Shown one piece after another: positions 1 through 64,000 of a DNA stretch of 64,000 nucleotides (position 1 is its first letter; every line of letters begins with the position of its first letter). This DNA comes from Anaerococcus sp. Marseille-P3625. Its GTDB lineage: Bacteria > Bacillota > Clostridia > Tissierellales > Peptoniphilaceae. The stretch is from NCBI RefSeq assembly GCF_900232825.1, contig NZ_OCTP01000011.1:831262-895261 (forward strand), written 5' to 3'. Under the pieces are notes generated by a model. That model was not told the DNA's origin. It made no database searches and saw only the letters and a program-made list of their open reading frames with translations. The translations under genes and the position numbers were made by a program.

Positions 1-1
1 C

Positions 2-292
2 TACAACAGAGAAAACAAACTTGCAAGAATAGTAGCAAGTCCGGGAGATGAAGTTGATATTGATGAAAATGGTCTAAAAGTAAATGGTTCCTACCAATAT
101 GAACCCAAAATTTACAAAGACACCCTAGCCTTTACAAATGGGATAAAATTCCCAGTAAAGCTTAAAGACGATGAGTTTTTCCTACTGGCAGATAACAGAG
201 ATCAAGCAGTTGATTCCAGACTCTTTGGACCAGTAAATAAAAAACTTATCAAAGGTAAGATATTTACTCTTCTAAGAAGAAGGGGAATATAA
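2..292 (+). CDS. Signal peptidase I-like pilus chaperone (SipA/LepA type), C-terminal part
   Basis: The gene enters from the left edge, so only about 96 C-terminal residues are visible. They show the S26 signal peptidase fold signatures: a PGDEVDI box and a late ADNRDQAVDSRLFGP box (family consensus GDNRxxSxDSRxFG). In active enzymes the catalytic lysine lies just before the PGD box (KRxxGxPGD); here that stretch reads LARIVASPGD, with Ala (codon 23-25) where Lys is expected. The serine region is outside the window. The position directly before a pilin, sortase and minor pilin matches S. pyogenes sipA/lepA, whose product lacks the catalytic residues and assists pilus assembly. The chaperone role is inferred from this. 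Confidence 0.8.
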   Translation, partial: YNRENKLARIVASPGDEVDIDENGLKVNGSYQYEPKIYKDTLAFTNGIKFPVKLKDDEFFLLADNRDQAVDSRLFGPVNKKLIKGKIFTLLRRRGI

Positions 293-320
293 TATAAAAA
301 ATATTTGAAAGGAAAGTATT

Positions 321-1487
321 ATGAAATCATTTAAAAACAAAATCGTAGCAAGCGTATTAGCTTTTACCCTAGTTGGTGGAGCATTCGTAATTAATCCAAA
401 TGTAGCAGAAGCAGCAAGCAAACCATTAAACATCAAAAAAGTATTAAATCTTCCAGCTGAAGGTGTAACAACACCAGCAGAAATATTTACTTTTACATTT
501 ACTGGTCACAGTATAGATGGTGATACAACAAAAGCGGCCAATCTTCCAAAAGTTTCTGATGTAACAATAGCATACACAGCTGATGATAAAGATGATAAAG
601 ATACTAAAAAAGATGGTAAACAACTTATCAAAGAATCAGCTGACGCCCTAGCAAATGTGAAATTTACAGCTGCTGGTCAATATACTTATACTGTAGTAGA
701 AACTAAAGGTAATACAAAAGATATGACCTATTCACAAGCTGAATATCTAGTATCTTTATTTGTAAAAAAAGTTGGAGAAAAATACGAAGTAACAGATATC
801 CAAATCAAACAAACAAAAAATGATAAGGGTGAAGATGTTACTCAAAAGAAAACTGGATACCAACCAGGAGATGAGGACGATACTACAAAAGATAAAAACA
901 AATTTGCCTTCGTAAACAATTACGACAAAAAAGATGGTAATGATAATCCAACAGGCGGACCAGAAATTCAAGGTGCTGATAAAAAAGGTTTTGCTTTAAG
1001 AAAAACTATCACAGATTCAACCCCAGATACAAATGCAGAATTTACATTTAATCTAACAGTAGCAAAACCAGTAGGCTCAAATTCTGATGCAACAGAATTT
1101 AAGTATTTTGTAGTAGATGGGAATGGTACAGCTGGTACAGAACAAAGTGAAAAATATGGACAAGCTTTTGATGTAGTTTTAAAACACTATCAAAGAATAG
1201 TATTTAAAGAAGTTTTACTAGGTTCAAAGATAACCTTTGACGAAACAGTTGCTGGTGCTTATACAGGTTCTGTAAAATCTTCTACCTTTAATGGTACAGC
1301 AGGAACTGGTAAAGAAGGTATCATCGGTGATCAAGCTGGTGGAAACTTTGTAGAATATGAAAACAAAACCCAAACAGCAACAGGTTTACTAGTTGACAAC
1401 TTACCATTTATCGCTCTAGTAGCTGTAGCTGGTGCTGGTATTGCTTTCTTTGTAAAAAACAGAAAAGAAGAGGAAGCTTTAGCATAA
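321..1487 (+). CDS. Backbone pilin, FctA/Spy0128-like, two isopeptide domains
   Basis: 388-residue surface protein that should form the pilus shaft. Residues 1-31 are a Sec signal peptide. Two tandem pilin domains follow, about 35-202 and 222-350. Each shows the order expected for a self-formed Lys-Asn isopeptide bond: Lys39/40 in the first strand, Glu127 in YTVVET and Asn199/200 in FVNNY; then Lys228, Glu308 and Asn348. These assignments are by pattern, not alignment. The sorting signal is QTATG (351-355), a membrane segment and an RKEEEALA tail, so the usual LPXTG is absent. A good site (AAAGGAAAG) precedes ATG 321. The sortase follows after 21 bases. Confidence 0.88.
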   Translation: MKSFKNKIVASVLAFTLVGGAFVINPNVAEAASKPLNIKKVLNLPAEGVTTPAEIFTFTFTGHSIDGDTTKAANLPKVSDVTIAYTADDKDDKDTKKDGKQLIKESADALANVKFTAAGQYTYTVVETKGNTKDMTYSQAEYLVSLFVKKVGEKYEVTDIQIKQTKNDKGEDVTQKKTGYQPGDEDDTTKDKNKFAFVNNYDKKDGNDNPTGGPEIQGADKKGFALRKTITDSTPDTNAEFTFNLTVAKPVGSNSDATEFKYFVVDGNGTAGTEQSEKYGQAFDVVLKHYQRIVFKEVLLGSKITFDETVAGAYTGSVKSSTFNGTAGTGKEGIIGDQAGGNFVEYENKTQTATGLLVDNLPFIALVAVAGAGIAFFVKNRKEEEALA

Positions 1488-1508
1488 GCCTTAGTATAAC
1501 TTTATTTT

Positions 1509-2525
1509 ATGGATAGTAAGGAAAATACTAAAGATAATTTATCAAAAACTGATGATTTGCAAGGGGAAGAGAAATCTTCCCCAAGCTTAGAAAAAAAAAT
1601 AATTCTAACAGATGAACAAAAGAGAAAATTAAAAAAAATTAGACTTGCATCTAGATTTGTGGATTATATAATTTTATTTATTTCTATAATGTCACTTATC
1701 ATAGCAATTTACGCTTTTTGGGATACACACCAGCTTTTAGAGATTGCTGATAGCCAAACCTATTCTGCATATAAGCCAGATAGTGAGGATGATTTAAGTT
1801 TTTCTGATCTAAAAAAAATAAATTCTGATGTTTTGGGCTGGATAGATGTTTATGGGACAAAAATTGACTATCCAATTGTTCAAGGCAAGGATAATGACGA
1901 GTATTTAAACAAAACCGTTCTTGGCAAGTTTTCTACAACTGGTTCGATTTTCCTAGATGCAGCCAATAGCAAAGATTTTTCCGATTTCCAAAATGTTCTT
2001 TACGGACATTTTATGGCTGAGCGAAAAATGTTTGGAGATATGGAGCTTTTTAAAGACAAGGAATTTTTTGACAGTCATAAATACGGACAAATCCACAGAT
2101 ATGGAAAAACAAGCAAGGGAATTGAGTTTTTTGCTTTTTTAAAGACGGTTGGTACGGATAAAATTATCTTATCAACGGCAAAAAGCAAAGATGTTAGGCC
2201 AGATTTAATTGACCATATTTATAAAGAGGCGACTTTTTCAAGAAAGCTTGATTTTACAGACCATGAAAATCTTGTAGTACTTGATACTTGTGATTTTTCT
2301 ATTACCAATGGCAGGTCAATTCTTATAGGAAGACTTACCGACAATATAGAAGAAAATATCTACAAGGAAGAAATTCAAAAAGAAAATCAATTTGCAAAAC
2401 TTCTTTCCAAAGCTTACAAAGTTAATTTTTTACTAATTCTAATTTTAATATGGCTTTTGTTGGTCGCGCTTTTCATAATTTACGATGCAATTAGCCAAAG
2501 AAAGAAAAGAGGGGAGGCTAAATAA
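1509..2525 (+). CDS. Class B sortase (pilin polymerase)
   Basis: 338-residue membrane transpeptidase. An N-terminal cytoplasmic part (1-47) precedes a membrane segment (about 51-70). The catalytic domain starts with the class B signature DVLGWIDVYGTKIDYPIVQG (108-127). The predicted triad is His167 (LYGHFM), Cys261 (VLDTCDF) and Arg269 (NGRS). A second hydrophobic segment lies near 306-326. Between two pilins, and with the S. pyogenes FCT order, it probably joins QTATG-bearing pilin subunits rather than anchoring haem proteins as classical SrtB does. No strong ribosome site is seen before ATG 1509, so coupling to the pilin gene is likely. Confidence 0.9.
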   Translation: MDSKENTKDNLSKTDDLQGEEKSSPSLEKKIILTDEQKRKLKKIRLASRFVDYIILFISIMSLIIAIYAFWDTHQLLEIADSQTYSAYKPDSEDDLSFSDLKKINSDVLGWIDVYGTKIDYPIVQGKDNDEYLNKTVLGKFSTTGSIFLDAANSKDFSDFQNVLYGHFMAERKMFGDMELFKDKEFFDSHKYGQIHRYGKTSKGIEFFAFLKTVGTDKIILSTAKSKDVRPDLIDHIYKEATFSRKLDFTDHENLVVLDTCDFSITNGRSILIGRLTDNIEENIYKEEIQKENQFAKLLSKAYKVNFLLILILIWLLLVALFIIYDAISQRKKRGEAK

Positions 2526-2526
2526 A

Positions 2527-3234
2527 ATGTACAATAAAATATTAAAAAAAACGAAGACATTTTTAGGCCTTTACTTATCTTTGACCTTTCTCTTTGTGTT
2601 ATTCCTTTTTCAACCAACAGCCTATGCCCAAACCGAATCTCTAAGCTTAAATATTAGGCAAAATATAAGTATAAATTCGCCATATGCTAAGCCAAAAGAA
2701 AGCTTTTTCTATGTAATGGAAGCACTAAGCAAAGATGCTCCACTGCCGGAAAAAGCTACTAAGTCTTATAAGTTTAAGCTTAAGGGCGATAGTGAAAAAA
2801 GCTTAGATATAAACTTTCATAAACCTGGCGAATACGAATACAAAATCTATCAAGAAGATCCAAAGATAAAAAATGTCAAATACGACAAAGAAGTCTACAA
2901 GCTTTATGTAAAAATTACAAAATCTAACGGAGCTTTAAAAAAAGATGGAGTTTTGATAAGAAATTCTTCTGATAAAAAAATTGAAAATATAAGTTTTGAA
3001 AATATTTACAATATCAAGGAAGTAAAGGAAGAAAAACCAACAACAAAAAAACCTGGAGTTCAAGTTATTCCAGGATATGAGGTAGTAGTCAAAAATGGGC
3101 AAATTAGAGTAAATAAAGTAAGCAAAAATGCAAAAACTGGAGTAGAAGATTATATTATTCCACTTGCATTGATAGTCTTTATTGCAAGCTTGTTGTTGAT
3201 ACTTACACGAAAGAGAAAAAAACTAATAAAATAA
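2527..3234 (+). CDS. Minor pilin / basal pilin, FctB-like
   Basis: 235 residues from ATG 2527, chosen because GGGGAGG lies 10 bases upstream and the sortase stops at 2525; an in-frame ATG at 2485 lies inside the sortase gene. The signal peptide ends near AYAQT. One pilin-like domain carries Glu in YKIYQED and Asn in SFENIYN, but its first strand (SLNIRQNIS) has no lysine where the isopeptide donor is expected. A proline-rich linker leads to the sorting region NAKTG, a membrane helix and an RKRKK tail. Size and position fit the FctB base pilin. Confidence 0.78.
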   Translation: MYNKILKKTKTFLGLYLSLTFLFVLFLFQPTAYAQTESLSLNIRQNISINSPYAKPKESFFYVMEALSKDAPLPEKATKSYKFKLKGDSEKSLDINFHKPGEYEYKIYQEDPKIKNVKYDKEVYKLYVKITKSNGALKKDGVLIRNSSDKKIENISFENIYNIKEVKEEKPTTKKPGVQVIPGYEVVVKNGQIRVNKVSKNAKTGVEDYIIPLALIVFIASLLLILTRKRKKLIK

Positions 3235-3237
3235 TAT

Positions 3238-3274
3238 AAAAGTGATGCAGGAAAAATCCAGCATCACTTTTTTG
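3238..3274 (+). terminator. Rho-independent terminator of the pilus operon
   Basis: AAAGTGATGC pairs perfectly with GCATCACTTT; an inner GGA/TCC pair narrows the loop, and a T run follows. Confidence 0.9.
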
Positions 3275-3340
3275 TTGGGAATTTTTAGGTTGTTGAGATT
3301 TTTTATTTTAGGATAAGAAAATGAGATCCCTCGACTACGC

Positions 3341-3446
3341 TCGGGATGCCAGGGGTTAGTTGTAAGCGAGCAATGCCAGGGTTTATGAGTAAATTCGGGA
3401 TATCAGGAGTTGGGTGTAAGCCTGGGATGTGCCAGGAGATTATTCG
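3341..3446. repeat. Four degenerate direct repeats of about 27 bp in a gene-free spacer
   Basis: The 3275-3631 spacer holds no convincing gene. Units around GGGATGCCAGGGGTTAGTTG start near 3343, 3370, 3398 and 3424, with variants CAATGCCAGGGTT, GGGATATCAGGAGTT and GGGATGTGCCAGGAG. The array begins with CTCGACTACGCTCGGGATG. Downstream, AAACATC-GATA-GATGTTT (about 3500-3517) can form a hairpin. The spacer is less AT-rich than its surroundings, as expected for an imported intergenic repeat. Confidence 0.6.
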
Positions 3447-3631
3447 AAAATACGGAACATGCGAAAAATGCTAAGCAAAGCTCTGACATCGTAAGCGGAA
3501 AACATCGATAGATGTTTGGAGTCGAAAGATCTCAAAATTATAGCTTTAATAAAAAACTAAGAGATGATTCGACTTGCTAGGTTCGCTCAAGGTGCTAGAA
3601 AGCTTTCCGACTTTAAGTTTTCAATTTTTAT

Positions 3632-4429
3632 CTACAAGACAAATCTATCCAAATAATAGGCGATTCCGTCTTCGTCGTTTGACAAAGTTATATAATCTGC
3701 TATTTCTTTTAAGTCGTCAACTGCATTTGCCATGGCAACACCCACTCCTGCAGTTTCTATCATGGTCAAATCGTTTAATTCATCGCCAAAAGCTACGATA
3801 TCTTCTCTTTTGATTCGGTAAAATTTGGCGATTTCTAAAAGACTTGCTCCCTTGGAAAGGCCCTTGGGCATCACTTCGTAATTATAGGCATGGCTTCTAA
3901 CTTGGCTTGTGATTTCTCCATAATTTTCTTCCAAAAATGGATAGTATTTATCAACTTTTTCTGGTTCTCCTGCAAAAAGAATCTTATTTATCTTAAAGGA
4001 AAGATTTTCTCTTACATCTGGAATTATTTTGCTTTGAAGTTTTAAAAGTCTGACCTCATGATCCAAATATTTATGGCTTTTATCAGAAATGAGTATATCA
4101 CCATGGGAAAGGACTATATCTAGGTCGATTTTTTGGCTTTCTTTTAGGATTTTTCTTGCAAGATCCATATCCAAGAAATGATCGGCTAAAATTTCTCCAC
4201 TGGCAAAATCTGTTATGGTTGAGCCGTTGTTGCTCGATAATAGGCCATGGAATTTGTCAAATTCTAATTCTTCTGCCAAAGCGCTTAGGCCAGGAGCTGG
4301 TCTTCCAGATACTATTACGATTTTGTTGCCATTTTTTGCTGCCTTTATCAAGGTATCTTTGGTTTTTTTGCTTATTTGATTTTTGCTATTTATTAGTGTC
4401 CCGTCGACATCTACTGCTATTAATTTCAT
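3632..4429 (-). CDS. Cof-type HAD-IIB sugar-phosphate phosphatase
   Basis: 265 residues. Start 4429 (MKLIAVDVDGT) is preferred over the ATG at 4441 because GGAGAAG lies just upstream of it and overlaps the earlier ATG. Motif I is DVDGTL (nucleophile Asp7, acid/base Asp9), motif II is IVSGR, and motif IV GDELNDLTM binds magnesium. The cap region fits the Cof/YidA group, which dephosphorylates sugar phosphates or cofactors; the substrate cannot be read from sequence. It lies downstream of the EIIA gene on the same strand, separated from it by a terminator. Confidence 0.9.
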   Translation of the reverse strand: MKLIAVDVDGTLINSKNQISKKTKDTLIKAAKNGNKIVIVSGRPAPGLSALAEELEFDKFHGLLSSNNGSTITDFASGEILADHFLDMDLARKILKESQKIDLDIVLSHGDILISDKSHKYLDHEVRLLKLQSKIIPDVRENLSFKINKILFAGEPEKVDKYYPFLEENYGEITSQVRSHAYNYEVMPKGLSKGASLLEIAKFYRIKREDIVAFGDELNDLTMIETAGVGVAMANAVDDLKEIADYITLSNDEDGIAYYLDRFVL

Positions 4430-4483
4430 TATCTTCTCCAATTTTTCTTTTCCATTTTTATTTTACCCTAAAGTAATTTTTAT

Positions 4484-4521
4484 AAAAAAATCCCAGCCCA
4501 GGATCTATCCTAAGCTGGGAG
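4484..4521 (-). terminator. Terminator after the EIIA gene
   Basis: On the minus strand TCCCAGC pairs with GCTGGGA, with a further AGGAT/ATCCT pairing inside, followed by TTTTTTTAT. Confidence 0.85.
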
Positions 4522-4525
4522 AAAT

Positions 4526-5056
4526 TTATTTTGCAATAACTTCCAAAACTGGGTCGGTGTTTGATACTTCTAAGTCACTTTCTAAAACTTTTACATCAAA
4601 TTCGTCAGTATTTGTTATAATTATTGGTGATTGGAGAGATTTGCCAGCCTCTTTGATTTTTTCTATATCAAAATCCATTAATAAGTCGCCTTTTTTGACC
4701 TCATCATAGATTTCTACATGGCTTATAAATCCTTCGCCCTTTAATTCTACGGTGTCTATGCCTATATGAATTAGAATTTCTGCTCCAGCTTTTGAGCTTA
4801 TTCCAATGGCATGTGAAGAATCCGCAAGTAGGGAAATTTTTCCATCGCAAGGTGAGTAAACTTTGCCCAAACTTGGAACTATTAGGCAGCCTTTGCCCAC
4901 AATTTCTGTAGAAAATACTTTATCTATACATTCTTTGATGTCTAATTTTTGGCCAAGCATGGGCGAGTAGATGATTTCTTTTGAATTTTTTGTTGGTTTT
5001 TCATTTTCTAAATCATCGTCATTTTCATCTTTTTTAAATATATCAAATATTCCCAT
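4526..5056 (-). CDS. crr: PTS glucose-type EIIA component
   Basis: 176 residues from ATG 5056, with GGAG upstream; longer reading adds an unlikely N-terminus. After an acidic leader (1-25) comes the EIIA-Glc fold. His97 in ILIHIGIDTVELKGEGF is the expected phosphorylated histidine and His82 in DSSHAIGI its partner; both are present. It passes phosphate from HPr to a membrane EIIBC. No EIIBC lies in the window, so this free-standing EIIA must serve permeases elsewhere. nagB nearby makes N-acetylglucosamine or glucose uptake plausible, which is inference. Confidence 0.88.
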   Translation of the reverse strand: MGIFDIFKKDENDDDLENEKPTKNSKEIIYSPMLGQKLDIKECIDKVFSTEIVGKGCLIVPSLGKVYSPCDGKISLLADSSHAIGISSKAGAEILIHIGIDTVELKGEGFISHVEIYDEVKKGDLLMDFDIEKIKEAGKSLQSPIIITNTDEFDVKVLESDLEVSNTDPVLEVIAK

Positions 5057-5146
5057 AATTAATCTCCATTCTTTTCTTGAGTTTTTATATTTATACCCAA
5101 TGAATATATGATAAATTCTCTTTGGCAAAATTTTACATGGCAATCG

Positions 5147-5175
5147 TTTACTTGATTTTTAAAATAAGTTATACT
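5147..5175 (+). promoter_or_regulatory. Sigma-A-type promoter of the cysteine desulfidase operon
   Basis: TTTACT (5147-5152), a 17-base spacer, then TATACT (5170-5175), about 45 bases before the start codon. Confidence 0.6.
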
Positions 5176-5219
5176 ATAAATGTGGCTATTTTGGCTAATA
5201 ATCTTATTGAGGTGATAGA

Positions 5220-6503
5220 TTGAATAGTAAAGAAATTAAAGAAGAGCTTATAAATATTGTAAAGGAAGATTCTACAAAAGCCATTGGCTGTACAGAGCCT
5301 GTTGCAGTTGCTTATGCTGCCAATGTTTGTAGTCAATATTTAGAAAAATCCGATATTTGTAAGATCGATTTAGAAGTTAGTAGAAATATTTATAAAAATG
5401 GCAAGGCTGTAAAAATCCCGACAACCAAGGCGGCTGGTTTGGATTTGGCAGCAAGTCTTGGAGCTTTTTCCAAAAAATGCGACCAGCCACTTTTGGTTTT
5501 TTCTAATTTGACAGAAGAAGAAATAAAAAAAGCAAAAGACTTTGTAGATTTGGTGAGCGTTAAGTATTTGGAAGATGTTTCAGATCTTTACATAGGAGTA
5601 AAAATTTTTACCAAAGAAGAAAGCGCTAGGGTAATTATTTCAGATTCTCACACGCATATTGACCAAATTTGGAAAAATGATGAGCTTATTTTTGACGATC
5701 CTATAAAAGATACTGGAAAATCCGCTTTTTCTATAAAAAATATGTCCTTTGAGGAGCTTTCTAAAATTGTAAAAGAAATGGACTTGGCAGATATTTATTT
5801 TGTCTTGGAAGGTGTCGATGTAAATCTTGCCGCAGCCAAAGAAGGACTTAAAGGCTATGGCCTAAATCTCGGCAAAAAGCTAAGCACTCTTAAAGATAAT
5901 GGAATTTTGCCGGATAATTTTGTTACACAAACGAGAATCCTAACAGCAGCAGCTGCCGATATGAGAATGGGTGGCGGTCCTCTGCCAATAATGACTTCAG
6001 GTGGCTCTGGCAATCAAGGAATAGGAATTATCATTCCAATTTATATGGTTTATCAATACGAAAATTTAAGCTTTGACACTTTGGCAAGAGGTTTATTTTT
6101 TGCCCATGTAATCAATCGTTATGTCAAAGAATATTCGGGCAAACTTAGCGGTATGTGCGGCTGTGCCATCGGAGCTGCTATTGGAGCAAGTGCTGCTATA
6201 GCTTTTATGCTGGATGGTGATGAAAAGCAAATTGCTGGAGCTTGTACAAATGTTTTTGCAAATCTTACTGGCATGATTTGCGATGGAGCTAAGGAATCTT
6301 GCTCTATGAAATTATCCACAAGCGCTGAAGAATCAATTATTGCTGCTTATTTGTCGTTAAATGGTATAATTACTGACAAAAATGTTGGCATTGTTGGAGA
6401 AAGCATTGAAGATACAATTTCTAATATAGGCAAGCTTTCCCACGAAGGATTTTCTAAGGCTGATGATGTGATGCTAGAAATAATTAACAATGAAAAGAGG
6501 TAA
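5220..6503 (+). CDS. cyuA: L-cysteine desulfidase family (CyuA/YhaM; SDH-alpha fold)
   Basis: 427 residues starting at TTG 5220, behind GAGGTGAT. The N-terminal IGCTEPVAVA holds Cys24, and the C-terminal part has MCGCAIGAAIGAS and further cysteines in GACTN, MICDG and ESCSMKL, the pattern of the oxygen-sensitive [4Fe-4S] desulfidase/serine dehydratase-alpha family. It would break L-cysteine into pyruvate, ammonia and sulfide. A symporter follows after 3 bases, suggesting uptake coupled to degradation. L-serine is the main alternative substrate. Confidence 0.85.
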   Translation: MNSKEIKEELINIVKEDSTKAIGCTEPVAVAYAANVCSQYLEKSDICKIDLEVSRNIYKNGKAVKIPTTKAAGLDLAASLGAFSKKCDQPLLVFSNLTEEEIKKAKDFVDLVSVKYLEDVSDLYIGVKIFTKEESARVIISDSHTHIDQIWKNDELIFDDPIKDTGKSAFSIKNMSFEELSKIVKEMDLADIYFVLEGVDVNLAAAKEGLKGYGLNLGKKLSTLKDNGILPDNFVTQTRILTAAAADMRMGGGPLPIMTSGGSGNQGIGIIIPIYMVYQYENLSFDTLARGLFFAHVINRYVKEYSGKLSGMCGCAIGAAIGASAAIAFMLDGDEKQIAGACTNVFANLTGMICDGAKESCSMKLSTSAEESIIAAYLSLNGIITDKNVGIVGESIEDTISNIGKLSHEGFSKADDVMLEIINNEKR

Positions 6504-6506
6504 TCT

Positions 6507-7703
6507 ATGAAAAAGAAAAGTATTTTTAATTCCCTGTTATTTAAACTTGTATTTGGTATTATTCTGGGAATTTTTATTGGTAGAGTTTCTAATGAAACTT
6601 TGATGATGATCTTTGATACTGTAAAATCAGTACTTGGTCAACTTATATTTTATGCAGTGCCAATCATAATTTTGGGCTTTATTACACCAGCTATAGTATC
6701 TCTAAGCGAGGATGCTGGCAAAGTTTTGACTACAACCTTAGTTATTTGCTATTTATCATCAATAGGTGCGGCATTTTTCTCGCTTATAGTTGGAAATGCA
6801 GTTATTCCAAGCTTAAATATAGCAAGTGAAGTGGCAGGACAAAGAGAAATTCCTGAATCAATTTTCAAATTAGGCATAGATCCACTAATGCCAGTAATGA
6901 CAGCTTTGGTTACATCAATTATTTTTGGTCTTGCAGTAGTTTGGACCAAATCAGAAACATTTACTAAACTTTTAAAAGAATTTAACAACATAACCTTAGA
7001 AATAGTAAATAGAGTAATTATAAAAATTCTTCCATTTTTTATCTTTACAACCTTTGCAGAACTTTCCTACACAGGCGTAATCAACGAGCAATTGCCAGTA
7101 TTTATCAAGATTATTTTAATTGTAATTGTCATGCATTATATATGGCTTGCCCTTCTTTATGGCATCGGAGGAACGATCTCAAAAACAAATCCAATGGAAG
7201 TTTTAAAACATTATGGACCAGCTTATGTAACAGCTCTTGGAACTATGTCATCTGCAGCAACCTTATCAGTTGCCCTTAAACAAGTTAGAAAAGCAAAAAC
7301 TTTAGATGCTAAAATCAGAGATTTTGTAATTCCACTTTGCTCAAATACTCATCTTTGTGGATCAGTTTTGACAGAAACATTTTTTGTAATGGTAGTTTCA
7401 CAAATTCTCTACGGAAAAATTCCTGCTATGGGAGATATGATTTTATTTATCCTACTTCTTGGAATTTTTGCAATCGGCGCACCAGGAGTACCAGGCGGAA
7501 CGGTAATGGCATCTCTTGGACTAATAATTTCTGTTTTAGGTTTTGGCGATAATGGAACAGCTTTGATGCTTTCAATATTTGCCCTACAAGATTCTTTTGG
7601 TACAGCTTGTAATATTACAGGCGATGGAGCAATAGCTTTAATGGTAACAGGATTATTTAAAAAAGTTCCAAAAGAAGAAATAAAAATCGAAGAAAATATT
7701 TAA
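6507..7703 (+). CDS. DAACS-family Na+/H+-coupled amino-acid or dicarboxylate symporter
   Basis: 398 residues, polytopic. The family signatures are present: MSSAATLSVALKQ (the serine-rich re-entrant loop), GAPGVPGGTVMA and a late LQDSFGTACNITGDG segment containing the substrate and sodium sites. It belongs with the glutamate/aspartate, SstT and TcyP transporters. Operon linkage to the desulfidase suggests cysteine, cystine or serine as cargo; sequence alone does not decide. Confidence 0.87.
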   Translation: MKKKSIFNSLLFKLVFGIILGIFIGRVSNETLMMIFDTVKSVLGQLIFYAVPIIILGFITPAIVSLSEDAGKVLTTTLVICYLSSIGAAFFSLIVGNAVIPSLNIASEVAGQREIPESIFKLGIDPLMPVMTALVTSIIFGLAVVWTKSETFTKLLKEFNNITLEIVNRVIIKILPFFIFTTFAELSYTGVINEQLPVFIKIILIVIVMHYIWLALLYGIGGTISKTNPMEVLKHYGPAYVTALGTMSSAATLSVALKQVRKAKTLDAKIRDFVIPLCSNTHLCGSVLTETFFVMVVSQILYGKIPAMGDMILFILLLGIFAIGAPGVPGGTVMASLGLIISVLGFGDNGTALMLSIFALQDSFGTACNITGDGAIALMVTGLFKKVPKEEIKIEENI

Positions 7704-7771
7704 TAAATATGGTAAGATTTTTCATTTGTGGGTAAAATATTAAATGTAATTTTAATAAGGAGTGAACTAAA

Positions 7772-8494
7772 ATGAAAGTAATAGTGTCAAAAGACTACGA
7801 TGAAATGAGTAAAAAAGCTGCTGATTTTATCATTAACATGATGATAGAAAAACCACAAGCAAAATTTGGCTTTGCAACAGGTTCAACCCCAATTGGTATG
7901 TATGAATATTTGGCTAAGGCTAACAAAGAAGGAGAAATTTCTTTTAAATATGCCAAAAGCGTAAACTTAGATGAATATATAGGAATTGACAAAGAAAACG
8001 ACCAATCTTACCAATATTTTATGAATGAAAATTTATTTAACAAGGTAGATTTCAAAGAAGGTACAACACATTTGCCGTTTGCTCCAGAAGCAGATGAAAA
8101 ATACGCCAAAGAATACGATGAACTTTTAGATGAATTTGGTCAAAGAGATATACAAGTTTTAGGACTTGGACCAAATGGCCACCTTGCTTTTAATGAGCCA
8201 GCAGAAAAATTAAATCAAAGAACATCTATAATAAAACTAACAGAAGAAACAATAAAGGCAAATTCTAGATTTTTCAAATCAGAAGATGACGTGCCAAAAT
8301 ACGCAATTTCCATGGGAATGGCAGATGTTTTCGATGCCAAAACCCTAGTAGTTCTTGCTAATGGCAAAAACAAACACGAAGTTGTTAGAAGAATTCTCGA
8401 AGAAGATACAGTTTATCCAGAATTCCCAGCAAGTTTCTTACATCTACATCCAAATTGCTATTTGTTTGTAGACCAAGAAGCCTACGAAGGCTAA
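7772..8494 (+). CDS. nagB: Glucosamine-6-phosphate deaminase
   Basis: 240 residues, the usual size of short Gram-positive NagB. FATGSTPIGMYEYL binds phosphate, NLDEYIG holds the catalytic Asp, and GLGPNGHLAFNEP holds the catalytic His and neighbours. It converts glucosamine-6-phosphate to fructose-6-phosphate and ammonia, feeding amino sugars into glycolysis. AAGGAG precedes ATG 7772. It has its own terminator and no nagA beside it. Confidence 0.95.
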   Translation: MKVIVSKDYDEMSKKAADFIINMMIEKPQAKFGFATGSTPIGMYEYLAKANKEGEISFKYAKSVNLDEYIGIDKENDQSYQYFMNENLFNKVDFKEGTTHLPFAPEADEKYAKEYDELLDEFGQRDIQVLGLGPNGHLAFNEPAEKLNQRTSIIKLTEETIKANSRFFKSEDDVPKYAISMGMADVFDAKTLVVLANGKNKHEVVRRILEEDTVYPEFPASFLHLHPNCYLFVDQEAYEG

Positions 8495-8519
8495 AAATTT
8501 TAAAGAAATTTAATAGAGA

Positions 8520-8562
8520 AAAAAAGATCCCTAAAGTATCTTACTTTATGGGATCTTTTATA
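8520..8562. terminator. Bidirectional terminator between nagB and the M29 peptidase
   Basis: AAAGATCCC-TAAAGTA pairs with TACTTTA-(T)-GGGATCTTT around a three-base loop, with A and T runs at the two ends, so it can serve both convergent genes. Confidence 0.9.
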
Positions 8563-8575
8563 TTCAGAAATTTTG

Positions 8576-9808
8576 TTAAAATGCCCAATTGCCATTTTCA
8601 AATATTGGGAATTCTTTTTCGCCTTTGTAGGCTGTAATTTTTAGATCGGAATTTCCAACCATAAAATCTTCGTGGATTAGGGAATCGTTGATTCCTCTTT
8701 CTTTTAACTTGTCATCATCCAAATCTGCTCCACCTACAACGCAAGTTGGATAAGCCTTGCCTAGGGCAAAGTGGCAGGATGCATTTTCGTCAAATAAGGT
8801 GTTGTAAAATAAAATATTTGAATTAGAAATTGGACTATCGTATGGAACTAGAGCAATTTCTCCTAAGTTTTTGCTACCTTCATCGCTTTCTAGCATTTTG
8901 GCAAGAGTTTCCTTGCCTTCTTTGGCATCAAAATCGATAACTTTGCCATTTTCAAATATAAATTCAAAATCATTTATAACAACTCCGTTGTAAACAAGCG
9001 GTTTTGTTGCTACAAGTTTTCCGTCTACTCCGTCATATTGTGGGGCTGTGAAAACTTCTTCTGTTGGCATATTTGGGATAAATAAATCGCCCTTGGCATT
9101 TTTTGAGCCAGCTGACATCCAAATATGATCTTTTGGAAGCTTTACCCAAAGATCTGTGCCATTTTTAGACTCATAGTGAACTTTATCAAATTGATGATCG
9201 TTTAGATATTTTGCTTTTTCTTCTAGGGTTTTGATGTGATTTTCCCAATTTGCTTTGGTTTCTTCCCAAGAATCGGATACTCTTGATACATCAAGTATTA
9301 CTTCCCATAATTTATTGTAAGCTTCTTCTTCGCTAAGATCTGGGAATACTTTTTTTGCCCATTTTTTACTTGGAACAGAAATTACCAGCCAACTTACAAT
9401 ATCGTTCATGGTGTATTTGACAAATTCTTTTGCAGCCTTAGAATTTTCACGAACTGCTTCGGAAATTTTCTTTTGGTCAAGGCCCTTTAATAAATCTGGA
9501 TCTTCGCTAGCGATGGAAATTCTGTTTGATTTTTTCTCAGCTATTTGATATTTTAATTTTTCTATCTTCCAAGAAGCAACTTCATTTAAAGTTTCTTGGT
9601 CTTGATTTTCAAAGGCAAGTCTTGTAAGTGTATCATCACGCCAATCCACAGAAACAAGACGAGCGCCTTTTTCGTAAGCAGCCTTGGTAATTAGCCTACA
9701 AAGCTCTGGACTTTCAACAGGTGAATTTATCAAAACGTCCTCACCTTCTTTAACATTAACCCCAAACTCAACAGCAAGCTTAGCAAAATTTTCAATTCTC
9801 TTGTCCAT
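8576..9808 (-). CDS. M29 family aminopeptidase (AmpS/PepS type)
   Basis: 411 residues from ATG 9808, which has GGAGG 6-7 bases upstream; an ATG at 9820 overlaps that site. Metal-binding motifs of M29 peptidases are visible: NMPTEEVFTAP, the histidine in CHFALGKAYPTC, and a late MVGNSDLKI. The enzyme removes N-terminal residues from cytoplasmic peptides using two metal ions. It fits with the peptide importers and PepF genes in the window. Confidence 0.92.
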   Translation of the reverse strand: MDKRIENFAKLAVEFGVNVKEGEDVLINSPVESPELCRLITKAAYEKGARLVSVDWRDDTLTRLAFENQDQETLNEVASWKIEKLKYQIAEKKSNRISIASEDPDLLKGLDQKKISEAVRENSKAAKEFVKYTMNDIVSWLVISVPSKKWAKKVFPDLSEEEAYNKLWEVILDVSRVSDSWEETKANWENHIKTLEEKAKYLNDHQFDKVHYESKNGTDLWVKLPKDHIWMSAGSKNAKGDLFIPNMPTEEVFTAPQYDGVDGKLVATKPLVYNGVVINDFEFIFENGKVIDFDAKEGKETLAKMLESDEGSKNLGEIALVPYDSPISNSNILFYNTLFDENASCHFALGKAYPTCVVGGADLDDDKLKERGINDSLIHEDFMVGNSDLKITAYKGEKEFPIFENGNWAF

Positions 9809-9957
9809 ATTATCCTCCATATTAATAATTCTAGTGCTTAAATCTTAAAATTTATTAAAATTTTTATTATAGCATAAACTTATAATATTAGTATACTATT
9901 GAATTTATATTAAAGTCTAAATTATTAGCATATATCTTATTATAATCTCAAAATATA

Positions 9958-9986
9958 TTGACTTAAAATTTAGTTAGATATATAAT
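9958..9986 (+). promoter_or_regulatory. Promoter of the bacteriocin-export locus
   Basis: TTGACT, 17-base spacer, TATAAT; GAGGT and the start codon follow. The rest of the 9809-10009 spacer is AT-rich with nothing else recognised. Confidence 0.65.
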
Positions 9987-10009
9987 TATAGCAAAGAGGT
10001 ATATTGACT

Positions 10010-12079
10010 ATGTTTAGCAAAGTTTCTAAATTTAAAAAAATTATTTTAGGCCTTATATCAATTCTAATTATGATACTTTCATATCCTATGGTAGAGAATA
10101 TATTATTTATTACATCTAAAAGATTATCTCCTTGGGAATATGATGATTCCTTTTCCTACAAGGAAATATTAGTGTCTGATTTTGAGGATGGAAACTTACT
10201 TAAAAACAATATGATAGACTTGGCAGAAAAAACCAATGTAAATATCTATTTTAAAGACTATGAAGTTTCTAATTCTTATTATAATTCGACATATTATTAC
10301 ATAATCAATCAAAAATATTTAGATAAATTACCCCTTACTAATAAAATGACAATTGATGAGTTTGACAATTCTACTTATGAAATGACTAATAATGATAAAA
10401 TTAATTCTTTAGATACAATTTCTAGTAAAAAATTTATAGAATCCATAAGTAGCTTTAAAAACTATAAGTCAAAGAGATTTTTGGGACAACTTTTAGTATT
10501 TGGAACAAATGATAATATAAATAACTTTGAAAATGAAATAAAAAAACTAGATATAAGCAAATTAAACTTTGTTGATTTTAATCCTGATATGTTTAAATTC
10601 CAATTTTCTACTAAAGAAAAATTAATTTTTATTGGTCAAGAATTTGTTAATAATCTAGAACTTGAAGCACTTATAGTTTTATTACTCATAATCATTGCAA
10701 TGGACATTAAATCACAACAAAGAAAGATGGTGATTTATAAGCTTAATGGATATACTAACTTTAATATATTTTCTTTATTTCTTAAAGAAAACGTTTTTAC
10801 ATTTATAATATCATCCGCTATAGCCCTTGTGCCTATAATATTTTTATACCAGAAAACTTTTAATATAAATTCATTTAAATTTTTGCCGGATTATTTTTTT
10901 ATAACTCTAATAATAACAATTTTGATTTTTTTGGTGACTTTGATATCATGCCAGTCTTTAAATAAAGTTAATATAATAGATACGCTTTATAGGAAAAAAG
11001 AAAATAAAAATTTGAGTATAGGATTTTTCATTTTAAAAATACTAGCAATAAGTATTTTAGGGCTCAATTTATTAGAAACATTAGAAGCAAAGAAAGAATA
11101 TGATTTGTATACTGATGTCAGAAAAGTCTGCAGCAATATACATAATGATTATTATATCCTAATTAGTAGCCATTTTTCAGCTGAGAGACAAGTATATGAA
11201 TCGAAGGAAAAAGCTATAAATCAAATAATAAATAAGGATGGGGTTTTATATTATGAGATAGACTACGATACAAGTCCTAATATAGTTTCAGCGAATATAA
11301 ATTATATAAATTCACTTAATCTAAAGTCACTTGATAATAAAGATATCAAAATAAATAAGGATAATAAAAATAAGACCTATATAGTAACAAAAAATAGCGA
11401 AAAAAAATTAAAAGAAAATATCAAAAATTCGAAAATGACATACCAATCTCTTGGTTTGGAAACCGAAAATCCTAATATAATTGTAATTGACAATACAAAG
11501 ATATATCCACAGATTAATGAGTATCTTCACGGAACTAAGCCAACCGATGATTTTGTCATAGTTGCTAGCAAAATTAGATTTCCAAATCCAGCATATTTGT
11601 TATTTAAAGCAAAAAATACAAATACTTTGGAGGAAGATTTATTTCCGATATTTGAAAAGAACATATCAACTAAGTTACTAAAATTTGAAAAAGAATCAGA
11701 TTTTTATGGGAATTTTGAAAAAGAAGCACAATCAAAATTTGTTAATTCAATTAAAAAAGTAATTCTTGTATTTTTAATTTATATAATTATAAGTATTTAC
11801 ATATTTAATATGTCATTTGAAGACGTATCAAAAACATTAGCAGTTAAGATGATTTTGGGTAATCCTATACAAAAATCTAGTATAAATATACTGATTTACA
11901 ATGTATTATTAACAATCATAAGCCTTACATCAATATCGTATTTTGTAAAGTTTAAATTTGATATATACCTAAAACTACTTATAGCCTTAGTTTTCTTAGA
12001 TCTACTAGCTTATATATGTAACATAGTTAAGTATAAAAATAATCTTATCTCTATATTGAAATCATCAATGGAGGAATAA
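10010..12079 (+). CDS. Bacteriocin-associated ABC permease (DUF1430 / bact_immun_7tm type)
   Basis: 689 residues from ATG 10010; an in-frame TTG at 10004 lies too close to the GAGGT site. A first membrane helix (about 12-35) is followed by a large extracellular part, a central block of three to four helices, a second extracellular part, and about three C-terminal helices. This FtsX-like layout matches the integral membrane protein of lactococcin-972 loci. With the ATPase it probably exports, or protects from, a small bacteriocin. Family placement rests on layout and neighbours, not on a search. Confidence 0.75.
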   Translation: MFSKVSKFKKIILGLISILIMILSYPMVENILFITSKRLSPWEYDDSFSYKEILVSDFEDGNLLKNNMIDLAEKTNVNIYFKDYEVSNSYYNSTYYYIINQKYLDKLPLTNKMTIDEFDNSTYEMTNNDKINSLDTISSKKFIESISSFKNYKSKRFLGQLLVFGTNDNINNFENEIKKLDISKLNFVDFNPDMFKFQFSTKEKLIFIGQEFVNNLELEALIVLLLIIIAMDIKSQQRKMVIYKLNGYTNFNIFSLFLKENVFTFIISSAIALVPIIFLYQKTFNINSFKFLPDYFFITLIITILIFLVTLISCQSLNKVNIIDTLYRKKENKNLSIGFFILKILAISILGLNLLETLEAKKEYDLYTDVRKVCSNIHNDYYILISSHFSAERQVYESKEKAINQIINKDGVLYYEIDYDTSPNIVSANINYINSLNLKSLDNKDIKINKDNKNKTYIVTKNSEKKLKENIKNSKMTYQSLGLETENPNIIVIDNTKIYPQINEYLHGTKPTDDFVIVASKIRFPNPAYLLFKAKNTNTLEEDLFPIFEKNISTKLLKFEKESDFYGNFEKEAQSKFVNSIKKVILVFLIYIIISIYIFNMSFEDVSKTLAVKMILGNPIQKSSINILIYNVLLTIISLTSISYFVKFKFDIYLKLLIALVFLDLLAYICNIVKYKNNLISILKSSMEE

Positions 12080-12080
12080 A

Positions 12081-12728
12081 ATGGAAAGTCTAATAAAATT
12101 AGATAAAATAAGCAAATCTTATGGATCCAAAAATATTTTCACCGATTTTTCTTTTGAAGTAGGAAAAAATGAAAAAATATTGATTATGGGTCCTAGTGGT
12201 GCTGGCAAATCGACATTACTAAATATTTTAGGAACTTTAGAAAAAGTAGATCAAGGAGAAACGGTGCATTTTTCTAATAAAAATATTAGACCTCAAAGTA
12301 AAAAATCCATTATTTTGTTAAGAGAAAAAATATCCTACCTATTTCAAAATTATGCCTTAATTGATAATGAGACAGTTGAAAAAAACTTGAAATTGGCCTT
12401 AAAATTTTCTAAGGATAAAGATAAAGAGAAGATAATAGAAGAGTCTCTGGAGAAAGTAGGTTTAAAAGGCTACAAAGATAGAATGGTTTACTCATTATCA
12501 GGAGGTGAACAGCAAAGAGTATCCCTAGCTCGCCTATTAATAAAACCATCAGAAATTATCCTAGCTGATGAGCCAACAGGAAATCTAGATTACGAGAATG
12601 CACAGGTTGTTATGAACATACTGGAAGAACTTTATTTACAAGGCAAAAGCTTAGTCATGGTTAGTCATGATATGCGATCTGCAAAAAATTTCGATAGAGT
12701 GATTAAATTAGAACAGAAAGGAAAATAA
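12081..12728 (+). CDS. ABC ATPase, lactococcin-972 bacteriocin export group
   Basis: 215-residue MacB/LolD-like ATPase. Walker A is GPSGAGKST, the Q-loop is FQNYALIDNETVEKNL (a hallmark of the lactococcin-972 group), the signature is LSGGEQQRV, Walker B is ILADEP, and the switch histidine is MVSHD. It starts one base after the permease stop, with GGAGG inside the permease end, so the two are translationally linked. Confidence 0.88.
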   Translation: MESLIKLDKISKSYGSKNIFTDFSFEVGKNEKILIMGPSGAGKSTLLNILGTLEKVDQGETVHFSNKNIRPQSKKSIILLREKISYLFQNYALIDNETVEKNLKLALKFSKDKDKEKIIEESLEKVGLKGYKDRMVYSLSGGEQQRVSLARLLIKPSEIILADEPTGNLDYENAQVVMNILEELYLQGKSLVMVSHDMRSAKNFDRVIKLEQKGK

Positions 12729-12729
12729 T

Positions 12730-13077
12730 ATGCATAAACATTTTTCAAAAAAATTAATTATAATTCTATCGTTAAGTCTATTGATGCCGTTAGTATCATC
12801 TTCTTTTGCTATTAATATAGCAAATACAAAATCAATATAAGGAAGTAGTTTGACAAATATTTGTGTAAAAGGAACTGCTTATTTTGACAATATTACTGGA
12901 GAATTTACAAGTCATGGTGGATTTTCTAAACTAGGCACTAAAGATACTCTTACATACAAAACTTATGGTAAAAGAACTGGTAAAAGTCATAGAAAATATG
13001 AAGCGATTCAAGCCTACGAGCTATCTTCATATAATATAATTTTATTAGAGAATCAAAATTTGAAACGGTTAAATTAA
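12730..13077 (+). pseudogene. Bacteriocin-precursor-like gene interrupted by an in-frame stop
   Basis: ATG 12730 opens a 36-codon frame encoding a clear signal peptide (basic start, leucine/serine-rich core, SSSFAINIA) and ends at TAA 12838-12840. The same frame continues without another stop to 13077 and encodes a Gly/Tyr/Ser/Lys-rich segment containing KGTAYFDN and KTYGKRTGKSHRKYEA. Signal peptide plus such a segment, after this ABC pair, is the lactococcin-972 arrangement, though similarity to the mature bacteriocin is weak. A frame change near 13032 would extend the product as YNFIRESKFETVK to a stop near 13103, hinting at a second lesion. A separate TTG-started small protein from 12850 is the alternative. 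Confidence 0.55.
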
Positions 13078-13175
13078 GAATTCCATCACCTGGGTCAATG
13101 AGATAATAAATTTATAAGAATTGGATAACAGAACATCAACTAAGAGGAATGTATAAAAGTTAAATCGAAAATAAT

Positions 13176-13214
13176 AAAGCTACTTCTATTCTGTAACTTA
13201 TAGAAATAGCTTTT
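13176..13214 (+). terminator. Terminator of the bacteriocin locus
   Basis: AAAGCTA-c-TTCTA pairs with TAGAA-a-TAGCTTT, then TTG. The stretch 13215-13403 is AT-rich and shows nothing further. Confidence 0.7.
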
Positions 13215-13403
13215 GTTATGAGTTCTTTCTAAAAGCTTGTATACTATTTTTAAAAATATAAGCCAATAATTTATATATTTAATAAGAAGCTTTAAGTTTT
13301 TCTCTGATATTTTGTTGTATATATTTTCTTTTAAATTAATCTATTATAAAATTAGGGTAAAATAAGTAATAGTAAAAAATTTACTATACTATGAGGAGGG
13401 AAT

Positions 13404-15203
13404 ATGAAAAAAAGAAGTGAAGTAGATGTTAAAGAAACTTGGAAAATTGAAGATCTTTTCAAGGATGATGAAGATTTTCTCAAAAATTTAGAAGAACTTA
13501 AAAATCTTTCAGATAATTTTTCTAAAAATTACAAAGCTTTAAATTCATCAGAAGAAGTTTATAAGGCTTTGGAAGATTTTGATAAGATAAATGGCCTAAC
13601 AGATAGGTTAGGCACTTTTGCAGGCATTAGCATGGAAACTGATACGACTGATGCTAATATGGCAAAAAGATATGCGCATTTTACCAAAGAAATGAGCAAA
13701 ATTGACGGAGAGTTGAGCTTTTTCCATTCATTACTTGCCAAATTAGATAAGAATCTCTTGGAAGAGGTAAAAAAAGCTCATCCGGAATATACTTATTATC
13801 TTGATAGAATTATCAAAGAATCCAAATATCTTTTGACCGATGAGGGCGAGAAGATTTTGGCAAATCTTGCTCCAACTTTTGATGCTCCATACAAAAATTA
13901 CAACGATATGCGCTATGGAGATATGGAATTTGAAGATTTTGAATATGAGGGCGAAAAAATAAACCTTAACCACAATACTTTTGAAGAATTTCTTGAAGCA
14001 GATCCAAGATGTGGGCTAAGACGTGAAGCTTTCAAAAGATACCACGATGTTTTAAGAAAATACGAAAATGCGGATGCTTCTGTCTACATGACCCAAGTTG
14101 AAAATGAAAAGAGAATTTCAGATTTGCGTGGCTACCAAACAGTTTTTGATTATTTGCTAAGCCTACAAGATGTCGATAGGGAAATTTACGATAAGCAAAT
14201 TGACACAATAATGGCAGAGCTTTCAGCTCATATGAGAAAATATGCAGAAATTATCAAAAAAACTTACGGTTTGGACAAAATGACCTATGCAGATTTGAAA
14301 TTGTCCATAGATCCAGATTATGAACCAGAAGTAAGCATTGAAGAAGCTCACAAATATATAGTTGAAGGACTTTCAAATCTTGGCGAAGAATACGTAAGCG
14401 TTTTAAATTCTGCCTTTGAAGATAGGTGGATAGACTATGCTCAAAATGAAGGAAAAAGAACTGGAGCTTTTGCAGCTGGCCCTTATGGATCTCATCCATT
14501 TATAATGACAACTTATAATAACAAAATGAGCCAAGTTATGACTCTTGCCCACGAGCTAGGCCATGCTGGTCAATCTTATTACACAAATAAAAATCAAAAA
14601 TCTCTAAATATCGACATGAGTATGTATTTTGTTGAATCACCATCAACTGCCAACGAAATTACCATGGAAAGATTTTTGCTAAATAAAGCAAAAGATGATC
14701 GTGAAAAACTTTGGGTTTTATCAACAATGATTTCAAAAACCTACTACCATAACTTTGTAACTCATTTCCTTGAAGCAGCCTTCCAAAGAGAAGTTTATAG
14801 AAAAGTGGAAAATGGCGAAAGTCTAACAGCCGATGATTTAAACAAAATTTTTACAGAAAAATTAGAAGAATTTTGGTCTGACTCTGTGGAATTAGTAGAT
14901 GGTGCTGAGCTAACATGGATGCGTCAACCACATTATTATATGGGCTTATATCCTTACACATATTCTGCAGGTTTAACAATTGGAACAATGATTTCTGATA
15001 AAATCGTAAATGGAAGTCCAGAAGATAGGGATAGATGGATAGAAGTTCTAAAACTTGGTGGATCAGTTGGTCCAATAGAGCTTGCAAAAAGAGCTGGAGT
15101 TGATATGACAAGCACAAAACCAATTTCAGAAACAATAGCCTTTATAGGATCTATAATAGATCAAATAGATGAACTTTGCGAAAAATTGGGAATGTACAAA
15201 TAA
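13404..15203 (+). CDS. pepF: Oligoendopeptidase F (M3B), first copy
   Basis: 599 residues, the usual PepF length. The zinc site is HELGH (383-387) in LAHELGHAGQSYY, with the third ligand expected in the downstream ESPSTANE motif. It hydrolyses peptides of roughly 7-17 residues in the cytoplasm. GAGGAGGG precedes ATG 13404. A divergent second copy sits at 50338-52119. It is monocistronic, ending in a terminator. Confidence 0.95.
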   Translation: MKKRSEVDVKETWKIEDLFKDDEDFLKNLEELKNLSDNFSKNYKALNSSEEVYKALEDFDKINGLTDRLGTFAGISMETDTTDANMAKRYAHFTKEMSKIDGELSFFHSLLAKLDKNLLEEVKKAHPEYTYYLDRIIKESKYLLTDEGEKILANLAPTFDAPYKNYNDMRYGDMEFEDFEYEGEKINLNHNTFEEFLEADPRCGLRREAFKRYHDVLRKYENADASVYMTQVENEKRISDLRGYQTVFDYLLSLQDVDREIYDKQIDTIMAELSAHMRKYAEIIKKTYGLDKMTYADLKLSIDPDYEPEVSIEEAHKYIVEGLSNLGEEYVSVLNSAFEDRWIDYAQNEGKRTGAFAAGPYGSHPFIMTTYNNKMSQVMTLAHELGHAGQSYYTNKNQKSLNIDMSMYFVESPSTANEITMERFLLNKAKDDREKLWVLSTMISKTYYHNFVTHFLEAAFQREVYRKVENGESLTADDLNKIFTEKLEEFWSDSVELVDGAELTWMRQPHYYMGLYPYTYSAGLTIGTMISDKIVNGSPEDRDRWIEVLKLGGSVGPIELAKRAGVDMTSTKPISETIAFIGSIIDQIDELCEKLGMYK

Positions 15204-15220
15204 AAACTTTAAAAAATATT

Positions 15221-15252
15221 AGCCTTACAAAATTTTTTTGTAAGGTTTTTTT
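15221..15252 (+). terminator. Terminator of pepF
   Basis: CCTTACAAA pairs with TTTGTAAGG, followed by seven T. Confidence 0.9.
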
Positions 15253-15350
15253 ATTGTCCTATTTAATTTATGCAAAAATCGAGGTAAAGTAGTAAAAAGT
15301 TTTATAATTAATTATTAGAAATCATGAATAAATATTATTAGGAGGCAATT

Positions 15351-16757
15351 ATGGAAACTTTTAAGAAGATCACTGACCTAATCAGTGGCAAAATTTATAC
15401 GAATATGCTCATCCCCTTGTTGTTGGGCGTGGGTTTGTATTTTACTTACAAAATTAAGGCTGGACAAATTACAAATATTTCCCACGCCTTTAAATTAATC
15501 AGAAAAAAACCTGAAGATGAAAATGCAATCTCACCTTTTAAGGCTTTTACAATTTCTGCGGCAAGCCATATAGGAACTGGAAATATCGTTGGAGTTGCAG
15601 CAGCTATTTCAGTAGGTGGACCTGGTGCAGTTTTTTGGATGTGGGTTACAGCTCTTATTGGCGGTGCAACATCTTTTGTAGAAAATACCTTGGGACAAAT
15701 TTTTAAGGAAAAAAATCCTGACGGAACTTTTAAGGGTGGACCTTCATATTACATGAGCAAATCTTTGAAAAATCCTCATATAGCAAGCATTTTTGCTGTG
15801 GTTATTTGTATTGTCTATGGTTTTATGTTTAATGCCATGCAGGCCAATACTATTGCATCTGGTTTTGCTTCTTCACTAAATATCAAGCCTTGGATAGTTG
15901 GACTTATTATTTGTATTTTTGCAGGCTTTATTATTTTTGGTGGTCTAAGAAGAATTGCAGATATAACTTCATTATTGGTTCCAATTATGGCAATTATTTA
16001 TACTATTATGGTTTTGATAATTTTACTTATAAATATAACAAAAGTTCCTCATATGTTTGGACTTATTTTCAAAGAAGCCTTTAACTTAAAGGCAGGCTTT
16101 GGCGGACTTTTTGGGAGCGCTATTTTAAATGGAGTAAGAAGAGGATTGTTTTCTAATGAGGCCGGCATGGGTGCTGTTCCAAATGCTTCAGCTGTTGCTG
16201 ATGTTAGCCATCCAGCCAAACAAGGACTAATTCAAGCCTTGGGAGTTTATCTTGATACAATTGTAGTTTGCTCAGCAACTGCTTTTGTAATTATTATTGG
16301 AGGAGAAGGAATTTATAATAATCCGGATCTAGAAGGCCTTGCCATAACTCAAGCTGCTCTATCAAGTGAGCTTGGAGCTTGGTCATTACATCTTTTGACA
16401 ATTTGTGTTTTGATGTTTGCATTTTCTTCAATTATTGGAAATTATTATTATGGAGAAAATAATATCTCCTACCTTGGTCTTGGCAAAACAGGCCTTAGCA
16501 TCTACAGAGTTTTGGTAATGTGCTTTGTATTTTTAGGATCAGTTGGAGATTTTTCTATAGTTTGGAATACTGGAGATATTTTTATGGGAATTATGGCGAT
16601 AATAAACTTAGTTTGCCTAATGCTTATAGGAAAACTTGCCGTAGCTTCTTACAAGGATTATATGATTCAGCTAAAAGCTGGCAAAGATCCAAAATTTATC
16701 CCAGAAAATATCAAAGAATTAAAGCCTTATCTAAAAGATATTAATGCATGGGATTAG
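15351..16757 (+). CDS. Alanine/glycine:cation symporter (AGCS family)
   Basis: 468 residues with about ten membrane segments. AGCS signatures are SHIGTGNIVGVAAAI, GGPGAVFWMW and RRGLFSNEAGMGAVPNASA. The family imports alanine or glycine with sodium. AGGAGG precedes ATG 15351. It stands alone between the pepF terminator and the gltX promoter region. Confidence 0.93.
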   Translation: METFKKITDLISGKIYTNMLIPLLLGVGLYFTYKIKAGQITNISHAFKLIRKKPEDENAISPFKAFTISAASHIGTGNIVGVAAAISVGGPGAVFWMWVTALIGGATSFVENTLGQIFKEKNPDGTFKGGPSYYMSKSLKNPHIASIFAVVICIVYGFMFNAMQANTIASGFASSLNIKPWIVGLIICIFAGFIIFGGLRRIADITSLLVPIMAIIYTIMVLIILLINITKVPHMFGLIFKEAFNLKAGFGGLFGSAILNGVRRGLFSNEAGMGAVPNASAVADVSHPAKQGLIQALGVYLDTIVVCSATAFVIIIGGEGIYNNPDLEGLAITQAALSSELGAWSLHLLTICVLMFAFSSIIGNYYYGENNISYLGLGKTGLSIYRVLVMCFVFLGSVGDFSIVWNTGDIFMGIMAIINLVCLMLIGKLAVASYKDYMIQLKAGKDPKFIPENIKELKPYLKDINAWD

Positions 16758-16804
16758 GCGAAAATCAAAAAAGATCAAAACTTTTAAAAAAATCCTTGAC
16801 AAAG

Positions 16805-16833
16805 TTGATTTTAAGAGTAAGCAATGTTATAAT
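16805..16833 (+). promoter_or_regulatory. Upstream promoter P1 of the gltX leader
   Basis: TTGATT, 17-base spacer, TATAAT (16828-16833). Transcripts would begin just before the hairpin and mini-ORF at 16853-16888. Confidence 0.6.
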
Positions 16834-16852
16834 TAAATAAGTTAAAAGGAGG

Positions 16853-16888
16853 GGGAGTGTAATGCACTCCCTTTCATATTCTAAATAA
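16853..16888 (+). promoter_or_regulatory. Leader hairpin with an 8-codon ORF (MHSLSYSK) upstream of gltX
   Basis: A strong AAAGGAGGG site lies about 9 bases before ATG 16862, which encodes MHSLSYSK and stops at 16886-16888. The stem GGGAGTG/CACTCCC (16853-16871) encloses the ATG in its five-base loop and overlaps the ribosome site, so it could hide this start or act as a weak terminator (only three T follow). Its location suggests a leader of gltX; the function is inferred. Confidence 0.4.
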
Positions 16889-16900
16889 TATCAAATTTAA

Positions 16901-16930
16901 TTATCAAATTATTTAAAAATATATTATAAT
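16901..16930 (+). promoter_or_regulatory. Proximal promoter P2 of gltX
   Basis: TTATCA, 18-base spacer, TATAAT, about 43 bases before the gltX start. Confidence 0.5.
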
Positions 16931-16972
16931 TAAACAAAGTGTATTTATATTTTTAGCAAAGAGGAGAAGAAA

Positions 16973-18469
16973 ATGACTGATGTAAGAGTAAGATTTGCCC
17001 CATCCCCAACAGGATATTTGCATATAGGTGGATTAAGGACTGCCTTATTTAACTATTTATATGCAAGACACACAGGCGGGACAATGATTTTAAGAATTGA
17101 AGATACCGACAGAACCAGATTTGTTGAGGGAGCTTTGGAAAATTTACTAAAGGCTCTTTCTTGGGCTAAGGTTGAAATAGACGAAGGTGTAATGCTCGAT
17201 GAATCTGGCAAAGTTACTGAAAGAGGAGAATATGGTCCATATATTCAATCTGACAGAGTAAAGGCTGGAATTTATAATAAATATATTGAAAAACTTATAG
17301 AAGAAGACAAGGCTTATTATTGCTTCTGCTCACAAGAGAGAATTGATAAGGTTCGTGACCAACAAAAAGCTGATGGACTTACACCAAAATACGATGGTCT
17401 ATGTAGGTCAATTCCCCTAGAAGAAGCCAAAAAAAGAATTGCCAATGGCGAAGAATATACAGTTAGACTAAAACTTCCAAAAAATCGCGAAATTTCTTTT
17501 GTCGATAGAATAAAAGGCAAAATTACCTTTAATACTGACGATATGGACGATCAAGTTTTGATCAAACGCGATGGATTTCCAACATATCATTTTGCAGTTG
17601 TAGTTGATGATCATCTTATGAAAATAACTCATGTTGTTCGTGGAGATGAATGGATAAGCTCAACTCCAAAGCACGTTTATTTATACGAAGCCTTTGGCTG
17701 GGATGCTCCAGAATATATCCACCTACCAACCGTTCTTAACGAAAATCACAAGAAATATTCTAAACGTAATGGCGATGGAATGGTAGAAGATTTCATCGAA
17801 GAGGGATATTTACCAGAAGGTTTGATAAACTTCTTGGCACTTTTGGGCTGGTCACCAGATAGCGAAGAAGAAATTTTCTCAATAGAAGAATTAGCTAAGC
17901 AATTTGATTTTGACAGAGTAAACAAAACTGGAGCTGTTTTCGACAAAAGAAAGCTAGATTGGGTAAATGGCCATTATGTAAGAGAAATGTCCGTAGAAGA
18001 TTTGGCAAAAGCCATCAAGCCTTTTATGGAAAAATCTGGCCTTGTCGATGAAAATTATTCAGATGAAAATTATTCAGATGAAAATTACAAATTATTGGCA
18101 GAAACTTGGCAATCAGCAATCGATAAATTCTCTGATGCTCCAAAACTTTCAAAGAATTATTATCTAGAAGATAGCGAAGTTTGCTATGACGATGAGGCAA
18201 AGGAAATTTTAAAAGAAGAAGATTCCAAAAAATTAATCGATGCTTATTTAGCAAAACTTGACGAAGTTTCTGAAATTGATGCAGATTTTGCCAAAACCAT
18301 TATGAAAAAAATCCAAAAAGAAACAGGCATCAAGGGCAAAAACTTGTGGTTTCCAATAAGAGCTGCTATAACAGGATCAGTTCATGGACCAGATTTGTCA
18401 AATGTTATGCTATTAATGGGCAAAGATAAGATTAATAATAGATTAAAATTTGTAAAGGAAAATTTTTAA
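16973..18469 (+). CDS. gltX: Glutamyl-tRNA synthetase
   Basis: 498-residue class I synthetase. The HIGH motif is YLHIGGLRTALFNYLYAR, the KMSKS-equivalent is KYSKR (in HKKYSKRNGDG), and GDEWISSTPKH is the usual glutamate-enzyme signature. It charges tRNA-Glu and, if GatCAB is present, also tRNA-Gln. GAGGAG precedes ATG 16973. A triplicated DENYS stretch lies in the C-terminal anticodon-binding half. cysS starts on the next base. Confidence 0.97.
   Translation: MTDVRVRFAPSPTGYLHIGGLRTALFNYLYARHTGGTMILRIEDTDRTRFVEGALENLLKALSWAKVEIDEGVMLDESGKVTERGEYGPYIQSDRVKAGIYNKYIEKLIEEDKAYYCFCSQERIDKVRDQQKADGLTPKYDGLCRSIPLEEAKKRIANGEEYTVRLKLPKNREISFVDRIKGKITFNTDDMDDQVLIKRDGFPTYHFAVVVDDHLMKITHVVRGDEWISSTPKHVYLYEAFGWDAPEYIHLPTVLNENHKKYSKRNGDGMVEDFIEEGYLPEGLINFLALLGWSPDSEEEIFSIEELAKQFDFDRVNKTGAVFDKRKLDWVNGHYVREMSVEDLAKAIKPFMEKSGLVDENYSDENYSDENYKLLAETWQSAIDKFSDAPKLSKNYYLEDSEVCYDDEAKEILKEEDSKKLIDAYLAKLDEVSEIDADFAKTIMKKIQKETGIKGKNLWFPIRAAITGSVHGPDLSNVMLLMGKDKINNRLKFVKENF
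18047..18091 (+). repeat. 15-bp in-frame tandem repeat inside gltX
   Basis: GATGAAAATTATTCA occurs twice exactly (18047-18061, 18062-18076) and once degenerate (18077-18091), encoding DENYS-DENYS-DENYK. It is probably a slippage expansion on the surface of the anticodon-binding domain. Confidence 0.85.
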
Positions 18470-19891
18470 ATGAAAATTCATAACACGCTCACAAGAAAGA
18501 TTGAAGAGTTTCAACCAATTGAAGAAAACAAAATAAAAATGTACGTCTGTGGGCCTACTGTTTATGATTATATGCATATTGGAAATGCTAGGCCACTTGT
18601 TGTTTTTGACACCTTTAGACGCTATATGAGATATCGCGGATACGATGTAAGCTATGTGGTAAATTTCACAGATGTAGATGATAAAATAATTAATAAATCA
18701 ATAAAAGAAAACATTTCAACCAAAGAAGTAACAGATAGATATATAAAAGCCTACTTAGAGGATGCCAAAGATTTAAATCTTGACGAAGAAAACACCATCC
18801 ATCCAAGGGCAACCGAGGTAATGGATGATATTATCGAATTTGTAAAAGATTTAATAGAAAAAGGCGCAGCTTACGAAGTAGATGGCGATGTTTATTTTAG
18901 GGTTTCAACTGTCAAAGATTATGGCAAATTATCTGGAAAAAACATTGAAGATTTAGTTCATGGAGCAAGCAATAGACTAGAAAGCGAAGAAGCCAAGAAA
19001 AAAGAAAACCCACTAGATTTTGCTCTTTGGAAAAAAACCAAGATAGATGGCGAAGTTTCATGGTCTTCTCCATGGGGCATGGGTCGCCCAGGTTGGCATA
19101 TAGAATGCTCAACTATGAATAAGAAAATTTTGGGAGAAACCATAGATATTCACGCTGGTGGTGAAGATTTGGAATTTCCACACCACGAAAACGAAATCGC
19201 CCAATCAGAAAGTCATAACGGCAAAACTTTTGCCAATTATTGGATGCACAATGGCATGATCCAAGTTGATGGAACAAAGATGAGTAAGTCTTTGGGAAAT
19301 TTCTTTACACTCCATGATATCAAAAAAGAATTCGACCTTATGGTTATAAGATTTTGGCTTTTAACTACAAATTATCGCCAACCAATTAACTTTACCAGAG
19401 AGATCATAGAAGGGGCAAAAAATTCCCTAGATAGGATCAACAATGCTTATTTTAGGCTAAAAGATCTATCAGAAAATAACACCAAAATAGAACTAATCCC
19501 TGGCGAAGAAGAGGCTCTCAAAATCCTAGCTGATTTTAAAAATAAATTTATAGAGGTTATGGATAATGACCTAAATACAGCCGATGCTATCACAGTTTTG
19601 TTTGATTTGGTAAAATTTGCCAACAGCAAAATTGATGCTAACAATTCCAAATATCTCATAGAAAAAACTTTGGATTATTTCAATGAATTTGAAGAAGTTT
19701 TAGGTCTTGAAAATAGGAAAAAATCAAAGGCCAACGTAGATGAAAAGCAAATTTTAGAGCTTATTGAGCTTAGAAATCAAGCGAAAATCAACAAAAATTA
19801 CAAAGAAGCTGACGAAATTAGAGATCAACTAAAAGATTTAGGAGTTAGCATCAAAGACACCAGAGATGGCGTTAAGTGGGAGCTAATCTAA
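18470..19891 (+). CDS. cysS: Cysteinyl-tRNA synthetase
   Basis: 473 residues. HIGH motif MHIGNARP, KMSKS motif GTKMSKSLGNF, and zinc ligands at YVCGPTVYD, GWHIECS and the EFPHHENE region, all standard for CysRS. Start 18470 abuts the gltX stop, and the stop overlaps the rlmB start (TAATG). The gltX-cysS-rlmB-yacP order is a conserved Firmicute cluster; the mini-RNase III gene usually found after cysS is absent here. Confidence 0.97.
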   Translation: MKIHNTLTRKIEEFQPIEENKIKMYVCGPTVYDYMHIGNARPLVVFDTFRRYMRYRGYDVSYVVNFTDVDDKIINKSIKENISTKEVTDRYIKAYLEDAKDLNLDEENTIHPRATEVMDDIIEFVKDLIEKGAAYEVDGDVYFRVSTVKDYGKLSGKNIEDLVHGASNRLESEEAKKKENPLDFALWKKTKIDGEVSWSSPWGMGRPGWHIECSTMNKKILGETIDIHAGGEDLEFPHHENEIAQSESHNGKTFANYWMHNGMIQVDGTKMSKSLGNFFTLHDIKKEFDLMVIRFWLLTTNYRQPINFTREIIEGAKNSLDRINNAYFRLKDLSENNTKIELIPGEEEALKILADFKNKFIEVMDNDLNTADAITVLFDLVKFANSKIDANNSKYLIEKTLDYFNEFEEVLGLENRKKSKANVDEKQILELIELRNQAKINKNYKEADEIRDQLKDLGVSIKDTRDGVKWELI

Positions 19892-20598
19892 TGGATAAAA
19901 TCTACGGCAGAAAGCCTATTTTAGAGACAATTGATGCAGGAATAAAAATCCACAAGGCCTACATCATCAAACAAAATACTCCTATTGTAGAAAAAATCAT
20001 AGAAAAACTTAGGGCAAAAAACGTAGAAATAAAATTTGTCAACAAGGATTTTTTTGATAAGATAGATATGAACCACCAGGGCGTGATGGTTGAAGTTGAT
20101 TCCTATAATTATAAGTCCATAAATGAAATAAAAGATGCTAAAAGACTTATACTTTTGGATAAGATAGAAGATCCTCATAATCTTGGTGCAATCATCAGAA
20201 GTGCTGAAAGTTTTGGCTTTGATGCAGTAATAATTCCAGAGCGTAGGTCGGCAAAAGTAACTCCTACAGTCTATAAAACAAGTGCTGGCGCCATCAACAA
20301 CATCGACCTTGTTATGGTTAAAAATCTTAACAAGACTATAGAAAAATTAAAAGAAAATGGATTTTGGGTTTATGGCCTTGCAGGCGAAGCTACTAGTAAG
20401 CTTAGCGAAACTGATCTTAGCGGCAAAGTGGCACTGGTTGTTGGCAATGAAGCAGATGGAATTAGTAGACTTACCAGAGAAAAATGCGATAGCTTGGTAA
20501 AAATTCCTATGATAGGCAAGGTTAATAGTTTAAACGCTTCTGTAGCATCTGCCATAGCTATGTATGAGGTTATAAGGGATAATGGCGAGAAATCGTAG
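19891..20598 (+). CDS. rlmB: 23S rRNA 2'-O-methyltransferase RlmB/TrmH family
   Basis: 235 residues from ATG 19891, overlapping the cysS stop. The N-terminal substrate-binding part begins with YGRKPILETI. The SPOUT knot motifs are DKIEDPHNLGAIIRSAE, VVGNEADGIS and IPMIGKVNSLNASVASAIAM. It should methylate a guanosine ribose in 23S rRNA (G2251 in E. coli) using SAM. It overlaps yacP by 17 bases. Confidence 0.93.
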   Translation: MDKIYGRKPILETIDAGIKIHKAYIIKQNTPIVEKIIEKLRAKNVEIKFVNKDFFDKIDMNHQGVMVEVDSYNYKSINEIKDAKRLILLDKIEDPHNLGAIIRSAESFGFDAVIIPERRSAKVTPTVYKTSAGAINNIDLVMVKNLNKTIEKLKENGFWVYGLAGEATSKLSETDLSGKVALVVGNEADGISRLTREKCDSLVKIPMIGKVNSLNASVASAIAMYEVIRDNGEKS

Positions 20599-21106
20599 GA
20601 ATATAACCATTATAGATGGCTATAATGTAATAAATTCCTGGACTGATTTAAAAGAAATATCCAAAGAATCTTTAGAAGCTGCAAGAGAGAAGCTAATTGA
20701 TTATTTGGCTGAGTATGCATCAATGACTGATGAAGAAGTTGTGATAGTCTTTGATGCCTACAATCTTGACAGAAACAAAGAAACCATTAGCGAAAAATAT
20801 GGAATGAAGATTGTTTACACCAAGAAATTCCAAACGGCAGATACCTACATAGAAAAGCAAATCCTAAAAATTGCCAGAAGTGAAAATTTAAAAGTAGTTA
20901 CAGATGATAGTCAAATCCAAATACTAGCAGCAAGCAAAGCTGCCGCAAGAATGACATCCAAGGAGCTAAAAGCCGCAATTTATAACAATAATTCAAAAAT
21001 AAAAAGAAAAAAGCGTGCTGATTTTAATAGAAATTTCAAATCTTTTCCCCTATCAGAAGAATTGATTGAAAAAATCGAAGATATGAAAAAAGATTTAAAA
21101 AATTAG
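20582..21106 (+). CDS. yacP: YacP/Rae1-like NYN-domain ribonuclease
   Basis: 174 residues. The NYN/PIN-like fold is indicated by IIDGYNVINSW, VIVFDAYN and VVTDDSQIQ, which supply the acidic metal-binding residues. In B. subtilis the homologue Rae1 cuts mRNA in the ribosome A site. The start lies 17 bases inside rlmB, the same coupling as in other Firmicutes. Confidence 0.88.
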   Translation: MARNRRNITIIDGYNVINSWTDLKEISKESLEAAREKLIDYLAEYASMTDEEVVIVFDAYNLDRNKETISEKYGMKIVYTKKFQTADTYIEKQILKIARSENLKVVTDDSQIQILAASKAAARMTSKELKAAIYNNNSKIKRKKRADFNRNFKSFPLSEELIEKIEDMKKDLKN

Positions 21107-21142
21107 ATAATTTTAATAGTAAAATAAATTCAAAGGTAAAAT

Positions 21143-22216
21143 ATGGATAAAATAAATTTAAAAGAAGAGGCTACACTTGAAAAAATCCGCTCCTTTTTCA
21201 ACTCCGAAGATATGAACGAAGAGGAGATAGCAAGTGTCCTTGAAGAATTATCGGATGATGAAAAAGAAGAATTAACCGACTATCTTTTAGAAGAAGAAGG
21301 GATAAGTGACCCTGAAGAAATCGAAGAGATCGATGATATAGATGACGATATCATTGAAGAAAGTGAAGATGAAGAAGATGATAGACCTATAAAAAGGTCT
21401 GAACCTGTATCCCTATCTCCTATAACAAGAAAAGATATGATGAAATTATCCGATCTCACTAACGAGGAAATAGTGGAAAGATTCCAACAAGGCAATCAAA
21501 ATGCCCTATCAGCTCTTGTAGAAAAAAACCAAGGACTTGTAAGAAGTCGTGCTTCATATTTTTATAGGTCCCATGGCAATGATTTGGATCTTGAAGATTT
21601 GGTTCAATCTGGAATGCTTGGAATGATTAGAGCTGCAGAAAAATTTGACCTATCCTTAGGCTACAAATTTACAACCTACGCCTACAAATGGATAGATAAG
21701 GCTATTAGAAAGGCCATCAACAAAGAAGGCCATACAATTAGAATTCCTGCTGGCAAATATTTGAAATTAAACAAATTAAAGCAAATACTAAAGGCAAATC
21801 CAGAAGCAAGCGATGAAGAAATTTATAAAATCCTTGAAAAAGAAGGAATCGACAAAAAACAAGCTGACGATTTGTTTTTAATCAACAGAAATCAAGTAAA
21901 TTCCACATCCTTAAACATCAACCTAGATAGTGAAGATTCAACAGGCGATGAGCTAATGGATATGGTAGGAGATGAATCAACCCCAGTTGATATATTAATA
22001 CTTGAAAAAGATATGGAAAATTTCTTGATGAAAGCTCTAGACCAACTAACAGATCGTGAAAAACAAATAATAATTTACCGCTACGGTCTAGATAACGAAA
22101 AGCCAAAAACTCTAGAAGAAATAGGAACAATCTATGACCTATCAAGAGAAAGAATTAGACAAATTGAAAATCAGGCTTTGGGCAAATTAAAAGAATATTC
22201 CGATGCTGAAAACTAA
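21143..22216 (+). CDS. Alternative sigma-70 family factor with acidic N-terminus
   Basis: 357 residues. Residues 1-90 are strongly acidic, like region 1.1. Region 2 is clear (NQGLVRSRASYFYR, DLVQSGMLGMIRAAEKFD, YKFTTYAYKWIDKAI), region 3 follows, and region 4 ends with a helix-turn-helix (TLEEIGTIYDLSRERIRQIENQAL). In region 2.4, where primary sigmas read TWWIRQAITRAI, this reads YKWIDKAIRKAI: one of the paired tryptophans and the Gln and Thr that contact the -10 element are replaced. It occupies the place of sigH after yacP in B. subtilis. I infer an alternative sigma, not the housekeeping RpoD. Confidence 0.85.
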   Translation: MDKINLKEEATLEKIRSFFNSEDMNEEEIASVLEELSDDEKEELTDYLLEEEGISDPEEIEEIDDIDDDIIEESEDEEDDRPIKRSEPVSLSPITRKDMMKLSDLTNEEIVERFQQGNQNALSALVEKNQGLVRSRASYFYRSHGNDLDLEDLVQSGMLGMIRAAEKFDLSLGYKFTTYAYKWIDKAIRKAINKEGHTIRIPAGKYLKLNKLKQILKANPEASDEEIYKILEKEGIDKKQADDLFLINRNQVNSTSLNINLDSEDSTGDELMDMVGDESTPVDILILEKDMENFLMKALDQLTDREKQIIIYRYGLDNEKPKTLEEIGTIYDLSRERIRQIENQALGKLKEYSDAEN

Positions 22217-22218
22217 AA

Positions 22219-22266
22219 AGAACTGTTGCAAAATAAACTTAGGATTTATTTGCAGCAGTTTTTTTG
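22219..22266 (+). terminator. Terminator after the sigma factor
   Basis: AACTG-TTGCAAAATAAA pairs with TTTATTTGCAGCAGTT, with a T run after it. Confidence 0.85.
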
Positions 22267-22299
22267 TAAAAACTTCTAAGAAAGTCAAGCGTTTTAAAC

Positions 22300-22351
22300 T
22301 TGACACAGGACACTAAAAGTCCTATAATTAAATCAAGACATTAGTTGTCCT
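22300..22351 (+). promoter_or_regulatory. dinB promoter with two 17-bp operator-like palindromes
   Basis: Consensus promoter TTGACA (22300-22305), 17-base spacer, TATAAT (22323-22328). Imperfect palindrome AGGACACTAAAAGTCCT (22307-22323) fills the spacer; a related copy AAGACATTAGTTGTCCT (22335-22351) lies at the expected transcript start. Centres are 28 bp apart, close to three helical turns. This geometry indicates repression by a dimeric regulator, presumably tied to DNA damage. It does not match the Firmicute LexA box GAAC-N4-GTTC. Confidence 0.75.
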
Positions 22352-22384
22352 AGTTTAACATTAAAAGTCACAATAGGAGTTTTT

Positions 22385-23626
22385 ATGCAAAGAGTTATTT
22401 TACATTCAGATATGAACGCTTGCTATGCGTCAATAGAAGCTAAATTAAATCCCAAATTAAGAGGAATTGCCCTAGCAGTTGCTGGAAATCCCAAAAATCG
22501 CCACGGGATTATTCTTGCCAAAAGTGAAAAAGCAAAGAAAATGGGAGTTAAAACGGGCGAGCCGATTTGGAAGGCTCTTGCTAAATGCCCAAATTTAACT
22601 CTTGTTCCGCCCCAATACGAAAAATATCTTGAAGTTTCAAAGTTAGCAAGAAATCTTTATTACCAATACACAAATCAGGTTGAACCCTTTGGCCTTGACG
22701 AATGTTATCTTGATGTGACCGGTTCGACTCATCTTTTTGGATCTGGAGAAGAAATTGCAAATGAAATTAGAAAGAGAATGAAAGAAGAGCTTGGAATTAC
22801 TGTAAGTGTCGGAGTAAGCTTTTGCAAAATTTTTGCAAAACTTGGCTCTGATATGAAAAAACCTGATGCTACAACCATAATAAGTAAAGATAATTTTAAG
22901 AAAAAAGTTTGGCCTTTGGATGTTAGTGAAATGGTTGGAATTGGAAGAGCTACGGAGAAAAAATTGAAAAAAATCGGAATTTTTACCTTGGGCGATTTGG
23001 CAAAAGCTCCTAAAGATACTTTAAAAAGATTGCTTGGAGTAAATGGCATCTATCTTTGGCAATATTGTAACGGCCTAGATCTTAGACCTGTTGTAGATAG
23101 AGATCACAAAGATCCCATCAAATCTATCGGCAACAGCGTAACTACCATCAGGGATTTGAAAAAAAATGAGGAAGTTTATAATATTTTTCAAGAGCTTTCA
23201 TTTTCTGTTTCAAAAAGATTGAGAAAAGCAAATCTTTCTGCCATGGGAGTTGAAATATTTATTAGAAATAGCGAGCTTCAAAGCTTTAGCTTTGCAAGTA
23301 GACTTCCTATGGCAAGTCAAAGTTCGATTATTTTGGCAGAAAATGCCATGGAAATTTTTAAAAACAACTACAAGTGGGCTTTCCCCATAAGAGCTGTCGG
23401 AATAAGGGCCATCCACCTTAGTAGCTACGGGCTTGATAAGCAAATAGATATGTTTTTAAATTACGAAAAATTTCAAAAAAAAGAAGATCTTGACAAGGCC
23501 ATTTATCTGGTTAGAAAAAAATATGGCAAGGATTCTCTAACTTTTGCCGCCCTAAAAGGCGATATAGCCTTGCCAAAAAATATGACGGATGTCATAACTT
23601 TGCCATTGAGGCATTATAATATGTGA
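22385..23626 (+). CDS. dinB: DNA polymerase IV (Y-family translesion polymerase)
   Basis: 413 residues. The palm motif HSDMNACYASIE and the second metal site GLDECYLDVT carry the catalytic acids; a helix-hairpin-helix thumb (LKKIGIFTLGDLAKAP) and a little-finger domain follow. It copies past DNA lesions at low fidelity. TAGGAG precedes ATG 22385. The consensus promoter with flanking operators points to tight repression and strong induction. Confidence 0.93.
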   Translation: MQRVILHSDMNACYASIEAKLNPKLRGIALAVAGNPKNRHGIILAKSEKAKKMGVKTGEPIWKALAKCPNLTLVPPQYEKYLEVSKLARNLYYQYTNQVEPFGLDECYLDVTGSTHLFGSGEEIANEIRKRMKEELGITVSVGVSFCKIFAKLGSDMKKPDATTIISKDNFKKKVWPLDVSEMVGIGRATEKKLKKIGIFTLGDLAKAPKDTLKRLLGVNGIYLWQYCNGLDLRPVVDRDHKDPIKSIGNSVTTIRDLKKNEEVYNIFQELSFSVSKRLRKANLSAMGVEIFIRNSELQSFSFASRLPMASQSSIILAENAMEIFKNNYKWAFPIRAVGIRAIHLSSYGLDKQIDMFLNYEKFQKKEDLDKAIYLVRKKYGKDSLTFAALKGDIALPKNMTDVITLPLRHYNM

Positions 23627-23646
23627 AAATAATAATAATAATCTGA

Positions 23647-23675
23647 TTGCAAAAATATATAAAAAGCAATATAAT
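23647..23675 (+). promoter_or_regulatory. Promoter of the P-type ATPase operon
   Basis: TTGCAA, 17-base spacer, TATAAT; AGGAGG and ATG 23722 follow. Confidence 0.55.
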
Positions 23676-23721
23676 GATATATTATAAAATAAAGAATTTA
23701 TAAAAAGTATTAGGAGGGTTT

Positions 23722-24036
23722 ATGATAGAAAAAAAATTACTAAATGTAGGAGCAGGTCTTATTATAGGCGCTGTAGGAGGCAAAATTTTAAATTCGAGAC
23801 TTGCAAAAAAAGCAGGCGTAAACATAGTTAAACAAGGACTAAGAGTAAAAGAATCAATCGATAATGCAGTTGAGTCTGCGAAGCTTTCAGCGGAAGACAT
23901 AGTTGCAGAAGCCAAAGAAATAAAGAAAGCTGAGGATAAAGCTGAAGCTGAAAAAGAAGCAAATATTGATATAGAAAATGTTGCTTGTGATATAGAAAAA
24001 TCACAAGATGAAGTTAAAGAGGAAGTAGAAGAGTAA
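23722..24036 (+). CDS. Small glycine-zipper/coiled-coil protein (DUF6110-like), partner of the P-type ATPase
   Basis: 104 residues. The N-terminus (VGAGLIIGAVGGKIL) is a short hydrophobic, glycine-rich helix; the rest is a highly charged Lys/Glu/Ala helix. TAATG overlap with the ATPase gene shows translational coupling, so the two probably act together in metal transport, perhaps as a membrane accessory. The family name is from memory of similar pairs and is tentative. Confidence 0.65.
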   Translation: MIEKKLLNVGAGLIIGAVGGKILNSRLAKKAGVNIVKQGLRVKESIDNAVESAKLSAEDIVAEAKEIKKAEDKAEAEKEANIDIENVACDIEKSQDEVKEEVEE

Positions 24037-26111
24037 TGAGAGCTTCTATAGTTCATAGAATCTATGGAAGAAGTCGCTTTACCTATGAAGATTATATAGA
24101 AAAGGAAGATCTTAATAAACTTAAATATCTAATGGAAAAAATCGCAGGAGTTAACTCTTGCGAACTTTCTTATGCTACAAAGTCATTTACGCTTTTTTAT
24201 AGTGAAGAAAATTTACCGAGTATCGCTAGATATATACTTGATTTAGATAATAAAGTTATAGCAAGTACAAAAATTGAAGATCCAACATTTAAGGAACAAT
24301 CAGAAATTGATATATTTCATATTCTAAGAGATGCCATGTATCAAAGAATATTTTTCAAATACTTGCTTCCAGCTCCTATAGGAACTTTTGCACTTTTTGT
24401 AAGAGCATATCCATTTATTAAAAATGGGATCAAGGCTTTGTGCAAAGCAAAGATTAACGTAGAGCTTCTGGATGCAACAGCTATAGGAATATCTTTGGCA
24501 AATAAGAAGTTTTCAGATGCTGCAAATATAATGTTTCTACTTGGACTAGGAGAGAAACTTGAAGATTACACAATGAAAAAATCTCAAGAAGACTTAGCTC
24601 AATCACTATCACTAAATATTGACAATGTTTTTGTAATTGAAAAAGAGAAAAAAATCATCAAAAACATAAAAGAAGTAGATGTTGGAGATATAGTAGAAGT
24701 AGAAATGGGGAATGTTCTACCTGTAGATGGGACAGTTGTAAATGGTATAGCTATGATAAATGAATCATCATTTACAGGCGAAAGCAATCCAGTGAAAAAA
24801 ACCGTAGGAAGCACAGTGTTTGCAGGAACGGCTATTGAAGAAGGATCAATACTTGTTCAAACAAAGAAAAAATATGATCAGTCAAGACTAAGCCATATAA
24901 TAAAACTTATATCAGATAGCGAAAGAACTAAATCTCTAGCACAAAAAAATGCTGAAAATATGGCAGATAAGCTTGTGAAATATTCTTTCATAGGTGCAGG
25001 GATAACATATGCAATTACAAAAAATTTAGAAAAAGCTAGATCATTTTTGATGGTAGATTATTCATGTGCCTTGAAGCTAACTATACCTATAGCGGTTATG
25101 AAAGCTATAAGTCAGGCATCGAAAAAGAAAGTTTTAGTAAAAGGCGGCAAATATCTAGAGAATCTATCAAAAGCAAACACAGTTGTATTTGACAAAACAG
25201 GAACACTAACCAAATCAAAACCTCAGGTAGCAAAGGTTATCGCTTGTAATCGCTTAAGTGAAGATGAATGCCTAAGAATAGCAGCTTGTTTGGAAGAACA
25301 TTTTCCTCACTCAATAGCTAGAGCTGTAGTAGAACATGCCAAAGAAAAAGGGCTAACGCATGAAGAAATGCATTCTAAACCAGAATATATAGTAGCGCAT
25401 GGTATAAGATCGACCATAGATGGAAAAACAAGTTTAATAGGTTCTGAGCATTTTATATTCGACGATGAAGGCATAAAAATTGACGATAATAAAAAAGAAA
25501 TCATCGATAACCTAAAAGAGAACTATTCGCTCTTATATTTGGCTCTTGATGATCAGCTGGAAGCAGTAATATGTATAGATGATCCTTTAAGAGAAGAAGC
25601 AAAAGAAATAATAAAATCACTTAGAGAATTATCAATCGATAACATTGTGATGCTTACAGGAGATGCAGAGAACTCGGCTAAAAGTATAGCCAGCAAACTT
25701 GACCTAGACTATTACAAGTCTCAAGTTCTACCAGAAGATAAACAAAAATACATTTTAGAAGAGAAGAAAAAAGGCAAAATTGTCGTAATGCTTGGGGATG
25801 GAGTGAATGACTCTATAGCGCTATCTAGTGCAGATGTTGGAATATCTATGCACCAAGGAGCAGATATAGCCAAAGAAATCTCAGATATATCCATAGGAAG
25901 CGACGACCTACATGGTTTGATTGATGTAACAAAAATTGCTAAGCAAATGAATGCGAGAATAAGAAGAGATTACGTAAATATTGTTGCAATAAATTCAAGT
26001 CTAATAATATTGGGAGTATTGGGATTAATGACCAATACCAGATGTGCTCTACTACATAATCTATCAACAGTAGCAATAGCATCAAACAATATGAGAACTT
26101 ATAAAGATTAA
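24036..26111 (+). CDS. P1B-type heavy-metal ATPase with a non-canonical SCAL membrane motif
   Basis: 691 residues. An HMA-like N-terminal fold (1-72) lacks a CxxC metal site. The actuator motif is SFTGES (TGES 247-250), the phosphorylation site DKTGT (386-390) and the hinge GDGVND. In the helix that normally carries CPC, SPC or CPx, this protein reads DYSCALKLTIP (341-351): serine-cysteine-alanine with no proline. Metal specificity is therefore uncertain. It ends in the LHNLSTVAIASNNMR block common to P1B pumps. Confidence 0.88.
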   Translation: MRASIVHRIYGRSRFTYEDYIEKEDLNKLKYLMEKIAGVNSCELSYATKSFTLFYSEENLPSIARYILDLDNKVIASTKIEDPTFKEQSEIDIFHILRDAMYQRIFFKYLLPAPIGTFALFVRAYPFIKNGIKALCKAKINVELLDATAIGISLANKKFSDAANIMFLLGLGEKLEDYTMKKSQEDLAQSLSLNIDNVFVIEKEKKIIKNIKEVDVGDIVEVEMGNVLPVDGTVVNGIAMINESSFTGESNPVKKTVGSTVFAGTAIEEGSILVQTKKKYDQSRLSHIIKLISDSERTKSLAQKNAENMADKLVKYSFIGAGITYAITKNLEKARSFLMVDYSCALKLTIPIAVMKAISQASKKKVLVKGGKYLENLSKANTVVFDKTGTLTKSKPQVAKVIACNRLSEDECLRIAACLEEHFPHSIARAVVEHAKEKGLTHEEMHSKPEYIVAHGIRSTIDGKTSLIGSEHFIFDDEGIKIDDNKKEIIDNLKENYSLLYLALDDQLEAVICIDDPLREEAKEIIKSLRELSIDNIVMLTGDAENSAKSIASKLDLDYYKSQVLPEDKQKYILEEKKKGKIVVMLGDGVNDSIALSSADVGISMHQGADIAKEISDISIGSDDLHGLIDVTKIAKQMNARIRRDYVNIVAINSSLIILGVLGLMTNTRCALLHNLSTVAIASNNMRTYKD

Positions 26112-26130
26112 AATTCAAATAAAAATATTG

Positions 26131-26172
26131 CTCTCAAAGTCTAAAGAAGCTTATGACTTTGAGAGTCTTTTT
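26131..26172 (+). terminator. Terminator of the P-type ATPase operon
   Basis: CTCTCAAAGTC pairs with GACTTTGAGAG, then TCTTTTTC. The rest of the spacer to 26440 is very AT-rich with no gene or repeat that I can support. Confidence 0.88.
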
Positions 26173-26447
26173 CTTATAAAAAACTTTTTGGATAATTAAT
26201 TTTAAATATTCAAAATAATAAATAAATTTAAAGAAAAATTAAGTTGAAATGCATAAAATTTTCAGCAAAAGATATATAAGAAAAATATTTGTATAATGCT
26301 TTAATTGGCTAAGATATCAAATGCATTTAATACGATATTTAAATAAAGATTTTGTTATAAATATCAAACCTTTTATAAGAAAGGCAATAATATCAATACA
26401 TATATTGTATAAATATGCATAAATATTTATAAAAAAAATAATGCCTA

Positions 26448-26476
26448 TTGACAAAAGAAATATTTTGTAATAAAAT
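26448..26476 (+). promoter_or_regulatory. oppA promoter
   Basis: TTGACA, 17-base spacer, TAAAAT, 33 bases before the start codon. Confidence 0.7.
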
Positions 26477-26508
26477 TACTATATCATAACATTATGGAGG
26501 AGATATTC

Positions 26509-28767
26509 ATGAAAATGAAAAAAGTTTTTTCTTCCCTTATGGCACTAGGATTGGCAACAACACTAGTAGCTTGTGGAGGAAATACTGACAAAGATGCTGA
26601 AAAACCAGCTGACAATGCAAATGAAGCAACTGAAACTGAAAATAAAGATGATGCTTCAAAAGACGAAAACGCAGATACTGAAGATAAGGCAGATGATAAA
26701 ACCGACGACAAACAAGGCGATGAAAACGCTGACGATGAAGATGCTGAAGCTAAAAAAGAATTAGAAAACTTTGAAAAACAAACAGCAGATGATACTCTTG
26801 TAATTGGTACAAGCGAATTGAACGGCGACTGGCTACAAGGTTGGACAAACTCTGCATACGATGTTAAAGTTAGAAGACTTCTTGGTATCGAAGGTAACAA
26901 CGGTTACGGTACAGTAGTTCAAGATGAAGGTGGCCAATGGGTAACAAACTCAACTGTTGTTGATGGCGAAATCGAAAAAATCGACAACCCAGATGGATCA
27001 AGAACTTATAGAACAAAAATTAAAAAAGGTCTAAAATATTCTGATGGCGTAGAAATTAAATCTGACGATTTCTTATTTGGAAATCTACTATTCTCACATC
27101 CATCATATATACCAGTAACAGCAGCTACAACAATAGGTGCAGATTCAGCTAAGGGTTATGAAGCATATCACAATGGAGATAAAGATATATTTGAAGGTCA
27201 AAAGAAAATTGACGATTATACATTCGAATATACAGTAGATGCTTCATTCTTACCATATTTCGAAGAAGCTTCTTTGATGGGTTTAAGTCCATTCCCAATG
27301 CATGAAGTTACTGAAAACTTAGTAGTAAGCAAAGATGGCCAAAAGCTTGAAACAAAAGAAGGCTACCAAGTTACTGAAGAAGATAAGAAAAACTACAAAG
27401 ATTCTTTACAACAACAAATAGACAAACAAAACGAAGACTTCGATACTAACTATCCAGCTCCAAAAGATGATGCTAGCGAAGATGAAAAAGCTGAATACAA
27501 TGCAGCAAAAGAAGAACATGATGCAGCAATCAAAAAACTTGAAGAAAAACGTGATGGCGAAGTAGATCCAACAATCTTATTGATTGAACAAGCTATGCTT
27601 AACGTTGCTAACAACTACAGAACAAATCCAAAAGCTGTAACAGGACCTTATGTATATGAGGGATTTGAAAATAACATGGTTAAACTATCACTAAACCCAG
27701 AATATGCTGGAAACTTCAAAGGTGATAAGGCTACAATCCCACACATCATAGTACAAACAGTTAACGCAAATATTGCTGTAGACTTACTAGAAAATGGCGA
27801 TATCGATATTTGGGAAGAAGAAGCTGACGGTGGTAAGATCGACCAAATGAGAGCTGCTACTGATGCTGGAAAGATCAAATACAACACATTTGAAAGAAAT
27901 GGTTATGGAGATCTTTCATTTATCACAGATAGAGGAGCTACTCAATATAAAGAAGTTCGTCAAGCTATAGCAAGCTTAATGGATAGAAATACTTTCGTAC
28001 AACAATTTGCTGGTGGTTACGGTGTCGTAACTAACGGTATGTATGGTACAAGCCAATGGATGTACAAAGAAAGAGGAGCAGATCTAGAAACAGGTGGCAA
28101 GATTGTTAACTGGCAACTAAACTTAGAGAAAGCTAATGAATTACTTGATAAAACACCATATAAATTCGAAGCTGATGGAAAAACTCCATGGGATAAGAAA
28201 AAATCTGACGAAGCATTTGCAAAAGATGCTGAAGGATACAATTATTGGAGATATGATGATAAGGGTAAACAACTTGTAGTTAACCAATACGGTTCTGATG
28301 AATCACCTATTACAACATTAATTTCTAACCAACTTCCAGTAAACGCTAAACAAGTTGGTATGGAATATAACGTAACAGCAGGTTCATTTGCAACACTACT
28401 AGAATACTACACAACACCAAAAGAAGATGCTGAGTATACAGCATTTAACATGGGCTTAAGCTTTGGTACACCATATGATCCTTACTATCAATACAACTCA
28501 AAAGGATTTGATAATAAGACAAAGACTAATGATCCAAAAGCAGACGAAATTACAGAAAAACTTCGTAAGACAGATCCAGAAGATAAAGAAGGTTACCTAG
28601 ATGCTTGGGAAGAATTCCAAATTTGGTATAACGACTATCTACCAGAAATTCCACTATACTCTAACCAATATCACACAGGATATACAAACAGAGTACAAGG
28701 ATTTGACGTATGTACACCAGTTTGGGGCGTAGTAGAACAAATCAACGCTATGTCACTTGGCAAGTAA
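26509..28767 (+). CDS. oppA: Oligopeptide ABC transporter substrate-binding lipoprotein
   Basis: 752 residues from ATG 26509; the ATG at 26494 overlaps the GGAGGAG site and is rejected. The lipobox is LVACGG, followed by a 60-residue Asp/Glu/Ala/Lys-rich tether. Family 5 solute-binding signatures follow (KIKKGLKYSDGVEIKSDDF). It is longer than typical OppA, partly because of a charged, probably helical insertion (about 290-345, QQQIDKQNEDF... KKLEEKRDGE). It captures peptides outside the cell for OppBCDF. A hairpin terminator separates it from oppB, giving excess binding protein. Confidence 0.92.
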   Translation: MKMKKVFSSLMALGLATTLVACGGNTDKDAEKPADNANEATETENKDDASKDENADTEDKADDKTDDKQGDENADDEDAEAKKELENFEKQTADDTLVIGTSELNGDWLQGWTNSAYDVKVRRLLGIEGNNGYGTVVQDEGGQWVTNSTVVDGEIEKIDNPDGSRTYRTKIKKGLKYSDGVEIKSDDFLFGNLLFSHPSYIPVTAATTIGADSAKGYEAYHNGDKDIFEGQKKIDDYTFEYTVDASFLPYFEEASLMGLSPFPMHEVTENLVVSKDGQKLETKEGYQVTEEDKKNYKDSLQQQIDKQNEDFDTNYPAPKDDASEDEKAEYNAAKEEHDAAIKKLEEKRDGEVDPTILLIEQAMLNVANNYRTNPKAVTGPYVYEGFENNMVKLSLNPEYAGNFKGDKATIPHIIVQTVNANIAVDLLENGDIDIWEEEADGGKIDQMRAATDAGKIKYNTFERNGYGDLSFITDRGATQYKEVRQAIASLMDRNTFVQQFAGGYGVVTNGMYGTSQWMYKERGADLETGGKIVNWQLNLEKANELLDKTPYKFEADGKTPWDKKKSDEAFAKDAEGYNYWRYDDKGKQLVVNQYGSDESPITTLISNQLPVNAKQVGMEYNVTAGSFATLLEYYTTPKEDAEYTAFNMGLSFGTPYDPYYQYNSKGFDNKTKTNDPKADEITEKLRKTDPEDKEGYLDAWEEFQIWYNDYLPEIPLYSNQYHTGYTNRVQGFDVCTPVWGVVEQINAMSLGK

Positions 28768-28787
28768 TATAAAAATAATACTAAATT

Positions 28788-28812
28788 AGCTCACGAGGAG
28801 TGAGCTTTTTTA
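28788..28812 (+). terminator. Terminator/attenuator between oppA and oppB
   Basis: GCTCAC-GAGGA-GTGAGC followed by TTTTTT. Confidence 0.9.
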
Positions 28813-28945
28813 GTTTTTGCCAATAAATTATTAAAATATGTAATCGTGTACTTTTATAAATTAATTTGAATTTTTATATATAGATAATGTAAAAAAATTA
28901 ACAAAGGGAAAATACGTTTTTTTAGAAAAAAATTAATCTTTTTTA

Positions 28946-28975
28946 TTTGACAAAATTTGTCAAATACATTAATAT
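28946..28975 (+). promoter_or_regulatory. oppB promoter overlapped by a perfect 19-bp palindrome
   Basis: TTTGACAAAATTTGTCAAA (28946-28964) is a perfect 9-1-9 inverted repeat. It contains the -35 TTGACA (28947-28952); after a 17-base spacer comes -10 TAATAT (28970-28975). A regulator bound here would block the -35. The rest of the 28813-29109 spacer is AT-rich and otherwise blank. Confidence 0.7.
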
Positions 28976-29109
28976 AGTAATAATAAAATTGTTGTTTTTG
29001 GAATACTTTATCTATTTAAAGACAAGCTTTTACATAAAATAAAGTCGCGATTATTTAATACAAATAAATTAATAATTTTACAATTCCAAATAACAAAGAA
29101 AGGGAAGTT

Positions 29110-30072
29110 ATGTTTCGTTATATAGTAAAGAGAATGATAAATCTTATACCAGTAGCTATAATTATTTCTATTATGCTTTTTGCTTTCTCTAAAGCTATGC
29201 CTGGAGATCCAATTAGGGCTATGATTCCAACTGGAACTCGTATGACTAAAGCTCAGCAAGAAAGTTTATACAAGCAATTACAACATCGCTACGGATATGA
29301 TAAGTCACTACCTGAACAATACATAATGTGGTTGGGTAGATCATTAAAGGGAGATTTTGGTGAATCAACCAGAGTTAAAAAGCCAGTAAGGGAATATTTG
29401 AAAGAACCTTTGAGAAATACAATTTATCTTAACTTAGGTTCTACAGTAATATCCTTTGTACTTTCGGTATTGATAGGTATTAGATCGGCAACGCACAGAG
29501 GAGGAGTCTTTGATAAAACCTTCCAGACTCTAACGCTGATAGGTATAAGTGTCCCTGTATTTTTCATAGGACTTATTTTAATTTACCTATTAGCTTTTAA
29601 GGCAGGTGCTTTCCCTGCAAATGGTATGCCACGTAATAATACATTCCCAGAATGGATAAAATACTTGACCTTACCAACTATAACCTTGACCATAGGCTCT
29701 CTTGCAGGACTTTCAAGATATGTTAGAAACTCAATGCTTGATGCCCTTAACCAAGATTATATTAGAACTGCAAGATCTAAGGGTCTAAAAGAAAAGACTG
29801 TTGTTTATTCTCATGCCTTTAGAAACGCACTTATTCCAGTAGTTACAGCTTTAACTTGGGCAGTTCTTGGAATGTTTTCAGGCTCTGCTATTACTGAGAG
29901 GATTTTTGCCTACAGAGGAATAGGAAATGAGCTTATAACTGCCGTAATAGCACAAGACTACAATGTAATTTTAACCTTATCAATGTTTTATGCACTTTTA
30001 ACCTTGATTGGGAACTTGATAATGGATATAGCTTATGCTCTAGTAGATCCTAGAGTAAAATTAGAAGCGTAA
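29110..30072 (+). CDS. oppB: Oligopeptide ABC permease OppB
   Basis: 320 residues, six membrane segments. The start MFRYIVKRMINLIPVAIIIS and the cytoplasmic EAA loop (DYIRTARSKGLKEKTVVYSHAFRNA) are typical of OppB/DppB. AAAGGGAAG precedes ATG 29110. It pairs with the modified OppC encoded 10 bases downstream. Confidence 0.93.
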   Translation: MFRYIVKRMINLIPVAIIISIMLFAFSKAMPGDPIRAMIPTGTRMTKAQQESLYKQLQHRYGYDKSLPEQYIMWLGRSLKGDFGESTRVKKPVREYLKEPLRNTIYLNLGSTVISFVLSVLIGIRSATHRGGVFDKTFQTLTLIGISVPVFFIGLILIYLLAFKAGAFPANGMPRNNTFPEWIKYLTLPTITLTIGSLAGLSRYVRNSMLDALNQDYIRTARSKGLKEKTVVYSHAFRNALIPVVTALTWAVLGMFSGSAITERIFAYRGIGNELITAVIAQDYNVILTLSMFYALLTLIGNLIMDIAYALVDPRVKLEA

Positions 30073-30082
30073 GAGGTGGGCA

Positions 30083-32047
30083 ATGAATAGTTTAATTCGT
30101 AAATCATTTTCTTCATATAAGAGATTTTTAAAAACATTACTCATCCGTGGTTTTACTTTCGCATCAGATAGCGATATTTATGAAAGTGAAAGAAAAGACG
30201 CTGAGAAAAGAAAAGCTGAAGAAGAAAAAGCAAACAATAATAATTCAAATAAAACTCCTAATTCTTCTAATGAGAACGATGCATTAAAAGAAGAAGCAAT
30301 TAGATCTCCAGGCCAAGTTGCCCTTAGAAACTTTCTTAGAAACCCTTTGGGAGTATTTGGATTAGTATTATTTATATCTTTAATACTAGTAGTATTTGTT
30401 GGAAGCGCAATACTTCCTTTTAACCAATATTATTCTCAAGGTAACCTTACAAATGTCGCACCAGGAGGTGCTTACATGAATTTTCCAAAGGAAATGGAAA
30501 GTGAAGGAACCAAGAAAATATCTATTGGTAATACTTTTGCCATAGGTTTAACCAACGAGGGAAATATTTATGTTTGGGGTTCTGATAATGAAGATAAGAT
30601 TCTTACCATCCCTAAAAAAGCCAAAGAAGCCCTCAAAAACCAAAAAGTTATAGACGTGGCTGCTGGTGATAGACATATTATTTTTGCAACAGAAGATAAT
30701 CAAATTTATGGTTGGGGTAATAATTCCTTTGACCAAACCAAAATGCCACCAATGTCAGAAAGTCAAATCAAAGAAGAAGGCATCAAGAAACTTGGAGCAG
30801 GTGTTCAATATTCAGCTATTTTAACCAACAAGAAAAACTTAGTCGTTTGGGGTTCAACGCTCGCAAGCCGTCTAAATATGATCCCATCAACAATACAAGG
30901 ACAAGTTGAAGACTTTGATACTTCATCTATTAATATGTTAGTTGCAAAAACTGATGGAACTATCCAATTAATCGGTGTAATGGGTGCTGAAAACCAAACC
31001 AATATGCCAAAAGAATTAACTGATGGAAGCGTAAAAGTTAAAAAAGTTGCTCTAACAGCTAACTCAGCTGCAGCAGTTGATGAAGATGGTAAAGTTTATG
31101 TTTGGGGTCCAAGTAGAGCTGGAGTAGCAGGGGACAATATTCCAAAATTTGACGGAAAAATCGTCGATATTCAAGGTGGAGAAACAACTTTCACAGCCCT
31201 AGATGAAAATGGCAAAATTTATAACTGGGGTCTAGATAACTACGGTGAACTAAATACTCCAGATGGAGAATACCAACAAATATTTACATCATTTTTCAAC
31301 AATTATGCAGTAACTAAAGATGGAAAGATTGAAACTTGGGGACTAAATGGTTTTAGATTTGGTTCAGACGATCAAGGTCGTGATATATTTACAAGACTTA
31401 TCCACGGCGGACGTATGACCATGCTAATTTCTTTAGTTTCTACAGTAATCCAACTTGTACTAGGAGTACTTATCGGTATGATTTCAGGTTTTGCCGGAGG
31501 TCGTGTTGATAATGTATTGATGAGAATTTCTGAAATTATTTCATCATTCCCATTTTATCCTATGCTAATTTCACTTTCAGCATTGTTGCCACCAGGAGCA
31601 AGCCAAACACAAAGAATTACCATGGTAATGATCCTTTTAGGTTTACTTGGTTGGACAGGACTTGCACGTTTAGTTCGTGGTCAAATCTTGGCTGAAAGAG
31701 AAAGAGATTATATAACAGCAGCCCGTGCTTTGGGTGTAAAAAACTGGTCAATAATTATGAAGCACATTTTCCCGAATGTCCTATCAATAGTTATAGTAAA
31801 TGCGACACTAGATTATGCTGGTAACTTACTATCAGAATCAGGCTTATCATTCCTTGGTTTTGGTGTACAAGAGCCAACACCGTCATGGGGCAATATGTTA
31901 ACTGCAGCTCAAAAATCAGATGTACTAAACTTTTACTGGTGGAGATGGGTATTCCCAGCACTTGCAGTATTCTTAGTATCATTTTCAATTAACCTTATTG
32001 GTGATGCCATAAGAGATGCAATTGACCCAAGAGCAAATGAGAGGTAG
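30083..32047 (+). CDS. oppC: OppC permease with an inserted seven-repeat RCC1-like beta-propeller
   Basis: 654 residues, about twice normal OppC. A charged Asn/Glu/Lys-rich N-terminus leads to the first helix (about 91-112). Normally a short external loop then joins the SDDQGRDIFTRL motif (428-439). Here about 280 residues (144-423) intervene, with seven repeats whose cores are IYVWG 162, IYGWG 208, LVVWG 253, IQLIG 294 (degenerate), VYVWG 338, IYNWG 379 and IETWG 416, spaced 37-46 residues, each preceded by a G-x-x-x-A/T-L-T-x-x-G-type strand pair. That is the RCC1 pattern and enough for a closed propeller. Remaining helices and the EAA loop (ERDYITAARALG) are ordinary. The domain should face outward, near OppA. 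Confidence 0.93.
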   Translation: MNSLIRKSFSSYKRFLKTLLIRGFTFASDSDIYESERKDAEKRKAEEEKANNNNSNKTPNSSNENDALKEEAIRSPGQVALRNFLRNPLGVFGLVLFISLILVVFVGSAILPFNQYYSQGNLTNVAPGGAYMNFPKEMESEGTKKISIGNTFAIGLTNEGNIYVWGSDNEDKILTIPKKAKEALKNQKVIDVAAGDRHIIFATEDNQIYGWGNNSFDQTKMPPMSESQIKEEGIKKLGAGVQYSAILTNKKNLVVWGSTLASRLNMIPSTIQGQVEDFDTSSINMLVAKTDGTIQLIGVMGAENQTNMPKELTDGSVKVKKVALTANSAAAVDEDGKVYVWGPSRAGVAGDNIPKFDGKIVDIQGGETTFTALDENGKIYNWGLDNYGELNTPDGEYQQIFTSFFNNYAVTKDGKIETWGLNGFRFGSDDQGRDIFTRLIHGGRMTMLISLVSTVIQLVLGVLIGMISGFAGGRVDNVLMRISEIISSFPFYPMLISLSALLPPGASQTQRITMVMILLGLLGWTGLARLVRGQILAERERDYITAARALGVKNWSIIMKHIFPNVLSIVIVNATLDYAGNLLSESGLSFLGFGVQEPTPSWGNMLTAAQKSDVLNFYWWRWVFPALAVFLVSFSINLIGDAIRDAIDPRANER

Positions 32048-33061
32048 ATGAATATGAGTTTATTAGAAATAAAAAAACTCCACACCTATTTTTCCACAAG
32101 ACGTGGACTAATAAAGGCTGTAAATGGAGTGTCATATACTATTGATGAAGGAAAAACTCTAGGACTTGTTGGAGAATCTGGTTCAGGTAAGAGTCAAACT
32201 GCTATGAGTATTCTTCAACTTTTTGAACCTAACCAAAAAATTTACCAAGGCGAAATTATTTTTGATGGACGTGATCTAACAAAACTTAAAAAAGGCGAAA
32301 TGGAACATATAAGAGGTAATGATATCTCTATGATTTTCCAAGAGCCTATGAGTTCGCTAAACCCAGTATTTACAGTAGAAAAACAAATATCTGAAGTTTT
32401 GATCCTCCATAAGCACATGAACAAAAAAGAAGCTGCCAAAAGATGTGAAGAACTTCTAGCTTCTGTAAAAATACCAAACCCACACATAGTTGCCAAGCAA
32501 TACCCATTTGAATTATCAGGTGGTATGAACCAAAGAGTTATGATTGCCATGGCACTTGCCTGTGAGCCAAAACTACTAATTGCAGATGAGCCTACAACAG
32601 CCCTTGATGTAACTATTCAAGCGCAAATTCTAAGACTTATGAATGATTTAAAGCACAGACTAAACACATCTATACTTTTCATCACCCATGACCTTGGAGT
32701 TATAAATCAAATGGCAGATGAAGTTGCAGTAATGTATTCTGGACAAATTGTAGAGCAATCTCCAGTAGAATATATATTTAAAACCGACATTACAGATTTT
32801 AACCATCCATATACAGTAGCTTTGCTAAATTCTATCCCATCAATAACAAGTGATAGAAACCAAAGACTTGATATAATACCAGGATCTGTACCACACCCAC
32901 TAAACCTACCACCTGGATGTAAATTTGCAGATAGATGTAAATTCACAACAGAAAAATGTATCAATCAAATGCCGGAATTAGTACAAGTTACTGATCAGCA
33001 AAGGATTAGATGTCACTATCCAAATAGAAAGGAAAGAGAAGATGGAACATACCGAAGATAA
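32048..33061 (+). CDS. oppD: Oligopeptide ABC ATPase OppD
   Basis: 337 residues; ATG 32048 directly follows the oppC stop, with a second ATG at 32054 possible. Walker [11 protein letters not shown]-loop FQEPMSSLNP, signature LSGGMNQRV, Walker [13 protein letters not shown]. The C-terminal oligopeptide domain keeps four cysteines (GCKFADRCKF, EKC, RCHY), the pattern that binds [4Fe-4S] in this family. It overlaps oppF by 20 bases. Confidence 0.93.
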   Translation: MNMSLLEIKKLHTYFSTRRGLIKAVNGVSYTIDEGKTLGLVGESGSGKSQTAMSILQLFEPNQKIYQGEIIFDGRDLTKLKKGEMEHIRGNDISMIFQEPMSSLNPVFTVEKQISEVLILHKHMNKKEAAKRCEELLASVKIPNPHIVAKQYPFELSGGMNQRVMIAMALACEPKLLIADEPTTALDVTIQAQILRLMNDLKHRLNTSILFITHDLGVINQMADEVAVMYSGQIVEQSPVEYIFKTDITDFNHPYTVALLNSIPSITSDRNQRLDIIPGSVPHPLNLPPGCKFADRCKFTTEKCINQMPELVQVTDQQRIRCHYPNRKEREDGTYRR

Positions 33062-34661
33062 GAAAGTCTTATTTAAGATAAGAAGTCTTAAAAAATATTT
33101 CCCTCTTAAGAAAAAGGGCATTTTTGATAGAAGCGCACAACAATACGTTCATGCTAACGAGTCTATCAATCTAGATATTTATCAAGGTGAAACCCTAGGA
33201 CTTGTAGGAGAATCAGGCTGTGGAAAATCAACATTTGGTAGAACTCTTCTTCAAATATATGATCAAACCGAGGGAACAACTCTTTACTATGGAAAGACTC
33301 TAGAAGAATTTGCTCCAGAATATATGGAAAAAATGATCAAAAATATTCCAAGTCAGTTTCAAAATTACGATAAAGCAAGCACAGAGCTAAATGAAATCTA
33401 TGATAGCCTCGATAAGGCAGAAACTGATGAAGAACGTGCAAAAGCCAACGAAGCTGCTATGCACAAACGTCGTGAAATCGAAGATAAATACCTAAATATG
33501 ATTAGAATTGCGGGAGGCCTTCTTGCAAGCGATGATTTATCAAAAGTATCAAACCTATTATTAGATTATTACCAAGCTCTAAAAGAACGTGCTGTTGTCT
33601 TAGAAAATATAGAAACTTTTGAAGATAAACTAAAAATGAGATGTAGAGATTGGGATACTTATTACAATCTCCGCGATAATGATAGCAAATACAAAGAACT
33701 TATAAGCAAAAAAGATGAACTTTCAAAAAAAGTTGATGAAAAATCTCAAAGAATCGAAGAATTTAGAAATACTCTAAAAGATAAGGAAAACTTTGAAGAA
33801 CTTGAAAGCCATAAAGATAGTGGTATCGACCTATCAGAATTAACCAATGAAGAGATGAGAGGCCTTAGAAAAGACCTACAAATGATCTTCCAAGACCCAT
33901 ATGGTTCACTAGATACCAAAATGACTGTAGGAAATATCATAGGCGAGGGAGTTTTAGGTCACGAATTATTCAAATCACGTAATGATAAGGGTTACAATGA
34001 ATATATCCAAGAGACTATGGACAAATGCGGACTAGCGCCATATTTCCTTCACAGATATCCTCACCAATTCTCAGGTGGACAAAGACAAAGAATTGGAATA
34101 GCAAGAGCTCTTGCATTAAAACCAAAATTTATAGTTTGCGATGAGGCTGTATCTGCCCTTGACGTATCAATCCAATCACAAATTATAAACTTGCTACAAG
34201 ACCTAAAAGAAGAAAACAACCTAACATATTTATTTATCACTCACGACCTATCAGTAGTAAAATATATCTCTGATAGAATTGGAGTAATGTATTTGGGAGT
34301 ATTGGTAGAATTAACAGAATCTGATAAAATATTCGAAAAACCACTTCACCCATATACCCAAGCCCTATTACAAGCAATTCCAAGAACTGACGTAGATCAA
34401 GGACAAGAATTACAAGTAATAGAAGGCGATATCCCATCAGCAGTACATCCTCCAAAAGGATGCCGTTTCCATACCAGATGTAAATATGCAATGGATATCT
34501 GCAGAACTTATGAACCAGAGCTTAAGGACTATGACAATGGTCACTTTGTAGCTTGCCACCTAATGGAAGTAAGCGAAGAAGAAAAACAAAAAGCCTATGA
34601 GAAAAATAAAGAATTAAGAGAAAAAGAAGAACACGAACTAGAAGAGATGAGTGCTCTATGA
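33042..34661 (+). CDS. oppF: Oligopeptide ABC ATPase OppF with a long helical insertion
   Basis: 539 residues against about 320-330 for usual OppF. Walker A GESGCGKST (56-64) is normal, but the Q-loop MIFQDPYGSLD appears only near residue 281, so roughly 170 extra residues (about 88-265) lie between them. The insert is rich in Glu, Lys, Asp and Leu with likely coiled coils (ISKKDELSKKVDEKSQRIEE). Signature FSGGQRQRIGIARAL, Walker B FIVCDEAVSALD and the four-cysteine C-terminal domain are intact, so it should be active. A Glu/Lys-rich tail ends the protein. Confidence 0.9.
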   Translation: MEHTEDKKVLFKIRSLKKYFPLKKKGIFDRSAQQYVHANESINLDIYQGETLGLVGESGCGKSTFGRTLLQIYDQTEGTTLYYGKTLEEFAPEYMEKMIKNIPSQFQNYDKASTELNEIYDSLDKAETDEERAKANEAAMHKRREIEDKYLNMIRIAGGLLASDDLSKVSNLLLDYYQALKERAVVLENIETFEDKLKMRCRDWDTYYNLRDNDSKYKELISKKDELSKKVDEKSQRIEEFRNTLKDKENFEELESHKDSGIDLSELTNEEMRGLRKDLQMIFQDPYGSLDTKMTVGNIIGEGVLGHELFKSRNDKGYNEYIQETMDKCGLAPYFLHRYPHQFSGGQRQRIGIARALALKPKFIVCDEAVSALDVSIQSQIINLLQDLKEENNLTYLFITHDLSVVKYISDRIGVMYLGVLVELTESDKIFEKPLHPYTQALLQAIPRTDVDQGQELQVIEGDIPSAVHPPKGCRFHTRCKYAMDICRTYEPELKDYDNGHFVACHLMEVSEEEKQKAYEKNKELREKEEHELEEMSAL

Positions 34662-34846
34662 GAGGACCAATAAATAGATTTTCAAACAAAAGCAGAGAAG
34701 AAATCTATGAAAAAGAAAATCTCTTAGATGAAAGCAATCTAGAAAAAGGCGATAGATTAGCAATGTTTTTGGCAGCAATGAAAGTATTCTTGCCAGGACT
34801 ACTAATAGTAATTGGCCCTTTGCTATTACTTGCGCTATTTCTATAA
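34658..34846 (+). CDS. Small single-span membrane protein ending the opp operon
   Basis: 62 residues. ATG 34658 overlaps the oppF stop (ATGA), so translation is coupled. A charged N-terminal half (residues 1-34) precedes one hydrophobic helix (about 35-61, MFLAAMKVFLPGLLIVIGPL) that reaches the C-terminus. No known family is recognised. Coupling suggests an accessory of the unusual Opp complex. Confidence 0.7.
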   Translation: MRGPINRFSNKSREEIYEKENLLDESNLEKGDRLAMFLAAMKVFLPGLLIVIGPLLLLALFL

Positions 34847-34851
34847 TATTC

Positions 34852-34916
34852 AAAGACGAGAATAAATGATATGGATTTCTATTTAGTAATCCATATCAAA
34901 AATCTCGTCTTTTTTT
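34852..34916 (+). terminator. Long terminator of the opp operon
   Basis: AAAGACGAGA pairs with TCTCGTCTTT, with an inner GATATGGATT/AATCCATATC stem and a T run. Confidence 0.93.
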
Positions 34917-34951
34917 GATATAATAAAAGTAAGAAAACCTAGGGAGGGGAA

Positions 34952-35716
34952 ATGTTTAAGATAAATAATTTTTTAGATAATGACGATATATTGATAACTC
35001 AACAACTTGGAGCTTTTAAAGTGGCAGAATACAAAAGAGATCTGTCAGTAACAAAAGAAAGTGCACAAAGAGAATATTTTGCAGGAGAAATGGGAGTTAG
35101 ACTAAAACAACTAATATGTGATTTAAAAATTAGCCCAGTAGTCCTTCAAAAAGGAGCTATGCAATGGTTGGTAGGAGATGTAAAAGCATCTACTGGTATA
35201 AAAGGCATAGGAGATTTCATAGGCAAAGGAATCATGAGTAAGGTAACAAACGAATCTGCGGTAAAACCAGAATACAATGGAAGCGGAATGGTTGTCTTGG
35301 AGCCGACTTTTAAGCATATAGTTTTGATAGATGTATCTTCTTGGAATAATTCTATAGTCCTTGAAGATGGACTTTTCTTGGCAGCAGAAGCAGGATTAAA
35401 ACAAAAATTAGTAGCAAGAACTAATTTTTCATCAGCTATAGCAGGCAATGAGGGGATTTTCAACCTAGCTCTTGTTGGAGATGGAGTTTGTGCATTGGAA
35501 TCTCCAGTAGCAAAAAATGAACTTATAGAAGTTGAACTAGAAGATGATGAAATCAAAATAGACGGATCATTTGCCATAGCTTGGTCTGGCTCTTTGAAAT
35601 TTACAGTAGAAAAATCAACAAAATCCTTGGTTGGATCAGCTGTGAGCGGAGAGGGACTTGTAAATGTTTACAGAGGAACAGGGAAAGTTTTGATGGCACC
35701 TGTAGCCTTTAACTAA
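34952..35716 (+). CDS. AIM24/TIGR00266 family protein
   Basis: 254 residues with the AIM24 beta-rich pattern: repeated glycine-containing strands such as VVLQKGAMQWLVGDVKAS, GSGMVVLEPTFKHIVLI and GLVNVYRGTGKVLMAP. No signal peptide or membrane helix. Bacterial members are widespread but have no agreed function. GGGAGGGG precedes ATG 34952. Confidence 0.82.
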   Translation: MFKINNFLDNDDILITQQLGAFKVAEYKRDLSVTKESAQREYFAGEMGVRLKQLICDLKISPVVLQKGAMQWLVGDVKASTGIKGIGDFIGKGIMSKVTNESAVKPEYNGSGMVVLEPTFKHIVLIDVSSWNNSIVLEDGLFLAAEAGLKQKLVARTNFSSAIAGNEGIFNLALVGDGVCALESPVAKNELIEVELEDDEIKIDGSFAIAWSGSLKFTVEKSTKSLVGSAVSGEGLVNVYRGTGKVLMAPVAFN

Positions 35717-35831
35717 AAAATTAAGAAATTATTAAAAAAATTTAAAAAATATGTTTAAAATGAAAAATAGAGGGTATCATATAAATAAGAAAAATATTTT
35801 TCAAAATGAATAGAAATGGAGGGACAGTCCA

Positions 35832-36089
35832 ATGAAAAGTGAAAACGACTTCGAACTTTACTTTAAGCCAGATTGTCCATATTGCTTGAAGGTTTTAAAT
35901 TTCTTCAGTGAAAATAAAATCATCAAATTTCCATCCTATAACATAGAAGATAGAACCTGCGGTGCGGAAAATAAACGCAAATTAGAAGAAATCGGAGGAA
36001 AGGTACAAGTACCATGTATGGTTATAGATGGCAAGGCAATGTATGAATCTGACGATATAATTGAATACGCAAAAGCAAATCTTCTTTAG
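35832..36089 (+). CDS. Glutaredoxin-like thiol redox protein
   Basis: 85 residues with a thioredoxin fold: redox motif CPYC at 15-18 (FKPDCPYCLKVL), cis-proline in QVPCMVIDG, and the ESDDIIEYAK end of glutaredoxin/GST N-terminal domains. It would reduce disulfides, although the electron donor in such anaerobes is unclear. GGAGGGACAG precedes the start. It stands alone. Confidence 0.87.
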   Translation: MKSENDFELYFKPDCPYCLKVLNFFSENKIIKFPSYNIEDRTCGAENKRKLEEIGGKVQVPCMVIDGKAMYESDDIIEYAKANLL

Positions 36090-36126
36090 AGAAAATATTA
36101 ATAGAAACTTAAAAAATATATATCGC

Positions 36127-36362
36127 GTTGAAACTTAGAAAGAAAAAGAGCATGATATACCACATGCCAGTTTCAATATAGTTTTAAATATAAGTAAGTA
36201 AAGAAATTTACTTTGAAGAAATCACTAAACCCAAGTAATTAAGATCATAAAATTACAAAAGCCCTTAACAATACCAGTTAAGAGAAAAATTAGTCAATTG
36301 AAATAAGTTGTTTAACTTAAATTTTGTAAGGAGGATGGTTTTAATGAGATCTTGGGTTTTTT
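36127..36362 (+). ncRNA. Candidate multi-stem structured RNA, class unknown
   Basis: The 36090-36434 spacer holds many inverted repeats in order: TTGAAACT/AGTTTCAA (36128-36135, 36169-36176) enclosing GCATG/CATGC; AAGTAAA/TTTACTT (36196-36213); AAACCCAAG/CTTGGGTTT (36227-36235, 36351-36359), which ends in a T run like a terminator; inside it TTACAAAA/TTTTGTAA (36253-36260, 36322-36329) closing two hairpins, CTTAAC/GTTAAG and TAAGTT/AACTTA. A GTAAGGAGG site followed by an 8-codon ORF (MRSWVFYL, ATG 36344) overlaps the last stem. It could be a free small RNA or a leader of the downstream lipoprotein. No known class was recognised. Confidence 0.5.
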
Positions 36363-36434
36363 ATTTGTAAATTTCTTAGTTGGTAGAATTTATTTTTTAA
36401 TTATATTAGATTATAATTTTATAAGGGATTTATC

Positions 36435-36830
36435 ATGAAAAGATTTTTTACTTTGCTTATTTGTCTTGTATTTCTTGGAGGTTGCTTTTCTAAAAATTCA
36501 AAAGAAGATGATTCATTGAATATAAACCCAGAACTAATAGAAAAGATTACAATTTCAACTCAAATGACAGATCCAAAAGAAGATCTTGTTATTAAAAATG
36601 AAAATTTTGAGAACTTGATAAATAAATTAAATTCCTATTCCATAAAAGAAATAAAAGATGAAAATGAAAAAGGCTGGCAATATTTATTCAAACTAGAAGA
36701 AAAGGGAGGAGGGATTATCCTCATATCTTTCATGGACGATAAAGTTTATGTAAATGAAAAAGCCTATCAAGTAGATGGTTATGACAAGGACGACTTCTTA
36801 TACTTATTTGACAAGTCTTCAAATAAGTAG
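36435..36830 (+). CDS. Small lipoprotein of unknown function
   Basis: 131 residues. A type II signal peptide ends at LGGCFS. The mature part is charged and beta-rich, with KGWQYLFKLEEKGGGIILISFMDDKVYVNEKAYQ near the end. No family recognised. It lies 30 bases before the M20 amidase and behind the RNA candidate. Confidence 0.75.
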   Translation: MKRFFTLLICLVFLGGCFSKNSKEDDSLNINPELIEKITISTQMTDPKEDLVIKNENFENLINKLNSYSIKEIKDENEKGWQYLFKLEEKGGGIILISFMDDKVYVNEKAYQVDGYDKDDFLYLFDKSSNK

Positions 36831-36860
36831 TTTAAGAATAAAAAATATAACGGAGAGTAC

Positions 36861-38087
36861 ATGGTCAATATAAAAAGAGTAGAAAAAAATTTGAAAGATT
36901 TTGAGAAGTTTTCGGCGACACCTGGCAATGGTTGCTCTAGGCTTGCTTTTTCTAAAGAAATCAAAGATGCAGGTTATAAGCTAGTAGAGCTTATGGAAGA
37001 TGCAAACTTGACAGTTACAAAAGATCTTTGCGGAAATATTTTCGGAATTAGAAAAGGAAAAGATTCTAGCAAAGCTGCCATAGTTTGCGGTTCACACTAT
37101 GATTCAGTCTATAATGGTGGAAATTTTGACGGAATAGCTGGGGTTATGTCAGCAATTGAAATTGCAAAAACTCTTGATGAAAATAATATAACTTTAGAAA
37201 GAGATTATATTGTAATAGCTTTCATGGATGAAGAAGGAACAAGATTTGGCAATGGTTATTTTGGCTCAAGGGCGATAATGGGCGAAGTTAGCCAAGATGA
37301 AATAAATAATTTTAAAGACAAATCTGGCATGACTTTAAGAGAAGCTATGGAAAATTATGGCTTAGATCCAGATAATATCAAAGATGCTAGATGGGATGAT
37401 AAAAAAATTGGCTACTTCCTAGAACTTCACATAGAGCAAGGTCCAGTCCTTGATCAAAAAAAGATTGAACTAGGAATAGTTAATGGCATATTCGGCATGC
37501 AAAGATATATGATAAAAGTAAAAGGCCGTGCAGATCATGCTGGAACTACACCAATGAACATGAGAAAAGACCCTATGGATATTGCAACAAAAGTTATAGC
37601 AAAAGTTGCTGATTTTGCAAAAGAAACTGGAGAAGATACAGTTGCAACAACAGGTTTTATAAGCGCTAAGCCAGGCGGCATGAACATAGTAGCATCTGAA
37701 GTAGAATTTTCTCTTGATATTAGATCGATAGATAATGACGTTGTAAGCGAAGTCTACTCAAAAGTTACAAAGCTTTTAGATGAACTTACCAGCAAAGTAG
37801 GAGCTACTTACGAATCAAGGCAAACAATGGATGTAAAAGCTGCCATGATGGATGAAAAATTAATGGATATGATGGAAAATATCGCCGAAAAGAAAAACTA
37901 CTCCTATTATGTATTACCATCAGGAGCAGGCCATGACACAATGATAATTGCAAAATATCATCCAACAGCAATGATATTTGTACCAAGCATCAACGGCAGA
38001 AGCCATAGCCCAGAAGAATTTACACCTTACAATTACTTTGAAAAAGCAATAGATGTATTGTATGAATTGGTAATTAGCTTAGATTAA
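36861..38087 (+). CDS. M20 hydantoinase/carbamoylase family amidase (AllC/AmaB-like)
   Basis: 408 residues. Metal-binding residues of the family are visible: His and Asp in GSHYDSV, Asp in GNFDGIAGV, paired Glu in DEEGTRF, His in ELHIEQGPVLD, and a late His in PSGAGHDTM. The dimerisation domain contains DHAGTTPM. Members hydrolyse N-carbamoyl-L-amino acids, allantoate or ureidoglycolate; no purine genes are nearby, so the substrate is open. GGAGAG precedes ATG 36861. Confidence 0.9.
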   Translation: MVNIKRVEKNLKDFEKFSATPGNGCSRLAFSKEIKDAGYKLVELMEDANLTVTKDLCGNIFGIRKGKDSSKAAIVCGSHYDSVYNGGNFDGIAGVMSAIEIAKTLDENNITLERDYIVIAFMDEEGTRFGNGYFGSRAIMGEVSQDEINNFKDKSGMTLREAMENYGLDPDNIKDARWDDKKIGYFLELHIEQGPVLDQKKIELGIVNGIFGMQRYMIKVKGRADHAGTTPMNMRKDPMDIATKVIAKVADFAKETGEDTVATTGFISAKPGGMNIVASEVEFSLDIRSIDNDVVSEVYSKVTKLLDELTSKVGATYESRQTMDVKAAMMDEKLMDMMENIAEKKNYSYYVLPSGAGHDTMIIAKYHPTAMIFVPSINGRSHSPEEFTPYNYFEKAIDVLYELVISLD

Positions 38088-38119
38088 AATAAGCTATTTT
38101 CATACAAACAATCTAACTA

Positions 38120-38150
38120 AAAAAGGTCTAGAAAAATCTAGGCCTTTTAA
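38120..38150. terminator. Bidirectional terminator
   Basis: AAAAGGTCTAG pairs with CTAGGCCTTTT (one G-U) between convergent genes, with A and T runs outside. Confidence 0.88.
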
Positions 38151-38162
38151 AAATTTATGGCA

Positions 38163-38426
38163 TTAATCATTTAATTGCTCAACTTTATTTTCTTCCTTGA
38201 CATATTCTGGGATCATTTTATTTGCCATTGTAAATAAAACCGCCATTACTATTGCATCGTCAAACCAGCCTAGAAATGGAACTAAATCATTAATCACATC
38301 TGCTGGCAATATTGCATATAAAATTGCAAGAATTACTGCGATTTTTGCTCCCTTTGGAGTATCCTTACTTTTTAAGGCTCTAAAAAAAGTTGGAATTGCT
38401 GTTCTAATTTTATTAAGTTTATTCAT
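38163..38426 (-). CDS. YkvA/DUF1232 family membrane protein
   Basis: 87 residues. The DUF1232 motif is ILYAILPADVINDLVPFLGWFDDAIVM, spanning a helix pair; an N-terminal basic helix and a charged tail flank it. AGGAG lies upstream on the minus strand. Function of the family is unknown. Confidence 0.85.
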   Translation of the reverse strand: MNKLNKIRTAIPTFFRALKSKDTPKGAKIAVILAILYAILPADVINDLVPFLGWFDDAIVMAVLFTMANKMIPEYVKEENKVEQLND

Positions 38427-38566
38427 AAAAACTCCTTTCTTAAAATGAGTTTAAATTTTATTTATTTACAATATCATTATACTTTAATTTTATGAAAATC
38501 AAGTTTAATTATAATAAACTTATAAAATTTATTTTACTGTGCTATAATATTTATAAGGAGATTATT

Positions 38567-39571
38567 ATGGGATTTAGATTTAGAAAAAGTATCAATCTTG
38601 GCAAGGGCTTTAGGATAAATTTGAGCAAATCAGGCCCTGGTTTTTCTTGGGGAGGCACAGGCTTTAGACTAACGAGAACTGCTAAGGGAAATATTCGTGG
38701 AACAGCTTATATACCAGGAACAGGAATTGGCTATCAGAAAGAGTTTTCAAACCCTTTTGCTAAGAAAACGGCCCAAAAGGCCACAAGTTCAAGAGCCAAA
38801 AAAGATATAGCGGAAAATGAAAATATCAAAAGCTTTCAAAATGATTTGAAAAATATCAAAGCTTCCGATATGGGTGATGTTTTACAAGCTAGCAAAAAAA
38901 ATCAAACAAATAATATTATAAGCATTATTTTGATTTTGGCTGGTCTTGGCCTTGGCTTTATCAATCCGATTTTATTTTTAATAGCTCTTTGTGGTGTGGT
39001 TTTTTTCCTTTACAATAGAAATAATCAAACAATTAGGATAGACTACGAAATGAGCGAAGATGCCAAAGAGGAGCTTGATAGCACAAATAAGTTTCTTGAA
39101 GGAATTATGGAATCTGACGAAGTTTTTTTGGTAAATGAAAGCGTTGATTTAGATGAAGAAAATCAAGCCGATATGAAAATTATCGATAGAACGCCTCTAA
39201 CTTTTAGAGAAGGCAATGATGAAATTCAAACAAATGTCAAAACTTATACCCTAGAAGGAGCAAATAAGAAGATAATATTTTTGCCGGATTCAATTTTTAT
39301 TAAAGATCCAAGTGGCAAAACCGCCCTAAGTCTAAAAGAAGTTGAGCTAAATTTGGGTAAAATGACTTTTTTAGAAGAAGGAAATGTGGCCGCTGATGCA
39401 ACAGTTATCGGCAAAACCTATGAACACCTAAACAAAGATGGGAGCTTGGATAAAAGATACAAAGACAATCCTGAATTAACTTTGGTCGAATATGGGGTAC
39501 TTTCAATCTTTAACCAAGAAGGCTTAAATTTATTCATAGTATTTTCTGATACAGTTTTAGATGGCAAGTAA
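38567..39571 (+). CDS. DUF4236 protein with two membrane helices
   Basis: 334 residues from ATG 38567, with AAGGAG upstream; reading from 38492 adds an unlikely leader. The N-terminal DUF4236 domain (MGFRFRKSINLGKGFRINLS...GYQKEF) is a glycine/arginine-rich beta module. Two helices follow (about 115-150, IISIILILAGLGLGFINPIL), then a soluble C-terminal domain of unknown type. Confidence 0.82.
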   Translation: MGFRFRKSINLGKGFRINLSKSGPGFSWGGTGFRLTRTAKGNIRGTAYIPGTGIGYQKEFSNPFAKKTAQKATSSRAKKDIAENENIKSFQNDLKNIKASDMGDVLQASKKNQTNNIISIILILAGLGLGFINPILFLIALCGVVFFLYNRNNQTIRIDYEMSEDAKEELDSTNKFLEGIMESDEVFLVNESVDLDEENQADMKIIDRTPLTFREGNDEIQTNVKTYTLEGANKKIIFLPDSIFIKDPSGKTALSLKEVELNLGKMTFLEEGNVAADATVIGKTYEHLNKDGSLDKRYKDNPELTLVEYGVLSIFNQEGLNLFIVFSDTVLDGK

Positions 39572-39592
39572 AATTTCATATAAAAAACGAGC

Positions 39593-39646
39593 AAATCTCA
39601 AGATTTTTTCTTATAGTAAAAGAAAATAAAATCTTGGGATTTTTTT
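39593..39646 (+). terminator. Terminator after the DUF4236 gene
   Basis: AATCTCAAGATTTT pairs with AAAATCTTGGGATT (one G-U), then a T run. The remainder of the spacer to 39850 is AT-rich with nothing recognised. Confidence 0.88.
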
Positions 39647-39853
39647 ATTTTATCATAGGGGAATTTGTATATTTATAAAAAATAAAGGCCACAATTTTCA
39701 TAATTATTGAAATTATGATATAATTGCTACTTGATCAGAGCTTATAGACTAAATTTTTGTCAGATTAAATATGGCTATTTGGGATTAATTCTCTTGGCGA
39801 TAATGATTTATAAAAGTTTTAAGAGAAAAGAGATAGAAAAATATTAAATTACT

Positions 39854-39881
39854 TTGATAAAAATTAAATTTATGATATATT
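39854..39881 (+). promoter_or_regulatory. Promoter of the second peptide transporter
   Basis: TTGATA, 16-base spacer, TATATT; AAGGAGG and ATG 39911 follow. Confidence 0.55.
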
Positions 39882-39910
39882 ATTTTAGTAGATTTATTTA
39901 AGGAGGAAAC

Positions 39911-41587
39911 ATGAATAAACTTAAATCAATAGCTTTGTTAACTGCATTAACTCTTGTTTTTGCTGGGTGTGGCAAAAATGAAGATGCAAAAAATACTGAT
40001 CAAGCTACAGAAACTAAGCAAACAGAAGCAGTAGAAAATAAAGATGATAATAAAGAAGCTGCTAACAATGAAGAAAAAAATGATGAATCTTCAAAAGAGG
40101 ATGATCAAGGTCAAGCAAAAGAAGGTGGACTTTTTGTCCTAGGAATTGGATCTGACCCATCTATAGTAAATCCTTTATACGCTAACGATAGGGTTTCACT
40201 AACATTAACCCACATTCTATATGATAATGTTTATAATGTAAAAAAAGGCGAAATTATTTATGATGGTCTAGCAGAATCAATCACACCATCAGATGATAAC
40301 TTAACTTACACACTAAAATTAAAAGAAAATCTAAAATGGCACGATGGAGAAGCTATAACAGCTGACGATTTAATCTATACTTACGATGTAGTATTAGATG
40401 AAAAACAACAAACAAAAGGTCATTCTGATCTTATGAATAATGATAAGCCAATAGCTTATAAAAAATTAGATGACTTGACAGTTGAGTTTAAATTAGAAAA
40501 ACCAGATGCAACATTTATCCAAGGGTTAGCAGGAATCGTACCAGTTCCAAAACATATATTTGAAGGCGAAGCTGACCTTGCAAAAAGCGAAAAGAACAAA
40601 AATCCTATAGGAAGTGGTTCTTTCAAATTCAAAGAACACAAAACTGGTGAATTATATCAAGTTGAAAGATTTGATGATTATCATGGAGATGTAGCAAAAC
40701 TAGATGGCATAGCTTTTAAGGTTATTCCAGATGCTAATGCACAAAACTTAGCATTAGAAAATGGTGAAATCTCTGCATCTTATGTAAAATCACAAAATGT
40801 TGACAAATTTAAAGGCAATGATAAGTTTGATTTGTACACATTCTCAGAAGGAATGGTAGATACAATATTCTTCAAGGTTTCAAATCCAAAAATGCAAGAT
40901 AAAAACTTTAGAAAAGCAATTTCTTATGCAATTGATAAGAACAAACTAATCCAAGGAGCTTATAACGGAGAAGAATATGCAACACCAGCTTATTCACCAT
41001 TCTCACTTGAAACACAATTTGTAACAGATGATGTAGAAAAATATGATTATAATGTAGAAAAAGCTAAAGAATTAGTAAAAGATGTTAAAAAAGAAGATCT
41101 AAATCTAAGATTAATGTATACATCAGGAAGCCCAGCTACTGAAAAAGAAGCTTTACTAATCCAAGAAATGCTAAAAGAAATTGGAGTAAATCTAGAACTT
41201 CTACCAATGGAAAGAGCAACATTTATTGAAAAATTACTAGATCCTAAAAACCAAGATTTTGAAATGGCTATAAATGGATATGTAATGGGAGATAACCCAG
41301 ATAGCTATGGATATCTATTTAAAACTGGAAGTGCAGAAAACTTCAGTGGTTATTCAAATGAAGAAATAGATAAACTATTTGCTGAAGGAAAAACTGAGAT
41401 GGATGAAGCTAAGAGAAGTGAGATTTATAAGAAAATCCAACAAATCTTAGTAGATGATGCTGTTCAATATTCATTAGTAAACACCAAATCAATAATTGCT
41501 GCAAACAGCGAATTTGGAAATATAGAAGAAGCAACTCCAGCTCCAATCTATATGCTACAATACTATAACAAAATTACAAAAAAGTAG
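39911..41587 (+). CDS. Peptide ABC transporter substrate-binding lipoprotein (App/Dpp type)
   Basis: 558 residues, a normal size for family 5. Lipobox FAGCGK is followed by an acidic, Asn-rich tether of about 50 residues. Family motifs: YDGLAESITPSDDN, LKENLKWHDGEAITADD and DKNFRKAISYAIDKNKLI. It delivers di- or oligopeptides to the permeases just downstream. An attenuator hairpin separates it from the permease genes. Confidence 0.92.
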   Translation: MNKLKSIALLTALTLVFAGCGKNEDAKNTDQATETKQTEAVENKDDNKEAANNEEKNDESSKEDDQGQAKEGGLFVLGIGSDPSIVNPLYANDRVSLTLTHILYDNVYNVKKGEIIYDGLAESITPSDDNLTYTLKLKENLKWHDGEAITADDLIYTYDVVLDEKQQTKGHSDLMNNDKPIAYKKLDDLTVEFKLEKPDATFIQGLAGIVPVPKHIFEGEADLAKSEKNKNPIGSGSFKFKEHKTGELYQVERFDDYHGDVAKLDGIAFKVIPDANAQNLALENGEISASYVKSQNVDKFKGNDKFDLYTFSEGMVDTIFFKVSNPKMQDKNFRKAISYAIDKNKLIQGAYNGEEYATPAYSPFSLETQFVTDDVEKYDYNVEKAKELVKDVKKEDLNLRLMYTSGSPATEKEALLIQEMLKEIGVNLELLPMERATFIEKLLDPKNQDFEMAINGYVMGDNPDSYGYLFKTGSAENFSGYSNEEIDKLFAEGKTEMDEAKRSEIYKKIQQILVDDAVQYSLVNTKSIIAANSEFGNIEEATPAPIYMLQYYNKITKK

Positions 41588-41616
41588 ACAGTGACAATTA
41601 AAGAAGATTTAAAGTA

Positions 41617-41647
41617 AGTAGGTGACATATGTTGCCTACTACTTTTT
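41617..41647 (+). terminator. Attenuator hairpin after the binding-protein gene
   Basis: AGTAGG pairs with CCTACT around a loop containing CATATG; five T follow. It probably limits expression of the permease genes relative to the binding protein. Confidence 0.65.
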
Positions 41648-41660
41648 ATAGGAGAAAAAA

Positions 41661-42611
41661 ATGGTAAAAATGATATTAAAAAGATTAGCACAAAGCATAC
41701 CGATGATAATAACAATATCAATTGTATCTTTTTTGCTAATTAGGGTTGCTCCTGGAGATCCTGTAAGGGCCTTGGTTACTCCCGAATCGTCCTTTGAAGA
41801 TATAGAAAGAATAAGAGAGGCCATGGGTTTAAATGATAATTACTTGGTTCAATATGCGAGATGGGCCAAGGCAGTTTTACAAGGCGATTTCGGGTATTCA
41901 TTTTCAAATCACAGACCGGTTCTAGAGCAAATAGTTGAAAGATTGCCACAAACTTTAGGTTTGATGGTTTCAGCCTTGATAATTTCTTTAGTAATCGGAA
42001 CAATAATAGGAATTATTTCTGCTATGAATAACGGAGGAATTTTTGACAAAATCTTTACTTTCTTATCATATGTTGGAATTTCTATACCTAGTTTTTGGTT
42101 TGCTATGATTTTGATTCATATTTTATCACTAAAATTAGGATGGCTGCCTTCAATTGGTATGAGAACTTTGGGAGTTGATACAACGGCTGATTTGATAAAG
42201 CATTCAATAATGCCTGTCTTAACCTTATCTATTTCTGATACTGCAACTATTTCAAGATATGTTAGAGCTAGAGTTGTAAGCGAACTAAAAGAGGATTATG
42301 TAATGACGGAAAGAGCTCAAGGCTTTTCAAAAACAGATTTATTTTTCAAAAGTATCTTAAAAAACTCTCTTTTACCAATAATTACAATCTTAGGAATGGG
42401 ACTACCTAGACTTATATCAGGTGCTTTTATAACAGAAAGTATATTTGGTTGGCCAGGACTTGGACAACTTGGAATGAATGCGATATTTAAGTATGACTAT
42501 CCGCTAATAATGGCTACAACAATGTTTGCATCCTTATTATTAATATTTGGAAATCTTTTAAGCGATATTTTATATATGATAGTAGATCCTAGAATAAAAG
42601 AGGCACAATGA
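41661..42611 (+). CDS. Peptide ABC permease (AppB/DppB type)
   Basis: 316 residues, six membrane segments, OppB-like start (MILKRLAQSIPMIITISIVS) and EAA loop (DYVMTERAQGFSKTDLFFKS). AGGAG precedes ATG 41661. Its stop overlaps the next start (ATGA). Confidence 0.93.
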   Translation: MVKMILKRLAQSIPMIITISIVSFLLIRVAPGDPVRALVTPESSFEDIERIREAMGLNDNYLVQYARWAKAVLQGDFGYSFSNHRPVLEQIVERLPQTLGLMVSALIISLVIGTIIGIISAMNNGGIFDKIFTFLSYVGISIPSFWFAMILIHILSLKLGWLPSIGMRTLGVDTTADLIKHSIMPVLTLSISDTATISRYVRARVVSELKEDYVMTERAQGFSKTDLFFKSILKNSLLPIITILGMGLPRLISGAFITESIFGWPGLGQLGMNAIFKYDYPLIMATTMFASLLLIFGNLLSDILYMIVDPRIKEAQ

Positions 42612-43423
42612 TGAAGAACTTAAAAAATAAATTCAAATATAGCCCGCTTTCCTTTAAATTTTCAGTTATTGCAATAATAATTTTAATATTAGCGGCGGCT
42701 CTTGCTGATTTTTATCCACAAAATGGAATTGATACTGATATTCTTAATTCCCTACAAAAGCCATCAAGTGCCCATTTGTTTGGAACAGATGATTTGGGAC
42801 GTGATTATTTTGCCAGAGCCTTACATGGAGCTCGTGCGTCCTTGTCTGTTGGAATAATATCTGTAATAGTTTCAACCATAATAGGTAGCATTGTAGGTAT
42901 CACAAGCGGATATTTCGGCGGTAAAGTTGATGCAATCATTATGAGGATAGTCGATGTTTTGATGAGTGTTCCATCATTTTTCTTAATTTTAATCCTAAAT
43001 GCAGTTTTAAAACCAGGTATACAAAATATTATTATAATAATCGGTTTATTTAACTGGATGGGCATTGCAAGACTTATGAGAGCAGAAACTTTATCAATTA
43101 AGCAAAGAGAATATGTTTCTTATGCAAAAATGATTGGAATAAGCGATAAAAAAATTATGTTAAAGCATATTTTTAGAAATGTTTTGCCAACCTTATCCGT
43201 TGCAGTTTCAATAAATGTTGCAGGGGCGATACTCACTGAATCTTCACTAAGCTTTTTGGGTCTTGGAGTAAGACAACCTGCATCTTCTTGGGGTTCAATG
43301 CTAAAAGATGCTCAACAATATTTAGGAGATTATTCTTACCTTGCATTCTTTCCGGGTCTATTAATATTAATAACAGTCCTTAGCTTTAACGTTATAGGTG
43401 ATTATCTAAGGGAGGAATACTAA
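42608..43423 (+). CDS. Peptide ABC permease (AppC/DppC type)
   Basis: 271 residues: ordinary OppC architecture with a short external loop before FGTDDLGRDYFARAL, in contrast to the propeller-bearing OppC at 30083-32047. EAA loop is QREYVSYAKMIGISDKK. An alternative ATG lies 3 bases later. Stop overlaps the next start (TAATG). Confidence 0.93.
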   Translation: MMKNLKNKFKYSPLSFKFSVIAIIILILAAALADFYPQNGIDTDILNSLQKPSSAHLFGTDDLGRDYFARALHGARASLSVGIISVIVSTIIGSIVGITSGYFGGKVDAIIMRIVDVLMSVPSFFLILILNAVLKPGIQNIIIIIGLFNWMGIARLMRAETLSIKQREYVSYAKMIGISDKKIMLKHIFRNVLPTLSVAVSINVAGAILTESSLSFLGLGVRQPASSWGSMLKDAQQYLGDYSYLAFFPGLLILITVLSFNVIGDYLREEY

Positions 43424-44379
43424 TGGAAATATTATTGGAAGTAAAAAACTTAAATGTAAGATTTGAAAATAAAGGTATAAAGACCTATGCTGTAAATGGT
43501 GTTTCATTTGACGTTTTTGAAGATGAGAGCTTAGGGATAGTTGGAGAATCAGGTTCAGGCAAATCCGTTAGTGCGAAATCCATCTTAAGATTATTAGATA
43601 AAAGCTCCAAAACAAGTGGAGAAATTTTGTTTAAAGGAGAAGATATTTTTTCTATGGCAGAAAAGAATTTAAGAGATATACGAGGAAATGAAATATCTAT
43701 GATATTTCAAGATCCAATGACTTCTTTAAATCCTTTATTCAAGATAGGAACACAAATGAAGAGATTAATCAAAAGGCACAGAAAAGATTTATCTGATAAA
43801 GAAATCTATGATAAATCAATTAATTATCTAGATTTGGTAGGGATTCCAGATGCAGAAAATAGAATGAATTCTTATCCTCACGAATTTTCTGGAGGTATGC
43901 GCCAAAGAGTTATGATTGCAATGAGCCTTTGTCTTAACCCGAAATTAATAATAGCAGATGAGCCGACAACAGCTCTTGATGTTACTATTCAAGCTCAAGT
44001 TCTAAATCTTTTAAACGAAATTCGCCACGATAACCAAAATTCAATTATGATGATTACTCATGATTTAGGTGTTGTGGCAAATACTTGCGATAGAATGCTT
44101 GTAATGTATGGGGGTAGAATAATGGAAATGGGTAAAGTCGATGAAGTTTTTCAAGATCCTAAGCATCCTTATACTAGAGGTCTTTTAAATTCTTTGCCAA
44201 TCATAGGTAATAATCAAAGGCTTATTCCTATTAAGGGAAATCCTCCTGTAATTCACGAAAAATTGGAATCTTGTCCCTTCTTCGACAGATGTCCAGATAG
44301 AAAAAAAGAATGTGATAAAATAAATCCAAAAGAAAAACTTTTCGATAATGGTCATAAAGTTTATTGTCACTTGTACTAG
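43423..44379 (+). CDS. Peptide ABC ATPase (AppD/DppD type)
   Basis: 318 residues. Walker [11 protein letters not shown]-loop [10 protein letters not shown], signature FSGGMRQRV, Walker [12 protein letters not shown]. The C-terminal cysteine set ([19 protein letters not shown]) matches the family's [4Fe-4S] motif. Confidence 0.93.
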
Positions 44380-44387
44380 GAGTAGAT

Positions 44388-45371
44388 ATGGAAAAATTAT
44401 ATCAAGTTAAAAACTTAAAAAAATATTATCCAATCAAAAAATCCTTGTTTGGAGCAAATAAATACCTAAAAGCAGTGGATGACGTAAGTTTTGACATATA
44501 TAAAGGTGAAACATTTGGTTTGGTTGGAGAATCAGGATCAGGTAAATCAACGATAGGCAAATGTCTAACGAAAATAGAAGAAATTAGTGATGGAGAAATT
44601 TTATATAAGGATAAGTCCATAATAAAATCTGACGATAAAACAATAAAAGATTTTAGAAACAACATTCAAGCAATATTTCAAGATCCCTATTCGTCACTAA
44701 ATCCTACACTAAATATTTTTGAAATAATTGCAGAACCAATCAGAAATCAAGAAAAATTAAAAGAAAATCAAATAAAAGAAAAAGTGGCGAGTCTTATGGA
44801 AAAAGTTGGTATTTCGGCTGATTATATGGAGAAAAAACCTAGAGAGTTTTCTGGAGGTCAGCGCCAAAGAATAAGTATAGCAAGAGCCATATCAACCAAT
44901 CCAGAATTTATTCTATGCGATGAGCCTATATCAGCACTTGATGTATCAATTCAAGCTCAAATTGTAAACCTCCTAGAAGATATACAAAAAGATTTAGGGA
45001 TAACATATTTATTCATCGCCCACGATTTAGCAATGGTGGAGCATATTTCAGACAGGATAGGAGTATTGTATATGGGCCATCTAGTAGAAATTGGAGAAGC
45101 TTATCAAATATATAAAAATCCTAAGCATCCTTATACCATCGGATTATTAAATTCGGTTCTGGATCCTATTCCAAGAAAAGATAAAACGAAATTGCTAAAA
45201 ACCATATCAAGCGATATACCAAGTCCTATTAATTTGCCAAAAGGTTGTGTTTTCCAAACAAGATGTCCTTACAAAACCGACATTTGTTCAAAAGAAGAAC
45301 CAAAATTGAAAGCTTATGAAAAAGATCATAAGCTAGCTTGCTTTAATAGTGATAAGGTTAAGAATTTATAA
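44388..45371 (+). CDS. Peptide ABC ATPase (AppF/DppF type)
   Basis: 327 residues from ATG 44388, with AGGAG upstream; an ORF start at 44364 lies inside the previous gene. Walker [11 protein letters not shown]-loop FQDPYSSLNP, signature FSGGQRQRI, Walker B ILCDEPISALD. It has normal length and lacks the insert seen in the other OppF. Its stop is one base from the stop of the opposite-strand PAP2 gene. Confidence 0.93.
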   Translation: MEKLYQVKNLKKYYPIKKSLFGANKYLKAVDDVSFDIYKGETFGLVGESGSGKSTIGKCLTKIEEISDGEILYKDKSIIKSDDKTIKDFRNNIQAIFQDPYSSLNPTLNIFEIIAEPIRNQEKLKENQIKEKVASLMEKVGISADYMEKKPREFSGGQRQRISIARAISTNPEFILCDEPISALDVSIQAQIVNLLEDIQKDLGITYLFIAHDLAMVEHISDRIGVLYMGHLVEIGEAYQIYKNPKHPYTIGLLNSVLDPIPRKDKTKLLKTISSDIPSPINLPKGCVFQTRCPYKTDICSKEEPKLKAYEKDHKLACFNSDKVKNL

Positions 45372-45372
45372 T

Positions 45373-45969
45373 TTAAACTAAAAAAACACTTAAAACAATA
45401 AAAACCAACAATGTCAGTAAAACGCCACTTATAAGATCAATTATTACATGTTGTTTAGTAAATAAAGTCGACAACATTATTGCAATGGATAAAGATGCGT
45501 AACTAATCCTTAAGATTGTTGGAATTTGAATAGTTTTGATTGCAAATATTAATACGAGGGTAGAAATTGAGCAGTGCATACTTGGCGAACAATTTAGACC
45601 CTTGTAGGAAAATTTGTAGAGGATTTTTAGCATCCAGCCGCATCTTATATTTTCCAAATCCTTTGGCCTTGTGCAAGTTGTTGGATATGCCAAATAAATA
45701 ATTACGCTAATAACAATATCAGTAATCCAACAAATTACATAAAGCTCATAGAGATTTTTAGCCTCCTTAAATAAACTTATAGGAAAAATTGCAATCAAAG
45801 GAAACCACAATACATAAATAAGGGCAAAATAAGGAAGAGTCGGGATTTTTTTATCGATTGGCAAGTCCATATTTTTGGGATTTTTTTGAAAAAATTCACA
45901 GCCAAAATACAAAACAACTTGAAATATTAAAATTATAATTTGTCTAATAATTACATTCTTTAAATTCAT
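45373..45969 (-). CDS. PAP2-superfamily membrane phosphatase
   Basis: 198 residues with five to six membrane helices. Phosphatase motifs: TTCTRP (motif 1, weak), NCSPSMHCS (motif 2, PSMH) and TKQHVIIDLISG (motif 3). Likely acts on a lipid phosphate in the membrane. It is convergent with the peptide-transporter operon with one base between the stops and no separate terminator. Confidence 0.82.
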   Translation of the reverse strand: MNLKNVIIRQIIILIFQVVLYFGCEFFQKNPKNMDLPIDKKIPTLPYFALIYVLWFPLIAIFPISLFKEAKNLYELYVICWITDIVISVIIYLAYPTTCTRPKDLENIRCGWMLKILYKFSYKGLNCSPSMHCSISTLVLIFAIKTIQIPTILRISYASLSIAIMLSTLFTKQHVIIDLISGVLLTLLVFIVLSVFLV

Positions 45970-46164
45970 ATCTTTCTCTTTTCATCAACAATGATAGCTC
46001 AAAAAGAGTAAAACATCAACAGTTTTTAGAAATATTTAATCAAAAAATATAAATTGACTAGTATAAAAAATTTAACTTTATTTAACATAAATGAGATAAT
46101 ATAGTTATAGAGATTTTTAGTAATTATATGAAAAATTTTAAGATCTTAAAACTTAGGAGCTTTA

Positions 46165-47436
46165 ATGACAAAACTTGATATAAAACAGGCAAAAGAATTT
46201 GTATTGGCTTTACCAGCAGCTAAGGGAGTTCACACCCTAAAAAAAATCGCTCTTTTGCTAGAAAAATTTGACAATCCACAAGATAAAATCAAAGTTATCC
46301 ACCTAGCAGGCACCAACGGCAAGGGTTCAACTAGCAATATGTTGGCCAGTGTATTTTCTGCAAAGTATAAAACTGGACTTTTCACCTCGCCTTATATGTT
46401 AGAAATAAATGAAAATATTTCTATAAATGGCAAAAATATTAGCGATGAGGATTTTGCCGATTTGGTTAACAGATTGAAAGATTATGTAAAAGAATTGGCA
46501 GAAAAAGAATATTATCTATCATATTTTGAAGTTCTTACAGCCATGATGTATATATATTTTTACGAACAAAAAGTCGATATAGCCATCGTTGAAACAGGTC
46601 TTGGAGGACTACTTGATTGTACAAATATAATAAAAAAGCCACTTGCTTCAGTAATTACGACAATTTCCATGGACCATATGAACATCTTGGGTGACACCAT
46701 AGAAGAAATCGCTTATCAAAAAGCTGGAATAATAAAGGAAAATTCGCCGGTATTTTTGTATCCTCAAAGTAAGGAAGTTTTTCAAATTTTTAGCCAAAAG
46801 GCAAAAGAAAAAAATTCCAAACTTTATACTTTTACAAAAGATGAGATCAATATCAAAAAATCTGATGACAATTCCAACATCTTTGATTTTAGAGATTATA
46901 AGGATGTGAAAATAGAATTAGTCGGCAACCATCAAATATTTAATGCCTCCTTGGCCTTGATGGTGATGGATTATTTTAAAGACGAATTTAATTTAGAAAG
47001 GGAAGCAATAAAAAAATCCTTGGCAAAGGCCAAAAATATTGGAAGACTAACGACTATTTGCAAAAATCCGAGAATAATAATAGACGGAGCTCACAATAGA
47101 GAGGCAATTGATGCTTTGATTAAATTTATAGATAAACTCACTTATGATAAACTAATTATAGGATTTTCCGTCCTAAAAGATAAGGACTACATTTATATAA
47201 TAAAAAGTCTTAGCCAAAAGGCTGATAAGCTCATAGTAACAAGCCTTGATAATCCAAGAGCCTTCGAATTTGAAGATCTTTTAGACATTAGCAAAAAATA
47301 TTTTCCTAATCCTCTAGCCATAGAAGATAGGAAAAAGGCTTATCAATATGCAAAAAATATAGCTGGGCCAAAAGATCTTGTAATTTGGTGTGGGTCTTTG
47401 TATCTAATTTCCGAATTTATAAATTATGAGAAATAA
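46165..47436 (+). CDS. folC: Folylpolyglutamate/dihydrofolate synthase
   Basis: 423 residues. ATP loop HLAGTNGKGSTSNML, Mur-ligase-like centre, VETGLGGLLDCTN and IIDGAHNREAI are characteristic. It adds glutamates to folates (and possibly makes dihydrofolate). AGGAG precedes ATG 46165. No other folate genes are adjacent. Confidence 0.94.
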   Translation: MTKLDIKQAKEFVLALPAAKGVHTLKKIALLLEKFDNPQDKIKVIHLAGTNGKGSTSNMLASVFSAKYKTGLFTSPYMLEINENISINGKNISDEDFADLVNRLKDYVKELAEKEYYLSYFEVLTAMMYIYFYEQKVDIAIVETGLGGLLDCTNIIKKPLASVITTISMDHMNILGDTIEEIAYQKAGIIKENSPVFLYPQSKEVFQIFSQKAKEKNSKLYTFTKDEINIKKSDDNSNIFDFRDYKDVKIELVGNHQIFNASLALMVMDYFKDEFNLEREAIKKSLAKAKNIGRLTTICKNPRIIIDGAHNREAIDALIKFIDKLTYDKLIIGFSVLKDKDYIYIIKSLSQKADKLIVTSLDNPRAFEFEDLLDISKKYFPNPLAIEDRKKAYQYAKNIAGPKDLVIWCGSLYLISEFINYEK

Positions 47437-47490
47437 AGGGCTTGTTTTGCCGATAATAATTTATTATTTTCGCAAAAGAATAAACAAAAA

Positions 47491-47572
47491 ACCATTACTA
47501 AAATGTAATGGTCTTTGATGGTTGAAATCTTCATAAGATTTCTGAGTTAAACAGCGAAAGTTTTTGACTTTC
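47491..47572 (+). terminator. folC terminator followed by two further hairpins
   Basis: ACCATTAC/GTAATGGT with TCTTT (47491-47516) is a terminator. Two perfect hairpins follow: GAAATCTT-CAT-AAGATTTC (47524-47542) and GAAAGT/ACTTTC (47556-47572). The later two have no T run, so their role is open; they may be a structured leader for the downstream gene. Confidence 0.7.
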
Positions 47573-47674
47573 ATGACTATTATATATAAAAACGTTGAAT
47601 TTGTAAAGCTTGTATATTTATAAATAAATTTTGTATTTTTGGGTAAAATAAAAATGGAGGTCTAAAACTAATAT

Positions 47675-48769
47675 ATGAATATTTTACTAGCAATAGATTC
47701 TATAAAAAATTTTGAAAATTCAGTAGAAATAGGACAAATATTTAAAGAGGAATTTAAGTCAAATACATATATAATGCCGTTTTTTGATGGCGGCATTGGC
47801 ACTGTTGAGTCCATGAAAGAATTTCTTGACGGAACTTACCATTATGTAAATGTCCACAATCCTTTAAATGAAGTAATCACTGCTCGATATGTAATGAAAG
47901 ATGATTATGCGGTTATGGAAATGGCAGAAAGCTCTGGTCTTCGCCTACTTTATAAGGAAGATTTGGATGTAATGAATTCTTCTTCCCTAGGCTTTGGTGA
48001 AATGCTTGTCGATGGCCTAGAAAATGACGCCAAATCTCTTTTTGTAGGAATTGGAGATACAGCAACCAACGACTTGGGCATGGGCATGCTCTATGCTTTG
48101 GGAGCAAGGTTTTACGATAAAGATGACAATCAACTAAATCCAATAGCTTCAAATATGGCAAAAGTTTCAAGAGTAGATATAGATAATATAGATCATAGGA
48201 TTTATAATAGAAAAATTCAGATAGCAACAAGCTCTGATACAACCCTTTTTGGAGATAATTCATTTTTGGAAAATAGAATTTATAGAAAAGGCGCCAGCAT
48301 AGAAGATATAGCTTATCTTTATAATGGAAGCAAAAATTTCAAAAAAGTAATCGAAGACACCTTGGGAGTTGATTCTATAGATTTGCCTTCCTTGGGATCT
48401 GGAGGCGGAGTTGCTTGGGCCTTGTATGTATTTTTTAAGGCAAAAATATCAAGATCAATGGATATAATTTTGGAGAAATTAAATTTTGAAAAACTTGTAA
48501 AAGAAAATGACGTTTTGATTTTGGGAGAAAATCTAGAACAATTTGATGGGGCAAGCTCAATAAATGTTTCTACCTTTGCCAAAGCCTACAATGAAAATAT
48601 AAAGATAGTTTTCCTAGAAGATGGAAATGGCAAAGAAATAGGCAAAAGAGAAAATTTTGATTTGATTTACAAATATTATATTTCCGATGATTTTGAAAGA
48701 AAAGATATGCTAAGTGCCATTAGAGCTTTGGCAAGAGATGTTAGTGAGAAGTTGCTGGGAAAAATTTAG
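47675..48769 (+). CDS. Glycerate kinase
   Basis: 364 residues, GarK/GlxK family. MPFFDGGIGTVESM near the start, MAESSGLRLL, GDTATNDLGMGMLYALGARF and LGSGGGVAWALYVFF match the family. It phosphorylates D-glycerate. GGAGG lies 17-21 bases before ATG 47675, longer than usual, so the start is less certain. Confidence 0.88.
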   Translation: MNILLAIDSIKNFENSVEIGQIFKEEFKSNTYIMPFFDGGIGTVESMKEFLDGTYHYVNVHNPLNEVITARYVMKDDYAVMEMAESSGLRLLYKEDLDVMNSSSLGFGEMLVDGLENDAKSLFVGIGDTATNDLGMGMLYALGARFYDKDDNQLNPIASNMAKVSRVDIDNIDHRIYNRKIQIATSSDTTLFGDNSFLENRIYRKGASIEDIAYLYNGSKNFKKVIEDTLGVDSIDLPSLGSGGGVAWALYVFFKAKISRSMDIILEKLNFEKLVKENDVLILGENLEQFDGASSINVSTFAKAYNENIKIVFLEDGNGKEIGKRENFDLIYKYYISDDFERKDMLSAIRALARDVSEKLLGKI

Positions 48770-48788
48770 AAAGTAGTATAATGACTTC

Positions 48789-49463
48789 ATGAATAAAATT
48801 AAAAATTTCGGAGAAAATAAGGTGACTTTTGTACTAATAGCTTTAAACGTAATAGTTTTTGCCCTGATGACGCTAACAGGAGGAAGCGAAAATACGGAAA
48901 ATTTAGTCCGTTACGGGGCTGTGGTAAAAGGCTTAATTGCCCAAGGCCAGTGGTGGAGGCTTCTTACAGCATCATTTATCCACATAGGACTTATGCATAT
49001 TCTCTTTAATATGTATTTTTTGTACCAACTAGGCCCTACTTTTGAAAGGCTTTATGGAAGTATTAATTTCTTGCTTATATATCTTATAGCAGGAATATTG
49101 GGAAATCTTGCAAGCTTTGCTTTTGGTTCAGAATTTTCCATAAGTGCTGGAGCTTCTACATCCTTATACGGAATGTTTGGTCTTGCCCTTGGTCTTATGT
49201 TAAATTACAAAAACGATGCCATACTTCATAGCTTTGGCGCAAGTTTTCTTTCAATAATAGCTATAAATATAGTTTATTCATTCCTAAATCCGAGAGTTGG
49301 AATGCTTGGACATTTGGGTGGACTTGTTGGAGGTCTTTTACTTTCAGGAATTTTTCCTGTAATAAATAGAGAACTAAACTCACAAGTTAGGATAATTTCT
49401 ATAGCAGCTATAATAGTTTTGATTTACTTACTAATAACAATTGGTCTAAGGTCAGTTAATTAA
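48789..49463 (+). CDS. Rhomboid-family intramembrane serine protease
   Basis: 224 residues, six membrane helices. HILFNMYFL carries the conserved His and Asn; the nucleophile is the serine in GASTSLYGM; the catalytic His lies in MLGHLGGLVGG. It cleaves membrane proteins. Compared with the usual GxSGxxxG the glycine after the serine site is changed (GASTSLYG). The next lipoprotein gene is 9 bases away. Confidence 0.9.
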   Translation: MNKIKNFGENKVTFVLIALNVIVFALMTLTGGSENTENLVRYGAVVKGLIAQGQWWRLLTASFIHIGLMHILFNMYFLYQLGPTFERLYGSINFLLIYLIAGILGNLASFAFGSEFSISAGASTSLYGMFGLALGLMLNYKNDAILHSFGASFLSIIAINIVYSFLNPRVGMLGHLGGLVGGLLLSGIFPVINRELNSQVRIISIAAIIVLIYLLITIGLRSVN

Positions 49464-49472
49464 GAGTTAAAA

Positions 49473-50327
49473 ATGAAAAAAATTATAATTATTTTAAGCC
49501 TATGCTTTATCCTAAGTGGATGTGATTATCAATCAAGATCGGATTTTAAGGCAGAAATTAATAAAGAAAAAAATCTTTCAAATAACATGGATTTTCCAAA
49601 AATAACTTATGTAAAAGATGATTTCAACCAAGAAGATGATAAGGAAAATAATTCTGATGAAGATAAGATAAATTTCAAAGAAATTTACGGTAAGGGATCT
49701 CTTGGAGAAAATCTTGATGCCAAAAATTCTATGGGAAATCTTATAGATACAAAAATTGACGATACTCAAATTGGAATTTCCTTGCTAGAATCTGTGCAAA
49801 GTCCTGGAGGCTATTCAACTTTTATTTCCTACAAGAAAGATGGAAATTTAGTGGAAAGAGAATTTGGCCCTCTTGCTGGCTTTAATGATCTAGCAAGTAC
49901 AGTTAGCTATGATATGCTCGATTCACAATCGGGCAAATTACTTCTAATTAGTCAGGTTAGTGTTTTCGATGGCAAAAGTTTTTCGGCATATTACTTGTTC
50001 AACAAATTTATGGGCCTTATGGATTATCTAGTTTTTAGAACTTCGATCGATAATGTAGATACTACTGTTGAAAGGCTAGGAGAAGTTATAGAATATCCAG
50101 ATAGCCCAAGACAAGGAAGCCTTGAAGAAGCTATCAACAATAGAATTGCAACAGAAAATGAATATCTAAAAACTTTGTTAGATGTTTATGGAGTAAAGAC
50201 AAAGGCTGTTTCTTCCTATGTGGAAGGTAAAAAAATGGAAATTGGCTATATAGCCGATATTGAAGAAAAAAACAGGATTTTACTTGCAAATACAAGTTCA
50301 AATCCTATGAATATTGATCTAAAATAA
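49473..50327 (+). CDS. Lipoprotein of unknown function
   Basis: 284 residues. Signal peptide II ends LSGCDY. An acidic Asn/Lys stretch (30-65) precedes a soluble domain with GISLLESVQSPGGYSTFISY and regular strands. No family recognised. It is sandwiched between the rhomboid protease and pepF with short gaps, probably one operon. Confidence 0.78.
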   Translation: MKKIIIILSLCFILSGCDYQSRSDFKAEINKEKNLSNNMDFPKITYVKDDFNQEDDKENNSDEDKINFKEIYGKGSLGENLDAKNSMGNLIDTKIDDTQIGISLLESVQSPGGYSTFISYKKDGNLVEREFGPLAGFNDLASTVSYDMLDSQSGKLLLISQVSVFDGKSFSAYYLFNKFMGLMDYLVFRTSIDNVDTTVERLGEVIEYPDSPRQGSLEEAINNRIATENEYLKTLLDVYGVKTKAVSSYVEGKKMEIGYIADIEEKNRILLANTSSNPMNIDLK

Positions 50328-50337
50328 AGGAGAAAAA

Positions 50338-52119
50338 ATGAAAAGAAACGAAGTTGATAAAAATTTGACTTGGAATATCGAATTAATCTATGCAAATGAC
50401 GAAGATTTTTATAAAGATGTCGAAGAAGTCAAAAAACTAGCAGACGATTTATGCAAATTTAAGGGCAAAATCACAGAAAATGCCGATAGCCTTTTAAAAT
50501 TCCTAGAAGAATACGAAAAATACGGAAGAATATTTTCTAAAGCAAGCGTATATTCTCACCTAAGAAATGACGAAGATACAACAGTTACAAAATACCAAGA
50601 AATGACTCAAACCATTACAATTGTTGAATCAGAGCTTTCACAAAAATTATCATTTATCAAACCAGAAATTCTAAATGAAGATTATCAAAAAATACAAGCA
50701 ATGCTTAAAGAAAAAGAAGAACTAAAAATCTATGAACATTATTTTGAAGATCTCTTTAGAGAAAAAGAGCACGTTCTTAGCGAAAATGAAGAAAAAATTC
50801 TTGCAAGCTATTCAAAATTAAGCGAAAATCCTGTAACAACCTACATGACTTTCTCAAATGCCGACTTAAGATTTCCAAATGTGAAAAAAGATGGCAAAGA
50901 GATAGAACTTTCTGATGCAAACTTTACAAGCTTAGAAGAAGATAAGGATAGAGAATTTAGAAGAAATGTTTATGAAACTTATTATAAAGTTTACAAACAA
51001 TTTGAAAATACTTCCGCATCCCTACTTGATGGTGAAATTACTAGTCATAATATAGTAGCAAAACTTCGTGGCTATGATTCTGCTCGTCAAATGAGCCTTG
51101 CAGCAGGCAATATAGATGAGAAAATCTACGACAACTTACTTGAAGTAATCCATGAAAATATGGATATTCACAGAGATTACACAAGCTTAAGAAAAGAATT
51201 TCTTGGAGTAGATGACCTTGGATTCCACGATATCTATGTGCCATTGGTAAATAATTACGATAGAAAAATCGAATTTGATGAGGCTCGCGAAATTGTTCTT
51301 GAAGCTATCAAACCTCTTGGAGAAGAATATGTAAAAGTTGCACGCGAAGGCTTTGAGCAAAGATGGTTTGACGTTATGCCAAATGAAGGCAAAAGATCTG
51401 GTGCTTATTCTTGGGGATCTTACGACACCCAACCATATATTTTGCTAAATCACACCAACACAATTAACGATGTATTTACCATTGTCCATGAGCTAGGACA
51501 TTCCATGCACTCTTATTACACAAGAAAAACTCAACCATTTGTTTATGGTTCTTATTCAATATTCTTAGCTGAAATAGCATCTACAACAAATGAATTGTTG
51601 CTACTTGATTATATGCTAAAAAATAGCCAAAGCGAAGAAGAAAAAGCTTACTTACTAAACTACTTTGTAAATCAATTCAAATCAACAGTATTTAGACAAA
51701 GTATGTTTGCAGAATTTGAACATGAAGTAAATAAATTAGTAGCAGATGGCCAACCAATTCCTGCAGCTAGACTTAATAAAATTTATGGAGATTTAAACCG
51801 CGATTATTTTGGATCTGATATTAATGTTGATGATTACATTTCAGTAGAATGGTCAAGAATACCACATTTCTATATGTTCTACTATGTATTCCAATATGCA
51901 ACAGGCTTTATGTCTGCGGTTGCTTTAAGCCAAAAAATCCTAAAAGGAACTGACGAAGATAGAACTGCTTACCTAAACTATCTAAAAGCAGGTGAAAGCG
52001 AATATCCACTAGAAGTTCTCAAAAAAGCAGGCGTAGATATGACCAACAAAGATGCAATGGAAAGTGCAATGAAAGTTGCAAGAAATGCTCTAAAAGATTT
52101 AAGAAAAGCGATAATTTAA
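50338..52119 (+). CDS. pepF: Oligoendopeptidase F (M3B), second copy
   Basis: 593 residues. Zinc motif HELGH (384-388) in IVHELGHSMHSYY, followed by EIASTTNE. It shares the start pattern RNEVDKNLTWNIE with the first PepF but differs throughout, so the two are old paralogues or separate acquisitions. AAAGGAG precedes ATG 50338. Confidence 0.95.
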   Translation: MKRNEVDKNLTWNIELIYANDEDFYKDVEEVKKLADDLCKFKGKITENADSLLKFLEEYEKYGRIFSKASVYSHLRNDEDTTVTKYQEMTQTITIVESELSQKLSFIKPEILNEDYQKIQAMLKEKEELKIYEHYFEDLFREKEHVLSENEEKILASYSKLSENPVTTYMTFSNADLRFPNVKKDGKEIELSDANFTSLEEDKDREFRRNVYETYYKVYKQFENTSASLLDGEITSHNIVAKLRGYDSARQMSLAAGNIDEKIYDNLLEVIHENMDIHRDYTSLRKEFLGVDDLGFHDIYVPLVNNYDRKIEFDEAREIVLEAIKPLGEEYVKVAREGFEQRWFDVMPNEGKRSGAYSWGSYDTQPYILLNHTNTINDVFTIVHELGHSMHSYYTRKTQPFVYGSYSIFLAEIASTTNELLLLDYMLKNSQSEEEKAYLLNYFVNQFKSTVFRQSMFAEFEHEVNKLVADGQPIPAARLNKIYGDLNRDYFGSDINVDDYISVEWSRIPHFYMFYYVFQYATGFMSAVALSQKILKGTDEDRTAYLNYLKAGESEYPLEVLKKAGVDMTNKDAMESAMKVARNALKDLRKAII

Positions 52120-52138
52120 AAATTTAACAAAGAAAAAA

Positions 52139-52173
52139 ACTCTTGCCAAGATAAAATCTAGCAAGAGTTTTTA
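52139..52173. terminator. Bidirectional terminator
   Basis: ACTCTTGC pairs with GCAAGAGT, with A and T runs outside, between convergent genes. Confidence 0.9.
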
Positions 52174-52180
52174 TTTTTTA

Positions 52181-53524
52181 TCAACCAATTCCGCCAAAAA
52201 TAATTCCTAAAATCATAGCTATAATAGCTAGTGGACAATAAATGAATTTTCCAAGCGGATAAAACCAGTCGCCTATAGGTTTTTTTCTTCCTCTATTAAC
52301 TTCGGCTATAGCCTTATCCTCATCAAGGAAATAGTAGAACATTAGACCAGCAAGAAATGCTCCAAATGGGGCAACGTAAATACTAACCGCATCCATCCAT
52401 TGACCAACTATGCCTTGAATTAAAATTGCAGAGCATAGACCGATAAGGTGGATAGTAATTGAAGCCTTGATTCTATCAAAATTAAATTCTTCTTGTAAAT
52501 AAGCAACAGGAGCTTCATATAAATTTATTATTGAGCTGATGCCTGCAAAAAGAACTGCCAAATAAAATATGATCATAACAATTCTTCCAAAAGCCATCTG
52601 ATTAAAAACATTAACCAAATAAATAAACATAAGGCCAGGGCCGCCCTCGCTTAATTTGCCACCAGAAACTGCAATTGCTGGAATTATTACAAGAGCTGCC
52701 AATAGCGCTGCAAGAGTATCAAATAAGGCAACATTTGCAGCGGAGCTTTCAATATCTTCATCTTTTGGCAAATATGAACCGTAAATAACAGAACCATTTC
52801 CCGCTATGGATAGGGAAAAGAAAGCTTGGCCGAAGGCGAAAATCCAAAGTCTAATATCCTTTAATTTTGAAAAATTTAAGGCAAATATGTATTTATAGGC
52901 ATCGATGGAATTTTTTTGCAATCCAACATAAATTGCCAAAATCAATAGCAAGATAAATAAAACCGGCATCAAAATTTTGTTGGCCTTTTCAATTCCTTTG
53001 GCGATTCCCAAGCTCATAATAAGCATTGAAGAAATAATTGCAATGATTAGCCATAAATTGTTAGCAAAAGCACTTGCAGTATTGGCAAAAGTTCCTCCAA
53101 TCAAATCCATATCAGATCCAAAAGAAGAAAGATCTCCGTTAATAGCAAGAAAAACATATTTAAAAATCCAACCCATTACGCAAGTGTAGCCTATAGCTAG
53201 GGCAAGAGATCCCAAAACTGGTATAAAACCAAGTTTTTTGCCTAAATTTTCCTTGCCCTTATCTTTTGCAGCATATGAAAAAGCTCCGACAGGGCCAGAA
53301 TTTGTAAGCCTACCTAGGGCAAATTCTTCTATAAGTCCTGTTTTTGAAATTATAAAAACAAAAAATACATAGACTAGCAAAAAACTCATGCCTCCCCACA
53401 TGGAAACCATAAGAGGAAAACGCCAAATATTGCCCATGCCAACAGCTGAGCCAATAGAAGCTAAGGTAAAACCTAATTTATCAGTAAATCCATCCCTTTG
53501 TTTTAATTTATTATTATCAATCAT
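52181..53524 (-). CDS. NSS (SLC6) family sodium-dependent amino-acid transporter
   Basis: 447 residues, about eleven helices. The first helix GSAVGMGNIWRFPLM holds the sodium and substrate site typical of NSS; the sixth contains FFSLSIAGNGSVIYGSYL. Bacterial members import tryptophan, tyrosine, leucine or similar amino acids. It is divergent from the glycerophosphodiesterase gene. Confidence 0.93.
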   Translation of the reverse strand: MIDNNKLKQRDGFTDKLGFTLASIGSAVGMGNIWRFPLMVSMWGGMSFLLVYVFFVFIISKTGLIEEFALGRLTNSGPVGAFSYAAKDKGKENLGKKLGFIPVLGSLALAIGYTCVMGWIFKYVFLAINGDLSSFGSDMDLIGGTFANTASAFANNLWLIIAIISSMLIMSLGIAKGIEKANKILMPVLFILLLILAIYVGLQKNSIDAYKYIFALNFSKLKDIRLWIFAFGQAFFSLSIAGNGSVIYGSYLPKDEDIESSAANVALFDTLAALLAALVIIPAIAVSGGKLSEGGPGLMFIYLVNVFNQMAFGRIVMIIFYLAVLFAGISSIINLYEAPVAYLQEEFNFDRIKASITIHLIGLCSAILIQGIVGQWMDAVSIYVAPFGAFLAGLMFYYFLDEDKAIAEVNRGRKKPIGDWFYPLGKFIYCPLAIIAMILGIIFGGIG

Positions 53525-53688
53525 ATATCATTCCTTAAAATACTTGTTTGTTCCAAAATCCTTAAAATATGTTATACTACATTATATCAGAAAATAAAAA
53601 AAATTGAAGATAATAAAAAACTTACAAAATTCATATAAAAACTTTACATATTTTTGCTAGGATTTTCTTAATTATTAAAGGAGGCTTT

Positions 53689-54405
53689 ATGATAAATTTT
53701 GCACATAGAGGTTTTAGGGGAAAATATCCAGAAAATACAAGACTTGCTTTCAAAAAAGCCATAGAAGCTGGAGCAAGCGGTATAGAATTTGATATCCACC
53801 TAACTAACGATGGAGAAATTGTAATAATCCACGATGAAAGCTTGGAAAGAACTACAAATGGCAGTGGACTTATTAAAGATAAAAGTTTAAAAGAATTAAA
53901 AGAACTTAACGCTTCAAAATTATTTCCCCAATATGAAAAAGAAGAGATTTTAACACTTAGAGAGTATTTTGACTTGGCAAAAGATTGGGAGATAATCACC
54001 AATATCGAACTAAAAACATCTATAATTGATTATGAAAATATAGAAAAAATGACTTATGATTTGATCAAAGAATATGACATGGAAGAAAAAATAATCATCT
54101 CATCCTTTAACCATAATTCACTAATAAGATTTAAAGAACTTGCTCCAAACATCAAATGTGGAGTTTTGGAATCATCAAGACTATATAAGCCTTGGGAATA
54201 CGTAAAAAATTTGGGAATGGAATATTTCCACCCCTTAAATTTCACTCTTACAAATGAAGTTATTGAAAAAATGAGGGAAAATAATATAGGCATAAATGTT
54301 TGGTTTGGAATTTCAGATTACGACTTTAGCGAATATCTAATAGAAGGCGTAAGTGGATTGATAACAGATTATCCAGATAAGGTTAAAAAATTAATAGAAA
54401 GATAG
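53689..54405 (+). CDS. ugpQ: Glycerophosphodiester phosphodiesterase
   Basis: 238 residues. AHRGFRGKYPENT and EFDIHLTNDGEIVIIHDESLERTTNG carry the catalytic His pair and metal-binding Glu/Asp. No signal peptide, so cytoplasmic. It hydrolyses glycerophosphodiesters to sn-glycerol-3-phosphate. AAAGGAGG precedes ATG 53689. The Ugp-type importer just downstream supports the substrate. Confidence 0.92.
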   Translation: MINFAHRGFRGKYPENTRLAFKKAIEAGASGIEFDIHLTNDGEIVIIHDESLERTTNGSGLIKDKSLKELKELNASKLFPQYEKEEILTLREYFDLAKDWEIITNIELKTSIIDYENIEKMTYDLIKEYDMEEKIIISSFNHNSLIRFKELAPNIKCGVLESSRLYKPWEYVKNLGMEYFHPLNFTLTNEVIEKMRENNIGINVWFGISDYDFSEYLIEGVSGLITDYPDKVKKLIER

Positions 54406-54409
54406 ATTT

Positions 54410-54457
54410 GGATATAAGGAAGGCTTATTTTAAAAGCTATCCTTATATCCTATTTTT
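54410..54457 (+). terminator. Terminator of ugpQ
   Basis: GGATATAAGGA pairs with TCCTTATATCC, with an inner stem, then TATTTTT. Confidence 0.9.
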
Positions 54458-54492
54458 ATGTTATTTTTTACAAAAATCTTACATTTTTCGTA

Positions 54493-54520
54493 TTTAGATT
54501 TTATAAAGCTTATTTATAAT
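54493..54520 (+). promoter_or_regulatory. Promoter of the ugp-type ABC operon
   Basis: TTTAGA, 16-base spacer, TATAAT; GGAGG and ATG 54550 follow. Confidence 0.55.
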
Positions 54521-54549
54521 CATAAAGTATTAAAAACATTGGAGGATAT

Positions 54550-55953
54550 ATGTTTAAAAAAATTTTTAGTAGACTAATGTTAGTCTTGATGTTTATAAGC
54601 TTAACAGCTTGTGCAGGTCGTAAGGATGATAATTCATCAACTGATAGTTCAAAAACAACTAGCAATGAAACTAAAGAAGCAAGTGAAAGTAAGGATAAAG
54701 AAAGTTCAGATAAGAATTCAACGGATGGAAAAACCACTATTGTTTTCTGGCACTCAATGGGTGGAAATCTAAATGAAGCTATTGATCATCTTGTAGAAGA
54801 ATATAACAAATCTCAAGATAAGTATCTTGTAAAAGCAGAATTCCAAGGCGAATATGATGATGCATTAACAAAAATTAGATCATCTGCTTCAGGAAAAGAT
54901 GTAGGCGCTGATGTCGTACAAGTATTTGAACTTGGAACAAGATATATGATTGACTCTGGTCTAATTAAACCTATTCAAGAATTTGTCGATGAAGAAAAAT
55001 ACGATACATCACAATTAGAAGATAATCTTCTTGCCTATTACACTGTTGATGGCAAACTAAATTCTATGCCATTTAACTCATCTACACCACTTTTGTATTA
55101 CAACAAAGATATGTTTGACAAAGCAGGTGTAAAGCCACCAAAATCTTTGGAAGAAATGATGACAGTTGGCAAGAAATTAAAAGAATCTGGAGTTACAGAA
55201 ATGCCGATTTCATTTAGTGTTTATGGTTGGTGGATTGACCAATTTATGAACAAAGAAGGTCTTGATATTTTCGATAATGAAAATGGTAGAAAAGCAAATC
55301 CAAACAAGACAGTATTTGAAGAAAACAAGGGAATTTTAAATATTCTTGAACAATGGAAAGCACTTGAAGATGAGGGGATTGCACCAAATGTTGGCAAACA
55401 AGGCGGAATACCAGAATTTAACTCAGGAACAAGCGCTATGACTTTTGCTTCAACAGCGTCATTAACCCAAATTCTTTCAGAAGTTGGCGATAGATTCGAA
55501 GTTGGAACTGCATATTTCCCAGCTGTAAAAGATTCTGACAAAAACGGAGTTTCAATCGGTGGAGCTTCTCTATATGCCCTTAACTCAGGTGATGAAGAAA
55601 AAATGAAGGGAGCTTGGGACTTCATAAAATTCCTAGTAAGCGTCGACTCTCAAATTTATTGGAATGCAAATACAGGATATTTCCCGGTAAATAAGGGAGT
55701 TCTTGATACAGACGAATTTAAAGAACTAATCAAAAAATCACCACAATTTGAAACAGCTATAGATCAATTGCATGATTCTAAGCCAGAAGATCAAGGCGCA
55801 CTTGCAACAGTTTACCAAGAATCTCGTCAAATCATGGAAAAATATATAGAAGAAATGCTAAATGGAAATACTTCTCCAGAAGATGCAAGTAAGGCCATGG
55901 CAAAAGAAATAGATGAGGCTTTAGAATCTTATAACAAGGTTAACAAAAAATGA
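54550..55953 (+). CDS. ugpB: Substrate-binding lipoprotein, Ugp-like
   Basis: 467 residues. Lipobox LTACAG, Ser/Asp/Lys-rich tether, then family 1 solute-binding features: TTIVFWHSMGGNLNEAIDHL, DVVQVFELGTRYMIDSG and MPFNSSTPLLYYNKDMF. The latter block is typical of glycerol-3-phosphate binding proteins. Together with ugpQ upstream, glycerol-3-phosphate or its diesters are the likely cargo. Sugar binding is the alternative. Confidence 0.87.
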   Translation: MFKKIFSRLMLVLMFISLTACAGRKDDNSSTDSSKTTSNETKEASESKDKESSDKNSTDGKTTIVFWHSMGGNLNEAIDHLVEEYNKSQDKYLVKAEFQGEYDDALTKIRSSASGKDVGADVVQVFELGTRYMIDSGLIKPIQEFVDEEKYDTSQLEDNLLAYYTVDGKLNSMPFNSSTPLLYYNKDMFDKAGVKPPKSLEEMMTVGKKLKESGVTEMPISFSVYGWWIDQFMNKEGLDIFDNENGRKANPNKTVFEENKGILNILEQWKALEDEGIAPNVGKQGGIPEFNSGTSAMTFASTASLTQILSEVGDRFEVGTAYFPAVKDSDKNGVSIGGASLYALNSGDEEKMKGAWDFIKFLVSVDSQIYWNANTGYFPVNKGVLDTDEFKELIKKSPQFETAIDQLHDSKPEDQGALATVYQESRQIMEKYIEEMLNGNTSPEDASKAMAKEIDEALESYNKVNKK

Positions 55954-56807
55954 AACAATACAATAATAAAGCCTATCTATACATGCTACCAGCATTGGCT
56001 TTCTTAACTGTTTTTGTATTTTATCCATTCGTACAGACTATAATTCGTAGTCTGTACGCTACGGATAATATGGGAGCCAATACTATCTTTATTGGATTTA
56101 AAAATTACTCTGACCTTTTGTCTTCTCCATCTTTTTGGAATAGCTTAAAAGTCAGTTTTATTTATGTAATTATAGTAGTAGTTATAGGAGTTTTGTTAGG
56201 CTTTGCAACAGCTTTGTTGTGTAGGGTAAATTTTCCTGGCATTAGAGTCTTTTCAGCAGCTTATTCTCTTCCTATAGCTATTGCCTCATCTGGAATGGCC
56301 TTGGTTTTTAAGGTAATGCTTAACCAATCTGTGGGTATATTAAATGTAATTTTTAAAACTAACATCAATTGGTTATCAGATCCAAAATGGGCCTTGATAA
56401 GCGTTGGAGTATTAACAGCTTGGCTAAATTCAGGTATGAATTTTTTGTATTTCTCATCTGGACTATCTGGAATTGACGATAGTTTGTATGAGGCGGCTTC
56501 TATAGATGGAGCAAACGGCTTTAATCAATTTAAACACGTTACTCTTCCATCAGTAAGACCGATTATGTTTTTTGTAGTAGTTACAAATATCATTAATGCT
56601 TTTCAATCCTTTGGTCAAATCAAACTTCTTACCCAAGGTGGACCGGGGGAAGCAACAAATGTAATAGTTCATGATATCTATAAAAATGCTTTTATGAATT
56701 ACAGATACGGCTACGCTTCAGCAGAATCAGTGGTTCTTTTTTTTATAGTCATGATATTAACTATAATAGCTTTTAGGTCAAATGGAGATAAAAATGCAAG
56801 TAAGTAA
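55950..56807 (+). CDS. ugpA: ABC permease UgpA-like
   Basis: 285 residues, six helices, MalF/UgpA family. EAA loop YEAASIDGANGFNQFKHVTLP. ATGA overlap with the preceding stop. The last bases overlap the next gene. Confidence 0.92.
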   Translation: MKQYNNKAYLYMLPALAFLTVFVFYPFVQTIIRSLYATDNMGANTIFIGFKNYSDLLSSPSFWNSLKVSFIYVIIVVVIGVLLGFATALLCRVNFPGIRVFSAAYSLPIAIASSGMALVFKVMLNQSVGILNVIFKTNINWLSDPKWALISVGVLTAWLNSGMNFLYFSSGLSGIDDSLYEAASIDGANGFNQFKHVTLPSVRPIMFFVVVTNIINAFQSFGQIKLLTQGGPGEATNVIVHDIYKNAFMNYRYGYASAESVVLFFIVMILTIIAFRSNGDKNASK

Positions 56808-57675
56808 TAATAGCATATCATTTTTAAAAAGCTTAAATAACAAAAAAACTCTTAGAAAAGAAAGCCTTGATACAGGTAAAATTATTAGACTTATTCTAAA
56901 TGTAATAGTTGTAATATTTGTACTATTTCCAATTATTTACGCCTTTGTAATGAGTGTAAAACCAAGCCATGAACTATATGACAAAACTTTTTTTACAGCT
57001 AATCCGACTTTACAAAATTACAAAGACGTATTTAAAATTGCACCCATAGAAGGCTACATTATAAACTCACTTATAGTTTCTGTAATAATAACTGCATTTC
57101 AAATGGTGACGGCCATTCTTGCTGCTTTCGCCTTACACTTTTTGCATTTTAAGCAAAAGGGACTGTTATTTGCAATAATTATGGCAACAACCATGATTCC
57201 TGGAGAAACAACGATAATTTCAAATTTTCTAATGATTTCAGGCTGGGGTTTTCAAGATTCCTTCTTCGGACTTGTTGCACCATATCTTACAAGCGCCATG
57301 GGAATTTTTTTGTTTAGGCAAGCCTTCAAAACATTTCCAATGGAAATTTATGAAGCAAGCAAAATTGACGGTGCAAGTGACATAGGTTTTATATTTAGAA
57401 TATTAATTCCTCTATCAAAGCCAACAATTGGAGCTCTTGCAGTTCAATCGTTTTTGGGTGCATGGAATATGTATATGTGGCCACTTTTGATAACTGGAGC
57501 TGATAGTTATAGAACGGTACAAATTGGTATTTCAATGTTAAACTCAGCCGATGCTCAATCCATGCTTTTGATGATAGCAGGAGTTGTAGTTTGTATGATA
57601 CCATCTTTAATAATATTCATGTTTGCTCAAAAGAACATGGTAAAGGGATTAACACAAGGAGCGGTAAAAGGTTAA
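56794..57675 (+). CDS. ugpE: ABC permease UgpE-like
   Basis: 293 residues from ATG 56794, which has GGAGAT upstream; the ATG at 56782 overlaps that site. MalG/UgpE family with EAA loop YEASKIDGASDIGFIFRILIP. Overlaps ugpA by 14 bases. Confidence 0.92.
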   Translation: MQVSNNSISFLKSLNNKKTLRKESLDTGKIIRLILNVIVVIFVLFPIIYAFVMSVKPSHELYDKTFFTANPTLQNYKDVFKIAPIEGYIINSLIVSVIITAFQMVTAILAAFALHFLHFKQKGLLFAIIMATTMIPGETTIISNFLMISGWGFQDSFFGLVAPYLTSAMGIFLFRQAFKTFPMEIYEASKIDGASDIGFIFRILIPLSKPTIGALAVQSFLGAWNMYMWPLLITGADSYRTVQIGISMLNSADAQSMLLMIAGVVVCMIPSLIIFMFAQKNMVKGLTQGAVKG

Positions 57676-57678
57676 AAA

Positions 57679-58893
57679 ATGGCAAAAGTAAAATTAGAAG
57701 GCATATATAAAATTTATGAAAATGGATTTGAAGGTGCGAAAGATATAAATCTTGAAATAAATGATAAAGAATTTGTAGTATTAGTAGGCCCTTCAGGTTG
57801 CGGAAAATCAACCACACTTAGGATGATAGCAGGACTTGAGTCAATATCAAAAGGAGATTTTTATATTGACGATGTAAGAATGAACAATATCTCCCCTAAA
57901 GATAGGGACATAGCAATGGTATTTCAATCCTACGCCTTATATCCACACATGACAATTAGAGAAAACATAGGTTTTGCACTAAAAATGCAAAAAGTAGATA
58001 AAAAAACCATCGAGGAAAAAGTAAATGAAATAGCAAAAACTTTAAAACTAGAAGAACTTCTGGATAGAAAACCAGCACAATTATCAGGAGGCCAAAGGCA
58101 AAGAGTTGCCCTAGGTCGTGCTATGGTTAGAAATCCAAAAGTATTTTTGCTAGATGAACCATTATCAAATCTCGACGCAAAGCTAAGAGTAGAGATGAGA
58201 TCAGAAATAGTAAGGCTTCACAAAAAACTAGCCACGACATTTATCTATGTAACCCACGATCAAATTGAAGCTATGACAATGGGAGATAGGATCGCAGTCT
58301 TAAATCAAGGAGAGCTAGTACAATTTGATAGCCCCCTAAATCTTTATTACCATCCTAAAAATAGATTCATAGCTGAATTTATAGGATCGCCAAAAATGAA
58401 CGTAATAGAAACAAATCTACACAGAGATGGTTCAAATTACTATGTAGATATATTTGGACAAAGATTAGCTCTACCAATATCAAAAACAAAAGATCTTTTA
58501 AGATATACAAATCAAAACAACAAAATTTTATTTGGAGTAAGAAGCGAAGAATTTTCCTATAAGGCAAACTCCAACATAAAAGTAAAATTTGACAATGTAG
58601 AATATATGGGTTCAGATACCTACGGTTACTTGCTAAAAGAAAACAATGAAATAATAGTAATGCGTTTTGATTCATCTGCCCCAATAAGGTCAAACATTGA
58701 AATTCCAATAGGAATTAACATGGAAAACACCTATATATTTGATTGTCAAACAGAAGAATGTATATCATTTCCAAAAAAAGCTAGTGGCCTAAGCAACTTA
58801 TCAATAGAAAATTTATCATTAAAAGAAGAACTTGTAAAAAGCGATAAATCAAAAATAACCATAGAAACAAAAGAATACCAAAAAGTAAATTAA
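57679..58893 (+). CDS. ugpC: ABC ATPase UgpC/MsmK-like
   Basis: 404 residues. Walker A GPSGCGKST, Q-loop FQSYALYPHMT, signature LSGGQRQRV, Walker B VFLLDEPLSNLDAKLR, switch VTHDQ; a C-terminal OB-type regulatory domain follows (from about 240). Such ATPases can be shared among several sugar importers. The last 40 residues are a Ser/Lys/Glu-rich extension. Confidence 0.93.
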   Translation: MAKVKLEGIYKIYENGFEGAKDINLEINDKEFVVLVGPSGCGKSTTLRMIAGLESISKGDFYIDDVRMNNISPKDRDIAMVFQSYALYPHMTIRENIGFALKMQKVDKKTIEEKVNEIAKTLKLEELLDRKPAQLSGGQRQRVALGRAMVRNPKVFLLDEPLSNLDAKLRVEMRSEIVRLHKKLATTFIYVTHDQIEAMTMGDRIAVLNQGELVQFDSPLNLYYHPKNRFIAEFIGSPKMNVIETNLHRDGSNYYVDIFGQRLALPISKTKDLLRYTNQNNKILFGVRSEEFSYKANSNIKVKFDNVEYMGSDTYGYLLKENNEIIVMRFDSSAPIRSNIEIPIGINMENTYIFDCQTEECISFPKKASGLSNLSIENLSLKEELVKSDKSKITIETKEYQKVN

Positions 58894-58905
58894 TATACTT
58901 TAGCA

Positions 58906-58950
58906 AATAGACCTAGCTAAGATAAAGAGATTAGTTAGGTCTATTTTTTT
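58906..58950 (+). terminator. Terminator of the ugp operon
   Basis: AATAGACCTA pairs with TAGGTCTATT, then a T run. Confidence 0.9.
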
Positions 58951-58997
58951 GAAAAAATAAAACTCCAAAATGTTCTTTATAAGGCAAAATAAAATAT

Positions 58998-59026
58998 TTG
59001 ACAAAAAGAGAAAAATATAGTAATAT
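58998..59026 (+). promoter_or_regulatory. rRNA promoter P1
   Basis: TTGACA, 17-base spacer, TAATAT, about 390 bases before the 16S gene. Confidence 0.75.
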
Positions 59027-59063
59027 AATTAGCACCACTTTAGAAATTATCGACAAAAGCAAT

Positions 59064-59092
59064 TTGACAAATTTCTTAAAGTAGGGTATTAT
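59064..59092 (+). promoter_or_regulatory. rRNA promoter P2
   Basis: TTGACA, 17-base spacer, TATTAT. Shares the GGTATTATATATC-type -10 region with P3 (GGGTATTATATATC). Confidence 0.8.
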
Positions 59093-59158
59093 ATATCAAT
59101 ACCACACCTGCTAAAAGGTAAATTTTCTAGCAAAAGCTTAAAAATATTAAAAAAATAT

Positions 59159-59187
59159 TTGACAAGCTAAAATAAAGATGGTATTAT
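59159..59187 (+). promoter_or_regulatory. rRNA promoter P3
   Basis: TTGACA, 17-base spacer, TATTAT. The 59188-59413 leader holds short inverted repeats (CTTGTCG/CGACACAAG; AGAGCTT/AAAGCTCT just before 16S), probable processing or antitermination sites. Confidence 0.8.
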
Positions 59188-59413
59188 ATATCTTGTCGTT
59201 AACAAGCGACACAAGAACCGGATAAGAAAACTTATCCAATAAATTAAATAGTAATTAAACAAAAATCAATTAATTTGAGTAACCTTATAGACAAAAACAA
59301 ATTGTCTAAAAAATGATTTCAATCTATGATAAATGGATGGATAAACTTAAATCACGCATTGATTAAATCAGTGTAAATGAATTAAGAGCTTGAATCAAAA
59401 GCTCTCATATAAT

Positions 59414-60947
<1,534 letters not shown>

Positions 60948-60948
60948 A

Positions 60949-60976
60949 TTGAGAAGTCGACAAGTCGACTTCTCAA
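60949..60976 (+). other. Perfect inverted repeat just after 16S
   Basis: TTGAGAAGTCGAC and GTCGACTTCTCAA flank a two-base centre, a strong hairpin starting six bases after the 16S end. Probably an RNase III or maturation site. Confidence 0.7.
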
Positions 60977-61047
60977 CAGAGAGAAAACTAGAAAAACTAG
61001 AAAAGTAACTCAAAATTAGAAAAGAAAAATAATCATTGATATTACAT

Positions 61048-61123
61048 GGGGGTATAGCTCAGCTGGGAGAGCACCTGCCTTGCACGCAGGGGGTCAAGAG
61101 TTCGAATCTCTTTACCTCCACCA
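61048..61123 (+). tRNA. tRNA-Ala (TGC)
   Basis: 76 bases with encoded CCA. Acceptor GGGGGTA/TACCTCC (one G-U), D-arm GCTC/GAGC, anticodon stem CCTGC/GCAGG with loop CTTGCAC (anticodon TGC), T-arm AAGAG-TTCGAAT-CTCTT. The 16S-23S spacer is the usual place for this tRNA. Confidence 0.97.
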
Positions 61124-61217
61124 TGATGACCTATTCCAATTTTGCAAAGCAAAATTGATGGAAGATCAGACGTCGCTGCGAATCAAAGTTGCAAGCAACT
61201 TTGTCAGCAAGCCGACG
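61124..61217 (+). repeat. Two-hairpin repeat in the 16S-23S spacer (copy A)
   Basis: Directly after tRNA-Ala. Contains TGATGACCTA, hairpin CAATTTTGC-AAA-GCAAAATTG (61137-61157), TCAGACGTCGC (61166-61176), hairpin CAAAGTTGC-AA-GCAACTTTG (61184-61203), then GTCAG and GCCGACG. The same order of blocks occurs reverse-complemented at 62599-62680 inside the 23S gene. Confidence 0.8.
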
Positions 61218-61727
61218 AGTCTGGCTAAAGATAGAGTCATTAAATCGAACCACTCAGCAATGAGACAAAACTAAATAGCAAACAATATTTCCAGTCAAGA
61301 AAGAAAGGGCTCAAGGTGGATGCCTTGGCACATGAAGGCGAAGAAGGACGTAAGTGAACGAAAACTAGGGTAAGCTCACAACAAGCACCAACCCCTAGGT
61401 CTCCGAATGGGGAAACCCGTCTAATGAAGAATTAGACATCATAAGATAAACACATAGTCTTATGAAGCCAGACCCTGCGAACTGAAACATCTAAGTAGCA
61501 GGAGGAAAAGAAAGAAAACTCGATTTTCCAAGTAGCGGCGAGCGAAAAGAAAACAGCCCAACCCAATAAGAAATATGTTTTTTAGTCAAATCATTTGGGA
61601 AAATGAACCAAAGAAAGTGAAAGTCTTGTAGACAAAAGAAAACAAATTTTTGGGGGCAAGTAGCAGTGAACACGAGGAATTTGCTGTGAAGATAGGGGGC
61701 CCATCCCCTAAGGCTAAATACTAACAT

Positions 61728-61775
<48 letters not shown>

Positions 61776-62449
61776 GCAAGGGGAGTGAAATAGAACCTGA
61801 AACCTTAAGCCTACAAGCAGACAGAGATCAAAAGATTGATGTCGTACCTTTTGTAGAATGGGCCAGCGAGTTATCATAGCAAGCAAGATTAAGCATTTAA
61901 GATGCGAAGTCCAAGCGAAAGCGAGTCTTAACAGGGCGAAAGTTTACTATGATAGACCCGAAACCGGGTGATCTAGCCATGGTCAGAGTGAAGGTGAAGT
62001 AAAATTCACTGGAGGCTCGAACCGGGTGCGGTTTAAAACGCATCGGATGAACTGTGGCTAGGGGCGAAAAACCAAACGAACCCGGAGATAGCTGGTTCTC
62101 CTCGAAATAGCTTTAGGGCTAGCCTATGATCAAAGATTTAAGGAGGTAGAGCACTGAATGGCCTAGGGCGGTTAACGTACCAAAGCCTATCAAACTCCGA
62201 ATGCCAAAAAATCAAATCATGGAGTCAGACTTAGAGGGATAAGCTCCTAAGTCGAAAGGGAAACAGCCCAGACCGACAGCTAAGGTCCCAAAATCTGGAT
62301 TAAGTGGAAAAGGATGTGAACCTACTAAGACAACCAGGACGTTGGCTTAGAAGCAGCCATACATTTAAAGAATGCGTAATAGCTCACTGGTCAAGTGGGT
62401 TTGCGCCGAAAATAAACGGGGCTAAAATCCAGTACCGAAGCTTCGGATT

Positions 62450-62780
62450 GATAGAGAATTTAAATCTATCTCATAAAAAGGAAACCATAAAAAAAGGCAA
62501 AAGAAAACTTAACTAGGAAATATAAAAAAACAATCAAGATAAACGAGTAACAAATCAAATTACGTAAATAAAAAAAAAAGTAAGTTGTAAATTACTATCG
62601 TCGGCACTCTGACAAATCGAAGATTTGAAACAGTGCGACGTCTGACCTACCAACCAAAACAAGTTTTGGGGTTAGGTCATGAAATTATCACCGAAACAGA
62701 CATACAAAAGTATGAACCTGGTAAAAGTATTCAAAAACCTAAAAAAGTGGTTACTTATGAATAGATTTAAACTCTCTATC
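62450..62780 (+). other. Intervening sequence in 23S helix 45
   Basis: After ACCGAAGCTTCGGATT the normal short helix 45 is replaced by about 331 bases. The ends are complementary over some 26 bases: GATAGAGA..TTTAAATCTAT..TCATAA (62450-62476) with TTATGA-ATAGATTTAAA..CTCTATC (62755-62780). The 23S sequence then resumes as AGTGGTAGAGGAGCATTGTA. Such inserts are usually cut out by RNase III, leaving fragmented 23S. The inside is A-rich with a poly-A run and a reverse copy of the spacer repeat. Confidence 0.88.
62599..62680 (-). repeat. Two-hairpin repeat inside the 23S intervening sequence (copy B)
   Basis: Read on the minus strand: CATGACCTA, hairpin CCAAAAC-TT-GTTTTGG (62654-62669), TCAGACGTCGC, hairpin CAAATC-TTC-GATTTG (62613-62627), GTCAG, three bases, GCCGACG. 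Linear blocks match copy A while both stems differ but still pair. Confidence 0.8.
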
Positions 62781-63455
62781 AGTGGTAGAGGAGCATTGTA
62801 TAAGCGAAGAAGCCAAAGTGAAAACAAAAGTGGAGCCTATACAAGAGAGAATGCTGGCATGAGTAGCGAGAAGGAGAGTGAGAATCTCTCCCGTCGAAAC
62901 CCTAAGGACTCCTGAGCAAGGCTCGTCCCCTCAGGGAAAGTCGGGACCTAAGGCAAGGCCGAAAGGCGTAGCCGATGGACAACAGGTTTAAAATCCTGTA
63001 CCGCTTAAAGTCGTTAAAGAGACGTGATGACGCAAGAGGACACACTAGCTGCCTGATGGAAGGCAGTCTAAACACAAAGGCTTTTCAGTAGGCAAATCCG
63101 CTGATCAGCAGCCAATGTGCGATAGGCATCGAAAACACAAGTAGAGAAATAGTTAAATTCAAATTGCCAAGAAAAGTCACTATCAAGACCAAAGCGCCCG
63201 TACCAAAACCGACACAGGTAGGGAGGTAGAGAATACCAAGACGCGCGGAAGAACCTTTGTTAAGGAACTCGGCAAAATATCCCCGTAAGTTCGCGAGAAG
63301 GGGAGCCAGAGCGATCTGGCCACAGAAACCAGGCCCAAGCGACTGTTTACCAAAAACACAAGTTTCTGCAAAATCGCAAGATGAAGTATAGGAGCTGACA
63401 CCTGCCCGGTGCTGGAAGGTTAAGGGGAAGGCTTAGAGCAATCGAAGGCCAGAAC

Positions 63456-63542
<87 letters not shown>

Positions 63543-63956
63543 TGTAACGATTTGGGCACTGTCTCAACAAAGGATCCGGTGAAATTGTAGTAGTCGTGAA
63601 GATGCGACTTACCCACGCTAGGACGGAAAGACCCCGTGGAGCTTTACTGTAGGCTGATATTGGATTTTGAGATTAGACGTACAGGATAGTTGGGAGACTA
63701 TGAAACCTGCACGCCAGTGTAGGCGAAGTCATCCTTGGGATACCAACCCTCTAATATCAAAATTCTAACAATGACCCATGAAGCTGGGCATTGGACATTG
63801 TCAGTTGGGCAGTTTGACTGGGGCGGTCGCCTCCCAAAAAGTAACGGAGGCGTTCAAAGGTTCGCTCAGAATGGACGGAAACCATTCGAAGAGTACAAAG
63901 GCACAAGCGAGCTTAACTGCGAGATAGACAAATCAAGCAGAGTAGAAATACGGACT

Positions 63957-64000
<44 letters not shown>

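Follow-up and report, generated by a model that had tools for sequence, protein, structure and literature searches.

Detailed accounts of how a permease recognizes its binding protein and keeps it in place are known for only a few importers. In the E. coli-type Dpp system, DppC, the partner of DppF, has six membrane helices and a periplasmic region between the first two of them (TM1 and TM2); this TM1-TM2 region differs between DppC and DppB, and in DppB a scoop, bounded by TM1 and the short helix alpha3, reaches into the cleft of DppA (PMC12136057). A large extracytoplasmic region is also present in another type I importer permease, MalF, where P2 (MalF 91-271) directly contacts the binding protein MalE (PMC3150292).

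We analyzed a window of 64,000 nucleotides from Anaerococcus sp. Marseille-P3625, in which an oppABCDF cluster occupies positions 26494-34661 of the plus strand. OppA, OppB, OppD and OppF homologues accompany OppC, as in the E. coli-type DppABCDF and OppBCDF systems (8z1v-8z21; PMC12136057). Its sequence places the importer among the Opp-type (type I) ABC peptide importers, with OppC enlarged by an extra domain. The OppC core matches chain 8z21_B (E 7.3e-49), and OppD and OppF have oligo_HPY C-terminal regions. In contrast with the locus studied here, the solved OppC/DppC chains that we found have 287-302 aa, too short for a propeller, and the solved separate OppF/DppF chains have 333-334 aa, their best stretch aligning only beyond an insertion present in this OppF. 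The initial annotation of the locus, made from the sequence without database searches, knew of no described ABC importer with this layout; our literature search agrees, since no description of an ABC importer permease with an RCC1 propeller was found in open-licence PubMed Central (no preprints, few subscription journals); a search there for an insertion in OppF likewise brought up no related paper.

The oppC gene (30083-32047, plus strand, ATG start) encodes 654 aa, and its coordinates and description in the initial annotation are correct. Membrane helix 1 (aa 89-111, positions 30347-30415) lies in the OppC_N match (aa 75-119, E 6.8e-10, 39.1 bits for a Pfam cut-off of 23.9) and holds a hydropathy peak of 2.92 at aa 89-107. 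It is followed by seven RCC1-type repeats (aa 144-423, positions 30512-31351) and by the permease core (aa 425-654, positions 31355-32044), in which the alignment places the GRD motif (aa 432-434, positions 31376-31384) at the start of the ordinary OppC sequence and Pfam finds BPD_transp_1 at aa 461-651 (E 3.3e-33, 115.4 bits, cut-off 26.4). Pfam, the alignment and a motif table of 76 sequences thus confirm the reading of about 280 residues with seven repeats between helix 1 and GRD, and the permease is intact on either side, both OppC_N and BPD_transp_1 being above their cut-offs. An HMM search combining RCC1 with BPD_transp_1 had been suggested as a check, and both are matched in the same 654-aa protein: RCC1_2 matches in five stretches (E 7.6e-34, 115.1 bits, cut-off 22), and the RCC1 model passes its own cut-off (22.2 bits for 21.7). 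The whole-domain RCC1 model WD40_RLD reaches E 6.9e-37 but 128 bits, under its cut-off of 150, which is passed by the propeller-OppC of locus L108 (168.9 bits). The top NCBIfam model, Opp4C, covers aa 424-650 only with 305.6 bits, under the curated cut-off of 350, so that the protein is not filed as Opp4C. In PDB comparisons, OppC/DppC chains were hit by the core, and HERC2, UVR8, BLIP-II and RCC1 by the insert.

In an alignment of seven propeller and eleven ordinary OppCs, the extra segment sits between the (P/A)P(S/G) motif of the TM1-TM2 loop and (L/F)G(T/S)DxxGRD, and the remaining gaps are short in the inspected parts. The window's other OppC (42608-43423, 271 aa) indeed has the short loop claimed for it, as the alignment shows. 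The hydropathy profile of the propeller-OppC has six hydrophobic stretches, the strongest at aa 89-107, and no 19-residue window above 0.95 within aa 125-425, as would be expected if TM1 were followed by a soluble domain. Since DppC has six membrane helices with a periplasmic TM1-TM2 region (PMC12136057), the propeller should lie on the outer face of the membrane.

The repeats start at about aa 144, 191, 237, 278, 320, 361 and 400. Five of them are given by Pfam, and repeats 4 (degenerate) and 7 were set by eye from the alignment. The motif table covers 76 of the 78 distinct propeller-OppCs, the two most divergent (L107 and L108) being dropped by the score threshold. A WG motif is present in all 76 for repeats 1, 5 and 6, in 72/76 for repeat 7 and in 67/76 for repeat 2; repeat 3 has WG in 52/76 and FG in 22/76, and the motif of repeat 4 is degenerate, mostly LG (53/76). 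A profile of 18 propellers matched UVR8 (4.6e-42), HERC2 (6.4e-38) and BLIP-II (2.2e-26) in the PDB. The repeat signature is shared with these proteins and with RCC1, and the BLIP-II chains (273-287 aa) have about the length of the seven repeats. The repeats of these relatives, which are soluble or parts of other proteins, differ from the present ones, which lie inside a membrane permease. A closed seven-bladed propeller is the fold that we would predict for the OppC insert. The MalF-P2 region is not known to be RCC1-type and is placed elsewhere in its permease.

Conservation is unevenly distributed along the propeller. The conserved positions of the 76 sequences are mostly the framework Gly, Trp and Pro of the repeats. 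The G-x-x-(F/H/Y) loops are more conserved in repeats 7, 1, 2 and 3 (entropy 0.87-1.45) than in repeats 4, 5 and 6 (1.83-2.42), and the WG-side loops have a different pattern, with the lowest values in repeats 7, 6, 3 and 2. The median dN/dS is 0.178 for the propeller and 0.088 for the OppC core (4 of 248 pairs gave no value), and the propeller value stays under 0.5 for 237 of the 244 (non-independent) pairs. The propeller thus evolves at roughly double the rate of the core.

The distribution of the propeller-OppC was analyzed at increasing taxonomic distance. A contig search returned ten records labelled Anaerococcus (query aa 1-654), which fall among the genus genomes on the OppC core tree, and one MAG labelled Erysipelothrix (aa 68-654). 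All 31 searched genomes of the genus contain the propeller-OppC; with the contig records, this rules out the sequencing or assembly chimera named as a possible refutation in the initial annotation, and suggests that the importer is probably a core nutrient system of the genus. In the order, a profile of 18 proteins matched propeller and core in at least 63 of 249 genomes, namely the 31 of the genus, at least 13 other members of the family and at least 19 genomes from five other families. The class sample gave at least 17 of 391 genomes, at least 10 of them outside the order (one of these ten, G463, has a partial profile match, yet RCC1 repeats by Pfam), and the phylum sample at least 14 of 398, at least 12 of them outside the class (in one of these twelve, G917, the propeller-OppC is cut by the contig end). 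These counts are lower bounds, with at most five (order) or three (class and phylum) candidates scored per genome, and at most nine in another search. The propeller profile alone, at E 1e-20, found 23 genomes in the class sample, i.e. the 17 above and six whose reading frames of 299 to 3188 aa encode other propeller-like RCC1 proteins, the long ones perhaps surface proteins. In the window's genome no other RCC1_2 match was found at E 0.001, and three further genes with OppC_N are present.

A tree was built from 143 OppC cores, identical ones being merged: 78 from propeller-OppCs, 50 from ordinary OppCs and 15 from long OppCs without RCC1. The 78 propeller-OppCs occupy one side of one branch (support 99/96, 100% of 200 bootstrap trees); the tree is unrooted, and the group amounts to a single clade only with the root placed outside it. 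Long end branches occur among the ordinary rows, including L163 (OppC of 379 aa), the nearest neighbour of the propeller group. When the insertion is left out and a quick-search tree of the OppF cores is built (46 propeller, 41 ordinary and 15 other long-OppC rows; three of the 44 ordinary rows dropped by length filter or as the same gene), the propeller group is again on one branch side (SH-aLRT 100). The single tree group and the dN/dS values far below 1 indicate that the propeller is old and under purifying selection. A recent acquisition by the genus was rejected, as relatives in the order, class and phylum span propeller and core and fall in one tree group. Several independent RCC1 insertions are not needed either, one change on the tree being sufficient in 100% of the 200 bootstrap trees. 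We also looked for a known phage relative, and the PHROGs matches are only to families for the permease core and for RCC1. Beyond what the initial annotation had seen, the propeller-OppC therefore belongs to an old lineage that extends past family limits, whose OppF and OppB scoop segment also differ from the ordinary forms, as its OppA usually does.

Other large domains in OppC were observed along the way. Twelve loci (L109-L114 and L117-L122) have a long OppC (521-656 aa) whose TM1-TM2 loop likewise carries a large domain, of another kind, for which no Pfam family above cut-off was found in the two inserts scanned and no PDB match in the one searched. In the OppF of these loci, Walker A and Q-loop are at the ordinary distance (49-51), and their OppD open reading frames are long at the N-terminus (384-419 aa), as also seen in three ordinary loci. 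Nine loci of the phylum sample (L205-L213) have a third type of OppC (359-419 aa) with its own shorter loop domain. In L116 and L123, OppC (472-474 aa) seemingly has a hydrophobic N-terminal extension and not a loop domain, as judged from the whole of L123 and the start of L116.

A further difference, outside OppC, concerns the ATPase OppF. The oppF gene (33042-34661, plus strand, 539 aa) matches ABC_tran in two stretches and oligo_HPY, and has an insertion of about 176 aa (33294-33821) that brings the distance from Walker A to Q-loop to 226. This distance is 195-237 in 46/46 propeller loci and 226 in L214, compared to 49-55 in the 44 ordinary loci and 49-51 in the 15 other long-OppC loci. An OppF insertion of about 145-190 residues is consequently present in 47/47 readable propeller loci vs 0/44 ordinary and 0/15 other long-OppC loci. 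The denominators are as follows: for the 78 distinct propeller-OppCs, OppF is readable in 46, a truncated gene in 5 and was not found in 27, many of these stretches being short; the 47th readable gene comes from L214, a longer stretch around the OppC of L023, one of the 27; 44 of the 50 ordinary OppCs have a readable OppF. The insertion is charged and looks helical by eye, has conserved flanks and a variable inside when aligned over 46 loci, and gave no Pfam family above cut-off and no PDB chain at E 0.1. The oppD gene (32048-33061, plus strand; ABC_tran, oligo_HPY) keeps the ordinary distance of 54 from Walker A to Q-loop, as in 74/74 propeller loci read.

One genome, G021, carries a second propeller-OppC (L058). 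On the minus strand, OppB (7628-8650) and the propeller-OppC (5641-7626) are found with OppA (3048-5333), and no OppD or OppF is present within 13 kb around, so that L058 may share the ATPases of L214, the other locus of G021.

Differences are also seen in OppA and OppB. The oppA gene (26494-28767, plus strand, 757 aa) encodes a solute-binding protein of family 5 that carries a lipobox-like LVACG (SBP_bac_5 at aa 164-670, E 3.3e-30); its top NCBIfam model, Opp4A, matches partially with 109.2 bits, under the cut-off of 650. OppA reading frames have 561-866 aa in propeller loci (median 650.5, n=44), 510-635 aa in ordinary loci (median 573, n=42) and 579-836 aa in the other long-OppC loci, without RCC1 (median 780, n=14), lengths being counted from the first ATG, GTG or TTG and perhaps too long, and a few OppAs near contig ends perhaps cut. 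A large OppA accompanies large OppC domains of either kind, those without RCC1 included, and so does not set the propeller apart. A terminator-like hairpin with a T run, seen by eye between oppA and oppB (28788-28811, plus strand), might allow oppA to be made in excess over the membrane subunits; no RNA element was found in the operon at Rfam gathering thresholds. The oppB gene (29110-30072, plus strand) encodes a permease of 320 aa (BPD_transp_1, E 2.6e-40; top NCBIfam model Opp4B with 283.7 bits, under the cut-off of 450) whose scoop-region segment is slightly lengthened. The PGDP-to-GDFG distance has a median of 46 in 57 propeller OppBs vs 40 in 29 ordinary ones, as read by motif in these two groups, with one outlier in each (29 and 32), perhaps misread. 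The propeller as a substitute for the OppB scoop was rejected, the OppB segment being kept and slightly longer.

We then compared the divergence of the transporter parts, using partial correlations of pairwise distances over 42 loci thinned to 30, with the propeller taken as the 300 residues before the core. The propeller-OppA pair has a partial correlation of 0.47 and ranks second of 21 pairs, behind OppC core-OppB (0.56), a known contact. The propeller gives 0.19 with its own core, 0.08 with the OppF insert, 0.06 with OppB and -0.28 with OppD; OppA also gives 0.34 with OppD and 0.28 with OppB. A rank-based version again places propeller-OppA second (0.40). Over 200 subsamples, propeller-OppA exceeded propeller-OppB and propeller-OppF insert in all 200 and propeller-core in 94.5%, and in the 146 closer pairs it ranked highest (0.56), propeller-OppF insert reaching 0.45. 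The raw correlations of the propeller, without partialling, are nearly equal (OppA 0.90, own core 0.88, OppB 0.88). These distances point, indirectly, to OppA as the part whose divergence the propeller tracks most closely; the co-variation could also come from a shared rate regime of fast-evolving outer parts.

The initial annotation had offered three roles for the propeller, i.e. filtering or holding peptides, docking of OppA, and contact with wall or host proteins. We favour docking among them, because the distances co-vary most with OppA and because this loop corresponds to the scoop of DppB. In DppB this TM1-TM2 periplasmic region of about 30 residues meets the binding protein (PMC12136057); here about 300 residues are found in the C subunit, and the OppB segment is kept and slightly longer. 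The position of the DppB scoop and the difference between the TM1-TM2 regions of DppB and DppC (PMC12136057) suggest that the propeller would lie at the pseudo-symmetric place, beside the binding protein. We give about an even chance to the propeller being an outer docking and gating domain for OppA that works like MalF-P2. It would dock the membrane-anchored OppA and orient it above the pore, and would contribute to sealing the peptide cavity while the peptide is handed over, much as MalF-P2 does with MalE, acting from a place pseudo-symmetric to the OppB scoop; contact with OppA and an effect on transport are what we would expect. At lower confidence, the insertion of OppF, which belongs to the same C/F half but lies on its cytoplasmic side, might be part of one allosteric path. 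Docking is favoured by the longer OppA (usually) and longer OppB scoop segment of propeller loci, by the L058 propeller-OppC being accompanied by OppB and OppA only, and by the conserved G-x-x-(F/H/Y) loops of repeats 7, 1, 2 and 3. Counted against it are the overlap of OppA lengths (561-866 vs 510-635), the large OppAs of the other long-OppC loci, the different conservation pattern of the WG-side loops, the near-equal raw correlations together with the values of OppA-OppD (0.34), OppA-OppB (0.28) and propeller-OppD (-0.28), and, in the closer pairs, a propeller-OppF insert value (0.45) not far from that of propeller-OppA (0.56). A subclass of asymmetric importers, in which an OppC propeller outside and a helical OppF insertion inside would let OppA docking be sensed and passed to one ATPase, is a tentative extension that we consider improbable, at somewhat better than one chance in five. 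A widespread lineage that combines an OppC propeller with an insertion in the matching ATPase is a natural experiment on docking and coupling.

The propeller might itself bind extracellular peptides or proteins, pre-concentrating or filtering them near OppA in the manner of BLIP-II, a secreted binder of beta-lactamases (PMC9218822). The BLIP-II profile match (E 2.2e-26) and the variable loops of repeats 4-6 are in line with such a binder, which we judge unlikely, at one chance in five: divergence that tracks OppA fits OppA contact at least equally, no ligand site was identified, and the conserved positions are mostly framework Gly, Trp and Pro. Slightly less probable still is a regulatory column, in which the propeller would be a sensor, either for an outside signal or for the state that OppA is in, and the insertion in OppF would gate ATP hydrolysis or recruit a cytosolic partner. 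It would account for the insertion being in 47/47 readable propeller loci and 0/59 others, for the pairing of DppC with DppF (PMC12136057), for the propeller OppCs and their OppFs each lying on one branch side of their own core trees, and for the 0.45 between propeller and OppF insert in the 146 closer pairs. Against this, the same correlation is only 0.08 over all thinned pairs and the insertion sequence is poorly conserved. With a single origin on the core tree, the linkage of OppC and OppF reflects one joint inheritance and not a repeated gain, so that it may be history.

An envelope anchor or adhesion domain, which would tie the transporter to polymers of the wall, to further surface proteins or to host proteins, is quite improbable. 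It would suit the probable outward position of the propeller (loop place, hydropathy) and the other propeller-like RCC1 proteins of six class-sample genomes (299 to 3188 aa). In the window's genome, though, no second RCC1_2 match was seen that might form the corresponding surface system, and conservation over many families makes a host-specific role unlikely to be ancestral; the wide distribution likewise makes host contact less likely as the ancestral role. That the propeller is a tolerated ornament, fixed without specific role in an OppC loop that accepts insertions (unrelated domains occur in the same loop of other Opp systems, and the propeller evolves at about twice the core rate), is very hard to accept given a repeat framework kept in 76 sequences, dN/dS far below 1 and a propeller kept in 31/31 genomes of the genus.

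Two further observations concern the surroundings of these loci. A second OppA-type gene is located upstream of oppA in several genomes of the genus (loci L006, L008, L009, L010 and L214), some copies being cut by the end of the stretch. The end of the window (59414-64000) contains genes for 16S rRNA, tRNA and 23S rRNA, the last one cut by the window end.
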